Shown here: positions 1 to 64,000 of the stretch, one piece after another
Position numbering within the stretch: position 1 is the stretch's first letter
Layout: each line of letters opens with the position of its first letter
DNA from: Archivesica marissinica
Taxonomy: Eukaryota > Mollusca > Bivalvia > Venerida > Vesicomyidae
DNA: 64,000 nucleotides
Reading direction: 5' to 3'
Assembly: GCA_014843695.1 (NCBI GenBank)
Contig: CM026400.1
Coordinates: 15,396,653 to 15,460,652 of the forward strand
Position numbers and translations under genes: made by a program
Notes under the pieces: model-generated
The model's database searches: none
What the model was told of the DNA's origin: nothing
What the model saw: the letters and a program-made list of their open reading frames with translations, nothing else

Positions 1-656
1 TACTCGTGGTAATTCGTACCAATATCATACATATATAAACAGCTTTACTGCAAAAATAAATTTGGCATTATTGCCATGGCAATAAGCCTTACAAATCCAT
101 TTTTCATTCAAACAAGTTAACCATACACTAACTTTTGTTGGTTTCTTGTGTATAAAATGAGAATCACAGGTTGGTAGCGCAACATGTTCTGTCAAATACA
201 TGGCTTCAAATATTCATCTGTGAACTAGATGGCTCTTAGCTGGCTCCATGTTTTTCAAATTGGCTCCAGTTTTTTTCATTTGCCGACAGAAGTGGCGCAA
301 ACAAACATTCCGACAGAGAGAACCCTGAGGGGGCCAACACAATTATTTGTAGAAATAAATAGGGCGTGAAAAACCATTTATGTCAATAACTTAAAGCAGC
401 ACTATATCGTAATAAAGGATGATTTTTGGTAAAATATAAATACTAATGACTCGTCACTGTGTCACAAAAATCGAAATAGTTGCTCAGAAACGATAAAAAT
501 CCAATAAATATACACCGTCGTATACGCGAATTGTTTATCAACAAACGAAATGTTTTTATCAACACATGAAATGTAAATACGCATAGCGCGCATGCGTGAA
601 ACAACAGCAGATGTAGAAAAGCACGTTGGAATGTCAACATATTTTAAACATGAAAG

Positions 657-708
657 ACCATCTATCTTCCTCTAATGTCGAATCCCTCGCGGGGATGTAG
701 ACATGTCC
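657..708 (-). mobile_element. LINE 3' tail fragment
   Basis: The reverse complement reads ACATGTCTACATCCCCGCGA and on to GACATTAGAGGAAGATAGAT, matching the 3' end of the reverse-transcriptase element at 61675-61725. It is a severely 5'-truncated copy inside the MITE. Confidence 0.7.
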
Positions 709-780
709 CTAAAAGACTAAGATAAAAGAGGTATGAATCGACATCTCAAGTAATTCAATTAAAAAAGACAACGTGGGACA

Positions 781-905
781 AATGGGGACAATGCATTCCG
801 AATGTAAACAAGTGCGGACGATGCATTCCGAATGTAAACAAGTGCGGACGATGCATTCCAAATGTAAACAAGTGCGGACGATGCGTTCCGGTTCTAAACA
901 AGTGC
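781..905. repeat. 30-bp tandem repeat, about 4 copies
   Basis: The unit contains GATGCATTCCGAATGTAAAC and AAGTGCG; the last copy is diverged. Confidence 0.9.
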
Positions 906-1198
906 ATGACCGACCGACTCGGAAAGTCCTACTTTCGGTTTCAATTTTGTTTTATCGCAAAAAAAACACTGTTTACTAATTGAACATAATTATGCAAATT
1001 ATAATGTAAGAATGTGTATTAGCATTGCTACATATACGTAAAATTTGAATCTTTCAAATATCTTTTATTTCATACGATATAGGGCTGCTTTAACTGGAGC
1101 TCTAAAATGTTTGTGATGTACTTTGGCAAAAAAATAGAAAAGAAACCTACATGATTAGACACATCTGTTAAACATAATATTATCACAGAACACAAATT

Positions 1199-1483
1199 CA
1201 GGGATCATTCTAGAGGGCAATGTGGCCCCTGACTTCCTGACTTTGCCCTCTAGGAGCCCCACATTTTTTTTTTTTTTTACAATTTTCATACAAAATTTGG
1301 TCAAGTAAGATAGAAGATACACTGGCGCATTATAAACCATTCCTCCTATTCAAATGTTATATTTAATGGTGATACTGTGCATTTTAATCATATTTTGTTG
1401 AAATTTATTAAATAACACCATTTAAGGAAACGATCGTACGATTTCTCACTTCTCCCAAAAATTCTGACCTAGAATGAACCCTG
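1199..1483. mobile_element. MITE with CAGGGATCATTCTAG terminal inverted repeats
   Basis: Fifteen-base inverted ends (one mismatch) enclose 285 bp. The flanks repeat CAAATT on both sides. Further copies are at 24783-25712 (interrupted by another MITE) and 25929-26116 (inserted in a SINE), with fragments near 4331-4400, 4705-4820 and 13555-13680. Confidence 0.8.
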
Positions 1484-1516
1484 CAAATTACCACCGTATT
1501 TACTCATCTCAATTAC

Positions 1517-1630
1517 CTCGGCTGTTCCTCCGTTATCCAATGTCCATGCTCCAGTAATCTATGACACCTCAACTGCACCTCGACACCAGACGGGATGCCC
1601 TCAGAGGGTAACTTGCTGTAACTGTATCCA
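1517..1630 (-). CDS. SMG7: SMG7 exon 15, last one in window
   Basis: Reads (S)GYSYSKLPSEGIPSGVEVQL, RCHRLLEHGHWITEEQP and two bases of Arg, aligning with human RQQRLISIGKWIADNQPR. I chose acceptor ttgtag because it restores both phase and length; an in-phase acceptor 9 bases downstream is also possible. The next exon is beyond the left edge. Confidence 0.87.
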
Positions 1631-4600
1631 CTACAATATACAGTCAAACATGTATTAAGAGGCCACCCAAGGGGAATACAAAATGTGGTCTCTGGTACAA
1701 CATTATGCTAAAGTTGAAACGTTAATAACTATTGCGAAAGTGTTTCTATTTATAAATAGACTAATTAATTATAAACTATTTATTTTAATTACTAAGTTTG
1801 TTTCTTTGTAGTTCTGAACAAAGTAAGAGAACAGAATCAAAATGGAAAATGAACTGAATAGGTTTTTGATTTTAAAATGAAAACTATAAAACATATCGAA
1901 AATAATGTTCGTTTGTTCAGGTTTTACCCCCATTATAAGCACCATTTTGGGCTATATTGCCAGCGGGCAGTTTACCTAATAACACCTTTCCTGGGCAGGC
2001 TCCAGCAGGTAACCAGTACTTGGGTGCAACAACTTCCGTAAGAAACTGCCAACTTTGGTATATAAAGAGACACGGCCTGAGCGGGGCTCGAACCCGTGAC
2101 CATCAGTGATGATAGGTTTACAGTGGTATACAAGTCACCGACCTTAACCACTCGACGATGGAGGCGGTTGTGACAGACATCTGACAGGTTACAGTGGTAT
2201 ACAAGCCAGCGACCATAACCACTCGACGATGGAGGCGGTTGTGTCAGACATCTGACAGGTTACAGTGGTATACAAGCCAGCGACCATAACCACTCGATGA
2301 TGGAGGAGGTTGTGTCAGACATCTGACAGGTTACAGTGGTATACAAGCCAGCGACCATAACCACTCGACGATGGAGGCGGTTGTGACAGACATCTGACAG
2401 GTTACAGTGGTATACAAGCCAGCGACCATAACCACTCGACGCTGGAGGCGGTTGTGTCAGACATCTGACAGGTTACAGTGGTATACAAGCCAGCGACCAT
2501 AACCACTCGACACTGGAGGCGGTTGTGACAAACATCAGACAGGTTACAGTGGTATACAAGCCATCGACCATAACCACTCGACAATGGAGGCGGTTGTGTC
2601 AGACATCTGACAGGATACAGTGCTCTACAAGTCAGCGACCTTAACCACTCGACGATGGAGGCGGTTGTGACAAACATCAGACAGGTTACAGTGGTATACA
2701 AGTCAGCGACCATAACCACTCGACGATGGAGGCGGTTGTGTCAGACATCAGACAGGTTACAGTGGTATACAAGCCAGCGACCATAACCACTCGACGATGG
2801 AGGCGGTTGTGTCAAACATCAGACAGGTTATAGTGGTTACAAGCCAGCGACCATAACCACTCGACGATGGAGGCGGTTGTGTCAGACATCTAACAGACGT
2901 CTGACAGGTTACAGTGGTATACAAGTCATCGACCATAACCACTCGACGATGGAGGTGGTTGTGTCAGACATCTGACAGGTTACAGTGGTATACAAGTCAG
3001 CGACCGTAACCACTCGACGCTGGAGGCGGTTGTGTCAGACATATGACAGACGTCTGACAGGTTACAGTGGTATACAAGCCAGCGACCATAACCACCCGAC
3101 GATGGAGACGGTTGTGTCAGACATCTGACAGGTTACAGTGCTCTACAAGTCGAACCTTTAGTTACAAGAGAGTTGTATAATTTACCTTTGAGCTTTTTCT
3201 ATTGGTTGGAAACACCTTAACTCTGCATCTTCAGGCAGTGGTAAATCTTCATCTAGAAACAGAAAAACAGTTTTGAAACGCGACGATCAATTAAGAAAAC
3301 ACTTAGTAACATGTAATAGTAGTCAAACCTGTAATAAGCAGCCGGCCAAGGGAATCAAATATAGTGGCTGCCTAGCACAGGTGACTGCTTAACCCTTAAC
3401 TTCATAGAAGCACCTCTTGACGCCATTACCAATACGACATACATTGACAACCCTTTCCCTCATAGAAGCACCTCTTGATGCCATTACCAATACGACATAC
3501 ATTGACAATGTAGTAGCCAAGCCAATGTTCATAATAAAGGCCAGAATCTCTATGTAGTCCCAGTAATATATATGGAGGTGGGATAGATATGGCGACTACT
3601 TATCCACTGCATGATAGCTAAATGGCTTGTCGTTTGTATGGAGATATAATAGTATATTAGCATAAATATATATGAAGGAAAGGGTTAATAGAGGTCAAAT
3701 ATATAATAAAACAACATATTGGGAATCTTCAAACTGGCTGCTTAATACAGGTTGGCTGCTTAATAGATGTGACCACTAACACAGGTTTAACTGTATAATA
3801 GATGTGACCACTAACACAGGTTTAACTGTACTTACATTTGGAAATGTCTTGTTCTACGTCGTTTATCTGCGAGGATTGTATGCTGTTAAGAACCTTGCAC
3901 AAATTTCCCCATAATCTGCAAGAGATTATAAAATCATAAATCATAGCCTAAACACTGTATTAAATTCTCTACAGTCAAACCTGTCTTAAGCAGCCAGCCA
4001 AGGGAATCACAGAACGTGGCCCACTTAGCACAGGTGGCTGCTTAATAGAGGTCAAATGTATAATAAAACAACACATTGGGAATATATAAACTAGCTGCTT
4101 AATACAGGTTGGCTGCTTAATAGAGGTGACCACTAACACAGGTTTGACATCATACCAATTTCTCTCATAATTTGAGGGGGTAGTTTGGGGGCTAGAGAAC
4201 ATGTCCCTCACTTCTGACATGGGGCAAATTAGAGGTGACCACTAATGCAGGTTTGACTGTATATGCAATCTTTTTTTTTCTTCAAATGGAATCTATAATT
4301 CCCATGGAAATATATTCTAGTGTCCGGGCTCATCCTAAGGGCCGACATGGGCAAATAGTCACCCTAGGGACATTGACTTCGCCCCCCCTGGGGGCCAACT
4401 TTGAAAATAGAGTTTGTGTGTTTTACGTTTATTTATCGTCGCTACCGATTGCCCATATGAGCGACGTCTCCTGAAAAGATGTCATTTTATATTTTTGGAG
4501 GATAGTGCAATGATACAGACAGAGACCAATTCCAGAATATCCTCCGGTTCTGTTACGTGCACGGTGTACAGCACCGACACAAGACCTCGGTTTAACGTCC

Positions 4601-7600
4601 CATCTGAAAGACTGTTCATTTTATTATGGTCAGACGGGGGATCGAACATGTGATCCCTGGATTACCAGTCCAGCGTGTTACCACTGGACTACAGATCCGT
4701 CTGTTAGAAAATAGAATAAAAAAAGTGCTATTATAACTACATCTTGCCCAGTAAGATACACTAGCCATTGTAAAGCACTCCTATTGTTATGTATCTAATG
4801 GTCATTGAGCATTTTAAATTATAGACGGATCTGTAGACCAGTGGTCATCCATGCATTCAATGTCGAGTGCACACAATGGAGATTGAATGCTACATACGAA
4901 GATTTTCTGAGGACCGGTCTATAGAAGTTGCCAGGGTTGAGCTTGAGCCAGTCTAGGAAGAGTTTGCTGGCCGGCAAGGTGAAGTAGTCGCACACTTTAT
5001 GCTGCTTGGGCGTGTACTGCAGCAAGATGTCCATCATGTTCACTGAAGGCAGATAAATACATTGATGCAACAGCTAAATTTCTAAGCATTATTTACATAC
5101 CGCCTACGGAACGGGAGGTCGAGGGTTCGAACCATGTCAGTTATGTTATATTTCGGGTTTTACGCCTGCATCAGCACCATTTCGGGCTATATCGCCAGCG
5201 GGCAGTATACCTAACAACACCTTTCCTGGGCAGGCTCCAGCGGTTAACCAGTACTTGGGTGCACCAACCTCCGTAAGAAACTGCCAACTTTTTCATATAA
5301 ATGAGACACGGCCTGAGTGGGGCAGCGACCTTAACCACTCGACCACGGAGGTGGACTCGAACCATGTCAGGGGTTCATTCTGATATGGCCGCTTGGTGAG
5401 CTGGTTTATATCTCACTGCTTTGCACGTGTGGTACCTAGCCGTTGCATGTTGAAATGTTGTCACACGCGAACATTTTCGGACTCAAGCTGATTATGATAT
5501 CGTGTATGATATCTTTTATGACAAGACATTAGTTTAAAATAATTTATTTATTATCGATTGCGAAACAAGTTCTCACAACTTATATTGATCACTCTCGAGA
5601 CCTCATTCCTGATGGAATCCATCGCCACGAGGAAGAGAGAGAGAAGAGGCAACATGGAATTTAAATGCCATGTCCAAGGGCACAATCGTAATGGCTCCAG
5701 CGAGGATCGAACTCCGGACCTTTCGCACCTGAATGCACTACCACTGCGCTATCACAACTTCCAAGACGTTCTAGTAACCTTTAGCGACAGTTGCATTTGT
5801 TTTCTATCATAAAAAAAATTGCTTGTGTGGGCTATATCGCGATTTCATATTATTTGTTTTTAAACTTTATTTATTTTACAACGATTGCGAAGCAAGTTTT
5901 AACAACTTATATTAATCACTCTCGAGATTTCATTGCACATGTATTGTATTGTGCAGTTCGTGTGTAACAACTTACCTGTTAAGGAAAAGACGAGATTAAA
6001 GCAGCTCTCCTCATCATTGGTTAGGTCCAAGTCCCCGTTCGTCAACCCCGACTCCCCGTGCCCGGAGTCGGTCATGTGCTGCACGTGATTCATGGCGAAG
6101 ATGTTGATAGCCACTATGTGCACGAGAACCTGCCACGGGAAACTCTGGGAGGTCACGTGCGCTGGAAGACCGGCGGCCAGCTTCTCAGAGAGGTCTTGTG
6201 CTTTTATCAGATCTAAACAAGATATTTGCACAGATTATCATATCGGTTCATATGAGTGGAAGCACACATTTATTTTACCTCGATTGTTTACAATTAGATC
6301 AAGCGCTCTCGACACCTCGTTCCTGCTGGAATTCATAGCCATGAGGGAGAGAGGAGAGGCAATGTGGATTTAAGTGTCTTACCTATGAAAACCACTACCG
6401 TGGTTCAGACGGGGCTCAAACTCACAACCGCTCGGTTACAAGGCAGACACCCTATCCATTACACCATGCCGTGTGGCGGCTCCGTTATATAGTCATATAC
6501 ATTTACAATAATTACTATCCGGTTATAATTGACATCTAAGCGATTATGATTTTGAAACCGATTGCCCAACATCACTAGAGTGATCAGCAAGTGGGAACCG
6601 ATTGCCTACCATCACTACAGTGATCAGCAAGTGGGAACCGATTGCCTAACAAGTGGGAACCGATTGCCTACCATCACTACAGTGATCAGCAAGTGGGAAC
6701 CGATTGCCTAACAAGTGGAAACCGATTGCCTACCATCACTACAGTGATCAGCAAGTGGGAACCGATTGCCTACCATCACTACAGTGATCAGCTAGTGGGA
6801 ACCGATTGCCTAACAAGTGGGAACTGATTGCCTACCATCACTACAGTGATCAGCTAGTGGGAACCGATTGCCCATCACTAACCTGTACATAGATGAACTA
6901 AGGACAAGTAGACACTAACCTGTACATAGATGAACTAAGAACAAGAAGACACTAACCTGTACATAGATGAATTAAGGACAAGTAGACACTAACCTGTACA
7001 TAGATGAATTAAGGACAAGTAGACACTAACCTGTACATAGATGAATTAAGGACAAGTAGACACTAACCTGTACATAGATGAATTAAGGACAAGTAGACAC
7101 TAACCTGTACATAGATGAATTAAGGACAAGTAGACACTAACCTGTACATAGATGAACTAAGGACAAGTAGACACTAACCTGTACATAGATGAACTAAGAA
7201 CAAGAAGACACTAACCTGTACATAGATGAATTAAGGACAAGTAGACACTAACCTGTACATAGATGAACTAAGGACAAGTAGACACTAACTTGTACATAGA
7301 TGAACTAAGGACAAGAAGACACTAACCTGTATATAGATGAACTAAGGACACGTAGACACTACCCTGTATATAGATGAACTAAGGACAAGTTGACACTAAC
7401 CTGTATATAGATGAACTAAGGACAAGTAGACACTAACCTGTATATATATGAACTAAGGACAAGTAGACACCAACCTGTACATAGATGAACTAAGAACAAG
7501 TAGACACTAACCTGTACATAGATGAACTAAGGACAAGAATACACTAACTTGTACATAGATGAACTAAGGACAAGTAGACACTAACCTGTACATAGATGAC

Positions 7601-10600
7601 CTAAGGACAAGAAGACACTAACCTGTACATAGATGAACTAAGGACAAGTAGACTATAACCTGTACATAGATGAACTAAGGACAAGAACACACTAACCTGT
7701 ACATAGATGAACTAAGGACAAGTAGACACTAACCTGTACATAGATGAACTAAGGACAAGTAGACACTAACTTGTACATAGATGAACTAAGGACAAGAAGA
7801 CACTAACCTGTACATAGATGAGCTAAGGACAAGTATACACTAACCTGTACATAGATGAATTAAGGACAAGTAGACACTAACCTGTACATAGATGAACTAA
7901 GGACAAGTAGACACTAACTTGTACATAGATGAACTAAGGACAAGAAGACACTAACCTGTATATAGATGAACTAAGGACATGTAGACACTACCCTGTATAT
8001 AGATGAACTAAGGACAAGTTGACACTAACCTGTATATAGATGAACTAAGGACAAGTAGACACTAACCTGTATATATATGAACTAAGGACAAGTAGACACT
8101 AACTTGTACATAGATGAACTAAGGACAAGTAGACACTAACCTGTACATAGATGACCTAAGGACAAGAAGACACTAACCTGTACATAGATGAACTAAGGAC
8201 AAGTAGACTATAACCTGTACATAGATGAACTAAGGACAAGAACACACTAACCTGTACATAGATGAACTAAGGACAAGTAGACACTAACCTGTACATAGAT
8301 GAACTAAGGACAAGTAGACACTAACTTGTACATAGATGAACTAAGGACAAGAAGACACTAACCTGTACATAGATGAGCTAAGGACAAGTATACACTAACC
8401 TGTACATAGATGAACTAAGGACAAGAAGACACTAACCTGTACATAGATGAACTAAGGACAAGTAGACACTAACCTGTACATAGATGAACTAAAGACAAGT
8501 AGACACTAACCTGTACATATATGAACTACGGACAAGAAGACACTAACCTGTACATAGATGAATTAAGGACAAGTAGACACTAACCTGTATATAGATGAAC
8601 TAAGGACAAGTAGACACTAACCTGTACATAGATGAACTAAGGACAAGAAGACACTAACCTGTACATAGATGAACTAAGAACAAGAAGACACTAACCTGTA
8701 CATATATGAACTAAGGACAAGAAGACACTAACCTGTACATAGATGAACTAAGGACAAGTAGACACTAACCTGTACATAGATGAACTAAGGACAAGTAGAC
8801 ACTAACCTGTACATATATGAACTAACGACAAGAAGACACTAACCTGTACATAGATGAACTAAGGACAAGTAGACACTAACCTGAACATAGATGAACTAAG
8901 GACAAGTAGACACTAACCTGTACATAGATGAACTAAGGCATGGAACTGTAGGAAGCCAGTTATCATCTCGCTGGCAGATAGCTTCCCCTTGAATTCTGGA
9001 CTGTAATAAAAGTTTAAACTCTAAGTGACAGAAGTTGTGACAGTGACTTAAGACCATATGGCCTAAGTTGTCAAGGTGACTTAAGACCATATGGCCTAAG
9101 TTGTCACAAGGACGTAAGACAATATGACCTAAGTTGTCACAGTGACTCAAGACCACATGACCTAAGTTGTGACAGTGACTTAAGACAATATGACCTAAGT
9201 TGTCACAGTGACTCAAGACCACATGACCTAAGTTGTGACAGTGACTTAAGACCATATGACCTAAGTTGTGACAGTGACTTAAGACCATATGACCTAAGTT
9301 GTCACAGTGACTTAAGACTATATGACCTAAGTTGTCACAGTGACTCAAGACCACATGACCTAAGTTGTCACAGTGACTTAAGACTATATGACCTAAGTTG
9401 TCAAGGTGACTTAAGACCATATGACCTAAGTTGTCAAGGTGACTTAACACCATATGACCTAAGTTGTCAAGGTGACTTAAGACCATATGGCCTAAGTTGT
9501 CACAGTGACTCAATACCACATGACCTAAGTTGTCACAGTGACTTAAGACAATATGACCTAAGTTGTCACAAGGACGTAAGACAATATGACCTAAATTGTC
9601 ACAGTGACTTAAGACAATATGACCTAAGTTGTCACAAGGACGTAAGACAATATGACCTAAGTTGTCACAAGGACGTAAGACAATATGACCTAAGTTGTCA
9701 CAAGGACGTAAGACAATATGACCTAAGTTGTCACAAGGACGTAAGACAATATGACCTAAGTTATCAGAGAGACGCTCCTCTCCCTAGCCAAATACCTATT
9801 GTGAATGCAACATGTACAGTCAACCCTGTGTTAGCAGTCACCTGTATTAAGAGGCCACATACAACAATCCCAATGTGGCAATTTGTTCAACTAATAACCT
9901 CTATTGAGCAGCCACCTTGACTAAACAGCCATTTTCATCATTTGCTTGGCTGGCTGCTTAAGACAGGTCCAACTATTTCCCTTAGCTGGCTGCGTAAGAC
10001 AGGTCCAACTATTTCCCTTAGCTGGCTGCTTAAGACAGGCCCAACTATTTCCCTTAGCTGGCTGCTTAAGACAGGTCCAACTATTTCCCTTAGCTGGCTG
10101 CTTAAGACAGGCCCAACTATTTCCCTTAGCTGGCTGCTTAAGACAGGTCCAACTATTTCCCTTAGCTGGCTGCTTAAGACAGGCCCAACTATTTCCCTTA
10201 GCTGGCTGTGTAAGACAGGTCCAACTATTTCCCTTAGCTGGCTGCTTAAGACAGGCCCAACTATTTCCCTTAGCTGGCTGCGTAAGACAGGTCCAACTAT
10301 TTCCCTTAGCTGGCTGCTTAAGACAGGTCCAACTATTTCCCTTAGCTGGCTGCTTAAGACAGGCCCAACTATTTCCCTTAGCTGGCTGCTTAAGACAGGC
10401 CCAACTATTTCCCTTAGCTGGCTGCTTAAGACAGGCCCAACTATTTCCCTTAGCTGGCTGCTTAAGACAGGTCCAACTATTTCCCTTAGCTGGCTGCTTA
10501 AGACAGGCCCAACTATTTCCCTTAGCTGGCTGCGTAAGACAGGTCCAACTATTTCCCTTAGCTGGCTGCGTAAGACAGGTCCAACTATTTCCCTTAGCTG

Positions 10601-13600
10601 GCTGCTTAAGACAGGCCCAACTATTTCCCTTAGCTGGCTGCGTAAGACAGGTCCAACTATTTCCCTTAGCTGGCTGCTTAAGACAGGCCCAACTATTTCC
10701 CTTAGCTGGCTGCTTAAGACAGGCCCAACTATTTCCCTTAGCTGGCTGCGTAAGACAGGTCCAACTATTTCCCTTAGCTGGCTGCTTAAGACAGGTCCAA
10801 CTATTTCCCTTAGCTGGCTGCTTAAGACAGGCCCAACTATTTCCCTTAAGACAGGTCTGACTAAATCTCATTTTCATCATTCCCTTGGCTGGCTGCTTAA
10901 GACAGGTTTAACTATATCTCAGATAATACTTACGTTTCTTTTGTAAGTTTTGCATAGAGTTTTTCGAGATTAGTCGCTGCAACAGGAAATGGCATTTTGA
11001 CAGCCAGGCTGCGGACGTAGTAGAAGACAGTCGAGAGTTTGTTCCCCTTAGCAGCCTCGAGAATAGCTAACTGATTGTACGGCTGACCTGAAAATACACG
11101 GTTTTTGTCAAACATTGAAGCTCCTGAAAACATATTTAGTCTTAGAGAATAGATAACCAATTGTACGATCGACAGAAAAATACTATTTTTCTTCTTCATA
11201 CCTTTAACCGTTTCCCTCATGAAAGCACCTATTGACGCCATTAACAATACGACATACATTGACAATGTAGTAGTCAAACCAATGTTCATAATTAAAGCCA
11301 GAATCTCATGTAGTCCCAGTTATATCTATGGAGGTGGGATAGATATGGTGACTACTCATCCACTGCATGATAGCTAAATGGCTGTCGTTTGTATGGAGAT
11401 ATAATAGTATATTAACCTAAATCTCTATGTAGTCCCAGTAATATCTATGGAGGTGGGATAGATATGGCGACTACTTATCCACTACATGATAGCTAAATGG
11501 CTGTCGTTTGTATGGAGATATAATAGTATATTAACCTAAATCTCTATGAAGGAAAGGGTTAAATGTCTGTCGTTTGTATGGAGATATAATAGTATATTAA
11601 CCTAAATCTCTATGAAGGAAAGGGTTAAATGTCTGTCGTTTGTATGGAGATATAATAGTATATTAACCTAAATCTCTATGAAGGAAAGGGTTAAATGACT
11701 GTCGTTTGTATGGAGATATAATAGTATATTAACCTAAATCTCTATGAAGGAAAGGGTTAAATGGCTGTCGTTTGTATGGAGATATAATAGTATATTAACC
11801 TAAATCTCTATGAAGGAAAGGGTTAAATGTCTGTCGTTTGTATGGAGATATAATAGTATATTAACCTAAATCTCTATGAAGGAAAGGGTTAAATGTCTGT
11901 CGTTGTATGGAGATATAATAGTATATTAACCTAAATCTCAATGAAGGAAAGGGTTAAATGTCTGTCGTTTGTATGGAGATATAATAGTATATTAACCTAA
12001 ATCTCTATGAAGGAAAGGGTTAAATGTCTGTCATTTGTATGGAGATATAATAGTATATTAACCTAAATCTCTATGAAGGAAAGGGTTAAATGTCTGTCGT
12101 TTGTATGGAGATATAATAGTATATTAACCTAAATCTCAATGAAGGAAAGGGTTAAATGTCTGTCGTTTGTATGGAGATATAATAGTATATTTACTTAAAT
12201 CTCTATGAAGGAAAGGGTTAAATGTCTGTCGTTTGTATGGAGATATAATAGTATATTAACCTAAATCTCTATGAAGGAAAGGGTTAAGACAGGTCTGACT
12301 ATATACCCATGGATTCAGTATTGTACCAGATACAGCAAATTGTCTGGTTGATACAACTGGTTTCACTTGTACATTTACATTTAGGAAACTTTACATTAAA
12401 TTACTTATAACTACAACGATTAGGTCATATGGTGACCGTCAAGCTATTACTGATGGGGGGCAAGACCCCAGACCCCTCCGAACAGTCATTAATGCATGGG
12501 CGGACACACGGGTAGAACCACTGATCTACCGCAAGCCAGCTGGATAGCTTTCTCAACAGAAAGAATCTGATTCCTCCAGTGGGATTCGAACCAGTCGTAG
12601 TGAAGGGCAAGTGATTTGAAATCAACGACCGTAACCACTCGGCCATGGAGGTCACCCTACTATACACATGATAAATCAACTCATAATTTACACAAATATC
12701 TCTTAGCTGAATTGCAAAACAAAACTAGCATGGAAATGTACATGGAATTTACCACAAACAAAAACAGATGGGCCCAGTAGTAACACACTGGACTGCGAAT
12801 CCAGGGATCGCAGGTTTGATCCCCTGTCTGACCCTAATAAAATTAACAGTCTTTCAGATGGGACTTTAAACCGAGGTCTTGTGTCAGTGCTTTACACCGT
12901 GCACGTAAAAGAACCAGAGGAGACTCTGGAATGGGTCTCTGTCTGTATCATTGCACTATCCTCCAAAAATCTAAACTGACTAATCTCTTCAGGAGGCGTC
13001 GCTCATATGGGCAACCAGTAACGACGATAAATAAACGTAAAACACAAACGACTAACAAAACTAGACATCTAATGAAATGGTTTACAGATTCTCAAATTAT
13101 AATCTTGAGTCGAAGTCACAAATTGACTCCCGTGGAAGTCAAGACAGTTTATCAATTCTGCCGCATTTTGTGCCTTTGGTGACCGACAGCGGGAAATATG
13201 CCTGATCATCCATGTTGCATCTAAACTGACCAAGTGGAGCCAACATTAACTGAAATGTAGTTTCCTTGGCGCAATGAATATGGTGTCCTCATTCTGAGCG
13301 AGAGGTTTCCAGTTTGAGCCCATGTTGATACAGTGACCACGGTGTGATATCCTTAGTCAAGACTCTCTTTTATCCACACTGTCTCTCCTCTTGCACTCAT
13401 GAATGAGGTCTCGAGAGCGATTTAAAAAATAGTTTTCTCAAAAACTTGTTTTGTAATCGAGCTAAAATGAAATTGCATAAACTAAACTTAATAATTTAAT
13501 ACAAATAGCGTTGATGTTTTTTTGTAACCAATCAGTGTACATTAGTCTATAGTTCTGTCTAGAGTGCGATGTGGGACCCTAGGGACCCTGACTTTGCCCT

Positions 13601-16600
13601 CTGGGGCCCACCCCACTTCGCCCTAAAAAAAATTTAATTTTTTTTATATTTTCATACAATTACAAATTTATTTAGCTTGAATGTAAAACAAGTTTGTACA
13701 GCATTAATCTAAGCGTTCTCTCGAGACAATTGCAAAGAGGCAAGAAGAGGCAATGTGGATTCACATTTCTTGCCCTCGAAGGATATTACAACAGTGACTC
13801 TGTTGGGGCTCGAACTTGAAATCCCATTGCTATGAGGCAGGCAATACATCCAGTACACTACGGGGCTCGAACTGGAAATCCCATTTCTACGAGGCAGGCA
13901 ATACATCCAGTACACTATGGGGCTCGAACTTGAAATCCCATTGCTACGAGGCAGGAACTACATCCAGTACACTACGGATATTAAATTATAACGGCCTTAC
14001 CGTTGAAAGGAATGAGATATGCAGCGTGCCAGTAGTAAGTTTGAGCCTGGTCAATCTGCTGCCGGTAGCGAGCTGTCAAATTTAAAATATTAATAATCAC
14101 AAGAATATAATATATAAACACAGAACAGTTCACGGTTTCTAAGTTAAAACTTTATTTATTTTACGATTGCAAACCAAGTTTTAACAACTTATATTAATCA
14201 CTATCGTTGGCGCGGAAATAAAAGCGTAAATGTGGTCATTCGTGTGGGAGGAAACCGGAGTACCCGGAGAAAACCCATCTGTCCGATCTGGCGACCACCG
14301 TACAACAGCTTCTAATGTATTTACTATTAAAAATGTATAGACTTCATTTATTTTATAACAAATGTGAAACAATCTTCAACAACTTATATTAATCACTCTC
14401 ATTGAAAGCACAGTAATAAAACCGTTGGAATATTCCACTACTGTATAGGTAAGGCAGTATACGATAGCTTGCTGGTAATGTGACGTATTGTTTAATGCTA
14501 ATAACCTGACTTACCTGTAATGCGAATATTGTATCGTATATTAGTTATTGTGAAAGCACTATATCAACTCTAATCCTCAAATACCGTCTCCGTGGCCTAG
14601 TGGTTAAGGCGTTCGCCTACAGCGCGGGAGGTCGAGGGTTCGAATCTCATCAGGGGTTCGTTCTGATACGGCCGGTTGGTGAGCCACCAGCTAGTTAAAT
14701 AATGGTTACCGATTGCCTACCAACCTGCCGCCTGGGATAGGAAGCATAGGAAGTATTGATGTTCATAAAAAGAGGTGTCTCATAAGTCAGAAATGGCTGG
14801 CCCTTTAAATATGGGGTGACACTATAATAAACAAACACTTTTACTTACCAATATCACCAAGATGTACCAAACAATGTTGACAAACATACAAACACGAGCT
14901 CTTCTTCGGGGGAGTTACTTTTAGCTTCACTGAAGTTCTCTCTGAAATAGACAGTAATCCTGAATATCGAGCAAGACCGGCGTGAAAGAAATTTACAATT
15001 TATTTGATCGCGAAATCATGTGAAATTTGTGCAACAGTGGAAATTAATGACAAGAAAGTTTGCAGACCTTTCATTACACCATAGAAGGCTGATTTTCTCC
15101 AGCTTGAACGTTGTGAAAGATATTTACAATTTTATTTTGCTCGCGAATTCATGTGAAATTTGTGTAACAGTGGAAATTCATGACAAGAAAGTTTGCAGAC
15201 GTTTCATTACACCATAGAAGGCTGATTTTCTCCTGAATAGAAGATCAAGCTTGAACGTTGTGAAAGAAATTTACAATTTATTTTGATCGCGAAATCATGT
15301 GAAATTTGTGTAACAGTGGAGGTCAGACACTGCTATTGCAATTTCCATAGGTCACCATTATAACATACAGTGCCATTATATTTTCCCCCAAAATAGTTTG
15401 GCACAAAAGTCAGTAGTTTTCAACAGACTGGCCTTTGAGCCACAGGAAAATGGCAAATTTCAATGGGGTTGACCGATTGCGGTTTTTTTATTTCCCACTA
15501 AAGGCACCCACCCCCTACTCTGAAAGTAAGTTAGTGGTGAATGTTGCACTGACACCTGCATTTATAATATGCTGTTTATTTGTCACCATATTGTCTGCAA
15601 ATATTTTTAAATATTCCAAAATGCAGCTCATATATTGTATTTTAATATTTAGAAGTCATGTTCACTATTTGTGACAATACCTACTCAGCCAATCAGTTCA
15701 TGTATCAATAACTCTTAAGGGCTTCCCTACACCTTTTCAACCAATCCCAGACCACTATATCAATAACACCGTCTGACCTNNNNNNNNNNNNNNNNNNNNN
15801 NNNNNNNNNNNNNNNNNNNNNNNNNNNNNNNNNNNNNNNNNNNNNNNNNNNNNNNNNNNNNNNNNNNNNNNNNNNNNNNNNNNNNNNNNNNNNNNNNNNN
15901 NNNNNNNNNNNNNNNNNNNNNNNNNNNNNNNNNNNNNNNNNNNNNNNNNNNNNNNNNNNNNNNNNNNNNNNNNNNNNNNNNNNNNNNNNNNNNNNNNNNN
16001 NNNNNNNNNNNNNNNNNNNNNNNNNNNNNNNNNNNNNNNNNNNNNNNNNNNNNNNNNNNNNNNNNNNNNNNNNNNNNNNNNNNNNNNNNNNNNNNNNNNN
16101 NNNNNNNNNNNNNNNNNNNNNNNNNNNNNNNNNNNNNNNNNNNNNNNNNNNNNNNNNNNNNNNNNNNNNNNNNNNNNNNNNNNNNNNNNNNNNNNNNNNN
16201 NNNNNNNNNNNNNNNNNNNNNNNNNNNNNNNNNNNNNNNNNNNNNNNNNNNNNNNNNNNNNNNNNNNNNNNNNNNNNNNNNNNNNNNNNNNNNNNNNNNN
16301 NNNNNNNNNNNNNNNNNNNNNNNNNNNNNNNNNNNNNNNNNNNNNNNNNNNNNNNNNNNNNNNNNNNNNNNNNNNNNNNNNNNNNNNNNNNNNNNNNNNN
16401 NNNNNNNNNNNNNNNNNNNNNNNNNNNNNNNNNNNNNNNNNNNNNNNNNNNNNNNNNNNNNNNNNNNNNNNNNNNNNNNNNNNNNNNNNNNNNNNNNNNN
16501 NNNNNNNNNNNNNNNNNNNNNNNNNNNNNNNNNNNNNNNNNNNNNNNNNNNNNNNNNNNNNNNNNNNNNNNNNNNNNNNNNNNNNNNNNNNNNNNNNNNN

Positions 16601-19600
16601 NNNNNNNNNNNNNNNNNNNNNNNNNNNNNNNNNNNNNNNNNNNNNNNNNNNNNNNNNNNNNNNNNNNNNNNNNNNNNNNNNNNNNNNNNNNNNNNNNNNN
16701 NNNNNNNNNNNNNNNNNNNNNNNNNNNNNNNNNNNNNNNNNNNNNNNNNNNNNNNNNNNNNNNNNNNNNNNNNNNNNNNGATTTCCCCCAAAAATAGTTT
16801 GGCACAAAAGAGAGTAGTTTTCAACAGAATGGCCTTTGAGCCACAGGAAAATGTCAAATTTCAATGGGGTTGACCGATTGCGGTTTTTTATATTTCCCAC
16901 TAAAGGCACCCACCCCCTACTCTGAAGGTAATTTGGTGGTGAATGTTGCACTGACACCTGCATTTATAATATGCTGTTTATTTGTCACCAAATATTTTTA
17001 AATATTCCAAAATGCAGCTCATATATTGTATTTTAATATTTAGAAGTCATGTTCACTATTTGTGACAATACCTACTCAGCCAATCAGTTCATGTATCAAT
17101 AACTCGTAAGGGCTTCCCTACACCTTTTCAACCAATCCCAGACCACTATATCAATAACACCGACTGACCTAGACAATTTTATTTTGCATTTCATTTAATA
17201 TAATAGATATATACCATTACAATAAACATTTCTGCACATAAATATGACTTTCTTATGTCTTCCACATCACCATTGCACAGCACATGCCTTCAAATGGGAC
17301 ACTATGCAGTGTGCTTAACATAGACTGTTGGCCATTTTAGCAATAGAACTCTAAATAAGACATTTATAATGTCGTCACATATTAATCTTTACACTAACAG
17401 TGTAATATTTCTCATGAATATATGAAATAATGTCTGCCCGAGACAGACATACCACATGTATAGTATTAGATAAGACATGGTGGTGATCAGGGACCATTAT
17501 TTTACCCCACCCCCTGCAAAACAAGGGTTTATTTTGAAGAATGGAACTAAATCTTGCACCAGGAAGCTACTGAAAGGAAATAATTATTTGCATGGAGCAG
17601 AAAAAATGTCACACAGACAAAAAGGAAGACAACAAACATGGAAAATGATGGTCATTACAAATGCTGAGTGGGTCAGGCAGCTTACTGTAGGTCACATGAC
17701 AGTAAGAAATGGCAGAAAAGTAATTACAAGATGCATTTAACTTCAGATAGTGTGTCTTGAACAAGCACTGTATGAGGTATACAACTATGTACTGCCACTT
17801 GAAATATGACATTTCATCTTAGGGAGGTGAAGTTTGTTGTAAATATTAATAAATGACTGAAATATAACCACTCAAAAGCAATGCATATGCATATTTGTGC
17901 CATATATTTTACTGAAATTCTTTTTGTGAGGCCCTTGATAGCTACTGGAACCAATTGCAAGCTTGTTTCAATTAAACAACACTATTTCCTAATGAAAAAA
18001 GCAAATTTAACCACAACATACTCACACTGAAGGACACAGATATCAATTATAAAGTATTAACACTAATAAAGGGAGGTAATTTGAACACACCAGCCTGCTT
18101 ATAGGTTCCTATATGCCATTATTTACTCAGTACAATGAATTATTTATCATTGTTGGGTTCATTTTATATCAGACAATGTAAAATGACCACTTTTCATTAT
18201 TTAACTGCATTCACATTGGGCTTATTGTGCCATAATAGGCATCATTAGTGAAGTTTCAATGAATAAAATCCAATGTTGTAGGTCTGAACCAGCATAGTAA
18301 TTATTATCAACAGTAATTAGAATGAAAGTTCCCTGGAAAATTGCACCACAATAAGTACTGCGAAGGAAACCGACAAATTTTAACCAGCGCACATGGAACC
18401 TAGGTGACAGAATTTGCGACATATGTCGCTGAAGCCATTTATTGACTCGCAGCTATGTGAAGAACTGCATTTCTCCAGGCCCTACTGTTGTATGTATTAG
18501 AAACCCATTTGAATTATTAGTTAAGCTTAAAATGGTTCTCAATGTACACCATGAAGTAATTCCCAACTTGATAAACTAGTATATGGGATTCAGATGTTGC
18601 AAATATCTCAGCACAGTCTTTGTATCACAGAGAATAAGGACTAATCTTCATTGTAATCAATACATAAACACCTCAGAACTATGTTATGTAACACCCTGTC
18701 TGGGCTCATATTGCATAGCTACCTATTGTTTCCAGCACTCACACATTCAAATCAAGCCGTTAATTGAAAACAAGCCTCTCCCAGGCAGCATTTTGTTGTG
18801 TAGTACTTTTTAAATAACATCATTCTTTACAGTGTCCTTTAGGTCAGACATCGCTATTGCAATTTCCATAGGTCACCATTATAACATACAGTGCCATTAT
18901 ATTTCCCCCCAAAATAGTTTGGCACAAAAGACAATAGTTTTCAACAGACTGGCCTTTGAGCCACAGGAAAATGTCAAATTTCAATGGGGTTGACCGATTG
19001 CGTTTTTTTTTATTTCCCACTAAAGGCACCCACCCCCTATTCTGAAGGTAATTTAGTGGTGAATGTTGCACTGACACCTGCATTTATAATATGCTGTTTA
19101 TGTGTCACCATATAGTCTGCAAATATTTTTAAATATTCCAAAATGCAGCTCATATATTGTATTTTAATATTTAGAAGTCATGTTCACTATTTGTGACAAT
19201 ACCTACTCAGCCAATCAGTTCATGTATCAATAACTCTTAAGGGCTTCCCTACACTTTTTCAACCAATCCCAGACCACTATATCAATAACACTGTCTGACC
19301 TGGAAATTAATGACAAGAAAGTTTGCAGACCTTTCATTACACCATAGAAGGCTGATTTTCTCCTGAATGGAAGAGGTCCAGCTTATGTGAAATTTGTGTA
19401 ATAGTGGAAATTAATGACAAGAAAGTTTGCACACCTTTCATTACACCATAGAAGGCTGATTTTCTCCTGAATGGAAGAGGTCCAGCTTATGTGAAATTTG
19501 TGTAATAGTGGAAATTAATGACAAGAAAGTTTGCAGACCTTTCATTACACCATAGAAGGCTGATTTTCTCCTGAATCCAGCTTGAACGTTGTGAAAGATA

Positions 19601-22600
19601 TTTACAATTTTATTTTGATCGTGAAATTTGTGTAACAGTGGAGGTCAGACACCGCTATTGCAATTTCCATAGGTCACCATTATAACATACAGTGCCATTA
19701 TATTTTCCCCCAAAATAGTTTGGCACAAAAGTCAGTAGTTTTCAACAGACTGGCCTTTGAGCCACAGGAAAATGGCAAATTTCAATGGGTTGACCGATTG
19801 CGGTTTTTTATTTCCCACTAAAGCACCACCCCCCTACTCTGAGGTAAGTTAGTGGTGAATGTTGCACTGACACCTGCATTTATAATATGCTGTTTATTTG
19901 TCACCATATTGTCTGCAAATGTTTTTAAATATTCCAAAATGCAGCTCATAATTGTATTTTAATATTTAGAAGTCATTTTCACTATTTGTGACAATACCTA
20001 CTCAGCCAATCATTCATGTATCAATAACTCGTAAGGCTTCCCTACACCTTTTCAACCAAACCCAGACCACTATATCAATAACACCGACTGACCTAGACAA
20101 TTTATTTTGGCATTTCATTTAATATAAAAGATATATACCATTACAATAAACATTTCTGCACATAAATATGACTTTCTTATGTCTTCCACATCACCATTGC
20201 ACAGCACATGCCTCAAATGGGACACTATGCAGTGTGCTTAACATAGACTGTTGGCCATTTTTGCAATAAACTCTAAAAAAGACATTTATAATGTCGTCAC
20301 ATATTAATCTTTACACTAACAATGTAATATTTCTCATGAATTTCTCATGAATATATGAAATAATAATAATGAGACAGACATACCACATTATTGTATGTGG
20401 TGATTAGGGACAAATATGTTACCCCATCCCCTGCAAAACAATGTTTTTTTGAAGAATCGAACTAAATCTTGCACCAGGAAGCTACTGAAAGGAAATACTT
20501 ATTTGCATGGAGCACAAAAAACGTCAAACAGACAAACTGGAAGACAACATACATGGAAAACGATGGTCATTATAAATGCTAAGTGGGTCAGATAGCTTAC
20601 TGTCGGTCACATGACAGTAAGAAATGACAGAAAAGTAACCACAATATGCATATAACAACGCTATGTCCTAATTAAAAAGACACATTTTACCATACCATAC
20701 TCATACTGAAGGACAGATATATCAATCATGAAGTATTAGCACAAAGAAAGGGAGGTAATTTGAACATATCAGCATGCTTATAGGTTCCTATAGGCCATTA
20801 TTTACTCAGTACAATGAATTATTTATCATTTATTGGTTGATTTTATTTCAGGCAATGTAACATGAACACCTTTCATTGTTTCTCTGCATTCACATGCGTA
20901 TTGCCATAATAGGCACCATTAGTGACGTTTCAATAAAGCAAATGCAATGTGATAGATCTGAACCAATATAGTAATTCTTATCAACAGTAATTAGAATGAA
21001 AAATCCCAGAAAATTGCCACACAATAAGTACTGCGAAGGAACCGACAAATTTAACAAGCGCACATGGAACCTAGGTGACAGAATTTGCGACATATGTCGC
21101 TGAAGCCATTTATTGACTCGCGGCTATGTGAAGAACTGCATTTCTCCAGGCCCTACTGTTGTATGTATTAGAAACCCCTTTGAATTATTAGTTAAGCTTA
21201 AAATGGTTCTCAATGTACACCATGAAGTAATTTCCAACTTGATAAACTAGTATATGGGATTCAGATGTTGCAAATATCTCAGCACAGTCTTTGTATCACA
21301 GAGAATAAGGACTAATCTTCATTGTAATCAATACATAAACACCTCAGAACTATGTTATGTAACACCCTGTCTGGGCTCATATTGCATAGCTACCTATTGT
21401 GTCCAGCACTCACACATTCAAATCAAGCTGTACATTGAAAACAAGCCTCTCCCAGGCAGCATTTTGTTGTGTAGTACTTTTTAAATAACATCATTCTTTA
21501 CAGTGTCCTTTAGGTCAGACACCGCTATTGCAATTTCCATAGGTCACCATTATAACATACAGTGCCATTATATTTTCCCCCAAAATAATTTGGCACAAAA
21601 GACAGTAGTTTTCAACAGACTGGCCTTTGAGCCACAGGAAAATGTCAAATTTCAATGGGGTTGACCGATTGCGTTTTTTTAAATTTCCCACTAAAGGCAC
21701 CCACCCCCTACTCTGAAGGTAATTTAGTGGTGAATGTTGCACTGACACCTGCATTTATAATATGCTGTTTATTTGTCACCATAGTGTCTGCAAATATTTT
21801 TAAATATTCCAAAATGCAGCTCATATATTGTATTTTAATATTTAGAAGTCATGTTCACTATTTGTGACAATACCTACTCAGCCAATCAGTTCATGTATCA
21901 ATAACTCTTAAGGGCTTCCCTACACTTTTTCAACCAATCCCAGACCACTATATCAATAACACTGTCTGACCTGGAAATTAATGACAAGAAAGTTTGCAGA
22001 CCTTTCATTACACCATAGAAGGCTGATTTTCTCCTGAATGGAAGAGGTCCAGCTTATGTGAAATTTGTGTAATAGTGGAAATTAATGACAAGAAAGTTTG
22101 CACACCTTTCATTACACCATAGAAGGCTGATTTTTTCCTGAATGGAAGAGGTCCAGCTTATGTGAAATTTGTGTAATAGTGGAAATTAATGACAAGAAAG
22201 TTTGCAGACCTTTCATTACACCATAGAAGGCTGATTTTCTCCTGAATGGAAGAGGTCCAGCTTATGTGAAATTTGTGTAATAGTGGAAATTAATGACAAG
22301 AAACTTTGCAGACCTTTCATTACACCATAGAAGGCTGATTTTCTCCTGAATGGAAGAGGTCCAGCTTATGTGAAATTTGGGTAATAGTGGAAATTAATGA
22401 CAAGAAACTTTGCAGACCTTTCATTACACCATAGAAGGCTGATTTTCTCCCTGAATGGAAGAGGTCCAGCTTATGTGAAATTTGTGTAATAGTGGAAATT
22501 AATGACAAGAAAGTTTGCAGACCTTTCATTACACCATAGAAGGCTGATATTTTCTCCTGAATGGAAGAGGTCCAGCGTATGTGAAATTTGTGTAATAGTG

Positions 22601-25600
22601 GAAATTAATGACAAGAAAGTTTGCAGACCTTTCATTACACCATAGAAGGCTGATTTTCTCCTGAATGGAAGAGGTCCAGCGTATGTGAAATTTGTGTAAT
22701 AGTGGAAATTAATGACAAGAAAGTTTGCAGACCTTTCATTACACAATAGAAGGCTGATTTACTCCTGAATGGAAGAGGTCCAGCTTATGTGAAATTTGTG
22801 TAATAGTGGAAATTAATGACAAGAAAGTTTGCAGACCTTTCATTACACCATAGAAGGCTGATATTTTCTCCTGAATGGAAGAGGTCCAGCGTATGTGAAA
22901 TTTGTGTAATAGTGGAAATTAATGACAAGAAAGTTTGCAGACCTTTCATTACACCATAGAAGGCTGATTTTCTCCTGAATGGAAGAGGTCCAGCGTATGT
23001 GAAATTTGTGTAATAGTGGAAATTAATGACAAGAAAGTTTGCAGACCTTTCATTACACAATAGAAGGCTGATTTACTCCTGAATGGAAGAGGTCCAGCTT
23101 ATGTGAAATTTGTGTAATAGTGGAAATTAATGACAAGAAAGTTTGCAGATCTTTCATTACACCATAGAAGGCTGATATTTTCTCCTGAATGGAAGAGGTC
23201 CAGCGTATGTGAAATTTGTGTAATAGTGGAAATTAATGACAAGAAACTTTGCAGACCTTTCATTACACCATAGAAGGCTGATTTTCTCCTGAATGGAAGA
23301 GGTCCAGCTTATGTGAAATTTGTGTAATAGTGGAAATTAATGACAAGAAACTTTGCAGACCTTTCATTACACCATAGAAGGCTGATTTTCTCCTGAATGG
23401 AAGAGGTCCAGCTTATGTGAAATTTGTGTAATAGTGGAAATTAATGACAAGAAACTTTGCAGACCTTTCATTACACCATAGAAGGCTGATTTTCTCCTGA
23501 ATGGAAGAGGTCCAGCTTATGTGAAATTTGTGTATAGTGGAAATTAATGACAAGAAACTTTGCAGACCTTTCATTACACCATAGAAGGCTGATTTTCTCC
23601 TGAATGGAAGAGGTCCAGCTTATGTGAAATTTGTGTAATAGTGGAAATTAATGACAAGAAACTTTGCAGACCTTTCATTACACCATAGAAGGCTGATTTT
23701 CTCCTGAATGGAAGAGGTCCAGCTTATGTGAAATTTGTGTAATAGTGGAAATTAATGACAAGAAACTTTGCAGACCTTTCATTACACCATAGAAGCTGAT
23801 TTTCTCCTGAATGGAAGAGGTCCAGCTTATGTGAAATTTTGTAATAGTGGAAATTAATGACAAGAAACTTTGCAGACCTTTCATTACACCATAGAAGGCT
23901 GATTTTCTCCTGAATGAAGAGGTCCAGCTTATGTGAAATTGTGTAATAGTGGAAATTAATGACAAGAAACTTTGCAGACCTTTCATTACACCATAGAAGG
24001 CTGATTTTCTCCTGAATGGAAGAGGTCCAGCGTATGTGAAATTTGTGTAATAGTGGAAATTAATGACAAGAAACTTTGCAGACCTTTCATTACACCATAG
24101 AAGGCTGATTTTCTCCTGAATGGAAGAGGTCCAGCGTATGTGAAATTTGTGTAATAGTGGAAATTAATGACAAGAAAGTTTGCACACCTTTCATTACACC
24201 ATAGAAGGCTGATTTTCTCCTGAATGGAAGAGGTCCAGCCTATGTGAAATTTGTGTAATAGTGGAAATTAATGACAAGAAACTTTGCAGACCTTTCATTA
24301 CACCATGGAAGATCCAGCTTGAACGTCGTGCACAGAAGTTGCAGAAACTGAAACAGATACAATACAACGTGAGAATAAACAAAACTCTGTCTCCGTGTAA
24401 CGGACACGGTGTCCGCCTTGTAACTGAGAGGTTATGAGTTCGAACCCCGTCAGCACCACGGCAAGACACTTAAATCCACATTACCTCTTCTCCCTGCCTC
24501 ATAATGATGGATTCTATCAGGTATTCGGTCTCGAGAGCGATTAAACTAATGTTGTACGAACTTGTTTCGCAGTCAAGATACAAGAAATTAATGTACAGTC
24601 AAACCTGTCTTAAGCAGCCAGCCAGGTGAATCACAGAAAGTGGCTGCTTAACACAGGTCACTGCTTAATATAGGTCATTTGTATAATAAAACAACGTATT
24701 GGGAATCTGGAAACTGTTACAGGTTGGCTGCGTAATAGAGGTGACTACTAACACAGGTTTGACTGCAAACTAATCTACGTAAAACGGTGATCATTCTAGA
24801 GGGCGATATAGTCGCCCTAGGTACCCTGACTTCGCACCCCCTGGGCGCACTACTTCTCCCTAAACAAACAATAATTACAATTTTCATACAAAGTGTTGTC
24901 CAGTAAGATACACTGGCCCATTATAAAGCACTGCTTCTATTCATATGTTCTATGTAATGGTGATATTGTGTATTTTAACTCTATTTTGATGAAATATATT
25001 AAAGTACGGTAACTCCATTTAACCCATTTCATTCTGGATACCGTTCAAACAGTATTTGCAAAGAGCATAGAGCCAGATCAGCCGCCACGGAACATGCTGT
25101 CTGATCAGGCTCTATGCTGTTTGCTATTCAGATGATCCTCTTTTTTTTTTCAGCTACGAGGAGTAGCCCGTTTATTTTTTTCATGTTGTAATTAACAATT
25201 ACATATGTAAACATATAATATCAATTACAGTCTATCGATACTATATATTAGTATAGTATATGTACAAATGCAATTATTAATTTTTATAAAGAGAGAAGGC
25301 ATTATGTTTGAAAGTAAGATAGCAGGAGAAGAGTTGAAAGAATTCCGATCCAGAATACAAACATCTTTTCAATATCAGTTGCTAATACGATTGCTGTTAC
25401 ATGCTTGTGATTATACTTCTATCAGTCAATATCAATTTGTTCCACTTTCTATTGTGAGCTTCTAGTTTATTTTTCATAAAGGCTATATGTTCTTGTGTTG
25501 TCTTTCTTTTAAATATATTCAGATGATCTTGCTAAGACACTTGGCTATGTAGCAAACAACATAGATCCTGATCAGCATGCAGTGTCACGCTGCGGCTGAT

Positions 25601-28600
25601 CTGGATATATGCTGTTTGCAAGAGCCTTTAAATGTATCCAGAATGAAATGGGTTAAAGACTCAATCACGCACGTTCTCACTTCTCCCAAAAATTCAGACC
25701 TAGAATGAGCGCTGCGTAAATGATACTCAGGCGTTTAACAATTGTAAAAGATCTCACCTGTAGATAGAAGCCACTGGCGGTCTCCAGGAACAAGTTGAGG
25801 GTGGCCTGTAATTCAGCTCGCTTCAAATTCTACAAAATAATACAAGCACATTACGGTAATTACTTGCACATAATTTAGGCATAAAGCGAAAAATAGGTGT
25901 ATGTTATACGTTTATTTATCGTCTCTACCAGCAGGGATCATTCTAGTAAGATACACTGGCCCATTATAAAGCACTCCTTCTATTCAAATGTTGTATTTAA
26001 TGGTTGTACTGTGCATTTTAACCCTATTTTGCAGAAGTATATTAAAGAACACCATTTAAGGAAGCGATCACGCACTTTCTCACTTCTCCCAAAAATTCTG
26101 ACCTAGAATGAACCCTGTACCAGTTGCCCATATGAGCGACGCCTCCTGAAGAGCTTAGTCATTTTAGATTTTTGGAGGATTGTCCAATGATACAGACAGA
26201 GACCCATTCCAGAGTCTCCTCTGGATTTTTACGTGCACAACATAAAGCACCGACACGAGACCTCGGTTTAAAGTCCCATCTGAAAGACTGTTAATTTTAT
26301 TAGGGTCAGACGGGGGGATCGAACATGCGATCCCTGGATTACCAGTCCAGCGTGTTAACCACTGGACTACAGATCCGTCTGTATGAAAAATAGGTTACGA
26401 TGTTTTTGGACTACCGAAATAAATTGAGCAAACCTGAATAAGAAATGTTTCTGTAAAGATAATTTTGAAATTAGTTGACGAGACTCTGACAAGAATATTT
26501 TTAAAGCTTTCATATAAGGGAAATCTTTTTGCAACTTTGATAGACGGTCACCTAACAAAATATTTCTGTGAAATTATTATGAAATCACACTATGAGGGAG
26601 AGAGAACAGGCAATGTGAAATTTAATAGTCTTGCCTAAAGAACCGACACTGTGGTTCTGACGAGATTCAAACTCACAACCTCTCAACTACAAGGCCAACA
26701 CTGTATTCATTACACAACGGAGGCTACAAATTACTTGTTAACCCTTTCCCTCATAGAAGCACCTCTTGACACCATTACCAATACGACATACATTGACAAT
26801 GTAGTAGCCAAACCAATGTTAATTAACGTGTTCCCTCATAGAAGCACCTATTGACGCCATTACCAATACGACATACATGGACAATGTAGTAGCCAAACCA
26901 ATGTTCATAATAAAGGCCAGAATCTCATGTAGTCCCAGTAATATCTATGGAGGTGGGATAGATATGGCCACTACTTATCCACTGCTTGATAGCTAAATGG
27001 CTGTCATTTGTATGAAGATATAATAGTATATTAACCTAAATCTCTATGTAGTCCCAGTAATATCTATGGAGGTGGGATAGATATGGCCACTACTTATCCA
27101 CTGCATGATAGCTAAATGACTGTCGTTTGTATGGAGATATAATAGTATATCAACCTAAATCTCTATGTAGTCCCAGTAATATCTATGGAGGTGGGATAGA
27201 TATGGCAACTACTTATCCACTGCATGATAGCTAAATGGCTGTCGTTTGTATGGAGATATAATAGTATATTAACCTAAATCTATATGAAGGAAAGGGTTAA
27301 GGCTTGTTTCGCATTCATTGCAAAATAAGTTAATACTAAAACACACCCTACCTGCTTGTCCTTAGTTTGAGACTGCAAGTTGTTGATCTGGTTCTTGAAT
27401 GCATTGTTCCATCTACAGTACAGAAATATATACACGCATTATCAACACATATATTTTCAAAATACAGAAATATATACACGCATTATCAACACATATATTT
27501 TCAAAATACAGAAATATATACACGCATTATCAACACATATATTTTCAAAATACAGAAATATATACACGCATTATCAACACATATATTTTCAAAATACAGA
27601 AATATATACACGCATTATCAACACATATATTTTCAAAATACAGAAATATATACACGCATTATCAACACATATATTTTCAAAATACAGAAATATATACACG
27701 CATTATCAACACATATATTTTCAAAATACAGAAATATATACACGCATTATCAACACATATATTTTCAAAATACAGAAATATATACACGCATTATCAACAC
27801 ATATATTTTCAAAATACAGAAATATATACACGCATTATCAACACATATATTTTCAAAATACAGAAATATATACACGCATTATCAACACATATATTTTCAA
27901 AATACAGAAATATATACACGCATTATCAACACATATATTTTCAAAATACAGAAATATATACACGCATTATCAACATATATTTTCAAAATACAGAAATATA
28001 TACACGCATTATCAACACATATATTTTCAAAATACAGAAATATATACTGTAGTCCAGTGGTTAACATGCTGGACTGGTAATCCAGGGATCGCAGGTGTGA
28101 TCCCCCGTCTGACCCTAATCAAATTAACAGTCTTTCAGATGGGACGTTAAACCAAGGTCTCGTGTCGGTGTTTTACACCGTGCACGTAAAAGAACCAGAG
28201 GAGATTCTGGAATGGGTCTCTGTCTGTATCATTGCACTATCCTCCAAAAATCTAAAATGACAAACTCTTCAATAGTCGCTCATATGGGCAACCGGTAGCG
28301 ATGATAAATAAACGTAAAAAAAAACCAACAACAAAACTTACAGCTCCTGCTCGACTTTTTTGTCAAGAGCGTATTCGAGATCGGTGAGGAGGATCTTCTT
28401 ATAGACATCTTCTAACTTCTGTCTCATTACCCAGGTCTCCGATATTGTCTTACTGGAATCTGCAACAGGAGGTTTTTTCATTAAAATATTGTATGTTTTT
28501 GTTTTCAATATTAACCTGAAGTTCATACAATCAATTAGTACTCGAAACCCCCGATGGAAACCAGTATAACTCCCAACGGAAACCAGTATAACTCCCAACG

Positions 28601-31600
28601 GAAACCAGTATAACCCCCAATGGAAACTAGTATAACCCCAATGAAAACCAGTATAACCCCCGATGAAACCAGTATAACTCCCAACGGAAACCAGTATAAC
28701 CCCCAACTGAAACCAGTGTAACCCCCAATGGAAACTAGTATAACCCCCAACGAAAACCAGTATAACCCCCAATGGAAACGGGTATAACCCCCAACGAAAA
28801 CCAGTATAACCCCCAATGGAAACGGGTATAACCCCCAACGAAAACCAGTATAACCCCAACTGAAACCAGTATAACTCCCAATGGAAACCAGTATAACCCC
28901 CAACTGAAACCAGTGTAACCCCCAATGGAAACTAGTATAACCCCCAACGAAAACCAGTATAACCCCCAATGGAAACGGGTATAACCCCAACTGAAACCAG
29001 TATAACACCAACGGAAACCAGTATAACACCAACGGAAACCAGTATAACACAAACTGAAACAAGTATAACCCCCCCCTCAAACGGAAACCAGTATAACCCC
29101 CCAATGGAAACCAGTATAACCCCCAATGGAACCAGTATAACCCCCCCAATGGAAACCAGTATAACCCCCAATGGGAACCAGTATAACCCCCCAATGGAAA
29201 CCAGTATAACCCCCAATGGAAATCAGTATGAAACCAGTATAACCCCCAACGGAAACCAGTATAACTCCAAATGGAAAGCAGTATAACCCCAAATGGAAAG
29301 CAGTATAACCCCAAATGGAAACCAGTATAACCCCAAATGGAAACCAGTATAACTCCCAATGGAAACCAGTATAACCCCAACGGAAACCAGTATAACCCCA
29401 ATGGAAACCAGTATAACCCCCAATGGAAACCAGTATAACCTCCCAATGGAAACTAGTATAACCCCCAATGGAAACCAGTATAACCCCCAATGGAAATTAG
29501 TATGACCCCCGAAGGAAACCAGTATAACCCAGATGGAAACTAGTATAACCCCCGATGGAAACCAGTATAACCCCAATGGAAACCAGTATAACCCCCGATG
29601 GAAACCAGTATAACCCCAATGGAAACCAGTATAACCCCCGAAGGAAACCAGTATAACCCCGACATAAACCAGTATAACCCCGACATAAACCAGTATAACC
29701 CCGACATAAACCAGTATAACCCGACTGAACTGTAAACTGTACTTACCAGATACACTTGCCTTCAGGGCCTCTGCTTGTCTGAAATAGATTAATATCATGG
29801 CTTGAAAACTAAACTATTTACCTAACTTAAATTTCATCCATAGTGGTGTAGGCTTATACACTAGTGTATTTCCATTAACCATTTCCTTCATAGGTTAACA
29901 TACTATTATATCTGCATACAAACGACAGCCATTTAGCTATCATGCAGTGGATAAGTAGTAGCCATATCTATCCCATCTCCATAGATAGTACTGGGACTAC
30001 ATGAGATTCTGGCCTTTATTATGAACATTGGTTTGGCTACTACATTGTGAATGTATGTCGTATTGGTAATGGCGTCAAGAGGTGCTTCTATGAGGGAAAG
30101 GGTTAAGGATGGCAACGAGACTCAAGAGTATGCGAGTAAAAAATTACCTGAATAAAACTAACACAATCACCAGATGTAAAATCATCGCCAATTGTGTGTG
30201 TTTTACGTTTATTTATCGTCGCTACCGGTTGCCCATATGAGCGACACCTCCTGAAGAGATTAGTCATCGCCAATTGTTCAAGAAACAGTAATTATCTTAA
30301 TCCGGGACCATCTGGGGCCAATAATCCACATGCTGACCCGTAAGTGTGAACATAATCCTTTGTTAACGTGTATTCTTTCAATTATTAAACAAGTCAACAG
30401 ATTGACATTATTGACAGGTGACTGTGCCGCTTATATCTTTTGTTGCTTAACCCTTTCAACCCCAAGTAACTGACATGGACTAGTCCATGATATTTTTAGA
30501 CCAATAAATTAATAACAAAATTACATTTGGATCAGTTCATTTATCAAAATGGGTAATTTTATCTAAAAATAGTAATAATTATTACTGGCAAAAAAGTGCA
30601 GATCCTGATGAGACGGCTCATTACGAGCCGGCTCATCTGGATCTACACTTTTCATAAGCCTATTTAGAGGCCTGTGGGGTTGAAAGGGTTAAGATGAAGA
30701 AGAAGAAAAAGAGTAAATATGAGATTAATCAAAGGCTGTAGCTACACATTAGGTAAGTATGTCAAGAAACTTAGAATAAAGGGAAGAAACTGCAAGAAAG
30801 TTTGCAGTTTGTTGCAGAAATATTTTTTAAGAGGCATGCCTTAACATGCTTCAATTATGCAATTTAGCAAATAGATATTCCTACCGGTATATAGATATCT
30901 ATATATTGGTATATTGTCTGTTATATTGTTATTACAGATGGATCTGTAGTCCAGTGGTAACACGCTGGACTGGTAATCCAGGGATCGCATATTCGATCCC
31001 CCGTCCGACCCTAATAAAATTAACAGTCTTTCAGATGGGACGTTAAACCGAGATCTCGTGTCGGTGCTTTACACCGTGCACGTAAAAGAACCAGAGGAGA
31101 CTCTGGAATGGGTCTCTGTCTGTATCATTGCACTATCCTTCAACAATCTAAAATGACAAACTCTTCAATAGGCGTCGCTCATATGGGCAACCGGTAGCGA
31201 CGATAAATAAACGTAAAACACACACATATATTGTTGTCTCATTAATCTGTTTATGTTTGTTTAATAATTTTGTCATTAAATAAAGTTGAATATAAAGGGT
31301 GTGTTTCATTTTTGCCGGGTCTAGCTTTATATATGATGCAATGTTTTTATCACATAATCAGATAAATTAGCGTTTTCACCATTTCGGACACGCCTCAATC
31401 ATCCGAAATACTTACCAAATATCTGAAATTAAATAAAAAAATTTGATCACATTAATGCAATGCACATATAGCCAGGAATCAAATGATTGTTTCCGAGTAC
31501 TCGATCTAAACTGTGTCCGAGACATTGCTACTCATTGCCATTCTTCATTCCCATACATGAATTTATTTTTTTAACAATTTTTTTTTGAGGTTTAAAGTCG

Positions 31601-33728
31601 CAACAACTGCTTAGGTCAGTCAAATGGCGACTCCCCAGCTATTATTGGTGGAGGAAGACACTGGGTGCCCCTCTGAATAGTATTTAAGGCACAGCCATCC
31701 GGGTAGAACCATCGACCTTCTGCAAGCCAGCTGGAATGCTTTGCTTCCTCATATCATGCATATAAAAAAATTGGACACCCCCAGTGGGATTCGATCCTGC
31801 AGCGTTGAGGGGCAAGTTATTTGAAGCCAACAACAGTAACGACTTGGCCATGGAAGCCCCCTGGAACAATTTTATTCTGTCGCAAAACATAAATTTTAAT
31901 AATAGCATTCTTATAGATTTACTTGTATACTGTATACTATTGCTGTGTCAAACATTACCGTCCACCAAAATAAACACAAACGAAAGTATGCTTCTATTGG
32001 AATTAATTAGAATTTTTCCGAAAATAAATTAGACAAAATATTCAACTGGGAACGGTATGGTATCATTTCTGAGTAGGAGGCGTAGTCATAGCTGTTATGA
32101 TTGTGCCCTTAGGCAAGGCATTAAAATTCCACATTGCCTCTTCATTTTCCCTCATGGCGATGGATTCCCATCAGGAATGAGTCAAAAGCGATTAAACTAA
32201 TGTTGTAAGAACTTGTTATGCAATGGAGCTAAAATACATTTGTATAGACTAAAAGGAAAATAATCACGTAAGTACTGTATATGAGCTTAAAAAACAACAA
32301 AATCGTGCGGACTATCAAAGAAACTACTGTGAGAAAACATAATTTCATTGTATGCATGCTTACTGCATGAATAAATTATAACATTAGTTAGTGGGAGATG
32401 GAAATGTAAACATTCCACCATGATGGTTATGTAACATTTAGCAAACCCAGCTATGTCAGCTGACATTGTGCAATCCGAGACAAAGGCAATTCTTCAAAGT
32501 GTTACGTTATGTATGTTCCATTACATTAATGTCAAACCGCTCGCGGGGACTTAGACATGTTTCCTGTACTAAGCAATGTGTGTGAGGTGCCTTGCTCAAT
32601 GACACTACATACATGGCTTGGCCGAGTATCGAACCCGGGACCGAAATCCAAAATCCGACGCTCTACCACTGGAAAACGGACGCCACGTTACGGATGTTTA
32701 CAAATAACACGATGCAGTGAACTTCAAGTAATAAAAATCTCAATAGCAAAAGAATATCAAATTCTGTTAGACCAGAGAAAGAAAAGACTAAAAAACAAAC
32801 AACAATAAAAGCATGGGTAATTTGGTTTGTTGCTTCCTGGATTACGGAGTTTCCATGGATGCAATCAGACGTTCCTGATGAAGATAGATGTGGAATATGC
32901 ACACAGTGCCAGCAATTAGCAGACAAAAATATCCAGTTTATATGTCGGCAAGAATGTTGAAATGCGAGACACATTTATATGGCACATCAAATATCTGCCA
33001 AGCATGTTGTGTGTATGTCAGAATCTGAATCAAAGGGCAAGTCGACTTTGGTCTTAATTTTTGTGACAAATAGGATTCAATATTTGCTGTCTACTTGTCT
33101 ATGGTGTATGTGTGGCGTCCGTGGCCCAGTGGTAGAGCGTCGGATTTGGAATCGAACTGTCCCGGGTTCGATACTCGGTCAGGCCACGTATGTAGTGTCA
33201 TTGAGCAAGGCACCTCACACTCATTGCTTAGTACTGTTTAATCTCTTAGGTCGGCTAAGCCTGCCCAGGAAAACATGTCTAAGTCCCCGAGAGGGGTTTG
33301 ACATTAAAGGAACATACATACATACATGGACAAGTGAAAAATTTGGAGATTTCCACACTCCATGTCTTGAAGCAACATGTTGAGTCACATCATTCTATGC
33401 ACAAGCTCAGAATCAAGTATTGATCGATTATTTGGTACTGGTTTAAAGTAAATTCAAATGTTTTATGATTTAATGGCATATTAAAACATGTGATATTGTT
33501 CTTGGACTAAAAACATTCAATATATACACATAATCCGAAAAAAACAAAGCGTCCGAAATCGCACATAGTAAGTCCGAGTTGTCATAGTGCTTTCACGTCT
33601 GTTGTTTGCATTAGAAAACATGTCGATATTTTAAAATCAGAACAAATGACCACTAGGCTGTCGATAAAAATCAAAAGCTTGATATTTGTATTTTCCAACT
33701 ACCTTAACATCTGGGCCACTGAACTCAT
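1517..33728 (-). CDS. SMG7: SMG7 homologue (nonsense-mediated decay factor), 3' end outside window
   Basis: SMG7 binds phosphorylated UPF1 through an N-terminal 14-3-3-like TPR fold and hands targeted mRNAs to decay. Fourteen coding exons were placed: 33703-33728, 29747-29778, 28342-28459, 27352-27412, 25758-25829, 14849-14941, 14001-14072, 10934-11087, 8918-9000, 5976-6212, 4898-5042, 3836-3915, 3186-3252 and 1517-1630, about 451 residues. All have GT-AG borders and their phases join. Matches to human SMG7 run in order from MSSVAQMLRQAEALK through TDLEYALDKKVEQELW, CQHCLVHLGDIARYR and GQPYNQLAILEAAKG to HWITEEQPR. Residues equivalent to human K66 (in AFKNQ) and R163 (in IARYR), known as phosphoserine contacts, are kept. 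One exon of length 3n+1 is missing between 25758 and 14941. The C-terminal region lies left of the window. SMG5 and SMG6 fit less well because the GQPYNQLAI and FYY.RS.AVK segments are SMG7-like. Confidence 0.93.
1919..2165 (-). mobile_element. SINE C (class II tRNA-like head)
   Basis: In the minus direction: a tRNA-like head with a variable arm and GGGTTCGAGCCCCGCTCAGG B box, a core with the CAGTACTTGGGT/TTAACC/CCTGCCCAGGAAAGG block, and a tail ending in GGGGTAAAACC-like sequence. Its tRNA head continues into the 71-bp array on the right. Confidence 0.85.
2100..3150. repeat. 71-bp satellite derived from the SINE C tRNA head, about 15 copies
   Basis: Each unit has GGTTACAGTGGTATACAAGC, CAGCGACCATAACCACTCGA and GATGGAGGCGG, which is the reverse complement of the first ~50 bases of SINE C, followed by a TGTCAGACATCTGACA palindrome-like joint. 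It occupies the SMG7 intron between exons 15 and 14. Confidence 0.9.
3186..3252 (-). CDS. SMG7: SMG7 exon 14
   Basis: Reads (Y)EDLPLPEDAELRCFQPIEKA then Q, matching human ATPLPEEFELQGFLAL. Acceptor tttctag, donor gtaaat. It lies just right of the 71-bp SINE-derived array. Confidence 0.92.
3320..3832. mobile_element. Tigger/pogo-like MITE, interrupted by a TTAA MITE
   Basis: Starts AGTCAAACCTGTAATAAGCA and ends CACAGGTTTAACTGTA. The internal TTAATAGAGGTCAAAT is split at TTAA by the element at 3393-3684. The terminal GTTTAACTGTA segment is duplicated. Confidence 0.7.
3393..3684. mobile_element. piggyBac-type MITE (CCCTTTCC ends), TTAA-flanked
   Basis: Ends CCCTTAACTTCATAG and GAAGGAAAGGG sit between TTAA copies. 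The intact host sequence at about 4040 reads GGCTGCTTAATAGAGGTCAA, which shows the empty site. The first ~55 bases are partly duplicated. Siblings: 11218-12283, 26742-27299 and 29876-30105 (opposite orientation). Confidence 0.85.
3836..3915 (-). CDS. SMG7: SMG7 exon 13
   Basis: Reads (S)LWGNLCKVLNSIQSSQINDV then EQDISK, aligning with human IWPWLISLLNSFHPHEEDLS. It lies between two copies of the Tigger-like MITE. Donor gtaagt, acceptor cttgcag. Confidence 0.9.
3972..4262. mobile_element. Tigger/pogo-like MITE
   Basis: Inverted ends ACAGTCAAACCTGTCTTAAG and CAGGTTTGACTGTA flanked by TA, with internal AATAAAACAACACATTGGGA. The right side is partly repeated (4149-4262). Confidence 0.75.
4405..4705 (-). 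mobile_element. SINE A (tRNA-Thr-like head)
   Basis: The minus strand begins CAGACGGATCTGTAGTCCAG with an anticodon-loop CTGGTAA (GGT, Thr-like) and B box GGTTCGATCCCCCGTCTGA, and ends in ACGATAAATAAACGTAAAAC. Flanks GAAAATAG on both sides look like a target duplication in a CAGGGATC MITE fragment. Confidence 0.88.
4898..5042 (-). CDS. SMG7: SMG7 exon 12
   Basis: Reads (V)NMMDILLQYTPKQHKVCDY, FTLPASKLFLDWLKLNPGNF and YRPVLRKS plus two bases of Ser. Human has LPAVKVSMDWLRLRPRVFQ here. I chose donor gtatgt because it alone restores phase with the next exon. The open frame continues past it, but that tail contains a SINE A head relic at about 4820-4845. Confidence 0.9.
5095..5430 (+). mobile_element. 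SINE F fragment interrupted by SINE C
   Basis: The left part GGAGGTCGAGGGTTCGAACC and the right part GGGGTTCATTCTGATATGGC match the continuous copy at 14585-14720. The insertion at 5141-5356 splits it. Confidence 0.75.
5141..5356 (-). mobile_element. SINE C with 14-bp target duplication
   Basis: Flanked by TCGAACCATGTCAG on both sides (5127-5140 and 5357-5370). Near full length, tail TATTTCGGGTTTTACGCCTG in this orientation. Confidence 0.88.
5530..5775 (-). mobile_element. SINE D
   Basis: Contains the family block GAGACCTCATTCCTGATGGA next to ATCCATCGCCAC, and a tRNA-like B box GGATCGAACTCCGGACCT. Related copies or parts: 6245-6478, 13282-13490, 13640-13980, 14140-14210, 24388-24590, 26585-26725, 32078-32240, 35371-35590 and 42412-42640. 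Confidence 0.7.
5976..6212 (-). CDS. SMG7: SMG7 exon 11
   Basis: Reads (D)LIKAQDLSEKLAAGLPAHVT, SQSFPWQVLVHIVAINIFAM, NHVQHMTDSGHGESGLTNGD and LDLTNDEESCFNLVFSLT. It aligns with the human segment around LVHVTVINLFQLHHL. The acidic linker is longer and more Asp/Glu-rich than in human. Donor gtaagt. Confidence 0.93.
6245..6478 (-). mobile_element. SINE D-related copy
   Basis: Shares AGCGCTCTCGACACCTCGTT and the ATTCATAGCCATGAGGGAGA block; the tRNA head has CAACCGCTCGGTTACAAGGC. Confidence 0.6.
6562..6873. repeat. 40-bp/26-bp mixed tandem repeat
   Basis: Units alternate between GTGGGAACCGATTGCCTACC plus ATCACTACAGTGATCAGCAA and a short form without the palindrome. ATCACTACAGTGAT is a small inverted repeat. 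Confidence 0.85.
6874..8935. repeat. 37-bp satellite with SMG7 exon 10 end and splice donor, about 55 copies
   Basis: Read on the minus strand, each monomer is CTTAGTTCATCTATGTACAG, the last 20 bases of SMG7 exon 10, followed by the donor GTTAGTGTCTACTTGTC. The rightmost monomer is the real exon end. A 17-monomer block (629 bp) is itself repeated. The array fills the intron between exons 10 and 11. Confidence 0.93.
8918..9000 (-). CDS. SMG7: SMG7 exon 10, with tandem arrays on both sides
   Basis: Reads (T)PEFKGKLSASEMITGFLQFH then ALVHLCT and G of a split Asp codon, aligning with human VKTKWGVSDFIKAFIKFHGHVYL. Both split codons join their neighbours. Its last 20 bases plus the donor gttagt are the start of the 37-bp satellite that fills the next intron. 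The 33-bp array begins about 27 bases upstream of its acceptor. Confidence 0.88.
9027..9775. repeat. 33-bp satellite, about 22 copies
   Basis: Unit GACTTAAGACCATATGACCT AAGTTGTCACAGT, in the SMG7 intron between exons 9 and 10. A GGACGTAAGACAATATGACC variant dominates the right end, so the array has two subfamilies. Confidence 0.93.
9946..10860. repeat. 36-bp satellite from a Tigger-like MITE end, 25 copies
   Basis: Unit TTAGCTGGCTGCTTAAGACA GGTCCAACTATTTCCC. The GGCTGCTTAAGACAGG core is the terminal motif of the Tigger-like MITEs at 3972 and 24596. Variants alternate between GGTCC/GGCCC and GCTTAAG/GCGTAAG. MITE remnants flank it (9817-9945 and 10861-10920). Confidence 0.93.
10934..11087 (-). 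CDS. SMG7: SMG7 exon 9
   Basis: Reads (G)QPYNQLAILEAAKGNKLST, VFYYVRSLAVKMPFPVAATN and LEKLYAKLTKE, ending with AC of a split Thr codon. This is the most diagnostic SMG7 block. The Tigger-derived 36-bp array ends about 75 bases past its donor. Confidence 0.97.
11218..12283. mobile_element. piggyBac-type MITE with internally amplified right part
   Basis: The left end TTTCCCTCATGAAAG follows TTAA (11214-11217) and the right end GAAGGAAAGGG precedes TTAA (12284-12287). About 870 bp of its right side is a 66-bp tandem array. Confidence 0.8.
11400..12283. repeat. 66-bp tandem array containing a MITE terminus, about 13 copies
   Basis: Unit TAAATGTCTGTCGTTTGTAT, GGAGATATAATAGTATATTA, ACCTAAATCTCTATGAAGGA, AAGGGT: each monomer ends in the MITE's terminal inverted repeat. 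Confidence 0.9.
12432..12655 (-). mobile_element. SINE E
   Basis: The minus-strand tRNA-like head is class II (CCATGGCCGAGTGGTTACGG...TTCGAATCCCACTGG), with a core having GGCTTGCGGTAGATCAGTGG. Siblings at 31590-31862 (-) and 35075-35300 (+). Confidence 0.75.
12766..13050 (+). mobile_element. SINE A
   Basis: Head GGCCCAGTAGTAACACACTG, core GTCTTGTGTCAGTGCTTTAC, tail ACGATAAATAAACGTAAAAC. Confidence 0.85.
13640..13980 (-). repeat. SINE D-related copy with tripled tRNA head
   Basis: The block GGGGCTCGAACTTGAAATCC / CATTGCTACGAGGCAGG is repeated three times at about 61-bp spacing (13803-13975). It is a small SINE-head tandem expansion, like the longer one at 2100-3150. Confidence 0.7.
14001..14072 (-). 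CDS. SMG7: SMG7 exon 8
   Basis: Reads (A)RYRQQIDQAQTYYWHAAYL then IPFN. The first Arg corresponds to human R163, a phosphoserine contact. It keeps the TPR pattern of a Y/W-rich helix pair. Confidence 0.95.
14585..14720 (+). mobile_element. SINE F (tRNA-like head)
   Basis: GTCTCCGTGGCCTAGTGGTT AAGGCGTTCGCC, then GGAGGTCGAGGGTTCGAATC, has A and B boxes, but the stems do not make an intact tRNA. It is followed by GGGGTTCGTTCTGATACGGC. Confidence 0.7.
14849..14941 (-). CDS. SMG7: SMG7 exon 7 (by inferred order)
   Basis: Reads RTSVKLKVTPPKKSSCLYV then CQHCLVHLGDI, with the donor splitting the Ala codon. The CQHCLVHLGDI block is identical to human SMG7. It opens with two bases of a codon whose first base must come from the missing upstream exon. 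Confidence 0.95.
14999..15320. repeat. long-form monomers of the 104-bp family
   Basis: About 1.5-2 units of ~150 bp with GTGGAAATTAATGACAAGAA, TTTCATTACACCATAGAAGG and an extra AACGTTGTGAAAGATATTTA block absent from the short monomers. Confidence 0.8.
15321..15778 (+). mobile_element. terminal repeat M (copy 1, at gap edge)
   Basis: 458 bp from GGTCAGACACTGCTATTGCA to AATAACACCGTCTGACC. Its ends are imperfect inverted repeats of each other. The left flank is TGGA of a 104-bp-family monomer. Confidence 0.85.
15780..16779. other. assembly gap, 1000 N
   Basis: Exactly 1000 unknown bases, so probably a fixed-length scaffold gap of unknown true size. Both edges fall in copies of the same ~458-bp repeat, a likely reason for the break. 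Confidence 0.99.
16780..19300 (+). mobile_element. composite M-S-M element, copy 1 (left end lost in gap)
   Basis: M (16780-17169, partial), a non-coding spacer S (17170-18841) and M (18842-19300) in direct orientation. The right flank is TGGAAATTAATG of the satellite. No reverse transcriptase or transposase frame is visible in S. Confidence 0.75.
19301..19642. repeat. 104-bp satellite, three monomers between the composite elements
   Basis: Carries TGGAAATTAATGACAAGAAA and TCCTGAATGGAAGAGGTCCA. The last monomer is of the long form with AACGTTGTGAAAGATA. Confidence 0.85.
19643..21971 (+). mobile_element. composite M-S-M element, copy 2 (complete)
   Basis: M 19643-20093, S 20094-21512, M 21513-21971. 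It is flanked by TGGA on both sides (19639-19642 and 21972-21975) in a satellite monomer. The left M has many single-base losses relative to the others. S is about 250 bp shorter than in copy 1. Confidence 0.8.
21972..24310. repeat. 104-bp satellite, about 22 copies
   Basis: Unit TGGAAATTAATGACAAGAAA, CTTTGCAGACCTTTCATTAC, ACCATAGAAGGCTGATTTTC, TCCTGAATGGAAGAGGTCCA, GCTTATGTGAAATTTGTGTA, ATAG. A roughly 314-bp three-monomer block (22486-22800) recurs at 22800-23110, so it has higher-order structure. Confidence 0.93.
24388..24590 (+). mobile_element. SINE D
   Basis: tRNA-like head GTCCGCCTTGTAACTGAGAG with B box GAGTTCGAACCCCGTCAGC, core AAATCCACATTACCTCTTCT, tail GTCTCGAGAGCGATTAAACT. Confidence 0.75.
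24595..24765. mobile_element. Tigger/pogo-like MITE, about 170 bp
   Basis: Ends ACAGTCAAACCTGTCTTAAG and ACACAGGTTTGACTG with internal AATAAAACAACGTATTGGGA. Confidence 0.8.
24783..25712. mobile_element. CAGGGATC-type MITE interrupted by a TTAA MITE
   Basis: Left GATCATTCTAGAGGGCGATA to CCATTTAA, right TTAAAGACTCAATCACGCAC to CTAGAATGAGCGCTG. The uninterrupted relative at 1199-1483 reads ACCATTTAAGGAAACGATCG at the same place. Confidence 0.8.
25023..25652. mobile_element. TTAA MITE with CCCATTTCATTCTGGA inverted ends
   Basis: Ends CCCATTTCATTCTGGATA and TATCCAGAATGAAATGGG lie between TTAA copies. Both halves carry GCATAGAGCCAGATCAGCC-like arms, so the element is nearly palindromic around an AT-rich centre. 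Fragments of the family are at 52330-52440 and 53845-54240. Confidence 0.85.
25758..25829 (-). CDS. SMG7: SMG7 exon 5
   Basis: Twenty-four complete codons, NLKRAELQATLNLFLETASG then FYLQ, matching human VQANLSLFLEAASGFYTQ. It ends in phase 0 with donor gtgaga, but the next exon seen begins with two bases that complete a codon, so an exon is missing between them. Confidence 0.94.
25893..26382 (-). mobile_element. SINE A interrupted by a CAGGGATC-type MITE
   Basis: SINE tail at 25893-25928, MITE to about 26116, then the SINE core and head ending GACTACAGATCCGTCTG. TACCAG is repeated on both sides of the MITE. Confidence 0.85.
26742..27299. mobile_element. piggyBac-type MITE with repeated internal blocks
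   Basis: TTAA-CCCTTTCCCTCATAG to ATGAAGGAAAGGG-TTAA. The ATCTCTATGTAGTCCCAGTA to TAGTATATTAACC block (~125 bp) is present three times, and the left end is duplicated. Confidence 0.85.
27352..27412 (-). CDS. SMG7: SMG7 exon 4
   Basis: Reads (L)WNNAFKNQINNLQSQTKDKQ. The Lys in AFKNQ corresponds to human K66, a phosphopeptide contact. The 44-bp satellite starts within about 6 bases of the acceptor on the upstream side. Confidence 0.94.
27418..28047. repeat. 44-bp satellite, 14 nearly identical copies
   Basis: Unit CAGAAATATATACACGCATT ATCAACACATATATTTTCAA AATA. Almost no variation except one 2-bp deletion near 27975. It starts about six bases from the SMG7 exon 4 acceptor. Confidence 0.95.
28047..28330 (+). 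mobile_element. SINE A
   Basis: Head CTGTAGTCCAGTGGTTAACA joined directly to the 44-bp array; tail GATAAATAAACGTAAAAAA. Confidence 0.87.
28342..28459 (-). CDS. SMG7: SMG7 exon 3
   Basis: Reads DSSKTISETWVMRQKLEDVY, then KKILLTDLEYALDKKVEQEL. This is one of the most conserved stretches of the 14-3-3-like domain. Donor gtaagt; a SINE A copy starts about 12 bases into the following intron. Confidence 0.95.
28548..29725. repeat. 21/22-bp minisatellite, about 55 copies
   Basis: Unit GGAAACCAGTATAACCCCCAA with many variants (ACTCC, CCCGAT, CAAAT). Long open frames on both strands (GYTGFHWG or NQYNP type) are by-products of the period. It fills SMG7 intron 2. Confidence 0.94.
29747..29778 (-). CDS. 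SMG7: SMG7 exon 2
   Basis: A 32-base exon between acceptor tatttcag and donor gtaagt, reading (R)QAEALKASVS. Human SMG7 has RQAEVLKADMT here. It lies just right of the 21/22-bp array that fills the next intron. Confidence 0.9.
29876..30105 (-). mobile_element. piggyBac-type MITE, reverse orientation
   Basis: ATTTCCTTCATAG after TTAACC and ATGAGGGAAAGGG before TTAA. A compact single copy without internal duplication. Confidence 0.82.
30190..30268 (-). mobile_element. SINE A 3' fragment
   Basis: Only the last ~78 bases (TTTACGTTTATTTATCGTCG to CTGAAGAGATTAGTCAT) are present. Confidence 0.8.
30451..30688. mobile_element. TTAA MITE with CCCTTTCAACCCC ends, 238 bp
   Basis: Inverted ends CCCTTTCAACCCC and GGGGTTGAAAGGG sit between TTAA copies. 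It carries an internal hairpin (GATGAGACGGCTCATTACG/AGCCGGCTCATC). A second copy in the other direction lies at 54263-54496 with a decayed right end. Confidence 0.87.
30936..31232 (+). mobile_element. SINE A, near full length
   Basis: AGATGGATCTGTAGTCCAGT to CGATAAATAAACGTAAAAC, with the internal core ACGTTAAACCGAGATCTCGT. Confidence 0.9.
31590..31862 (-). mobile_element. SINE E
   Basis: B-box region CCCCAGTGGGATTCGATCCT and core CATCCGGGTAGAACCATCGA match the copies at 12432 and 35075. Confidence 0.75.
32516..32693 (-). mobile_element. SINE B, core partly deleted
   Basis: Head TCCAGTGGTAGAGCGTCGGA (minus strand) and LINE-like tail with CCCCGCGAGCGGTTTGACAT. Confidence 0.8.
33112..33331 (+). 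mobile_element. SINE B, full length, with LINE-derived tail
   Basis: tRNA-like head GTGGCCCAGTGGTAGAGCGT and CCGGGTTCGATACTCGGTC, core TCGGCTAAGCCTGCCCAGGA, tail ACATGTCTAAGTCCCCGAGA to GACATTAAAGGAACATACAT with an (ACAT)n end. The tail matches the 3' end of the LINE at 60846-61735. Confidence 0.88.
33703..33728 (-). CDS. SMG7: SMG7 exon 1 (start codon)
   Basis: Encodes MSSVAQML plus two bases of Arg; the donor is gtagtt. It aligns with the human start MSLQSAQYLR, and its split AG joins the A that opens exon 2. The ATG has A at -3. The upstream leader holds two short uORFs. Confidence 0.85.
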
Positions 33729-33746
33729 CTTTAAGAGTTCTTTTGG

Positions 33747-33800
33747 CTAAGTTTCTGACCCAGTGTTGTTTCTGTCAAGTGATCGCCATTTTGTTTCCAT
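33747..33800 (-). other. uORF 1 in probable SMG7 leader
   Basis: A 17-codon open frame starting METKWRSLD, with its stop 18 bases before the SMG7 ATG. It is only a uORF if transcription starts upstream of 33800, which I cannot see. Confidence 0.45.
33775..33789 (-). other. uORF 2 in probable SMG7 leader (four codons)
   Basis: Reads MAIT then TGA, in another frame from the overlapping longer uORF. Its ATG has A at -3 and G at +4, a stronger context than the SMG7 ATG itself. Confidence 0.45.
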
Positions 33801-34033
33801 TTCCGATTGATAAGAACCGACCCCTGATTCAAGCATGGAAAACGCACAAAAACCATACAATCTTCAAATAAATAGCACTAGGATATCTAATCTTTAAAGA
33901 TATCCGTAATAATATACACAGGAACGAATCTAAGCATATTTTATTTCCGATTTTAAGAAATAATTTAATATTGCCTCCCCAGTGTAAATCACGTGCATGT
34001 CATGTGACATAAATGGGAAATATAATTTTATTG

Positions 34034-34506
34034 GGAGAGATATGTAGTCCAGTGGTAACAGGTTCGATCCCCCGTCTGACCCTAACAAAATTAACAGTCT
34101 TTCAGATGGGACGTTAAACCGAGGTCTCGTGTCGGTGCTTTACAGTGTGCACGTAAAAGAACAAGCGGAGACTCTGGAATGGTTCTCTGTCTGTATCATG
34201 TATGTATGTATGTTCCTTTAATGTCAAACCCTTCGCGGGGACTTAGACATGTTTTCCTGGGCAGGCTTAGCCGACCTAAGCGATTAACCAGTACTAAGCA
34301 ATGTGTGTGAGGTGCCTTGCTCAATGATACTACATATGTGGCCTGACCGAGTATCGAACCCGGGACCGTTCGATTCCAAATCCGACGCTCTACCACTGGA
34401 CGCCACACAATCATTGCACTATCTTCCAAAATCTAAAATGACTAATCTCTTCAGGAGGCGTCGCTCATATGGGCAACCGGTAGCTACGATAAATAAACGT
34501 AAAACA
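34034..34506 (+). mobile_element. SINE A with SINE B nested inside
   Basis: The SINE A core is cut after CTGTATCAT and resumes at ATCATTGCACTATC. Head partly deleted. Confidence 0.85.
34197..34409 (-). mobile_element. SINE B nested in SINE A
   Basis: Runs from (ATGT)n and TTTAATGTCAAACCCTTCGC to CCACTGGACGCCAC. A short ATCAT repeat flanks it. Confidence 0.87.
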
Positions 34507-34553
34507 CACACTAGGACTGTCAGTTTGAATAGTGCATACAATACACACATACG

Positions 34554-35006
34554 CAGGGCCGTCGCTGGGGCTACTTTGATGATACGCACGGCAACATGTG
34601 CTTATTTGTCCCATGAACGAGTACGCTAGGGGGTCAGGGGACATGCCCCCTGGAGATTTTTTGAAATGAGGAAGCTATTTCAATGCATTTTGTAGCATAC
34701 AATTGCAGGACTAAAGTTCTTAGGACAATCCGTATAAATTAAGGCTAGATGTATAATATAAATGATATATCGCCCTTAATCAATTAATCAAGCACGTAAA
34801 ATAGCACAAACTAAATTTCGAGATGCACAATATTTGCAATGGGCTCAATTATTTCACCACTCCACACATCACGGCGTCTATGTATCCCTACTACCCCCCT
34901 CCCACACCCTGGGCTTTTAATGCATTTTTGGAGTTTTCATATTTTTTCATTTTCTGAGACCAATGATACGCACGTGCGTACTTGCATATGCCCAGCGACG
35001 GGCCTG
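34554..35006. mobile_element. hAT-like MITE, 453 bp
   Basis: Ends CAGGGCCGTCGCTGGG and CCCAGCGACGGGCCTG are near-perfect 16-bp inverted repeats of the CAGGG type, flanked by ATACG on both sides. The second layer ATGATACGCACGGC/ACGCACGTGCGTAC is also inverted. No transposase. Confidence 0.78.
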
Positions 35007-35074
35007 ATACGTATATCAAATACAGAACAAAGATTAAAATGAAATATATATATAGTCTTATACTCACCTAAATT

Positions 35075-35300
35075 TAATGCAGTGGTTATGGATGAGTGCT
35101 GGCCCTCACCGTTGCAGGTTGGAATCCCATTATGGGTGTTCACTTATTTCAAGCGAGGAAGCAATCCAGCTGACTTACGGACTGTCGGTGGTTCTACCCG
35201 GGTGCCCGTCCGTAACTTAAATATTGCTTGGAGGGCCCCCTAGGGGTTTTCTTCCAACAATAACAGCTGGTGTCAGAATCTAACATGTAGGTTCTACCCC
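35075..35300 (+). mobile_element. SINE E
   Basis: Head GTGGTTATGGATGAGTGCTG, core TGTCGGTGGTTCTACCCGGG, then CCCTAGGGGTTTTCTTCC. Confidence 0.7.
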
Positions 35301-35370
35301 ATTCCAACTCTTAAAAAAACGTTAACGAAGTGTGTACATGCATGATGTGGGGTCAATAATCAATGTTCGA

Positions 35371-35590
35371 GTGGAAGTCGTGATAGCGCAGTTGATGCGC
35401 GTTCGTTTCAGGTGCGAAAGGTCCGGAGTTCGAGCCCGCTGGAGCCGTTACGATTGTGCTCTTAGGCAAGGCATTTAATTCCCACGTTGCCTCTTCTCTT
35501 CCATCAGGAATGAGATATTGAGAGTGATTAATATAAGTTGTAAGAACTTGTTTCGCAATCGAGCTAAAATAAATTTGTATAAACTAATAT
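35371..35590 (+). mobile_element. SINE D
   Basis: GTCGTGATAGCGCAGTTGAT head, GTCCGGAGTTCGAGCCCGCT B box, tail TTGTTTCGCAATCGAGCTAA. Confidence 0.85.
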
Positions 35591-35654
35591 GCGAGTGACC
35601 TGCTGGTACATCATGGTGTGGCAGGCCTATATACACTCTAAATACAACATTCCG

Positions 35655-35978
35655 TGACCCCCGACTATGTACAGTCAGTAACCTAGATATCAATCAAATT
35701 GATCCGTACAGTCAGTAACCTAGATATCAATCAAATTGATCCGTACAGTCAGTAACCTAGATACCAATCAAATTGATCCGTACAGTCAGTAACCTAGATA
35801 TCAATCAAATTGATCTGTACAGTCAGTAACCTAGATACCAATCAAATTGATCCGTACAGTCAGTAACCTAGATCAGTAACCTAGATATCAATCAAATTGA
35901 TCCGTACAGTCAGTAACCTAGATATCAATCAAATTTATCCGTACAGTCAGTAACCTAGATATCAATCAAATTGATCCA
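35655..35978. repeat. 37-bp tandem repeat, about 8 copies
   Basis: Unit GTACAGTCAGTAACCTAGAT ATCAATCAAATTGATCC. AATCAAATTGAT is a small palindrome. Confidence 0.92.
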
Positions 35979-36366
35979 AGTACAACGAAACCATTATATT
36001 TTGAGCTCAACATTTAGGCATTAAAGCGACACTACATCAGTGAAAACGCAAATTTATACAAAATGTAATTTCCTATTATATGGTATATTTTTTTCAAAAA
36101 CTGAGTATTTCAACTAATAAACAAGCGTCGTATACGCGGTTTGTTGACATAACAAAATAATGTAATCAGGGTCGACATACATGCGTGATACAACCTGTGT
36201 ATTCCGAATAACGAGATTTATGGTACAGATTTACCGTTATATCTCACATTTGTGCCTATGCATATGTATGTGTAGACTAATCATAGTTAACTTATCTCTA
36301 AAAGACAGTATCAAGCGTTTAGTATTGATTCCGATGACAAACAAACGTCAATTCAGGAGCGTGGAT

Positions 36367-36474
36367 CACAGGGATTCGGCACGCGTGGGGGTACTAGTAT
36401 ATATATTTAAGTACTTAAATATTTAAGTACTTAAATATATATACTAGTATCCCCAAACGTGCCGAATCCCTGTG
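36367..36474. repeat. 108-bp hairpin (48-bp arms)
   Basis: The left arm CACAGGGATTCGGCACGCGT to ATTTAAGTAC pairs with the right arm ending GTGCCGAATCCCTGTG, with three mismatches around a 12-base TTAAATATTTAA centre. It lies inside the diverged TTAA-type element at about 36020-36800. Confidence 0.92.
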
Positions 36475-36910
36475 GCGTGGATGTCCGCTATATGAAATCA
36501 TACTTTCACTTTTGAAAGTTTGTATACCACAAAACACACTGTTTATTGATTCAGTATTTGTGTTCGAGTGTATTCGGAAGAATGTGTAGTAGCAATGCAT
36601 TTATACGTGAACAATGCATTATGTTGGCTTTTTGCGACACAACCCAAACCATGCTGTTTATATATAACAAAACCCCATTCCTTTAGAACTCACAAATATA
36701 TCTTTTATACTAGAGAGATATACGTCGAAGGTCACGCATCGGACTGTACAGCTACAGCAGACTGTGCTCATCTGTAGACTCAATGGGGCGTTAACTCCAT
36801 AGTAAGACACGTCGACGGATACGAGTGAGGAATACACGTCCAGATCGTTCAGTGTATTCTGGCGGGGGCAAACCCAGTATATATACTCGGAAGCACTGAA
36901 TTCCCTGTCA

Positions 36911-37330
36911 ACAGACGGATCTGTAGTCCAGTGGTTACATGCTGGACTGGTAATCCAGGGATCGCAGGTTCGATCCCCCGTCTGACCTTAATAAAATTAA
37001 CAGTCGTTCAGATTAACAGACTTTAATACCGAGGTCTCGCGTGTCGGTGTTTCACACCGTGCACGTAAACGAACCAGAGGAGAATATGGACTGGGTCTCT
37101 GTCTGTATCATACTTTAAACCGAGGTCTCGTGTCGGTGCTTCACACTGTCTGTATCATTGCACTATCCTCCAACAATCTAAAATGGCTAATCACTTCAGG
37201 AGGCGTCGCTCATATGGGCAACCAGTAAAGACGATAAATACACACAACACACACAACACACACACAACACACACACAACACACACAACACAACACAACAC
37301 ACACACACAACACAACACACACACACACAC
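36911..37330 (+). mobile_element. SINE A with duplicated core and (AC)n tail
   Basis: Head AGACGGATCTGTAGTCCAGT; the ACCGAGGTCTCG core appears twice. The tail becomes an ACACACAACAC microsatellite (37240-37330). Confidence 0.85.
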
Positions 37331-37435
37331 ATTCCCTGTCACCGAATACTCATATTATCGGAGACGTACACATCGCCTGAGTGGACATAGTTACCACAAC
37401 ATACTTTCTTTTTGTTTAATCATATTTTATTTGCT

Positions 37436-37530
37436 ATTTTACATATATAGTACATATAGACTTAACATTCATTATATGTGATATTTTACATATATAGTAC
37501 ATATAGACTTAACATTCATTATATGTGATA
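37436..37530. repeat. 63-bp direct duplication
   Basis: TTTTACATATATAGTACATA TAGACTTAACATTCATTATA TGTGAT occurs twice in succession. Confidence 0.9.
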
Positions 37531-37999
37531 ACATGCAAAATGGGTTGGGCAACAAGTTCTAGCAACATTAGTAAACTGCCCTCCCCAAAACATACGTTCG
37601 GACCTTTTATTACCTACCCTCGTTTTCTTCGTAGTCAAACATCGGAGGCATATAGCTGTGCACCACAACATTTCTAAACGAGAACACAGACACGCTTGTG
37701 GTCTTGACATGTGGTTTACTCGTTGTAAAATAAATACAGTTTTAAAAAAGGGACACCAAAAAAATTAAATATCTAAAATGCCAAATATATCCGTTCGCTG
37801 TATAAAATGTTGACTGCTAGAGAGCTGAAAGGTCAGTACATAATTATACGTCTAAACTCGCGTCAATACCCCAACCATTTTAAGGAGGAACATGTCCCCG
37901 AACCCCCCCCCCCCTAGATTTCTTCGGTTGAAATTTAAGGTTAAGGTACTGATTGGGTTGAATTTGTGGCAATAATATATTTGGGCTTCATAATGTGGA

Positions 38000-39440
38000 A
38001 ATCGGCCCAGATACAGCCTCAGACGATGAAGATATGCCTCCGGTAAGTATTCCACTATCTGATACAGATACAGACGGTGAAGATATGCCTCCGGTAAGTA
38101 TTCCACTATCTGATACAGATACAGACGGTGAAGATATGCCCCCGGTAAGTATTCCACTATCTGATAAAGATACAGCCTCTGGCGATGAAGATATGCATCC
38201 GGTAAGTATTCTACTATCTGATACAGATACAGACGATGAAGATATGCCTCCGGTAAGTATTCCACTATCTGATACAGATGATGAAGATATGCCTCCGGTA
38301 AGTATTCCACTATCTTATACAGATACAGACGATGAAGATATGTCTCCGGTAAGTATTCCACTATCTGATACAGATACAGACGATGAAGATATGCCTCCGG
38401 TAAGTATTCCACTATCTGATACAGATACAGACGATGAAGATATGCACCTAGTAAGTATTCTACTATCTGATACAGATACAGACGATGAAGATATGCCTCC
38501 TGTAAGTAGTCCACTATCTTATACAGATACAGACGATGAAGATATGCACCTAGTAAGTATTCTACTATCTGATACAGATACAGACGATGAAGATATGCCT
38601 CCTGTAAGTAGTCCACTATCTTATACAGATACAGAAGATGAAGATATGCACCTGTAAGTATTCCACTATCTGATACAGCCTCTGACGATGAAGATATTCC
38701 TCCTGTAAGTATTCCACTATCTGATACAGATACAGCCTCTGACGATGAAGATATTCCTCCTGTAAGTATTCCACTATCTGATACAGATACAGCCTCTGAC
38801 GATGAAGATATTCCTCCTGTAAGTATTCCACTATCTGATACAGATACAGCCTCTGACGATGAAGATATTCCTCCTGTAAGTATTCCACTATCTGATACAG
38901 ATACAGCCTCTGACGATGAAGATATTCCTCCTGTAAGTATTCCACTATCTGATACAGATACAGCCTCTGACGATGAAGATATTCCTCCTGTAAGTATTCC
39001 ACTATCTGATACAGATACAGCCTCTGACGATGAAGATATTCCTCCTGTAAGTATTCCACTATCTGATACAGATACAGCCTCTGACGATGAAGATATTCCT
39101 CCTGTAAGTATTCCACTATCTGATACAGATACAGCCTCTGACGATGAAGATATTCCTCCTGTAAGTAGTCAACTATCTGATACAGATACAGACGATGAAG
39201 ATATGCCTCCGGTAAGTATTCCACTATCTGATACAGATACAGACGATGAAGATATGCACCTAGTAAGTATTCCACTATCTGATACAGCCTCTGACGATGA
39301 AGATATGCCTCCTGTAAGTAGTCAACTATCTGATACAGATACAGACGATGAAGATATGCCTCCGGTAAGTATTCCACTATCTGATACAGATACAGACGAT
39401 GAAGATATGCCTCCGGTAAGTATTCCACTATCCTTAAGTT
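38000..39440. repeat. 51/57-bp array, open in frame, each unit with a GTAAGT donor-like site
   Basis: About 27 units, GATGAAGATATGCCTCCGGT AAGTATTCCACTATCTGATA CAGATACAGAC, plus a homogeneous 57-bp subfamily (38690-39165) with CAGCCTCTGAC. Plus-strand frames read DEDMPPVSIPLSDTDTD and the minus strand reads YLHRLYLYQIVEYLPEA. One indel at about 38650 shifts the plus frame. An acidic repetitive protein cannot be excluded, but no splice partner or homology is seen. Confidence 0.85.
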
Positions 39441-39524
39441 CAAGTAGTCGTGAATATGCATCTGGATCGGTTCCTGGAAAATTAAAAAACAATTACTGTA
39501 TTATGTACTGTATATCAAACAGCA

Positions 39525-41140
39525 ATGAGACAGAGCTCGGAGCTGTTTTACCTGGTCTGTTTGTTACTCATTGAGACAGAGCTCAGAGCTGTTTTACCTG
39601 GTCTGTGTGTTACTCGTTGAGACAGAGCTCGGAGCTGTTTTATCTGGTCTGTTTGTTACTCATTGAGACAGAGCTCAGAGCTGTTTTATCTGGTCTGTTT
39701 GTTACTCATTGAGACAGAGCTCAGAGCTGTTTTATCTGGTCTGTTTGTTACTCATTGAGACAGAGCTCAGCGCTGTTTTACCTGGTCTGTTTGTTACTCA
39801 TTGAGACAGAGCTCAGAGCTGTTTTACCTGGTCTGTTTGTTACTCATTGAGACAGAGCTCAGAGCTGTTTTACCTGGTCTGTTTGTTACTCATTGAGACA
39901 GAGCTCAGAGCTGTTTTACCTGGTCTGTTTGTTACTCATTGAGACAGAGCTCAGAGCTGTTTTACCTGGTCTGTTTGATACTCATTGAGACAGAGCTCAA
40001 AGCTGTTTTATTTGGTGTTTTTTACTCATTGAGACAGAGCTCAGAGCTGTTTTACCTGGTCTGTTTGTTACTCATTGAGACAGAGCTCAGAGCTGTTTTA
40101 CCTGGTCTATTTGTTACTCATTGAGACAGAGCTCAAAGCTGTTTTATCTGGTGTTTTTTACTCATTGAGACAGAGCTCAGAGCTGTTTTACCTGGTCTGT
40201 TTGTTATTCATTGAGACAGAGCTCAGAGCTGTTTTACCTGGTCTGTTTGTTACTCATTGAGACAGAGCTCAGAGCTGTTTTATCTGGTCTGTTTGTTGCT
40301 CATTGAGACAGAGCTCAGAGCTGTTTTACCAGGTATGTCTGTTACTCATTGAGACAGAGCTCAGAGCTGTTTTATCTGGTCTGTTTGTTGCTCATTGAGA
40401 CAGAGCTCAGAGCTGTTTTACCAGGTCTGTTTGTTGCTCATTGAGACAGAGCTCAGAGCTGTTTTGCCAGGTCTGTTTGTTGCTCATTGAGACAGAGCTC
40501 AGGGCTGTTTTACCAGGTCTGTTTGTTGCTCATTGAGGCAGAGCTCAGAGCTGTTTTACCTGGTCTGTTTGTTGTTCATTGAGACAGAGCTCAGAGCTGT
40601 TTTACCAGGTCTGTTTGTTACACATTGAGACAGAGCTCAGAGCTGTTTTCCCTGGTCTGTTTGTTGCTCATTGAGATAGAACACAGGGCTGTTTTACCAG
40701 GTCTGTGTGTTGCTCATTGAGGCAGAGCTCAGAGCTGTTTTACCTGGTCTGTGTGTTGTTCATTGAGACAGAGCTCAGAGCTGTTTTACCAGGTCTGTTT
40801 GTTACACATTGAGACAGAGCTCAGAGCTGTTTTACCTGGTCTGTTTGTTGCTCATTGAGACAGAGCTCAGAGCTGTTTTACCTGGTCTGTGTGTTACTCA
40901 TTGAGACAGAGCTCAGAGCTGTTTTATCTGGTCTGTGTGTTACTCATTGAGACAGAGCTCAGAGCTGTTTTATCTGGTCTGTTTGTTACACATTGAGACA
41001 GAGCTCAGAGCGGTTTTACCTGGTCTGTTTGTTACTCATTGAGACAGAGCTCAGAGCTGTTTTACCTGGTCTGTTTGTTACACATTGAGACAGAGCTCAG
41101 AGCGGTTTTACCTGGTCTGTTTGTTACTCATTGAGACAGA
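39525..41140. repeat. 46-bp satellite, about 35 copies
   Basis: Unit GAGACAGAGCTCAGAGCTGT TTTACCTGGTCTGTTTGTTA CTCATT. GAGCTCAGAGCT is palindrome-like. A last partial unit follows the SINE at 41413-41450. Confidence 0.94.
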
Positions 41141-41412
41141 CACGGGGTCCGCCTTCGTGGTCGAATGGTTAAGGTCGCTGACTTGTATACCACTGTAACC
41201 TATCATCACTGATGGTCACGGGTTCGAGCCCCGCTCAGGCCGTGTCTCATTTATATGAAAAAGTTGGCAGTTTCTTACGGAGGTTGGTGCACCCAAGTAC
41301 TGGTTAACCGCTGGAGCCTGCCCAGGAAAGGTGTTGTTAAGTAAACTGCCCGCCGGCGATATAGCCCAAAATGGTGCTGATGCAGGCGTAAAACCCGAAA
41401 TATAACATAAAA
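41141..41412 (+). mobile_element. SINE C, full length, inserted in the 46-bp satellite
   Basis: Flanked by a 16-bp duplication TACTCATTGAGACAGA (41125-41140 and 41413-41428). Head GTCCGCCTTCGTGGTCGAAT, core AAGTACTGGTTAACCGCTGG, tail GTAAAACCCGAAATATAACA. Confidence 0.93.
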
Positions 41413-41679
41413 TACTCATTGAGACAGAGCTCAGCGCTGTTTTACCATGTCTGTTTACTTGATCTAGTGGTAGCCGGTTTCATTGTGTGATCATGATGGG
41501 CCATGGATGGGCATCATCATATCTGGTCAGGGGTAAGAATCCCACTACTGACAGTCTGACACTAGGCAGTGCTCCAGTACATGACGAGGACTATGCCAAC
41601 ACGTTAGTAATAGAAGCTACAGTATAATGGAAAGTAGGCGACGTGATATAGGGGTAGAACGTTGGCCTACTGGACCCGA

Positions 41680-41825
41680 GGTTATAAAACTTTTCTCAGA
41701 TCTCAAATTCAAGTGATATGATTGGTTGATTCTGAGCGTTACTGTCAGCTGAGCCAATCAGACGCTTGAGACTGAGCATTGAGATTGGAAAACAGTTTTA
41801 TAACCTCCAGGTCTGTACTACACGA
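41680..41825. repeat. CCAAT-type inverted element fragment
   Basis: GATATGATTGGTTGATTCTG and CAGCTGAGCCAATCAG pair imperfectly. The GAGGTTATA...GACCTGGAGGTTATA frame links it to the array at 62941-63470. Confidence 0.55.
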
Positions 41826-42114
41826 CGTCTTCCACGTACTGGTTGTAAACAAGTAAGCAGTCATTGAGCACAACTTAAAAGCGCCTACTAATAATACCTG
41901 ATACGGGCAGTAATAAGAGGAAGGGGGAAATGTGCGTAGTATACCTTTATCGACACTCTGAGGTAGATCTGAACCAAGGGTCAGATGGGTGATCGAACCT
42001 GCGATCCCTGGATTACCAGATCCATCTATTCCGCTTATCTACATCATCAGGAAACATGTGAAACTTAACATGACCAACTTTCCCCCCTCTATTTGTGCAC
42101 CCAACCGCACTACA

Positions 42115-42160
42115 CGTCTGTCTGTCTGTCCGTCCGTCCGTCCGTCCGTCCGTCTGTCTT
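42115..42160. repeat. (GTCT/GTCC)n microsatellite
   Basis: GTCTGTCTGTCTGTCCGTCC and further CGTCCGT units. Confidence 0.9.
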
Positions 42161-42411
42161 CTAAGAAGATTAAAATACCCATCAGCTAAAAGTGATGGTT
42201 TTGCCTATCATAATTATTATAACTAGATGCTTAGAGGGCTTTCATATCTCCGACTGTCGCTCACACAAGAATTTGTGCCAGCGACAGTCGGGGATAGACC
42301 GGGTGAATACAATACCCGGTGCATGTATACATTCTAAGATGTCTAAGACTGCATATATATAAATATATGTTTACCATTTCTAATACGGTTATGTGACGAG
42401 AATACATTTTG

Positions 42412-42640
42412 GAAGTCGTGATAGCGCAGTGGATGCGCGTTCGCTTCAGGTGCGAAAGGTCCGGAGTTCGAGCCCCGCTGGAGCCGTTACGATTGTGTCC
42501 TTAGGCAAGGCATTTAAATTCCACGTTGCCTCTTCTCTCTTCTTCATGGCGATGGATTCCATCAGGAATGAGGTCTCGAGAGTGATTAATATAAGTTGAA
42601 AGAACTTGTTTCGCAATCGAGCTCAAACAAATGTGTATAA
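42412..42640 (+). mobile_element. SINE D, full length
   Basis: Head GTCGTGATAGCGCAGTGGAT with B box GGAGTTCGAGCCCCGCTGGA, core TTAGGCAAGGCATTTAAATT, tail GAGGTCTCGAGAGTGATTAA to TTTCGCAATCGAGC. Confidence 0.88.
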
Positions 42641-43011
42641 TATATACTATAATACTGTGATCGACATACCACAAGACAATAACGTCTTGCACCCATATCC
42701 ATCCAGCATCTGACATTTAACATTAAAATTACAAGTTCAGTACAAGTTATGTACTTTCAGTTAAAAGACTACGTAACTATGCAGCCTCAAACTATGTAAC
42801 TATGTATCCTCAAACTATATATATATCGATGGACCTTATTGTTGACATACTTTTTGATATTGTTACCAGATTTGCAGATATGTAAGAATATTTTATTTCT
42901 GGGCCGTTTTGGTAACTTAACAATTTACACATGTGGGCCATTTTGACCAATTCCGGGCCGTTTTGTACTTGGGCCGTTTTGGACACAGGCTTCCAATGTA
43001 ACAGGTGCGCG

Positions 43012-43019
43012 TGACGTCA
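43012..43019 (+). promoter_or_regulatory. CRE-like TGACGTCA upstream of amidohydrolase ATG
   Basis: A perfect eight-base CRE/ATF palindrome in GC-richer sequence 38 bases before the start codon. Two further TGACGTCA sites lie in intron 1 (near 44323 and 45514), one in each half of a tandem duplication. Confidence 0.4.
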
Positions 43020-43056
43020 CGTTTCAACTTTCGCATACATAGTAAAACTGCTAAAT

Positions 43057-43081
43057 ATGGAACTAGTTGATGCTCATTTTC
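43057..43081 (+). CDS. amidohydrolase exon 1
   Basis: Reads MELVDAHF plus C of a split His codon, then donor gtaagt. The split codon completes the metal-binding HFH together with exon 2. Only this start gives the family's V-D-A-H-x-H opening in phase. Confidence 0.88.
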
Positions 43082-46000
43082 GTAAGTTATATTTTACTAT
43101 TAACACATTGACAAGAACACTTGTCAATTTCATTCAACAACACGTTCCAATTTCCGTGATTTAGAGTAAATGGGGTGTTCGAAAAGTGAATAGGCAAGAG
43201 TACATAATGATAAAGACAGTATCATATAATCACAGGAACTTGAAATTTTATCCATAAGCTACCAAATCGGCAAATGTCTCGTACCTCTATCCTAGGACAC
43301 CCCCCTCTATTCTTTTTTTTTAATAGAGGGGGTGGGGTGTCCTAGGATAGAGGTACGAGACCTTAGGTGGTTTATGGATAACATTTCATGTTCCTGTGAT
43401 ATAATACAATGTGTATACCCTCGAGTTTCTGGTTTCCGTTATGATAAGAAATGATTGGCATTCAACAAAACGAATCTTAAAACTACATAGTTTCTAAATG
43501 TATGATGTAAATAAAGTAACGTTCCTCTTTTATTCCAAAGAATTAGAAATGAATATGACTACGTAAATAACAACGGGCGCTGTCATTTTTACCATGACCC
43601 GAAACCGACATCTGTGGTGACTGGTACCGGAGTTTTCGTGACCTTTCAGAAAATCAATTCTGCGTAACATCGAATGGGTGTAAATATAAAACGAACACGT
43701 TTTATGCAGCAATGATAATTTCTATTATTTTGATGAATATTTCTTTTCACAGTGAACACTTTCACAAGCATTTTCACATGTGGACACCTGAAGTCATCAC
43801 CTAATCTTATAAACCTGACTTGAACAGTAAATGAGGTGGGTCCAATGGTCACATATATCACACTATGCCCATTTACAGTAAGGGCTGTTGATGAATATTG
43901 CCTGTACTTTCGCTTTGTATGTGGTGGACTGCCATAAACCTAAACAAAATTAAAAACTATTCCTTTAAGTACACTACAGGACACATCGTTTAGTTGACGA
44001 TGACAGTAAACCACTGTATGGACCTCAAAACAATATAAGAGAAGTCTCCAAAACTATCTCCCCTTACACTAATTAAAATGGAACCCAGTCTATATTGACC
44101 TTCACATTAAATGACAGGTAGGTAAACAAATTAGACGACGCAAAACAAAACTGGAAATGGTCAATATTTTGCAGTAAATCAAATGGACAAATGGTGATGC
44201 AATATTGCATTATGAAAGATAGCATGTTTTATACCAATGCAAGGAAAATAACCGATTACTTACGCCTACAAGGATTATACGGCGCATTGTTGTTGCCAAA
44301 TATGGAAAATGACCTTTGGTGACGTCAGAAAACACCGATCGCGCGCAGTATTGTAAATACTAACGGGGTAACGAAAACGAAGGTATCACGATTTCAGGAC
44401 ACTAGAGGATAGGATATAAGCCAATACTTTTATGTATGTCACAATTCGACATTAACGGAATATGGATGGGATGGGGATGGATGGATGGATGGGGTTTATA
44501 ACAAGCTAAACTCGTATTCGAGTCTTTCACATTTGACAGAGATAAAGAAAAGGTCTGTTATAAAAAGAAAACACACACACATTATTACCCTCGAGTGTCC
44601 GGTTTCCGTTATGATAAGAAATGATTGGCATTCAACAAAACGAATCTTAAAACTACATAGTTTCTAAATGTATGATGTAAATAAAGTAACGTTCCTCTTT
44701 TATTCCAAATAATTAGAAATGAATATGACTACGTAAATAACAACGGGCGCTGTCATTTTTACCACGACCCAGAACCGACATCTGTGGTGACTGGTACCGG
44801 AGTTATCGTGACCTTTCAGAAAATCAATTTTGCGTAACATCGAATGGGTGTAAATACAAAATGAACACGTTTGATAAAGCATAATGATCATTTCTATTAT
44901 TTTGATGAATATTTCTTTTCACAGTGAACACTTTCACAGTTTAACAAGCATGTTCACATGTGGACACCTGAATTCATCACCTAATCTTGTAAACCTGACT
45001 TTTGAACAGTAAATGAGGTGGGTCCAATGGTCACACTGTGCCCATTTGTAAGGGCTGTTGATGAATATTGCCTGTACTTTCGCTTTGTAGGTGGTGGACT
45101 GCCATAAACCTAAAACAAAATTAAAAACTATTCTTTTAAGTACACTACACTACAGGACACATCGCTTAGTTGACGATGACAGTAACACTGTATGGAACTC
45201 AAAACAATATAAGAGATGTCTCCAAAACGAACTCCCCTTATACTAATTAAACTTGTAACCCAGTCTATATTGACCTTCACATTAAATGACAGGTAGGTAA
45301 ACAAATCAGACGACGCAAAACAAAACTGGAAATGGTCAATATTTTGCAGTAAATCAAATAGACAAATGGTGATGCAATATTGCATTATGAAAGATAGCAT
45401 GTTTTATACCAATGCAAGGAAAATAACCGATTACTTATGCCTACAAGGATTATACGGCGCATTGTTGTTGCCAAATATGGAAAATGACCTTTGACACTAT
45501 CTATTCCTGATTGGTGACGTCAGAAAACACCGATCGCGCGCAGTATTGTAAATACTTATGGGGTAACGAAAACGAAGGTATCACGATTTGAGGACACTAG
45601 AGGATACCAACTCATGAGTCCTGGTTGTACAAATCAATAGATCTACCTACACATTTTGAACAATAAGTAGGCCTATATTAACAACTTAAAATAAGAATAT
45701 AAAAACCACACATTACCAGAGTCCTGATGGCAGTTATTTTCTAAAGTCGATAATTATTTGGTTTCATTTAGTTTAGGATAGGTTGTAAAACCTTTCCTGT
45801 TGACAAGTAGAGAAGAAGTGCAACCATTCAGCGGAAAGTGCACATTTGCCTACTTAGTTATGTTAGAGTTCACTCATTCACACATCTGACCTGATCATCA
45901 CTTACTATCTCTCACCCCTAATACTATAGACACAATAGTAATGCAGAATACAATAACATAATATGGGACCATGCTATATAATTATAATATTTTTCAGGTT

Positions 46001-49000
46001 TTATTCAAGTTTTATTTGTTTAAATCCAGAAGGTATCAGACCCATGTGGCATACATGTACATATACACACATATGGTACAACCATTCACTATATCTACTT
46101 AATTAAGTAACACTAAAGCAGATATGTGTATGTGATAATATAGAAGAAGAATGATTTAATAACATATGCATGCCATGTTAACTTACTTTAAATGCTTTTA
46201 TTTTTTATAAATAACGCACCAAACATCTTTCATGTAATTATTAAGAATGTAGTCCTACTAAGTAAATATTAAATTTATTATTAATAATATATAGATTAAT
46301 ATTCTGAAAACTAAAATATATAACCAATGGGACTTTAATTTACAGCTGCTGCTGTAATTGTATGTCATACCATTAAACTGGTACAGTGAAACCCCTCAAA
46401 ACCGGAACCCCTCTAAATCGGAATTCCCTCCAAACCGGACAATTTTTTTCACGGTCCCGATATTTTCTCTTTGTTCATTGTAAAAAAAACCTCTCTAAAC
46501 CGGACCTCTCTTTTCCGAATACCGGACAAGTTTTCGGGACCATTTGTGCACATTTCTATTGCAAATTACCCCTGAAAACCGAACAGCCAGCGGCGTAAAA
46601 TCCGGATCCGAAACAACCTTTGTCTCGTATACGTATGACCTTAACACACATGTACATAGTTTAATGGCCCACACTGTTAAATGATAATGTACCCTAAATA
46701 ACATAGGCCTATATTGACATGCGTTGATAGTCCGAAGTCCGAAAATATGATAATTATGCTAATTAATAATAAAACTTGTACATAATCATCTTCTGAAGGT
46801 ATACAACTTCCAACATATGGACATTCTTCCTCGAAAGCGAAATTAGCAAGAATTGTCCTTTGGAAGGTGTTGATATAGATTATTCTAACACGACCCAGCT
46901 AATAACATACATACTTGTAGAGTAAAATCAATCTCAGGTTATTCTGCGATATACCTACCTTGAACTATGCTGCACGCGCATCGTGTTTTGGCTATTCCAT
47001 TTATACAAGTTTTATGAATGAAAGTCACGTGATGTTTGTAAAACATACCTTTGGAATTCACGGAAGTGAGCTATTTTTAGAATCAGATAATCTCTTGTCC
47101 GTCTTGTTTTTCTGTTAAGTAACATTTCAGTTACTATTCTGTACAGTTTTACTTGACAAAATAAATAAAATTATTGATCAGTTACAACTTTTGTTCATTT
47201 ATGCACTAGATTGATATTTTCCATAAAAAATAACGTCATCACCCCCCCCCCTTATGCGGGAGGAAATTTCGAAAGCCAAATGCAGCGGCCTTTGAAGAAA
47301 ATACTCCTTTAAAATTATTAGAAGTAAGTCGTGTTAGAAAATCGAAATAATAAGTATCAACCGTGGTTCGGCCTGAGTGATATAAATATACGCACAAGAA
47401 CGACAAACGAGCGTTATTCTGCGATAAACCACGGTTGATACTTATTATTTCTTAAATAATCAGAAATATCTAAACGTACAGAACGTATAATATAAATCAG
47501 ACCAATGATTGTATTAGGTCATATTGAGAAAAGTATTGGGTGGTAGGCCCTACGCTTGTAGCGGGGTTAAGTATTGGGTGGTAGGCCCTACGCTTGTAGT
47601 GGGGTTAAGTATTGGGTGGTAGGTCCTATGCTTGTAGCGGGGTTAAGTATTGGGTGGTAGGCCCTACGCTTGTAGCGGGGAAAACTATTGGGTGGTAGGC
47701 CCTACGCTTGTAGCGGGGTTAAGTATTGGGTGGTAGGCCCTACGCTTGTAGCAGGGTTAAGTATTGGGTGGTAGCCCTACGCTTGTAGCGTGGTTAAGTA
47801 TTGGGTGGTAGGCCCTACGCTTGTAGCGGGGTTAAGTATTGGGTGGTAGGCCCTACGCTTGTAGCGGGGAAAACTATTGGGTGGTAGGCCCTACGCTTGT
47901 AGCGGGGTTAAGTATTGGGTGGTAGGCCCTACGCTTGTAGCGGGGTTAAGTATTGGGTGGTAGGCCCTACGCTTGTAGCGGGGTTAAGTATTGGGTGGTA
48001 GGCCCTATGCTTGTAGCGGGGTTAAGTATTGGGTGGTAGGCCTACGCTTGTAACGGGGTTAAGTATTGGGTGGTAGGCCCTACGCTTGTAGCGGGGTTAA
48101 GGAATATATTTATGTACCATCAATAATTATTCAATATAATTAAATATCACATGAGCTACATAGTCCCCCTATTTGAGAAAATGTGTGTGTGTTTCACGTT
48201 TATTTATCGTCTCTACCGGTTGCCCATATGAGCGACGTCTCTGAAGATATTAGTCATTTTAGATTGTGGAGGATAGTGCAATGATACAGACAGAGACCCA
48301 TTCCAGAGTCTCCTCTGGTTCTTTTACGTGCACGATGTAAAGCACCGACACGAGACCTTGGTTTAACGTCCCATCTGAAAGACTGTTAATTTTATTAGGG
48401 TTAGACGGGGGATCGAACCTGCTATCACTGTATTACCAGTCCAGCGTGTTACCACTGGGCTACAGATCCGTCTAACAGTTATACATTGTGAATGTTCGAT
48501 AGGTTATTTTGCAGCAGTCTTCGTATCTCATGGTATAATTAGTTTGTGGTCCCCAACAGGATATTAAGGCCAATCATACATTTGTTTTATATAATTTATA
48601 AATTAACACATTTATATTTAAGAGTAGGTCTTGTTTTGGACCGAGAATCTCACTGATAGCGGTTGCACATGGTGATGGTGGTGACATGGCTGGCATTACA
48701 CCGGGCGTGGGGGAATGATGGGATTTTCACATAATTATATGGTCCCTCACGCCACGTTTTGCGGCTGTGGTGTAATGGTGACAATGTGCCCGTCACCATT
48801 TTGACGATTGTCTTCAGTTTGTGAGAGTATCGGTCTGGATCAACCTCTATAACCTCGAGTTTTAGGAAACGTATATGTTGAATTGTGTTATATTGTGAAT
48901 TGTTACTGTCTCTTATAATTCATTATTGAGTGGCAATGTACATCGATATGTTTTTATTATATTAAACCACAACCATTTAGCACCAACATTTGTTTGTCGT

Positions 49001-52000
49001 GTGAATTGACGTAACAGATTTTAAGATTAAAATGCATTGGAATAATAAGAAACTGCCTTCAGAATGCACAGACAAGCATACACACAAATAATTCAGGAGG
49101 TTATCCCATTAACTAATTTTCCATATCTTCCCATTCAGTTCACCACCAATTAGTGCACACATGATGACAAAACACATGTTACAAATTGCCCCACTAATCA
49201 CAAGTACGCTTGCAAGCACCCAGGACCAATCGGGGCTAAAGAACTTAAGACAATGCCCGTCAGCCAGCCATTAAAATTAATGGTCAAACAAAACTTTGCC
49301 TAAATGGCATTGTAAATAACAAATATGCCTGAAATCCGACGTCAGTGTTAAACTACCTACACCCGATGGCCTAGATAGATGTCTGTCATGCCATATAGTC
49401 AACTACAAACAAATGGCAATACTATGAAATGTGTGAGAGACGTACTGTTTTTGTGTGAATTGAGATACGGGTGCGATATCAGTAACAGTGTAATGTGCAC
49501 TAATGGCGAAATAGTAAGAGGCCAATACATGGGTTTTATAATTGATGTAATTGTTCAATATCGACGCAAAATACTATCAATACTATACTTAAAAGCGACA
49601 ATATACATGGCTACCTGACGATGCTAACGAATAATGCTTACCATAACTTTTAGTACGTATTTCTCTTATGAATCCCCTGCTAGAGCCATGATTATGTTCC
49701 ATATGTCCAACCCCACTGGTGCGGGTCGTTGTTTAATGTTGTTAAAACTTGTGACCCAAACCATTTGTATTGTCATGATATGTATTGTATCTTTATGTGA
49801 ATATTCGAACAAGATTGCACATATAAGCAGAATAAGAGGGTCATGAAGACCCTGGATCGCTCACTCGAGTTGAGTGTGTGTGTTTTTACGTTTATTTATC
49901 GTCGCTACCGGTTGCCCATATGAGCGACGCCTCCTGAAGAGATTAGTCATTTTAGATTTTGGAGGATAGTGCATGATACAGACAGAGACCCATTCCAGAA
50001 TCTCCTCTGGTTCTTTTACGTGCACAGTGTAAAGCACCGACACGAGGCCTCGGTTTAACGTCCCATCTGAAAGACTGTTAATTTTATTAGGGTCAGACGG
50101 GGGATCGAACCTGCGATCCCTGGATTACCAGTCCAGCGTGTTACCACTGTACTACATATCCGTCTGCAACTCGAGTTGAAAAGCTCTAAGGGCTATACAA
50201 AGCATGTGTTGCTTAATCTAGGTATACGTTAACACAGTGTTGACTGTACATTGCAAACTATCAAAGTTCTGGACATTGTGGTTTATCATGTGTTGCATAT
50301 GTATGTATTGCTGTATTTACATATTACAATCAGTAATCAAGTATTTATTATTCTTGCAGTATAAATTTATAAATTTAAATTTTGGTTTTCTGAAAACTTG
50401 TTTTCCAATCCAAACCATTCACAATTGATGTCATTTGTAACATTTTTTGTGTTATACATGTACATTTATTGGAATAAATACTGCTTAAACCAAATTTATA
50501 AATTTATTCAGTTAGCATTTTTGAAGGCTGTGCTATGTAGCCAAACTAGTTCAATCTTATATATCTGTATATTTCACAACATAATATAAATTCACTGACA
50601 TTTTGATTGCATAATTTACATAATCTATTGTTTATATCAATACCATTAAATCTTCCAAATTCAATTTCTAATTTATAGGAGGTCAATATTAAACATGTTA
50701 GCTATTGGCGTAATCTATTATTAGAAATGGAATCAATAATTATAACGAAATGCCTACAACAATAACCTGATTAAAATCATTCCGCGTTTACATTCAAATA
50801 ATCCAGGCTACCATAACCCCCCCCCCATTGAATTAGCTTCGTTCGCACTACTTTACTTCCGTAATTTATTTACTCTATAGATATATGGGACCTAAAGAAA
50901 TTTTCGTATCCGTGGCCCACTCCGGACATGAAAATCAACAGGAATTACTACCCAAGTGATCTAGAGAAGGCTGTGGAAGGAACTCCGGTGAAACATGCTC
51001 TATTTGTACAGTGTCTCAACGGTAACGTTGGTGAGGCAGGTGAGTATGGCAATATCTAAATATTGCATTCCTTAGTGGGCAATATGAAAAATAGCACACC
51101 GAGAACTTGAATTAGGCATCAGTAGATGCTAAAATCCATGTTTCGATGGGTTATCTTTCATATTGCCCACTGTTTGTCGGAAAAATAGCTTATTAGCTAT
51201 TGTTATTTGTAAATGTAATCCGACGTTAAAGGCCTGCAGGTTGACCTATATTTGACCTTAAACACACGAGGAATAGCGGTACAAATCTGACGGTCGACGC
51301 ACTAAACACACGAGGAATAGCGGTACAAATCTGACGGTCGACGCACATCGTATTTGCCACATGCGAGGCCCTGCATGGTATACATCTAATACATGAGCAC
51401 CACTTATATCTATTATGACCCACGTACATATCAGAGGTTATAAATTGCTGAAATTGAAGTTCTGTATTTTTATAGTACTTACAACTGGTATAAACAATTC
51501 AACTCCACTTATGGCCCAAATAAGGCTGGTTGCGCGGGTTAGGCAGCCAGTTCCTGCATTGCTGTACCACACATTCAGGCATCAGTTCCCTCTTATGCCA
51601 AGTACAGTCTCCTCTTCTAGCCGCTACTTTTCTCTCTATATATCTGACATCTTTCCATGCGCCACAATTATATAGCATTGCCCAAAACCTCCTGTATAGA
51701 AGCTTTCTCTCATGTGAATTTAGATTATGCGGTGGACGATTATTAGCAGGCCACCAAAGTTGTTTGTTCTGTTCATTTATTATGCAAGGGGAACACAAGC
51801 ACAGTGGACACTCAGCAACACCTTCAGCATGCTGAGGCATAGGGGGAGGTACGTAAGCAGCCTCTGCAACGGGCATGGCGGTGGCTGTTTCTTCTATTTC
51901 CATCTCTACGTCCCAGTTCTTATTTTGCAAGAAAGTCAGCAATTCTTTTCTCTGCTCATCAGTTACATACATTGTTATTTTACTCAATGGCATCTTGTAG

Positions 52001-55000
52001 AAATCGGCAGAATATGTGTAATACTCGTATGTTCAAGAGATTATAATTATAATATTATACATGTACTCATAGCATTCACTGTGATTATTATGTAGCATCA
52101 ATATCGGTAAACACACACTGACACAGAGAAATATTTAAAATATAACAGAAAACTTGCGAATAATACTGTAGATATATAATTAAATGAAGTATGAAGGTTA
52201 CCATATAACGAACACATATAGTTTATTCATATAAATACATACATATTATATACATACATATTTGATTAGGTCAACACATGAACTGAATTTTGAATTAGAT
52301 TGCACAGATCACAACCATAGCGCACATTATACATGCATACAAATTATCAGTCTCAGTGATTACGCTACGGCTGATGAGGCACCTACATAACATGTAATCT
52401 ATGTCCCTGGGCTGATCTGGATTATGTAGTTTGAATACTCATAACTATCAATTTTCTTTACAATCAATAATATACGTTTACTTAAATTGTCAGGGCCTCA
52501 TTTTGACTAATTCTCAGCTCACAGAGTGATCGTGCATATTAACCGTTAGAAAATACCTACATACGCCAAATTATACTGAATGTACTGCTACATTGTTGAT
52601 ACAAGCCACTAATCACATGGAACAGGTAGTAAAGTATAAATCTTTACAATTGGACGGGGTCAAACTGCAGGCCTTTAAATAAAGCTTCTTGTATCTTGTA
52701 TATTGCCCACTCAGGAGTGCATTAATTATTTTAGTATGCCCAACCCAGGTACAAGTATTTGAGAGAGAGAGAGAGAGAAGAGAGAGAGAGGAGAGAGAGA
52801 AAAACTGAGCACAGAAAACAATCAGAATTCGAGTTGACTTTTTTTTATTTAAGTTTATTTAACGTCGCTACCGGTTTCCCATTTGAGCGACGGGCAGTTT
52901 ACCTAACAACACCTTTCATGGGCAGGCTCCAGCGGTTAACCAGTACTTGGTGCACCAACCTCCGTAAGAAACTGCCAACTTTTCATATAAATGAGACACG
53001 GTCTGAGCGGGGCTCGAACCCGTGACCACCAGAGATGATAGGTTACAGTAGTATACAAGTCAGTGACCTTAACAACTCGACCACGAGTTGACCTGTCTCT
53101 GTAAATCTATTTATATAATCTAATAGATGAGATTTATTTTTTCCGCAATATCCCAATGAGCGTCTTACTGATTCAGACTCGAAGCCAAAGGTAGCCAATA
53201 TTACCGAAAATATTGACAGGTTAATATTATCTCGGAGGTGAATAGTAAATAATATTGACTGTTGGCCTTTGGGAATTTTGCAATAAATAGTCACGCGAGG
53301 CTTAAATTTATTTAAAGTCGCCATCGCATAAATGCATTTGGGCGACTACGTCACGAGGGGTATATTAATTTATAATATTTATAGATATTGGTCCGTCCTT
53401 TGAGAACATAAGCTGAAAATACAATATGTACATACTTACTGGTACCTCGTTCACAACAATAATAATCATATTAATGAAAACGTTATTTAACCAGATCACT
53501 CATTTGGTCAGCCCTTTACAGACTGGATATGTAGTCCAGTGGTAACACGCTGGGCTGGTAATCCAGGGATTGCATGTTCGATCCCGCCGTCTGACCCTAA
53601 TAAAATTAACAGTCTTTCAGATGGGACGTTAAACCGAGGTCTCGTGTCGGTGCTGTACGCCGTGCACGTAAAAGAACCAGAGGAGATTCTGGAATGGTAT
53701 CTGTCTGTATCATGCACTATCCTCCAAAAATCTAAATTAACTAATCTCTTCAAGAGGCGTCGCTCATATGGGCAACCGGTAGCGACGATAAATAAACGTA
53801 AAAACACAAAATATCAGCCCTTAACCCGCCAATCACAAATATATAGTCTTTTTTGCAAACAGCATAGAGCCAGATCCGACGATACAGAACGTGCTCTATG
53901 TTGTTTGCTATTCGGAAACATTTGTCTTGTATGTTATATCATGATTTCTATTCTATTCTTCTATTCTTTATTATGATGAATTCAATAAAATATGATTTAA
54001 CTAAATAGAATTTTGTTTGAATTTGAATATCATTTAAACAGCAAACAACATAGATCATGATCAGACTCAATTAAAATATTGGCAGTTTCTTAAGGAGGTT
54101 GGTGCACCAAGTAGTGGTTAACTACTGGAACCTGCACGGGAAAAGTGTTGTTAGGTAAACTACCATGCGGCGATATAGTCCAAAATGGTGCCGATGCAGG
54201 CGTAAAACCCGAACCAGATCTATGTTGTTTGCACATTCCTCCCAATTTATTAGGCCGGTTAACCCTTTCAACACCACAGACCTCTATATAGGCTTACAAA
54301 AAGTGTAGATCCAGATGAGCCGGCTCGTAACGAGCCGTCTCATCAGGATCTGCACTTTTTGCAAGTAGTATTACTAATTTTAGACAAAATTACCCATCTT
54401 GATAAATGAACTGGTCCGAATGTAATTTTCTTATTCATTTATTGGTCTAAGAATATCATGGACCAGTCCATGTCAGTTACTTGGTGTTGAAAGAGTTATG
54501 GGTTATGCAAACTTACCATGAGGTCGTCATATAATTTCAGAATGGGTCATTGACTTTGCCAGCCGACACAATATTATCAAGGGTATCATTGCTGGACTGG
54601 ATATCACCACTCCGAAGGTTTAACTTTTCATCATTTGTATATTAACTTTAATCATAAGTTTAATGTAATGGTCACGGTTTCCTTCTTGAAATCGAGTGGT
54701 GTGAGTGCGAACCCAGAATAAACCACGGGGGGGTGTCCGTAAGCAAGACACCTAAATGCACATTGCGGGAAGCATCTTGGTTCTTTAACGAACGATAATT
54801 TATTTTAGTATATGCCTCGCCCACAAGTATATGCCTCACCCACAAGTATATGCCTCACCCACAAGTATATGCCCCACCCACAAGTATATGCCCCACCCAC
54901 AAGTATATGCCTCACTTACAAGTATATGCCCCACCCACAAGTATATGCCTCACCCACAAGTATATGCCTCACTCACAAATATATGCCTCACCTACAAGTA

Positions 55001-58000
55001 TATGCCTCACCCACAAGTATATGCCTCGCCCACAAGTATATGCCTCACCCACAAGTATATGCCCAACCCACAAGTATATGCCTCACCTACAAGTATATGC
55101 CTCATCCACAAGTATATGCCTCACCTACAAGTATATGCCTCACCTACAAGTATATGCCCCACCCACAAGTATATGCCCCACCCACAAGTATATGCCTCAC
55201 TCACAAATATATGCCTCACCTACAAGTATATGCCTCACCCACAAGTATATGCCCCACCCACAAGTATATGCCTCGCCCACAAGTATATGCCTCACCCACA
55301 AGTATATGCCCCACCTACAAGTATATGCCTCACCCACAAGTATATGTCTCACCTACACGTATATTCCTCACCCACAAGTATATGCCTCACATACATGTAT
55401 ATGCCTCGCTCACTAAGTATATATGCCTCACCTACAAGTATATGCCTCATCCACAAGTATATGCCCCACCCACAACCCCTTGAAGAGACAATAGTCCTCA
55501 TCTCTGAGAACATGCTACTTGTGATGTAGATATATTATATAATAATCTAAGAACAAAATGTTGCTCTATTCTGTTCTGTATTAGTATTTTGTGGAACATC
55601 GAACTGCGTATTCGAAACGTCATATAACTACATTGCATAATTATGTACAACTTAAACATCACCACATGTTATTAAACTGGTGATGAAAATCGTTTCACTG
55701 CCGACAAGGGAATGTGGTGTAGGAAGTGGGATCCCTTATTGTACTCTGGTCATCATATCATACTCTGGTCATCCTATCGTACTCTGGTCGTCCTATCGTA
55801 CTCTTGTCGTCCTATCGTACTCTGGTCGTCCTATCGTACTCTGGTCGTCCTATCGTACTCTTGTCCTATCGTACTCTGGTCGTCCTATCGTACTCTGGCC
55901 GTCTAATCGTACTCTGGTCGTCCTATCGTACTCTTGTCGTCCTATCGTACTCTGGTCGTCTTATTGTAGTCTGGTCATCATATCGTACTCTGGTCGTCCT
56001 ATCGTACTCTTGTCGTCCTATCGTACTCTGGTCGTCCTATCGTACTCTGGTCGTCTAATCGTACTCTTGTCGTCCTATCGTACTCTGGTCGTCCTATCGT
56101 ACTCTGGTCGTCTTATCGTACTCTGGTCGTCCTATCGTACTCTTGTCGTCCTATCGTACTCTTGTCGTCCTATCGTACTCTTGTCGTCCTATCGTACTCT
56201 GGTCGTCTTATTGTACTCTGGTCATCCTATCGTACTCTGGTCATCCTATCGTACTCTGGTCATCTTATTGTACTCTGATCGTCCTATCGTACTCTGGTCA
56301 TCCTATCGTACTCTGGTCGTCTTATTGTACTCTGGTCGGCCTATCGTACTCTGGTCGTCTTATCGTACTCTAGTCGTCTTGCTAACCATACCAATGGCTT
56401 CAACTGCACATAGTATACCACATCGAGAGGCTCCAGTTGGTGAAATGTAACATATATCAAAATACACTTGCACTCAATAACGTATGAACTATTACCACCG
56501 TGGACATGGCCACCTTGGACGTCTTCCGGTAATTTCTAGTCGCCAGAACCATATAGATCGTCAGCCATTTTCATCCTTTTTTAACTTTTGTACAAAAAGA
56601 CAGTTTTACATGTACAGATATGCTGTTAATTGGTCACCCTGCCTGACTCCATGCATAGTATTTATTAATTACCAATAAACTCTATGAAGAGTGAGCCCTG
56701 TAATCATTGAAGATGGGGATGATAATGTGCGTGTGTTTTACGTTTATTTCTCGTCGGTACCGGTTGCCCATATGAGCGACGCCTCCTGAAGAGATTAGTC
56801 ATTTTATACGTTTGGGTGATAGTGCAATGATACAGACAGAGATCCATTCCTGAGTACCCTCTGGTTCTTTTACAAGCACGATGTAACGTACCGACACGAG
56901 ACCTCGGATTAACCTCCCATCTGAAAGACTTAATTTTATTAGAGTCAGACGGAGGATCGAACCTGCGATCCCTGGATTACCAGTCCAGCGTGTTAACCAC
57001 TGGACTACAGATCCGTCTGTATGATAATGTGTCCTTTCTTGTGCATATTAATAGTTGGAAGAAGTGATAATATCACTGAAGAGTAGCGGGCTGCTAAAAG
57101 GAGTTCGCCACATTCTAGACATGGAGAAAGACGATTGGTTAACACGTGATGACGTCAGTGACGGTCTTGACACTCTGGGAAAACATGGCATCGTGTATGA
57201 TCTTCTAGTCAGGTACGATGCAGTCTTGCCTGAGAACAGTCGTTCAACAGTACGAACGAGTGCTTGCTTCTCGGCGAGGAAACGTGTTTCTAAAATGTGT
57301 TTTAGTTTTTTATTTCTCATTCTGGAAAACATGAATCTGTAGTTACTGTTGAATGTTCCCAGTTCGAGGAATCTCTTCTATTAGATATGGTAACATGTGA
57401 CATTCGATATGCTATGCTCTCAAGTTTTCGACAACCAATAGTACATCTTTCACCAAATTTATACTAGGTCTCATCTACAAGTAACACATGTGTTCATTTG
57501 GGCCGATATGTTCTGTGTTTCTTTATGTTTTAAATGTATATGTTATAAAACAGGATCTATTTGATTTCTATCTAGGTTCCTGTTATGATGAACATTTAGC
57601 TTAGCTACAAGTATACTTGTATTACACAATCCACCAGGATCGCTTATAAGACTAATAAAAACACTTTCAGAACTAACTCTCTTCATCTTTTCAGACCACA
57701 TCATTTGCAATATGTCACGGATGTTGTATCCAAACACCCAGAGTAAGTAGAGACTGCGTTCATACTTAGTAATGCGGGTGAAGAGTCGGTATAGTTTGCT
57801 ATATGCAACTTTAACATCCCGTCCATTAATACAAGATCCATTTTGCCAGTGGTAAAATGAACTATACTAGAGGACATAGAAAACGCACACTTCGGATAAG
57901 TGTGTGTGTTTACATGAAAAACAATGACTATATAAATACATAGTTTTTAACATTTTGGAATATTTTTAGTTGTTCAGTTTGTGTTTTGTAATACAGATGT

Positions 58001-61000
58001 GATATATCTTTGATGGAATCCTTCGTATTTCGTTTTTTCATGTAATAATAATCATATAATATAGGTGTGCGTTGTCGATGTCCTCTAGTATATAATGTAG
58101 GTGTGCGTTTTCTATGTCATCTAGTATATAATGTAGGTGTGCGTTTTCTATGTCCTCTAGTATATAATGTAGGTGTGCGTTTTCTATGTCCTCTAGTATA
58201 TAATGTAGGTGTGCGTTTTCTATGTCCTCTAGTATATAATGTAGGTGTGCGTTTTCTATGTCCTCTAGTATATAATGTAGGTGTGCGTTTTCTATGTCCT
58301 CTAGTATATAATGTAGGTGTGCGTTTTCTATGTCCTCTAGTATATAATGTAGGTGTGCGTTTTCTATGTCCTCTAGTATATAATGTAGGTGTGCGTTTTC
58401 TATGTCCTCTAGTATATAATGTAGGTGTGCGTTTTCTATGTCCTCTAGTATATAATGTAGGTGTGCGTTTTCTATGTCCTCTAATATATAATGTAGGTGT
58501 GCGTTTTCTATGTCCTCTAGTATATAATGTAGGTGTGCGTTTTCTATGTCCTCTAGTATATAATGTAGGTGTGCGTTTTCTATGTCCTCTAGTATATAAT
58601 GTAGGTGTGCGTTTTCTATGTCCTCTAGTATATAATGTAGGTGTGCGTTTTCTATGTCCTCTAGTATATAATGTAGGTGTGCGTTTTCTATGTCCTCTAG
58701 TATATAATGTAGGTGTGCGTTTTCTATGTCCTCTAGTATATAATGTAGGTGTGCGTTTTCTATGTCCTCTAGTATATAATGTAGGTGTGCGTTTTCTATG
58801 TCCTCTAGTATATAATGTAGGTGTGCGTTTTCTATGTCCTCTAGTATATAATGTAGGTGTGCGTTTTCTATGTCCTCTAGTATATAATGTAGGTGTGCGT
58901 TTTCTATGTCCTCTAGTATATAATGTAGGTGTGCGTTTTCTATGTCCTCTAGTATATAATGTAGGTGTGCGTTTTCTATGTCCTCTAGTATATAATGTAG
59001 GTGTGCGTTTTCTATGTCCTCTAGTATATAATGTAGGTGTGCGTTTTCTATGTCCTCTAGTATATAATGTAGGTGTGCGTTTTCTATGTCCTCTAGTATA
59101 TAATGTAGGTGTGCGTTTTCTATGTCCTCTAGTAATATAATGTAGGTGTGCGTTTTCTATGTCCTCTAGTATATAATGTAGGTGTGCGTTTTCTATGTCC
59201 TCTAGTATATAATGTAGGTGTGCGTTTTCTATGTCCTCTAGTATATAATGTAGTTGTGTGTTTTCTACGTCCTCTAGTATATAATGTAGGTATGTGTTTT
59301 CTATGTCCTCTAGTATATAATGTAGTTGTGTGTTTTCTATGTCCTCTAGTATATAATGTAGGTGTGTGTTTTCTATGTTCTCTAGTATATAATGTAGGTG
59401 TGCGTTTTCTATGTCCTCTAGTATATTATAATGTAGGTGTGCGTTTTCTATGTCCTCTAGTATATAATGTAGGTGTGCGCTTTCTATGTCCTCTAGTATA
59501 TAATGTAGGTGTGCGCTTTCTATGTCCTATTTCGGAATGATTTCATTTTGTTTTACATTGTATGTGATGTCGACATTCCTCTGTATTACATATTCTGTCT
59601 TGATTTGCTTTCTGCATAGCATCTGGCAAAGCTATCTGTCTTCCATAAATGTTCTCTGCCTTCTAAAATAATTCTAAACATTATTTATAATCAAGTTTGC
59701 TTCTTGCCAGTCATAGTTCCCGTGTGACGTCATCATTCCTACTGTGGCTGCCATTTTGAATGGCAAAGTTGATCAGATATTATATATAATATATAGTAGC
59801 GTAATTTTCTTTTCTTCATAAACTATTTATTTTTCATCCCAACACCATGGTTCAATCATTGTTGGAAAGCTCTCAATGGACACATTTTTGTATCATTTCA
59901 CAAATTTCATATCAATGACGAATACATAATAATTTACCTGTATATTAATATTTCAACTGTGAAAATAGACTCAAAAATAGGTGCAAGTTAAGTTATTATA
60001 ATTTATAATCCATACATCATTGTCAAAATATAAATTAATATTTAAAAAGTGCTTTTCAATACCTTTAAAATCATACCAAATTTGATATTAAGAAACCAAC
60101 ATTAATAAAGTTATTGCAATTAAAGAATTACTAGTAAAATCATGAAATTGTCGTTAATAAAACTTGCCAGTCAAAATGGCTGCCAAGATATGATCTTATC
60201 AGTGTGTTGACTGCCGTGGGAACTATGTATTAATGGCCAGCCAATTATTTGTTAATATATGTTCCTACTGGGAAGGACAGTGACTATCGTTAGAACCCAT
60301 TTTCCTTATTCTCTTTGTCTGGATTTGTACCACACTGTGCATTATGATGCAAGGAGCAAATAAAATATTAGTAGACACCAGTGCCGTAGCCAGAATCTGA
60401 AAATAACCGAGGCGACCCCCCCCCCCCCAATTATTTTTGTGTATGCATGTCTATGCAGGAGTTTTCCTATAGCTGTCATTATTTGCCAAATTCTAACCGA
60501 TGCTAGTGCCTCATTTGCCTCAGAGTGGCTACGGAGCATTACTAAAGTATGTAATGTGTATACATGACACCCATGACAACTCCATAATCCGCATTATTTA
60601 TCCAGTCATTTGAAATTTAAATCTGAAAATGCTTTCACCGAGTTGTGAATGGCTTATGCGTAGCGTTGGAATCGTTATCCTTGTTGAAATCAAACCAATA
60701 CATTCGAATTATGAGCATATCTCTAGATTTGAAACAGCCAGTGAAATTTCAAAAATAATCAACCATTCATATAGCTTTCTTATTCAATGTGGGTTTCACG
60801 TATAATATTGAATCATTCGACGAACTATACCAGTATCAGATTCTCTTAAAGTCATTTCAACATCGCTTCTGTTGTCAAGTTATCCACGTCACCAGATAAG
60901 AAGGAAACATCCTATTCCCAGCAAATATAAACTCCATGGAGTCCTACTTGAGTCGATCACCTCAGCCAAATACCTTGGCGTGGATATCTCAAATAACCTG

Positions 61001-63671
61001 TCGTGGGACACCCACATAAAAAGGTCAACAAAGAAAGCAAACCAAACATTAGGATTTCTACGTAGAAACCTCCAGGTCAAATCTGAACCCCTTAAGACTG
61101 GGCTTACCAGACATTAGTGAGACCCCAGCTTGAATATGGCTCCGAGATCTGGTCGCCCCATACCCAAACATTGATTGACCAAATTGAAGGTGTCCAGCGA
61201 AGAGCAGCCTGTTGGATAAAGGCTGACTTCTATCGTACCTCTAGTGTTACAGACATGCTACATTCCCTAAATCTACGCAGACTAGATCAACGGCGTATTG
61301 ACAATAGGTTATCCCTTATGTATAAAATTCATAATGATCTTGTTGCTATTCCCATTGAAAATTACCTAGTTCCCCTCTCCCGTCCTACTCGCCATTGCCA
61401 TTCCTTAAGCTATAGGTTAATTACAGCAACAACAGACTACTACAAGTTCTCCTTCTTTCCAAGAACAATCTATCATTGGAACCACCTCCCTCCTGACATT
61501 GTCCATCTCCCTACCATAGAGCAATTCAATACGGCAGTTTGCCATATTGAACATGCCAGTCCCTAGTTGTTCTGCGTAGCTGCTTTTAAACTTTTACCAC
61601 AACTTATTTTCATACCTTTTTAAATTATACTTTTAACTACTCATACTTTTAACTTCTTAGCGGTTTTGACGCGCAACATGTCTACGTCCCCGCGAGGGGT
61701 TCGACATTAAAGGAAGATAGATAGATAGATAGTTGTCAAAGCTATTCCATATTCAACAGATCTGTGCAATGCTAGATGGCGTTATGCACCGGAACTGTTG
61801 TGGATGCTACATATACGTCGGCAAATGATCGGTTCGTTCAAGCATGTTCCATCCGTAGCCTATATGTACGAAACATGTGCAGTCAAAATAAACATGAAAA
61901 TAAAATCCATCTGTGGGACAAGCCCGTTATAGTCCGTGTGTACTCAATAACATATACGCACCAGTTACACAAAAGTCATTAGTTATTCGTCTCTCTTTTT
62001 TCAGCACAAAATTTATTATCAATCACATCGCTAAGCCACCCGTAATGTCGGGGAAACTGGATGGATGGAAAGAGAATATGACGAAAATTTCACAGTATTC
62101 CAACGTTTACTGTAAAATGTAAGTACATGTGTAACCCAGGTCATATTTACTTATATTAAATACTTATTGATGGTACATAAATATATTCCATAACCCCGCT
62201 ACAAGCGTACCACCAAATAGTTTTCTCGATATGGCCTAATACAATCACTGGTCTGGGTGAATGGCCTAATACAAGCACTCGTCTGAGTTGTATTATAATT
62301 ATATAGTATGGTCCCATAGTATGTTATAGGTATATGTGTGTGTAGATAATTTAACAACAGGCGTTTTCTATTTTCAGATCTGGTTTGATATCGGAGCAAC
62401 AGCAAGATACATGGAAAACCATTGACTTTCAACCCTTCATCGATGTATGTATCTAGTACATATTACATATCTTTTCTATGTATAAATTAATGCCACACGG
62501 GGTCAAATTGGAACGAATACGGTCATGTCATATATCAAATCGAATTTTGGCAACATTTATAGTAATGGTGAGTTGTAACAATGACGACACTGGGGTCAAA
62601 AATGGAGTCATGTGAGCGATCATTAGGGTCATCATGGTTATTGGGACTACATTCTGCATATATACAACCTTACATCAGCATAGACCTGGGGGGGTTTCAA
62701 GCATGGGTGCCAAGCAATATTCCGAATGCAGATTGTCTCTCTCACACAGGTTCCCTAACACTAGCATGACTGTAACTGCCAGCCGGGGACATGCTACTGG
62801 TCTGCGATTTCCAGGAGTTATGAACGTTTTTATTTCCATGCGTAGTATTATAGCAGAACGGTGAGATTAAGATGATTCCGTTTATTTACCCTCGCCACCG
62901 GTAAACCATATGGGCGAGCAATTATGAGATTAGGGCAGGCCTGGAGGTTATAGATCTGTTCTCCAATCTCAAACTCAGTTTCACGCTTCTGATTGGTTCA
63001 GCTGAGTTTAAATATCAGACTCAACCAATCATATCACTCCGACACCTGTTTTGGCATTGTGCTGTATAGTTTTCATCACACTTCTGATTGGTTCAGCTGA
63101 GTTTAAATATCAGATTCAACCAATCATATCACTCGGACACCTGTTTTGGCATTGCGCTGTATAGTTGTCATCATGCTTCTGATTGGTTCAGCTGAGTTTA
63201 AATATCACACTCAACCAATCATATCACTCCAACAGTCGGACACCTGTTTTGGCATTGCGCTGTATAGTTTTCATCACGCTTCTGATTGGTTCAGCTGAGT
63301 TTATATATCAGACTCAACCAATCATATCACTCCGACACCTGTTTTGGCATTGCGCTGTATAGTTTTCATCACGCTTCTGATTGGTTCAGCTGAGTTTAAA
63401 TATCACACTCAACCAATCATATCACTCCGACATCTGTTTTGGCATTGTGCTGTATAGTCTTTGCATGTGTTTCTCTTTACAGCATGTGCTGACCATATTT
63501 GGCCCGGACAGATGTATCTACGGCTCGGACTGGCCAGTGTTCGACATGGTAGACGCAACATACACAGAAAACTTCAATCTTGTTCGAAATCTGGTATCAA
63601 AGTTAGATGAGACATATCAGCGGAAGCTATTCAGAGACAATGCTATCAGCTTGTACAATTTAGATATCTAG
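43057..63671 (+). CDS. amidohydrolase-family protein (COG3618, lactonase-like), complete
   Basis: Eight exons (43057-43081, 50881-51039, 54541-54617, 57055-57212, 57695-57742, 62005-62118, 62378-62444, 63483-63671) join in phase to 837 bases, or 278 residues plus stop, the usual size for this family. It has the TIM-barrel metal-hydrolase signature: H7-F-H9 near the start, GVRH at 103-106, RPHHLQ at 140-145, NHIAKP at 162-167 and GSDWP at 230-234 with the likely catalytic Asp232. Bacterial relatives act on sugar lactones (fucono- or rhamnono-lactones) or 2-pyrone-4,6-dicarboxylate. The substrate of animal members is not established, so I give no symbol. No signal peptide or membrane segment is seen, so it is probably cytosolic. 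A perfect TGACGTCA lies about 38 bases upstream of the ATG. Confidence 0.92.
43218..43406. repeat. long hairpin / foldback element
   Basis: Inner arms GTCTCGTACCTCTATCCTAG GACACCCC...CTCTATT and its reverse complement are almost perfect over ~36 bases. Weaker outer arms (ATCACAGGAAC / GTTCCTGTGAT) extend it. The centre is poly-T. It lies 140 bp after amidohydrolase exon 1. Confidence 0.88.
43422..45608. repeat. ~1 kb tandem duplication in amidohydrolase intron 1
   Basis: 43422-44410 and 44588-45608 are about 90-95% alike by eye, both from CCCTCGAGT.TC.GGTTTCCG to GAGGACACTAGAGGAT. Both carry TGACGTCAGAAAACACCGAT CGCGCGCAG. The spacer has a (GGAT)n run and an ACACAC tract. Confidence 0.9.
46383..46610. 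mobile_element. pogo/Tigger-like terminus
   Basis: CAGTGAAACCCCTCAAAACC GGAACCCCTCTAAATCGG has the repeated ACC.CT.AA.CCGG motif of pogo-type ends, with further CTCTAAACCGGACCTCTC inside. No right-hand inverted end was found. Otherwise 45610-47490 is AT-rich intron with no recognisable feature. Confidence 0.6.
47495..48150. repeat. 38-bp minisatellite, about 15 copies, with flanks
   Basis: Unit TTAAGTATTGGGTGGTAGGC CCTACGCTTGTAGCGGGG. The left flank TGATTGTATTAGGTCATATT and right flank GGAATATATTTATGTACCAT match a single-copy segment at 62165-62265 in reverse orientation. Confidence 0.93.
48186..48474 (-). mobile_element. SINE A
   Basis: GTTTCACGTTTATTTATCGT to GGGCTACAGATCCGTCT. Confidence 0.9.
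48480..49860. other. intron sequence without recognised genes
   Basis: AT-rich. An imperfect inverted segment near 48660-48820 (GGTGATGGTGGTGACATGGC versus GTGGTGTAATGGTGACAATG, with CGGGCGTGGGGGAATGATGG between) may be another non-autonomous element. Confidence 0.4.
49872..50167 (-). mobile_element. SINE A, near full length
   Basis: TTTTTACGTTTATTTATCGT to CTACATATCCGTCTG. Flanks CTCGAGTTGA and AACTCGAGTTGA suggest a target duplication CTCGAGTTGA. Confidence 0.92.
50881..51039 (+). CDS. amidohydrolase exon 2
   Basis: Reads (H)IWDLKKFSYPWPTPDMKIN, RNYYPSDLEKAVEGTPVKH and ALFVQCLNGNVGEA. HIWDL..F.YPWP is a hallmark of this family. Acceptor ctatag, donor gtgagt. Confidence 0.95.
51241..51350. 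repeat. 45-bp direct duplication
   Basis: TAAACACACGAGGAATAGCG GTACAAATCTGACGGTCGAC GCA occurs twice, just left of the antisense P2X7-like frame. Confidence 0.92.
51499..51993 (-). CDS. P2X7 C-terminal-like zinc-binding domain protein, apparently intronless
   Basis: A 164-residue frame antisense to the amidohydrolase gene, in its intron 2. It has a CPLCLCSPC cluster (residues 62-70), then NRPPHNLNSHERKLLYRRFW, a GAWKDVRYIERK segment, and C141/C146 before a closing PYLGHKWS. The Cys/His spacing and the RRFW...GAWKD.RY...R pattern resemble the intracellular P2X7-type domain that occurs as a stand-alone, multi-copy, often intronless frame in many invertebrates. The ion-channel part of a P2X receptor is absent. 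A tctacaag sequence stands directly before the ATG, so an upstream spliced exon is possible. The function is unknown; a retrocopy or transposon-carried gene is an alternative. Confidence 0.6.
   Translation of the reverse strand: MPLSKITMYVTDEQRKELLTFLQNKNWDVEMEIEETATAMPVAEAAYVPPPMPQHAEGVAECPLCLCSPCIINEQNKQLWWPANNRPPHNLNSHERKLLYRRFWAMLYNCGAWKDVRYIERKVAARRGDCTWHKRELMPECVVQQCRNWLPNPRNQPYLGHKWS
52757..52803. repeat. (GA)n microsatellite
   Basis: GAGAGAGAGAGAGAGAAGAG and further GA-rich units. Confidence 0.95.
52890..53090 (-). mobile_element. SINE C joined to a SINE A tail
   Basis: A SINE A 3' end (TTTATTTAACGTCGCTACCG to GAGCGACG, 52850-52890) runs directly into the SINE C core GGGCAGTTTACCTAACAACA. 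The fusion may be a chimera or a nested insertion. Confidence 0.7.
53521..53808 (+). mobile_element. SINE A
   Basis: GGATATGTAGTCCAGTGGTA to CGATAAATAAACGTAAAAAC. Confidence 0.9.
54074..54215 (+). mobile_element. SINE C 3' half
   Basis: Starts in the core at TTGGCAGTTTCTTAAGGAGG and ends AGGCGTAAAACCCGAA. It interrupts a fragment of the CCCATTTC MITE family (AACAACATAGATCATGATCA on the left, AGATCTATGTTGTTTGC on the right). Confidence 0.75.
54263..54496 (-). mobile_element. TTAA MITE with CCCTTTCAAC ends
   Basis: A second copy of the 30451 family in the opposite direction, with the same GATGAGCCGGCTCGTAACGA hairpin. It ends 45 bp before amidohydrolase exon 3. Confidence 0.82.
54541..54617 (+). 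CDS. amidohydrolase exon 3
   Basis: Reads (E)WVIDFASRHNIIKGIIAGL then DITTPK. W.ID.A..H..I.G.I.G.D is the family's second barrel strand region. Acceptor atttcag, donor gtttaa. Confidence 0.93.
54812..55480. repeat. 19-bp minisatellite, about 35 copies
   Basis: Unit AAGTATATGCCTCACCCAC with CTCACC/CCCACC/CTCGCC variants. Open in several plus-strand frames only because of its composition. Confidence 0.94.
55735..56385. repeat. 19-bp minisatellite, about 34 copies
   Basis: Unit TCGTACTCTGGTCGTCCTA. Unrelated in sequence to the other 19-bp array 250 bp away in the same intron. Confidence 0.94.
56727..57019 (-). mobile_element. SINE A just before amidohydrolase exon 4
   Basis: GTTTTACGTTTATTTCTCGT to GGACTACAGATCCGTCTG. 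Confidence 0.9.
57055..57212 (+). CDS. amidohydrolase exon 4
   Basis: Reads LEEVIISLKSSGLLKGVRHI, LDMEKDDWLTRDDVSDGLDT and LGKHGIVYDLLV plus two bases of Arg. LLKGVRHI and the DDWL..DV..GL..L pattern are conserved in the family. A SINE A copy ends about 35 bases before its acceptor. Confidence 0.95.
57695..57742 (+). CDS. amidohydrolase exon 5
   Basis: A 48-base exon reading (R)PHHLQYVTDVVSKHP plus two bases of Asp, between acceptor ttttcag and donor gtaagt. RP.HL......HP is the next conserved family block. Confidence 0.93.
57743..58060. other. intron 5 start, no recognised feature
   Basis: Begins GTAAGTAGAGACTGCG. Nothing gene-like was seen before the 36-bp array. Confidence 0.5.
58066..59530. 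repeat. 36-bp satellite, about 40 copies
   Basis: Unit GTATATAATGTAGGTGTGCG TTTTCTATGTCCTCTA. About 29 central copies are essentially identical; substitutions and a 2-3-base insertion cluster in the last ten (59130-59530). The uninterrupted VYNVGVRFLCPL frame is a by-product of the period (36 is divisible by 3). Confidence 0.95.
59713..60226. mobile_element. non-autonomous element with ATAGTTCCC inverted ends
   Basis: The left ATAGTTCCCGTGTGACGTC...GGCTGCCATTTTGAATGG pairs with the right AGTCAAAATGGCTGCCAAG...CGTGGGAACTAT, 514 bp. The AT-rich centre has no coding frame. The flanks ATGTATTAAT and CTTGCCAGTC do not give a clear target duplication. Confidence 0.65.
60360..60460. repeat. CAGTGCCGTAGCCAG element fragment with poly-C
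   Basis: CAGTGCCGTAGCCAGAATCT resembles hAT-type ends (compare 34554) and is followed by a run of 13 C. Confidence 0.45.
60846..61735 (+). pseudogene. non-LTR retrotransposon (Jockey/CR1-like) 3' end, 5'-truncated and frameshifted
   Basis: Reads the thumb and C-terminal part of a LINE reverse transcriptase: KYKLHGVLLESITSAKYLGV, KKANQTLGFLRRN, then YQTLVRPQLEYGSEIWSPHT, VQRRAACWIKADFY and TIYHWNHLPPDIV, with a stop at 61564-61566. The catalytic YxDD region is absent, so the copy is 5'-truncated and dead. A one-base frame shift near 61100 (LKTG versus AYQTL) breaks the frame. The 3'-UTR ends ACATGTCTACGTCCCCGCGA, GGGGTTCGACATTAAAGGAA, then (GATA)n. It sits in amidohydrolase intron 5. Confidence 0.9.
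62005..62118 (+). CDS. amidohydrolase exon 6
   Basis: Reads (D)TKFIINHIAKPPVMSGKLDG, WKENMTKISQYSNVYCK plus two bases of Ile. NHIAKP corresponds to the DHxAKP metal-site block of the family. Donor gtaagt. Confidence 0.95.
62165..62270 (-). repeat. single-copy progenitor-like segment of the 38-bp array
   Basis: The minus strand reads CAGTGATTGTATTAGGCCAT, GAGAAAACTATTTGGTGGTA, CGCTTGTAGCGGGGTTATGG, then AATATATTTATGTACCATCA: one unit with both flanks of the array at 47495-48150. Confidence 0.88.
62378..62444 (+). CDS. amidohydrolase exon 7
   Basis: Reads (I)SGLISEQQQDTWKTIDFQPF then ID, so that CKISGL forms across the junction. The donor is gtatgt. Confidence 0.92.
62941..63465. repeat. 95-bp tandem array of CCAAT-box inverted repeats, about 5 copies
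   Basis: Unit CTTCTGATTGGTTCAGCTGA, GTTTAAATATCAGACTCAAC, CAATCATATCACTCCGACAC, CTGTTTTGGCATTGCGCTGT, ATAGTTTTCATCACG. ATTGGTTCAGCTGAG and CTCAACCAAT face each other. It ends 17 bases before the acceptor of the last amidohydrolase exon. Confidence 0.9.
63483..63671 (+). CDS. amidohydrolase exon 8 with stop
   Basis: Reads HVLTIFGPDRCIYGSDWPVF, DMVDATYTENFNLVRNLVSK, LDETYQRKLFRDNAISLYNL and DI, then TAG. FGPDRC.YGSDWPV carries the catalytic Asp; ...IF..NAI..Y is the usual C-terminus. No AATAAA is seen in the remaining 330 bases. Confidence 0.96.
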   Translation, partial: HVLTIFGPDRCIYGSDWPVFDMVDATYTENFNLVRNLVSKLDETYQRKLFRDNAISLYNLDI

Positions 63672-64000
63672 TTCTTTTTACACACGAATCACCAACATGG
63701 ATTTAAAATATTCCTGTTCAAATTGACTGTCAAGGGTCGTGTAATCATGTAAGTGTACTAATTACAAACCAGTATAATCATACATATACACATCAAAGAC
63801 TGACCGCCGTGTCTGTGCAAACAAACACGATCTCGCCGAAGTGCGACTTTCATTCGGCAAATTTGCCTGTTTAAAGACGGACCACCGGTGCCTGTGCAAA
63901 CAAACAATCGATAAAGATTGTTGAAGGTGTTTACCGTGACGGTATGGTCATTACAGGTACACACTTATCGGCAATCAACCAATCATTGGATAATACGATC

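Follow-up and report, generated by a model that had tools for sequence, protein, structure and literature searches.

The minisatellite of the human IFI6 gene has a 12-bp unit that spans the end of an exon. Its tandem units carry splice donors, and two downstream units are reported to be used as donors, which gives three mRNA species (PMC4526556). For UBC and VCX3A, dual-specific splice sites have been reported in which every tandem unit carries AGGT and whole units form a GT-AG segment; the units of UBC lie in coding sequence and preserve the reading frame, and RT-PCR showed their use (PMC10809524). Introns are also described to arise by tandem duplication when the copied segment contains AGGT or straddles the border between an exon and an intron; a case in potato crosses an intron-exon boundary (PMC4974935). 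In ABCA7, the length of an intronic tandem repeat of variable number (VNTR) correlates with skipping of exon 19 and inversely with expression (PMC5954066). Among the literature matches listed, no clear exon-edge donor minisatellite other than that of IFI6 was found.

Here we describe a 37-bp tandem array at the exon/intron boundary of a coding exon in the bivalve Archivesica marissinica. The window, that is the whole stretch of DNA that was analysed, comprises 64,000 nucleotides of contig CM026400.1. On its minus strand, thirteen exons could be placed, each bounded by an AG acceptor and a GT donor (Table 1). Among solved structures, the translation of six joined exons matched human SMG7 (PDB 1ya0) with an E-value of 2.5e-60 and EST1A with 7.5e-15, and the Pfam models PF10373 and PF10374 matched the same six exons with E-values of 4.3e-32 and 3.4e-7. 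With EST1 and EST1 DNA/RNA-binding domains and SMG7 as the closest match, the gene is SMG7, a member of the EST1/SMG5/6/7 family. The exon at which the array begins, here called exon H, comes 8th among the 13 exons that were placed. Some upstream stretches of the protein were not found, so the number 10 that the initial annotation gave to this exon is unproven.

Table 1. Features of the SMG7 locus in window coordinates. A slash marks the splice junction.
Feature	Position	Strand	Evidence
SMG7 gene stretch, 13 placed exons	1517..29778	(-)	exon placement; Pfam domains on six joined exons
SMG7 exon H ('exon 10' of the initial annotation)	8918..9000	(-)	acceptor TTTTATTACAG, donor CAG/GTTAGTGT; human SMG7 protein aligns over the exon junction
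Authentic donor ACAG/GTTAGTGT	8910..8921	(-)	U1 duplex; matrix score; exon ends at base 8918, intron starts at base 8917
Next SMG7 exon, I	5976..6212	(-)	acceptor TTGTTTAG/ATCTG; completes codon G/AT (Asp)
37-bp array, 55.8 copies; unit of 20 exon-end and 17 intron-start bases	6876..8938	(-)	Tandem Repeats Finder (TRF); phasing on exon end
Further tandem array (TRF periods 22 to 102) immediately next to the 37-bp array, at its far end, within the same intron	6556..6872	(-)	TRF
Block duplication within the 37-bp array	7273..8382	(-)	units 16-23 repeated as 31-38 (7/8 identical); units 24-28 repeated as 41-45 (4/5 identical)

The exon end at 8918 and the acceptor at 6212, which had been proposed from the letters, are supported by the protein. 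Exon H and exon I translated together align to human SMG7 (PDB 1ya0) with an E-value of 4.5e-7 and without a gap at the junction. Because this gap-free alignment runs through the point where the two exons meet, 8918 is very probably the true end of exon H. The authentic donor is predicted to pair with U1 at -10.1 kcal/mol, which ranks 6th strongest among the 13 donors of the gene. Splice sites were scored with matrices built from this one gene, either from 12 donors (exon H excluded) or from 13 acceptors. The donor of exon H scored 8.3. With the real donors and the array set aside, the gene stretch contains 1768 further GT sites, and 2 of these reach that score.

In the output of Tandem Repeats Finder, the array has a period of 37, 55.8 copies, 93% matches and a score of 3615; this number of copies at this level of matching rules out a chance repeat. 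On the minus strand, exon H ends in CTTAGTTCATCTATGTACAG and GTTAGTG follows on the intron side. When phased on the exon end, the array consists of 55 whole units running downward from 8937 and one partial last unit. Unit 1 is made of the last 20 bases of exon H (8937-8918) and the start of the intron, and it is identical to the consensus. The claim that an SMG7 exon-end/donor junction has been amplified to about 55 copies down the intron thus holds both for the composition of the unit (20 + 17 bases) and for the copy number. Exact consensus units number 10 of 55, and the first 20 bases are exact in 23 of 55, with unit 1 counted. Across the 56 donor positions, the true one included, we found 45 with CAGGTTAGT, 6 with CAAGTTAGT, 2 with CAGGTTATA, 2 with CAGGGTAGT and 1 with CAGGTTGGT. 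The nine bases CAG/GTTAGT are therefore kept at 45 of 56 positions, or at 44 of 55 when the true donor is left aside. The common form pairs with U1 at a calculated -10.1 kcal/mol, and the six CAA units at -3.6 kcal/mol. Of the 55 units, 53 retain GT and 49 retain AG, and AGGT is found at 48 of 56 positions. Two blocks of units recur further along the array; 11 of the 13 unit pairs are identical, and this shows block duplication and turnover of units. The block duplication makes it likely that array length differs between individuals. Exact 14-base pieces of the consensus unit were not found in the window outside the array. The predicted RNA fold of three consensus units was not special (z -1.31, 19 of 200 shuffles as good), and none of the 4 tRNA-family matches among RNA families in the window falls within the array. 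A search of viral contigs for SMG7-like loci gave 30 pattern matches, of which 0 were confirmed.

Judged by its anatomy, the SMG7 array is of the same kind as the IFI6 minisatellite, a kind that is already known. Like the IFI6 type, it includes a coding exon end together with the donor at the exon/intron boundary, and the donor sequence is kept in the downstream units. Unlike IFI6, its unit of 37 bp is not a multiple of three, would lead immediately to a stop and is present in about 55 copies. The array also resembles the UBC type in carrying AGGT at the same position of its units. The UBC units are coding, in frame and of demonstrated use, whereas those of SMG7 are intronic and hold candidate sites. 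A short tandem duplication that carries splice signals is likewise shared with the described intron gains, but in SMG7 the array appears to have lengthened an intron that was already there, and a new intron is not evident. With the ABCA7 VNTR the array has in common that it is an intronic tandem repeat of variable number. The abstract of the ABCA7 report does not describe that VNTR as built of exon-end/donor units, and its effect of length was measured, whereas for SMG7 such an effect would be hypothetical.

If a donor downstream of the true one were used, the retained sequence would read ACA-GGT-TAG. Joining donors 2, 3 or 4 to exon I gave ...LVHLCTG-stop in all three conceptual joins that were tried, and joining the first donor gave no stop. 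The immediate in-frame stop predicted by the initial annotation is therefore confirmed for such joins. Its further statement that every misspliced product would be a substrate of nonsense-mediated decay (NMD) is too strong, since products of exon skipping or of re-splicing within the array would lack that stop. Moreover, the stop lies among the bases with which the intron opens at the original donor, and for this reason reading past the true donor would meet it with or without the array.

Within the array, we found 5 substitution types in the 9 donor columns and 16 in the 28 other columns of the unit; by this comparison there is no difference that would indicate selection keeping or removing donors. 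Donor-column variation that resembles the rest of the unit is compatible with use or non-use of the array donors and neither shows nor excludes either. The gene stretch holds 17 merged arrays. With a period for each array chosen by the analyst, random seeds would span an exon edge between 0.98 times (arrays at present length) and 1.57 times (arrays collapsed), and a donor edge 0.79 times. The single edge-spanning array that was observed in the gene is thus about the random expectation.

TRF returned 63 rows of tandem arrays in the window, some of them overlapping. Arrays are present in 9 of the 12 introns between placed exons, and the distance counts exclude the 3 introns without arrays; the longest 'intron' probably hides an unfound exon. 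An array lies within 50 bp at 8 of 18 intron ends compared to 3.50 expected under random placement within introns (P 0.002). On the donor side this applies to 5 of 9 ends (1.75 expected, P 0.012), and on the acceptor side to 3 of 9 (1.74 expected, P 0.23), which is no clear excess. Without the intron of exon H, 4 of 8 donor ends still have an array within 50 bp (P 0.03). Cut-offs of 10, 25, 50 and 100 bp gave 3, 5, 8 and 11 of 18 intron ends, with P of 0.034, 0.017, 0.002 and 0.004, respectively. When only arrays of at least 100 bp were counted, 7 of 18 ends remained (P 0.008), and under a looser null that covers the whole gene, 8 of 26 edges lie within 50 bp compared to 1.66 expected (P 0.0005). 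These tests are post hoc, concern one gene, depend on array merging chosen by the analyst and used four cut-offs, and the crowding of arrays at exon edges on the donor side of SMG7 is accordingly a weak observation. It is the part of the picture that chance does not explain, within the limits of a post hoc result from a single gene.

Several lines of comparison bear on how the array arose. The last 20 bases of exon H encode LVHLCT and the first base of the next codon. Human SMG7 reads HVYLSK at this place, so that 2 of 6 residues are identical within a continuous gap-free alignment, and the SMG7 of a snake (P0001) aligns through the exon end likewise. In a spider SMG7 record (P0012), the sequence close to the end is FLQFHAVIHLN. 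Conceptual translations of records P0012, P0035 and P0008 look as though they have an intron exactly at the exon H junction or no more than a few codons away, which would speak against a new intron. Exon H is the likely source of the array, given that SMG7 from other animals can be aligned through its end. The coding use of the exon end probably predates the array, which most likely expanded from the edge of the exon. The low number of residues shared with human SMG7 at the exon end speaks against an origin at the exon edge. The reverse order, in which the repeat was present earlier and replaced the end of the exon, with the exon then adapting to the repeat, would agree with this low number and with the identity of array and exon end over 20 bases; it is disfavoured by the alignment to other animals, which passes the exon end gap-free, and it is the least credible of the readings considered here. 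That the copy number is an artefact of assembly seems scarcely credible as well. The assembly does have gaps, with a 1-kb run of N at 15780-16779 in the window, but many different unit variants and ordered block repeats are unlike a simple assembly echo. The true copy number may nevertheless differ from the assembled one.

We consider it probable that the array is a tolerated intronic minisatellite at an exon edge, which started as a small tandem duplication, grew by slippage and unequal exchange and needs no selected function. A duplication across the junction of exon H and its intron would have seeded the minisatellite, and slippage together with unequal exchange would have enlarged it. It would have been tolerated since the first copy keeps a complete exon end and donor in place; a duplication across a donor may be nearly harmless when the exon retains an intact copy. 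In most transcripts the exon-proximal donor would then be used and the array removed with the intron. Occasional use of a downstream donor would give a stop-bearing product for NMD, and some such products might be spliced again to normal mRNA, each insert being GT...AG. With 45 of 56 full donors kept, the array shows no visible decay towards harmless sequence, which runs against an accidental origin. So does the crowding of arrays at exon edges, mainly on the donor side, which pure accident leaves unexplained.

Two other readings assign the repeated donors a role. The array could act as a bank of decoy donors, the downstream ones producing NMD substrates, so that array length tunes SMG7 output, possibly as feedback in a gene for an NMD factor. 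The 44 of 55 extra donor positions that share nine bases with the real donor and the GGT-TAG read on retention would fit this proposal. Plant SMG7 expression is regulated by NMD through its 3'UTR, a route other than a splice array (PMC3711448), and the correlation of VNTR length with splicing and expression in ABCA7 offers a further parallel (PMC5954066). The donor columns carry no sign of selection, the stop is a feature of the original donor for which no array is required, and one edge-spanning array is expected by chance. We find this proposal distinctly improbable, and a regulatory reading of the array is unsupported.

It is also conceivable that the AG/GT of each unit serves as a dual-specific site, 3' or 5', and that the array is removed stepwise or re-spliced so that the normal junction is restored. 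Since the unit copies the AG/GT junction, the choice of a wrong donor leaves a formal GT...AG intron, and such an insert could be spliced out again. Most inserts do run GT...AG, and tandem AGGT sites in UBC and VCX3A are a published parallel (PMC10809524). Among 1377 other AGs of the gene stretch, 90.8% score below the ACAG context of the unit, whose own score lies in the broad range seen for real acceptors. The 13-acceptor matrix is weak, with 2 of 13 real acceptors scoring <0 when left out. On the other hand, the pyrimidine run before ACAG is poor. An intron of 37 nt is probably too short to be spliced, which would leave only multi-unit steps as plausible. Overall, we regard such stepwise removal as unlikely. 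The two ideas may be combined: entry would occur anywhere among about 55 AG/GT units, wrong entries would be re-spliced or killed via GGT-TAG and NMD, and array length would set the surviving SMG7, giving a length-coded, NMD-sensitive throttle on an NMD factor. This combination is very improbable.

Laboratory tests duplicate one or two splice sites, and about 56 is far more. With about 56 near-identical 5' splice sites following one another, the SMG7 array offers a natural experiment on how the splicing machinery selects a donor. Should the array donors be used, the dose of an NMD factor would be linked to a fast-changing minisatellite; should they be ignored, the locus would show how strongly exon context fixes the donor.

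Tandem arrays in the introns of SMG7 (minus strand, 1517-29778) are concentrated near exon edges, chiefly on the donor side. Counting both ends of the nine array-bearing introns, an array was found no more than 50 bp away at 8 of the 18 ends, compared with 3.50 expected; this comparison was made post hoc in one gene, and donor and acceptor sides were also tested apart. The 44-bp array lies only 6 bp from exon C, and its units are therefore amplified intron-end sequence adjoining the 3′ splice site. A dispersed element (GCTGCTTAAGACAGGT / ACAGTTAAACCTGTGTTAGTGG), several occurrences of which were spotted by eye in the window, looks to be the source of the 36-bp and 35-bp arrays, one of which begins 5 bp past the donor of SMG7 exon K.

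Tandem arrays and other features of the window
Feature	Position	Strand	Remark
36-bp and 35-bp arrays	9945-10848 and 3761-3830		
44-bp array	27419-28047		stops 6 bp short of SMG7 exon C start (27412)
51-bp array	37962-39574	+	spanned by two long open frames
Open frame with amidohydrolase piece	63381-63671	+	Amidohydro_2, E 6.8e-12
Assembly gap, 1000 N	15780-16779		within long SMG7 intron
tRNA-family matches (n = 4)	14586-14658, 50089-50161, 12771-12835, 56941-57014		1.9 to 7.9 bits over threshold

Donor-like strings were also observed inside the units of the arrays at 39526-41140 and 38020-39432, namely CCAG|GTAAAA on the minus strand and TGTAAGTATT on the plus strand. The predicted product of the two open frames over the 51-bp array consists of repeats of the DDEDMPPVSIPLSDTDT type. 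The four tRNA-family matches may be tRNA-derived repeats.

The 37-bp unit joins the last 20 bases of exon H to the first 17 of the following intron. Within SMG7 exon C, a stretch of 13 bases (27355-27367) is perfectly complementary to a segment of this unit (CTTGTCCTTAGTT). The chance of such a complement, calculated post hoc, is about 0.07 for the window and 0.0007 if only sequence antisense to the placed exons is considered. Judged from this exact complement, the 37-bp array of the SMG7 transcript could therefore pair with the upstream exon C.
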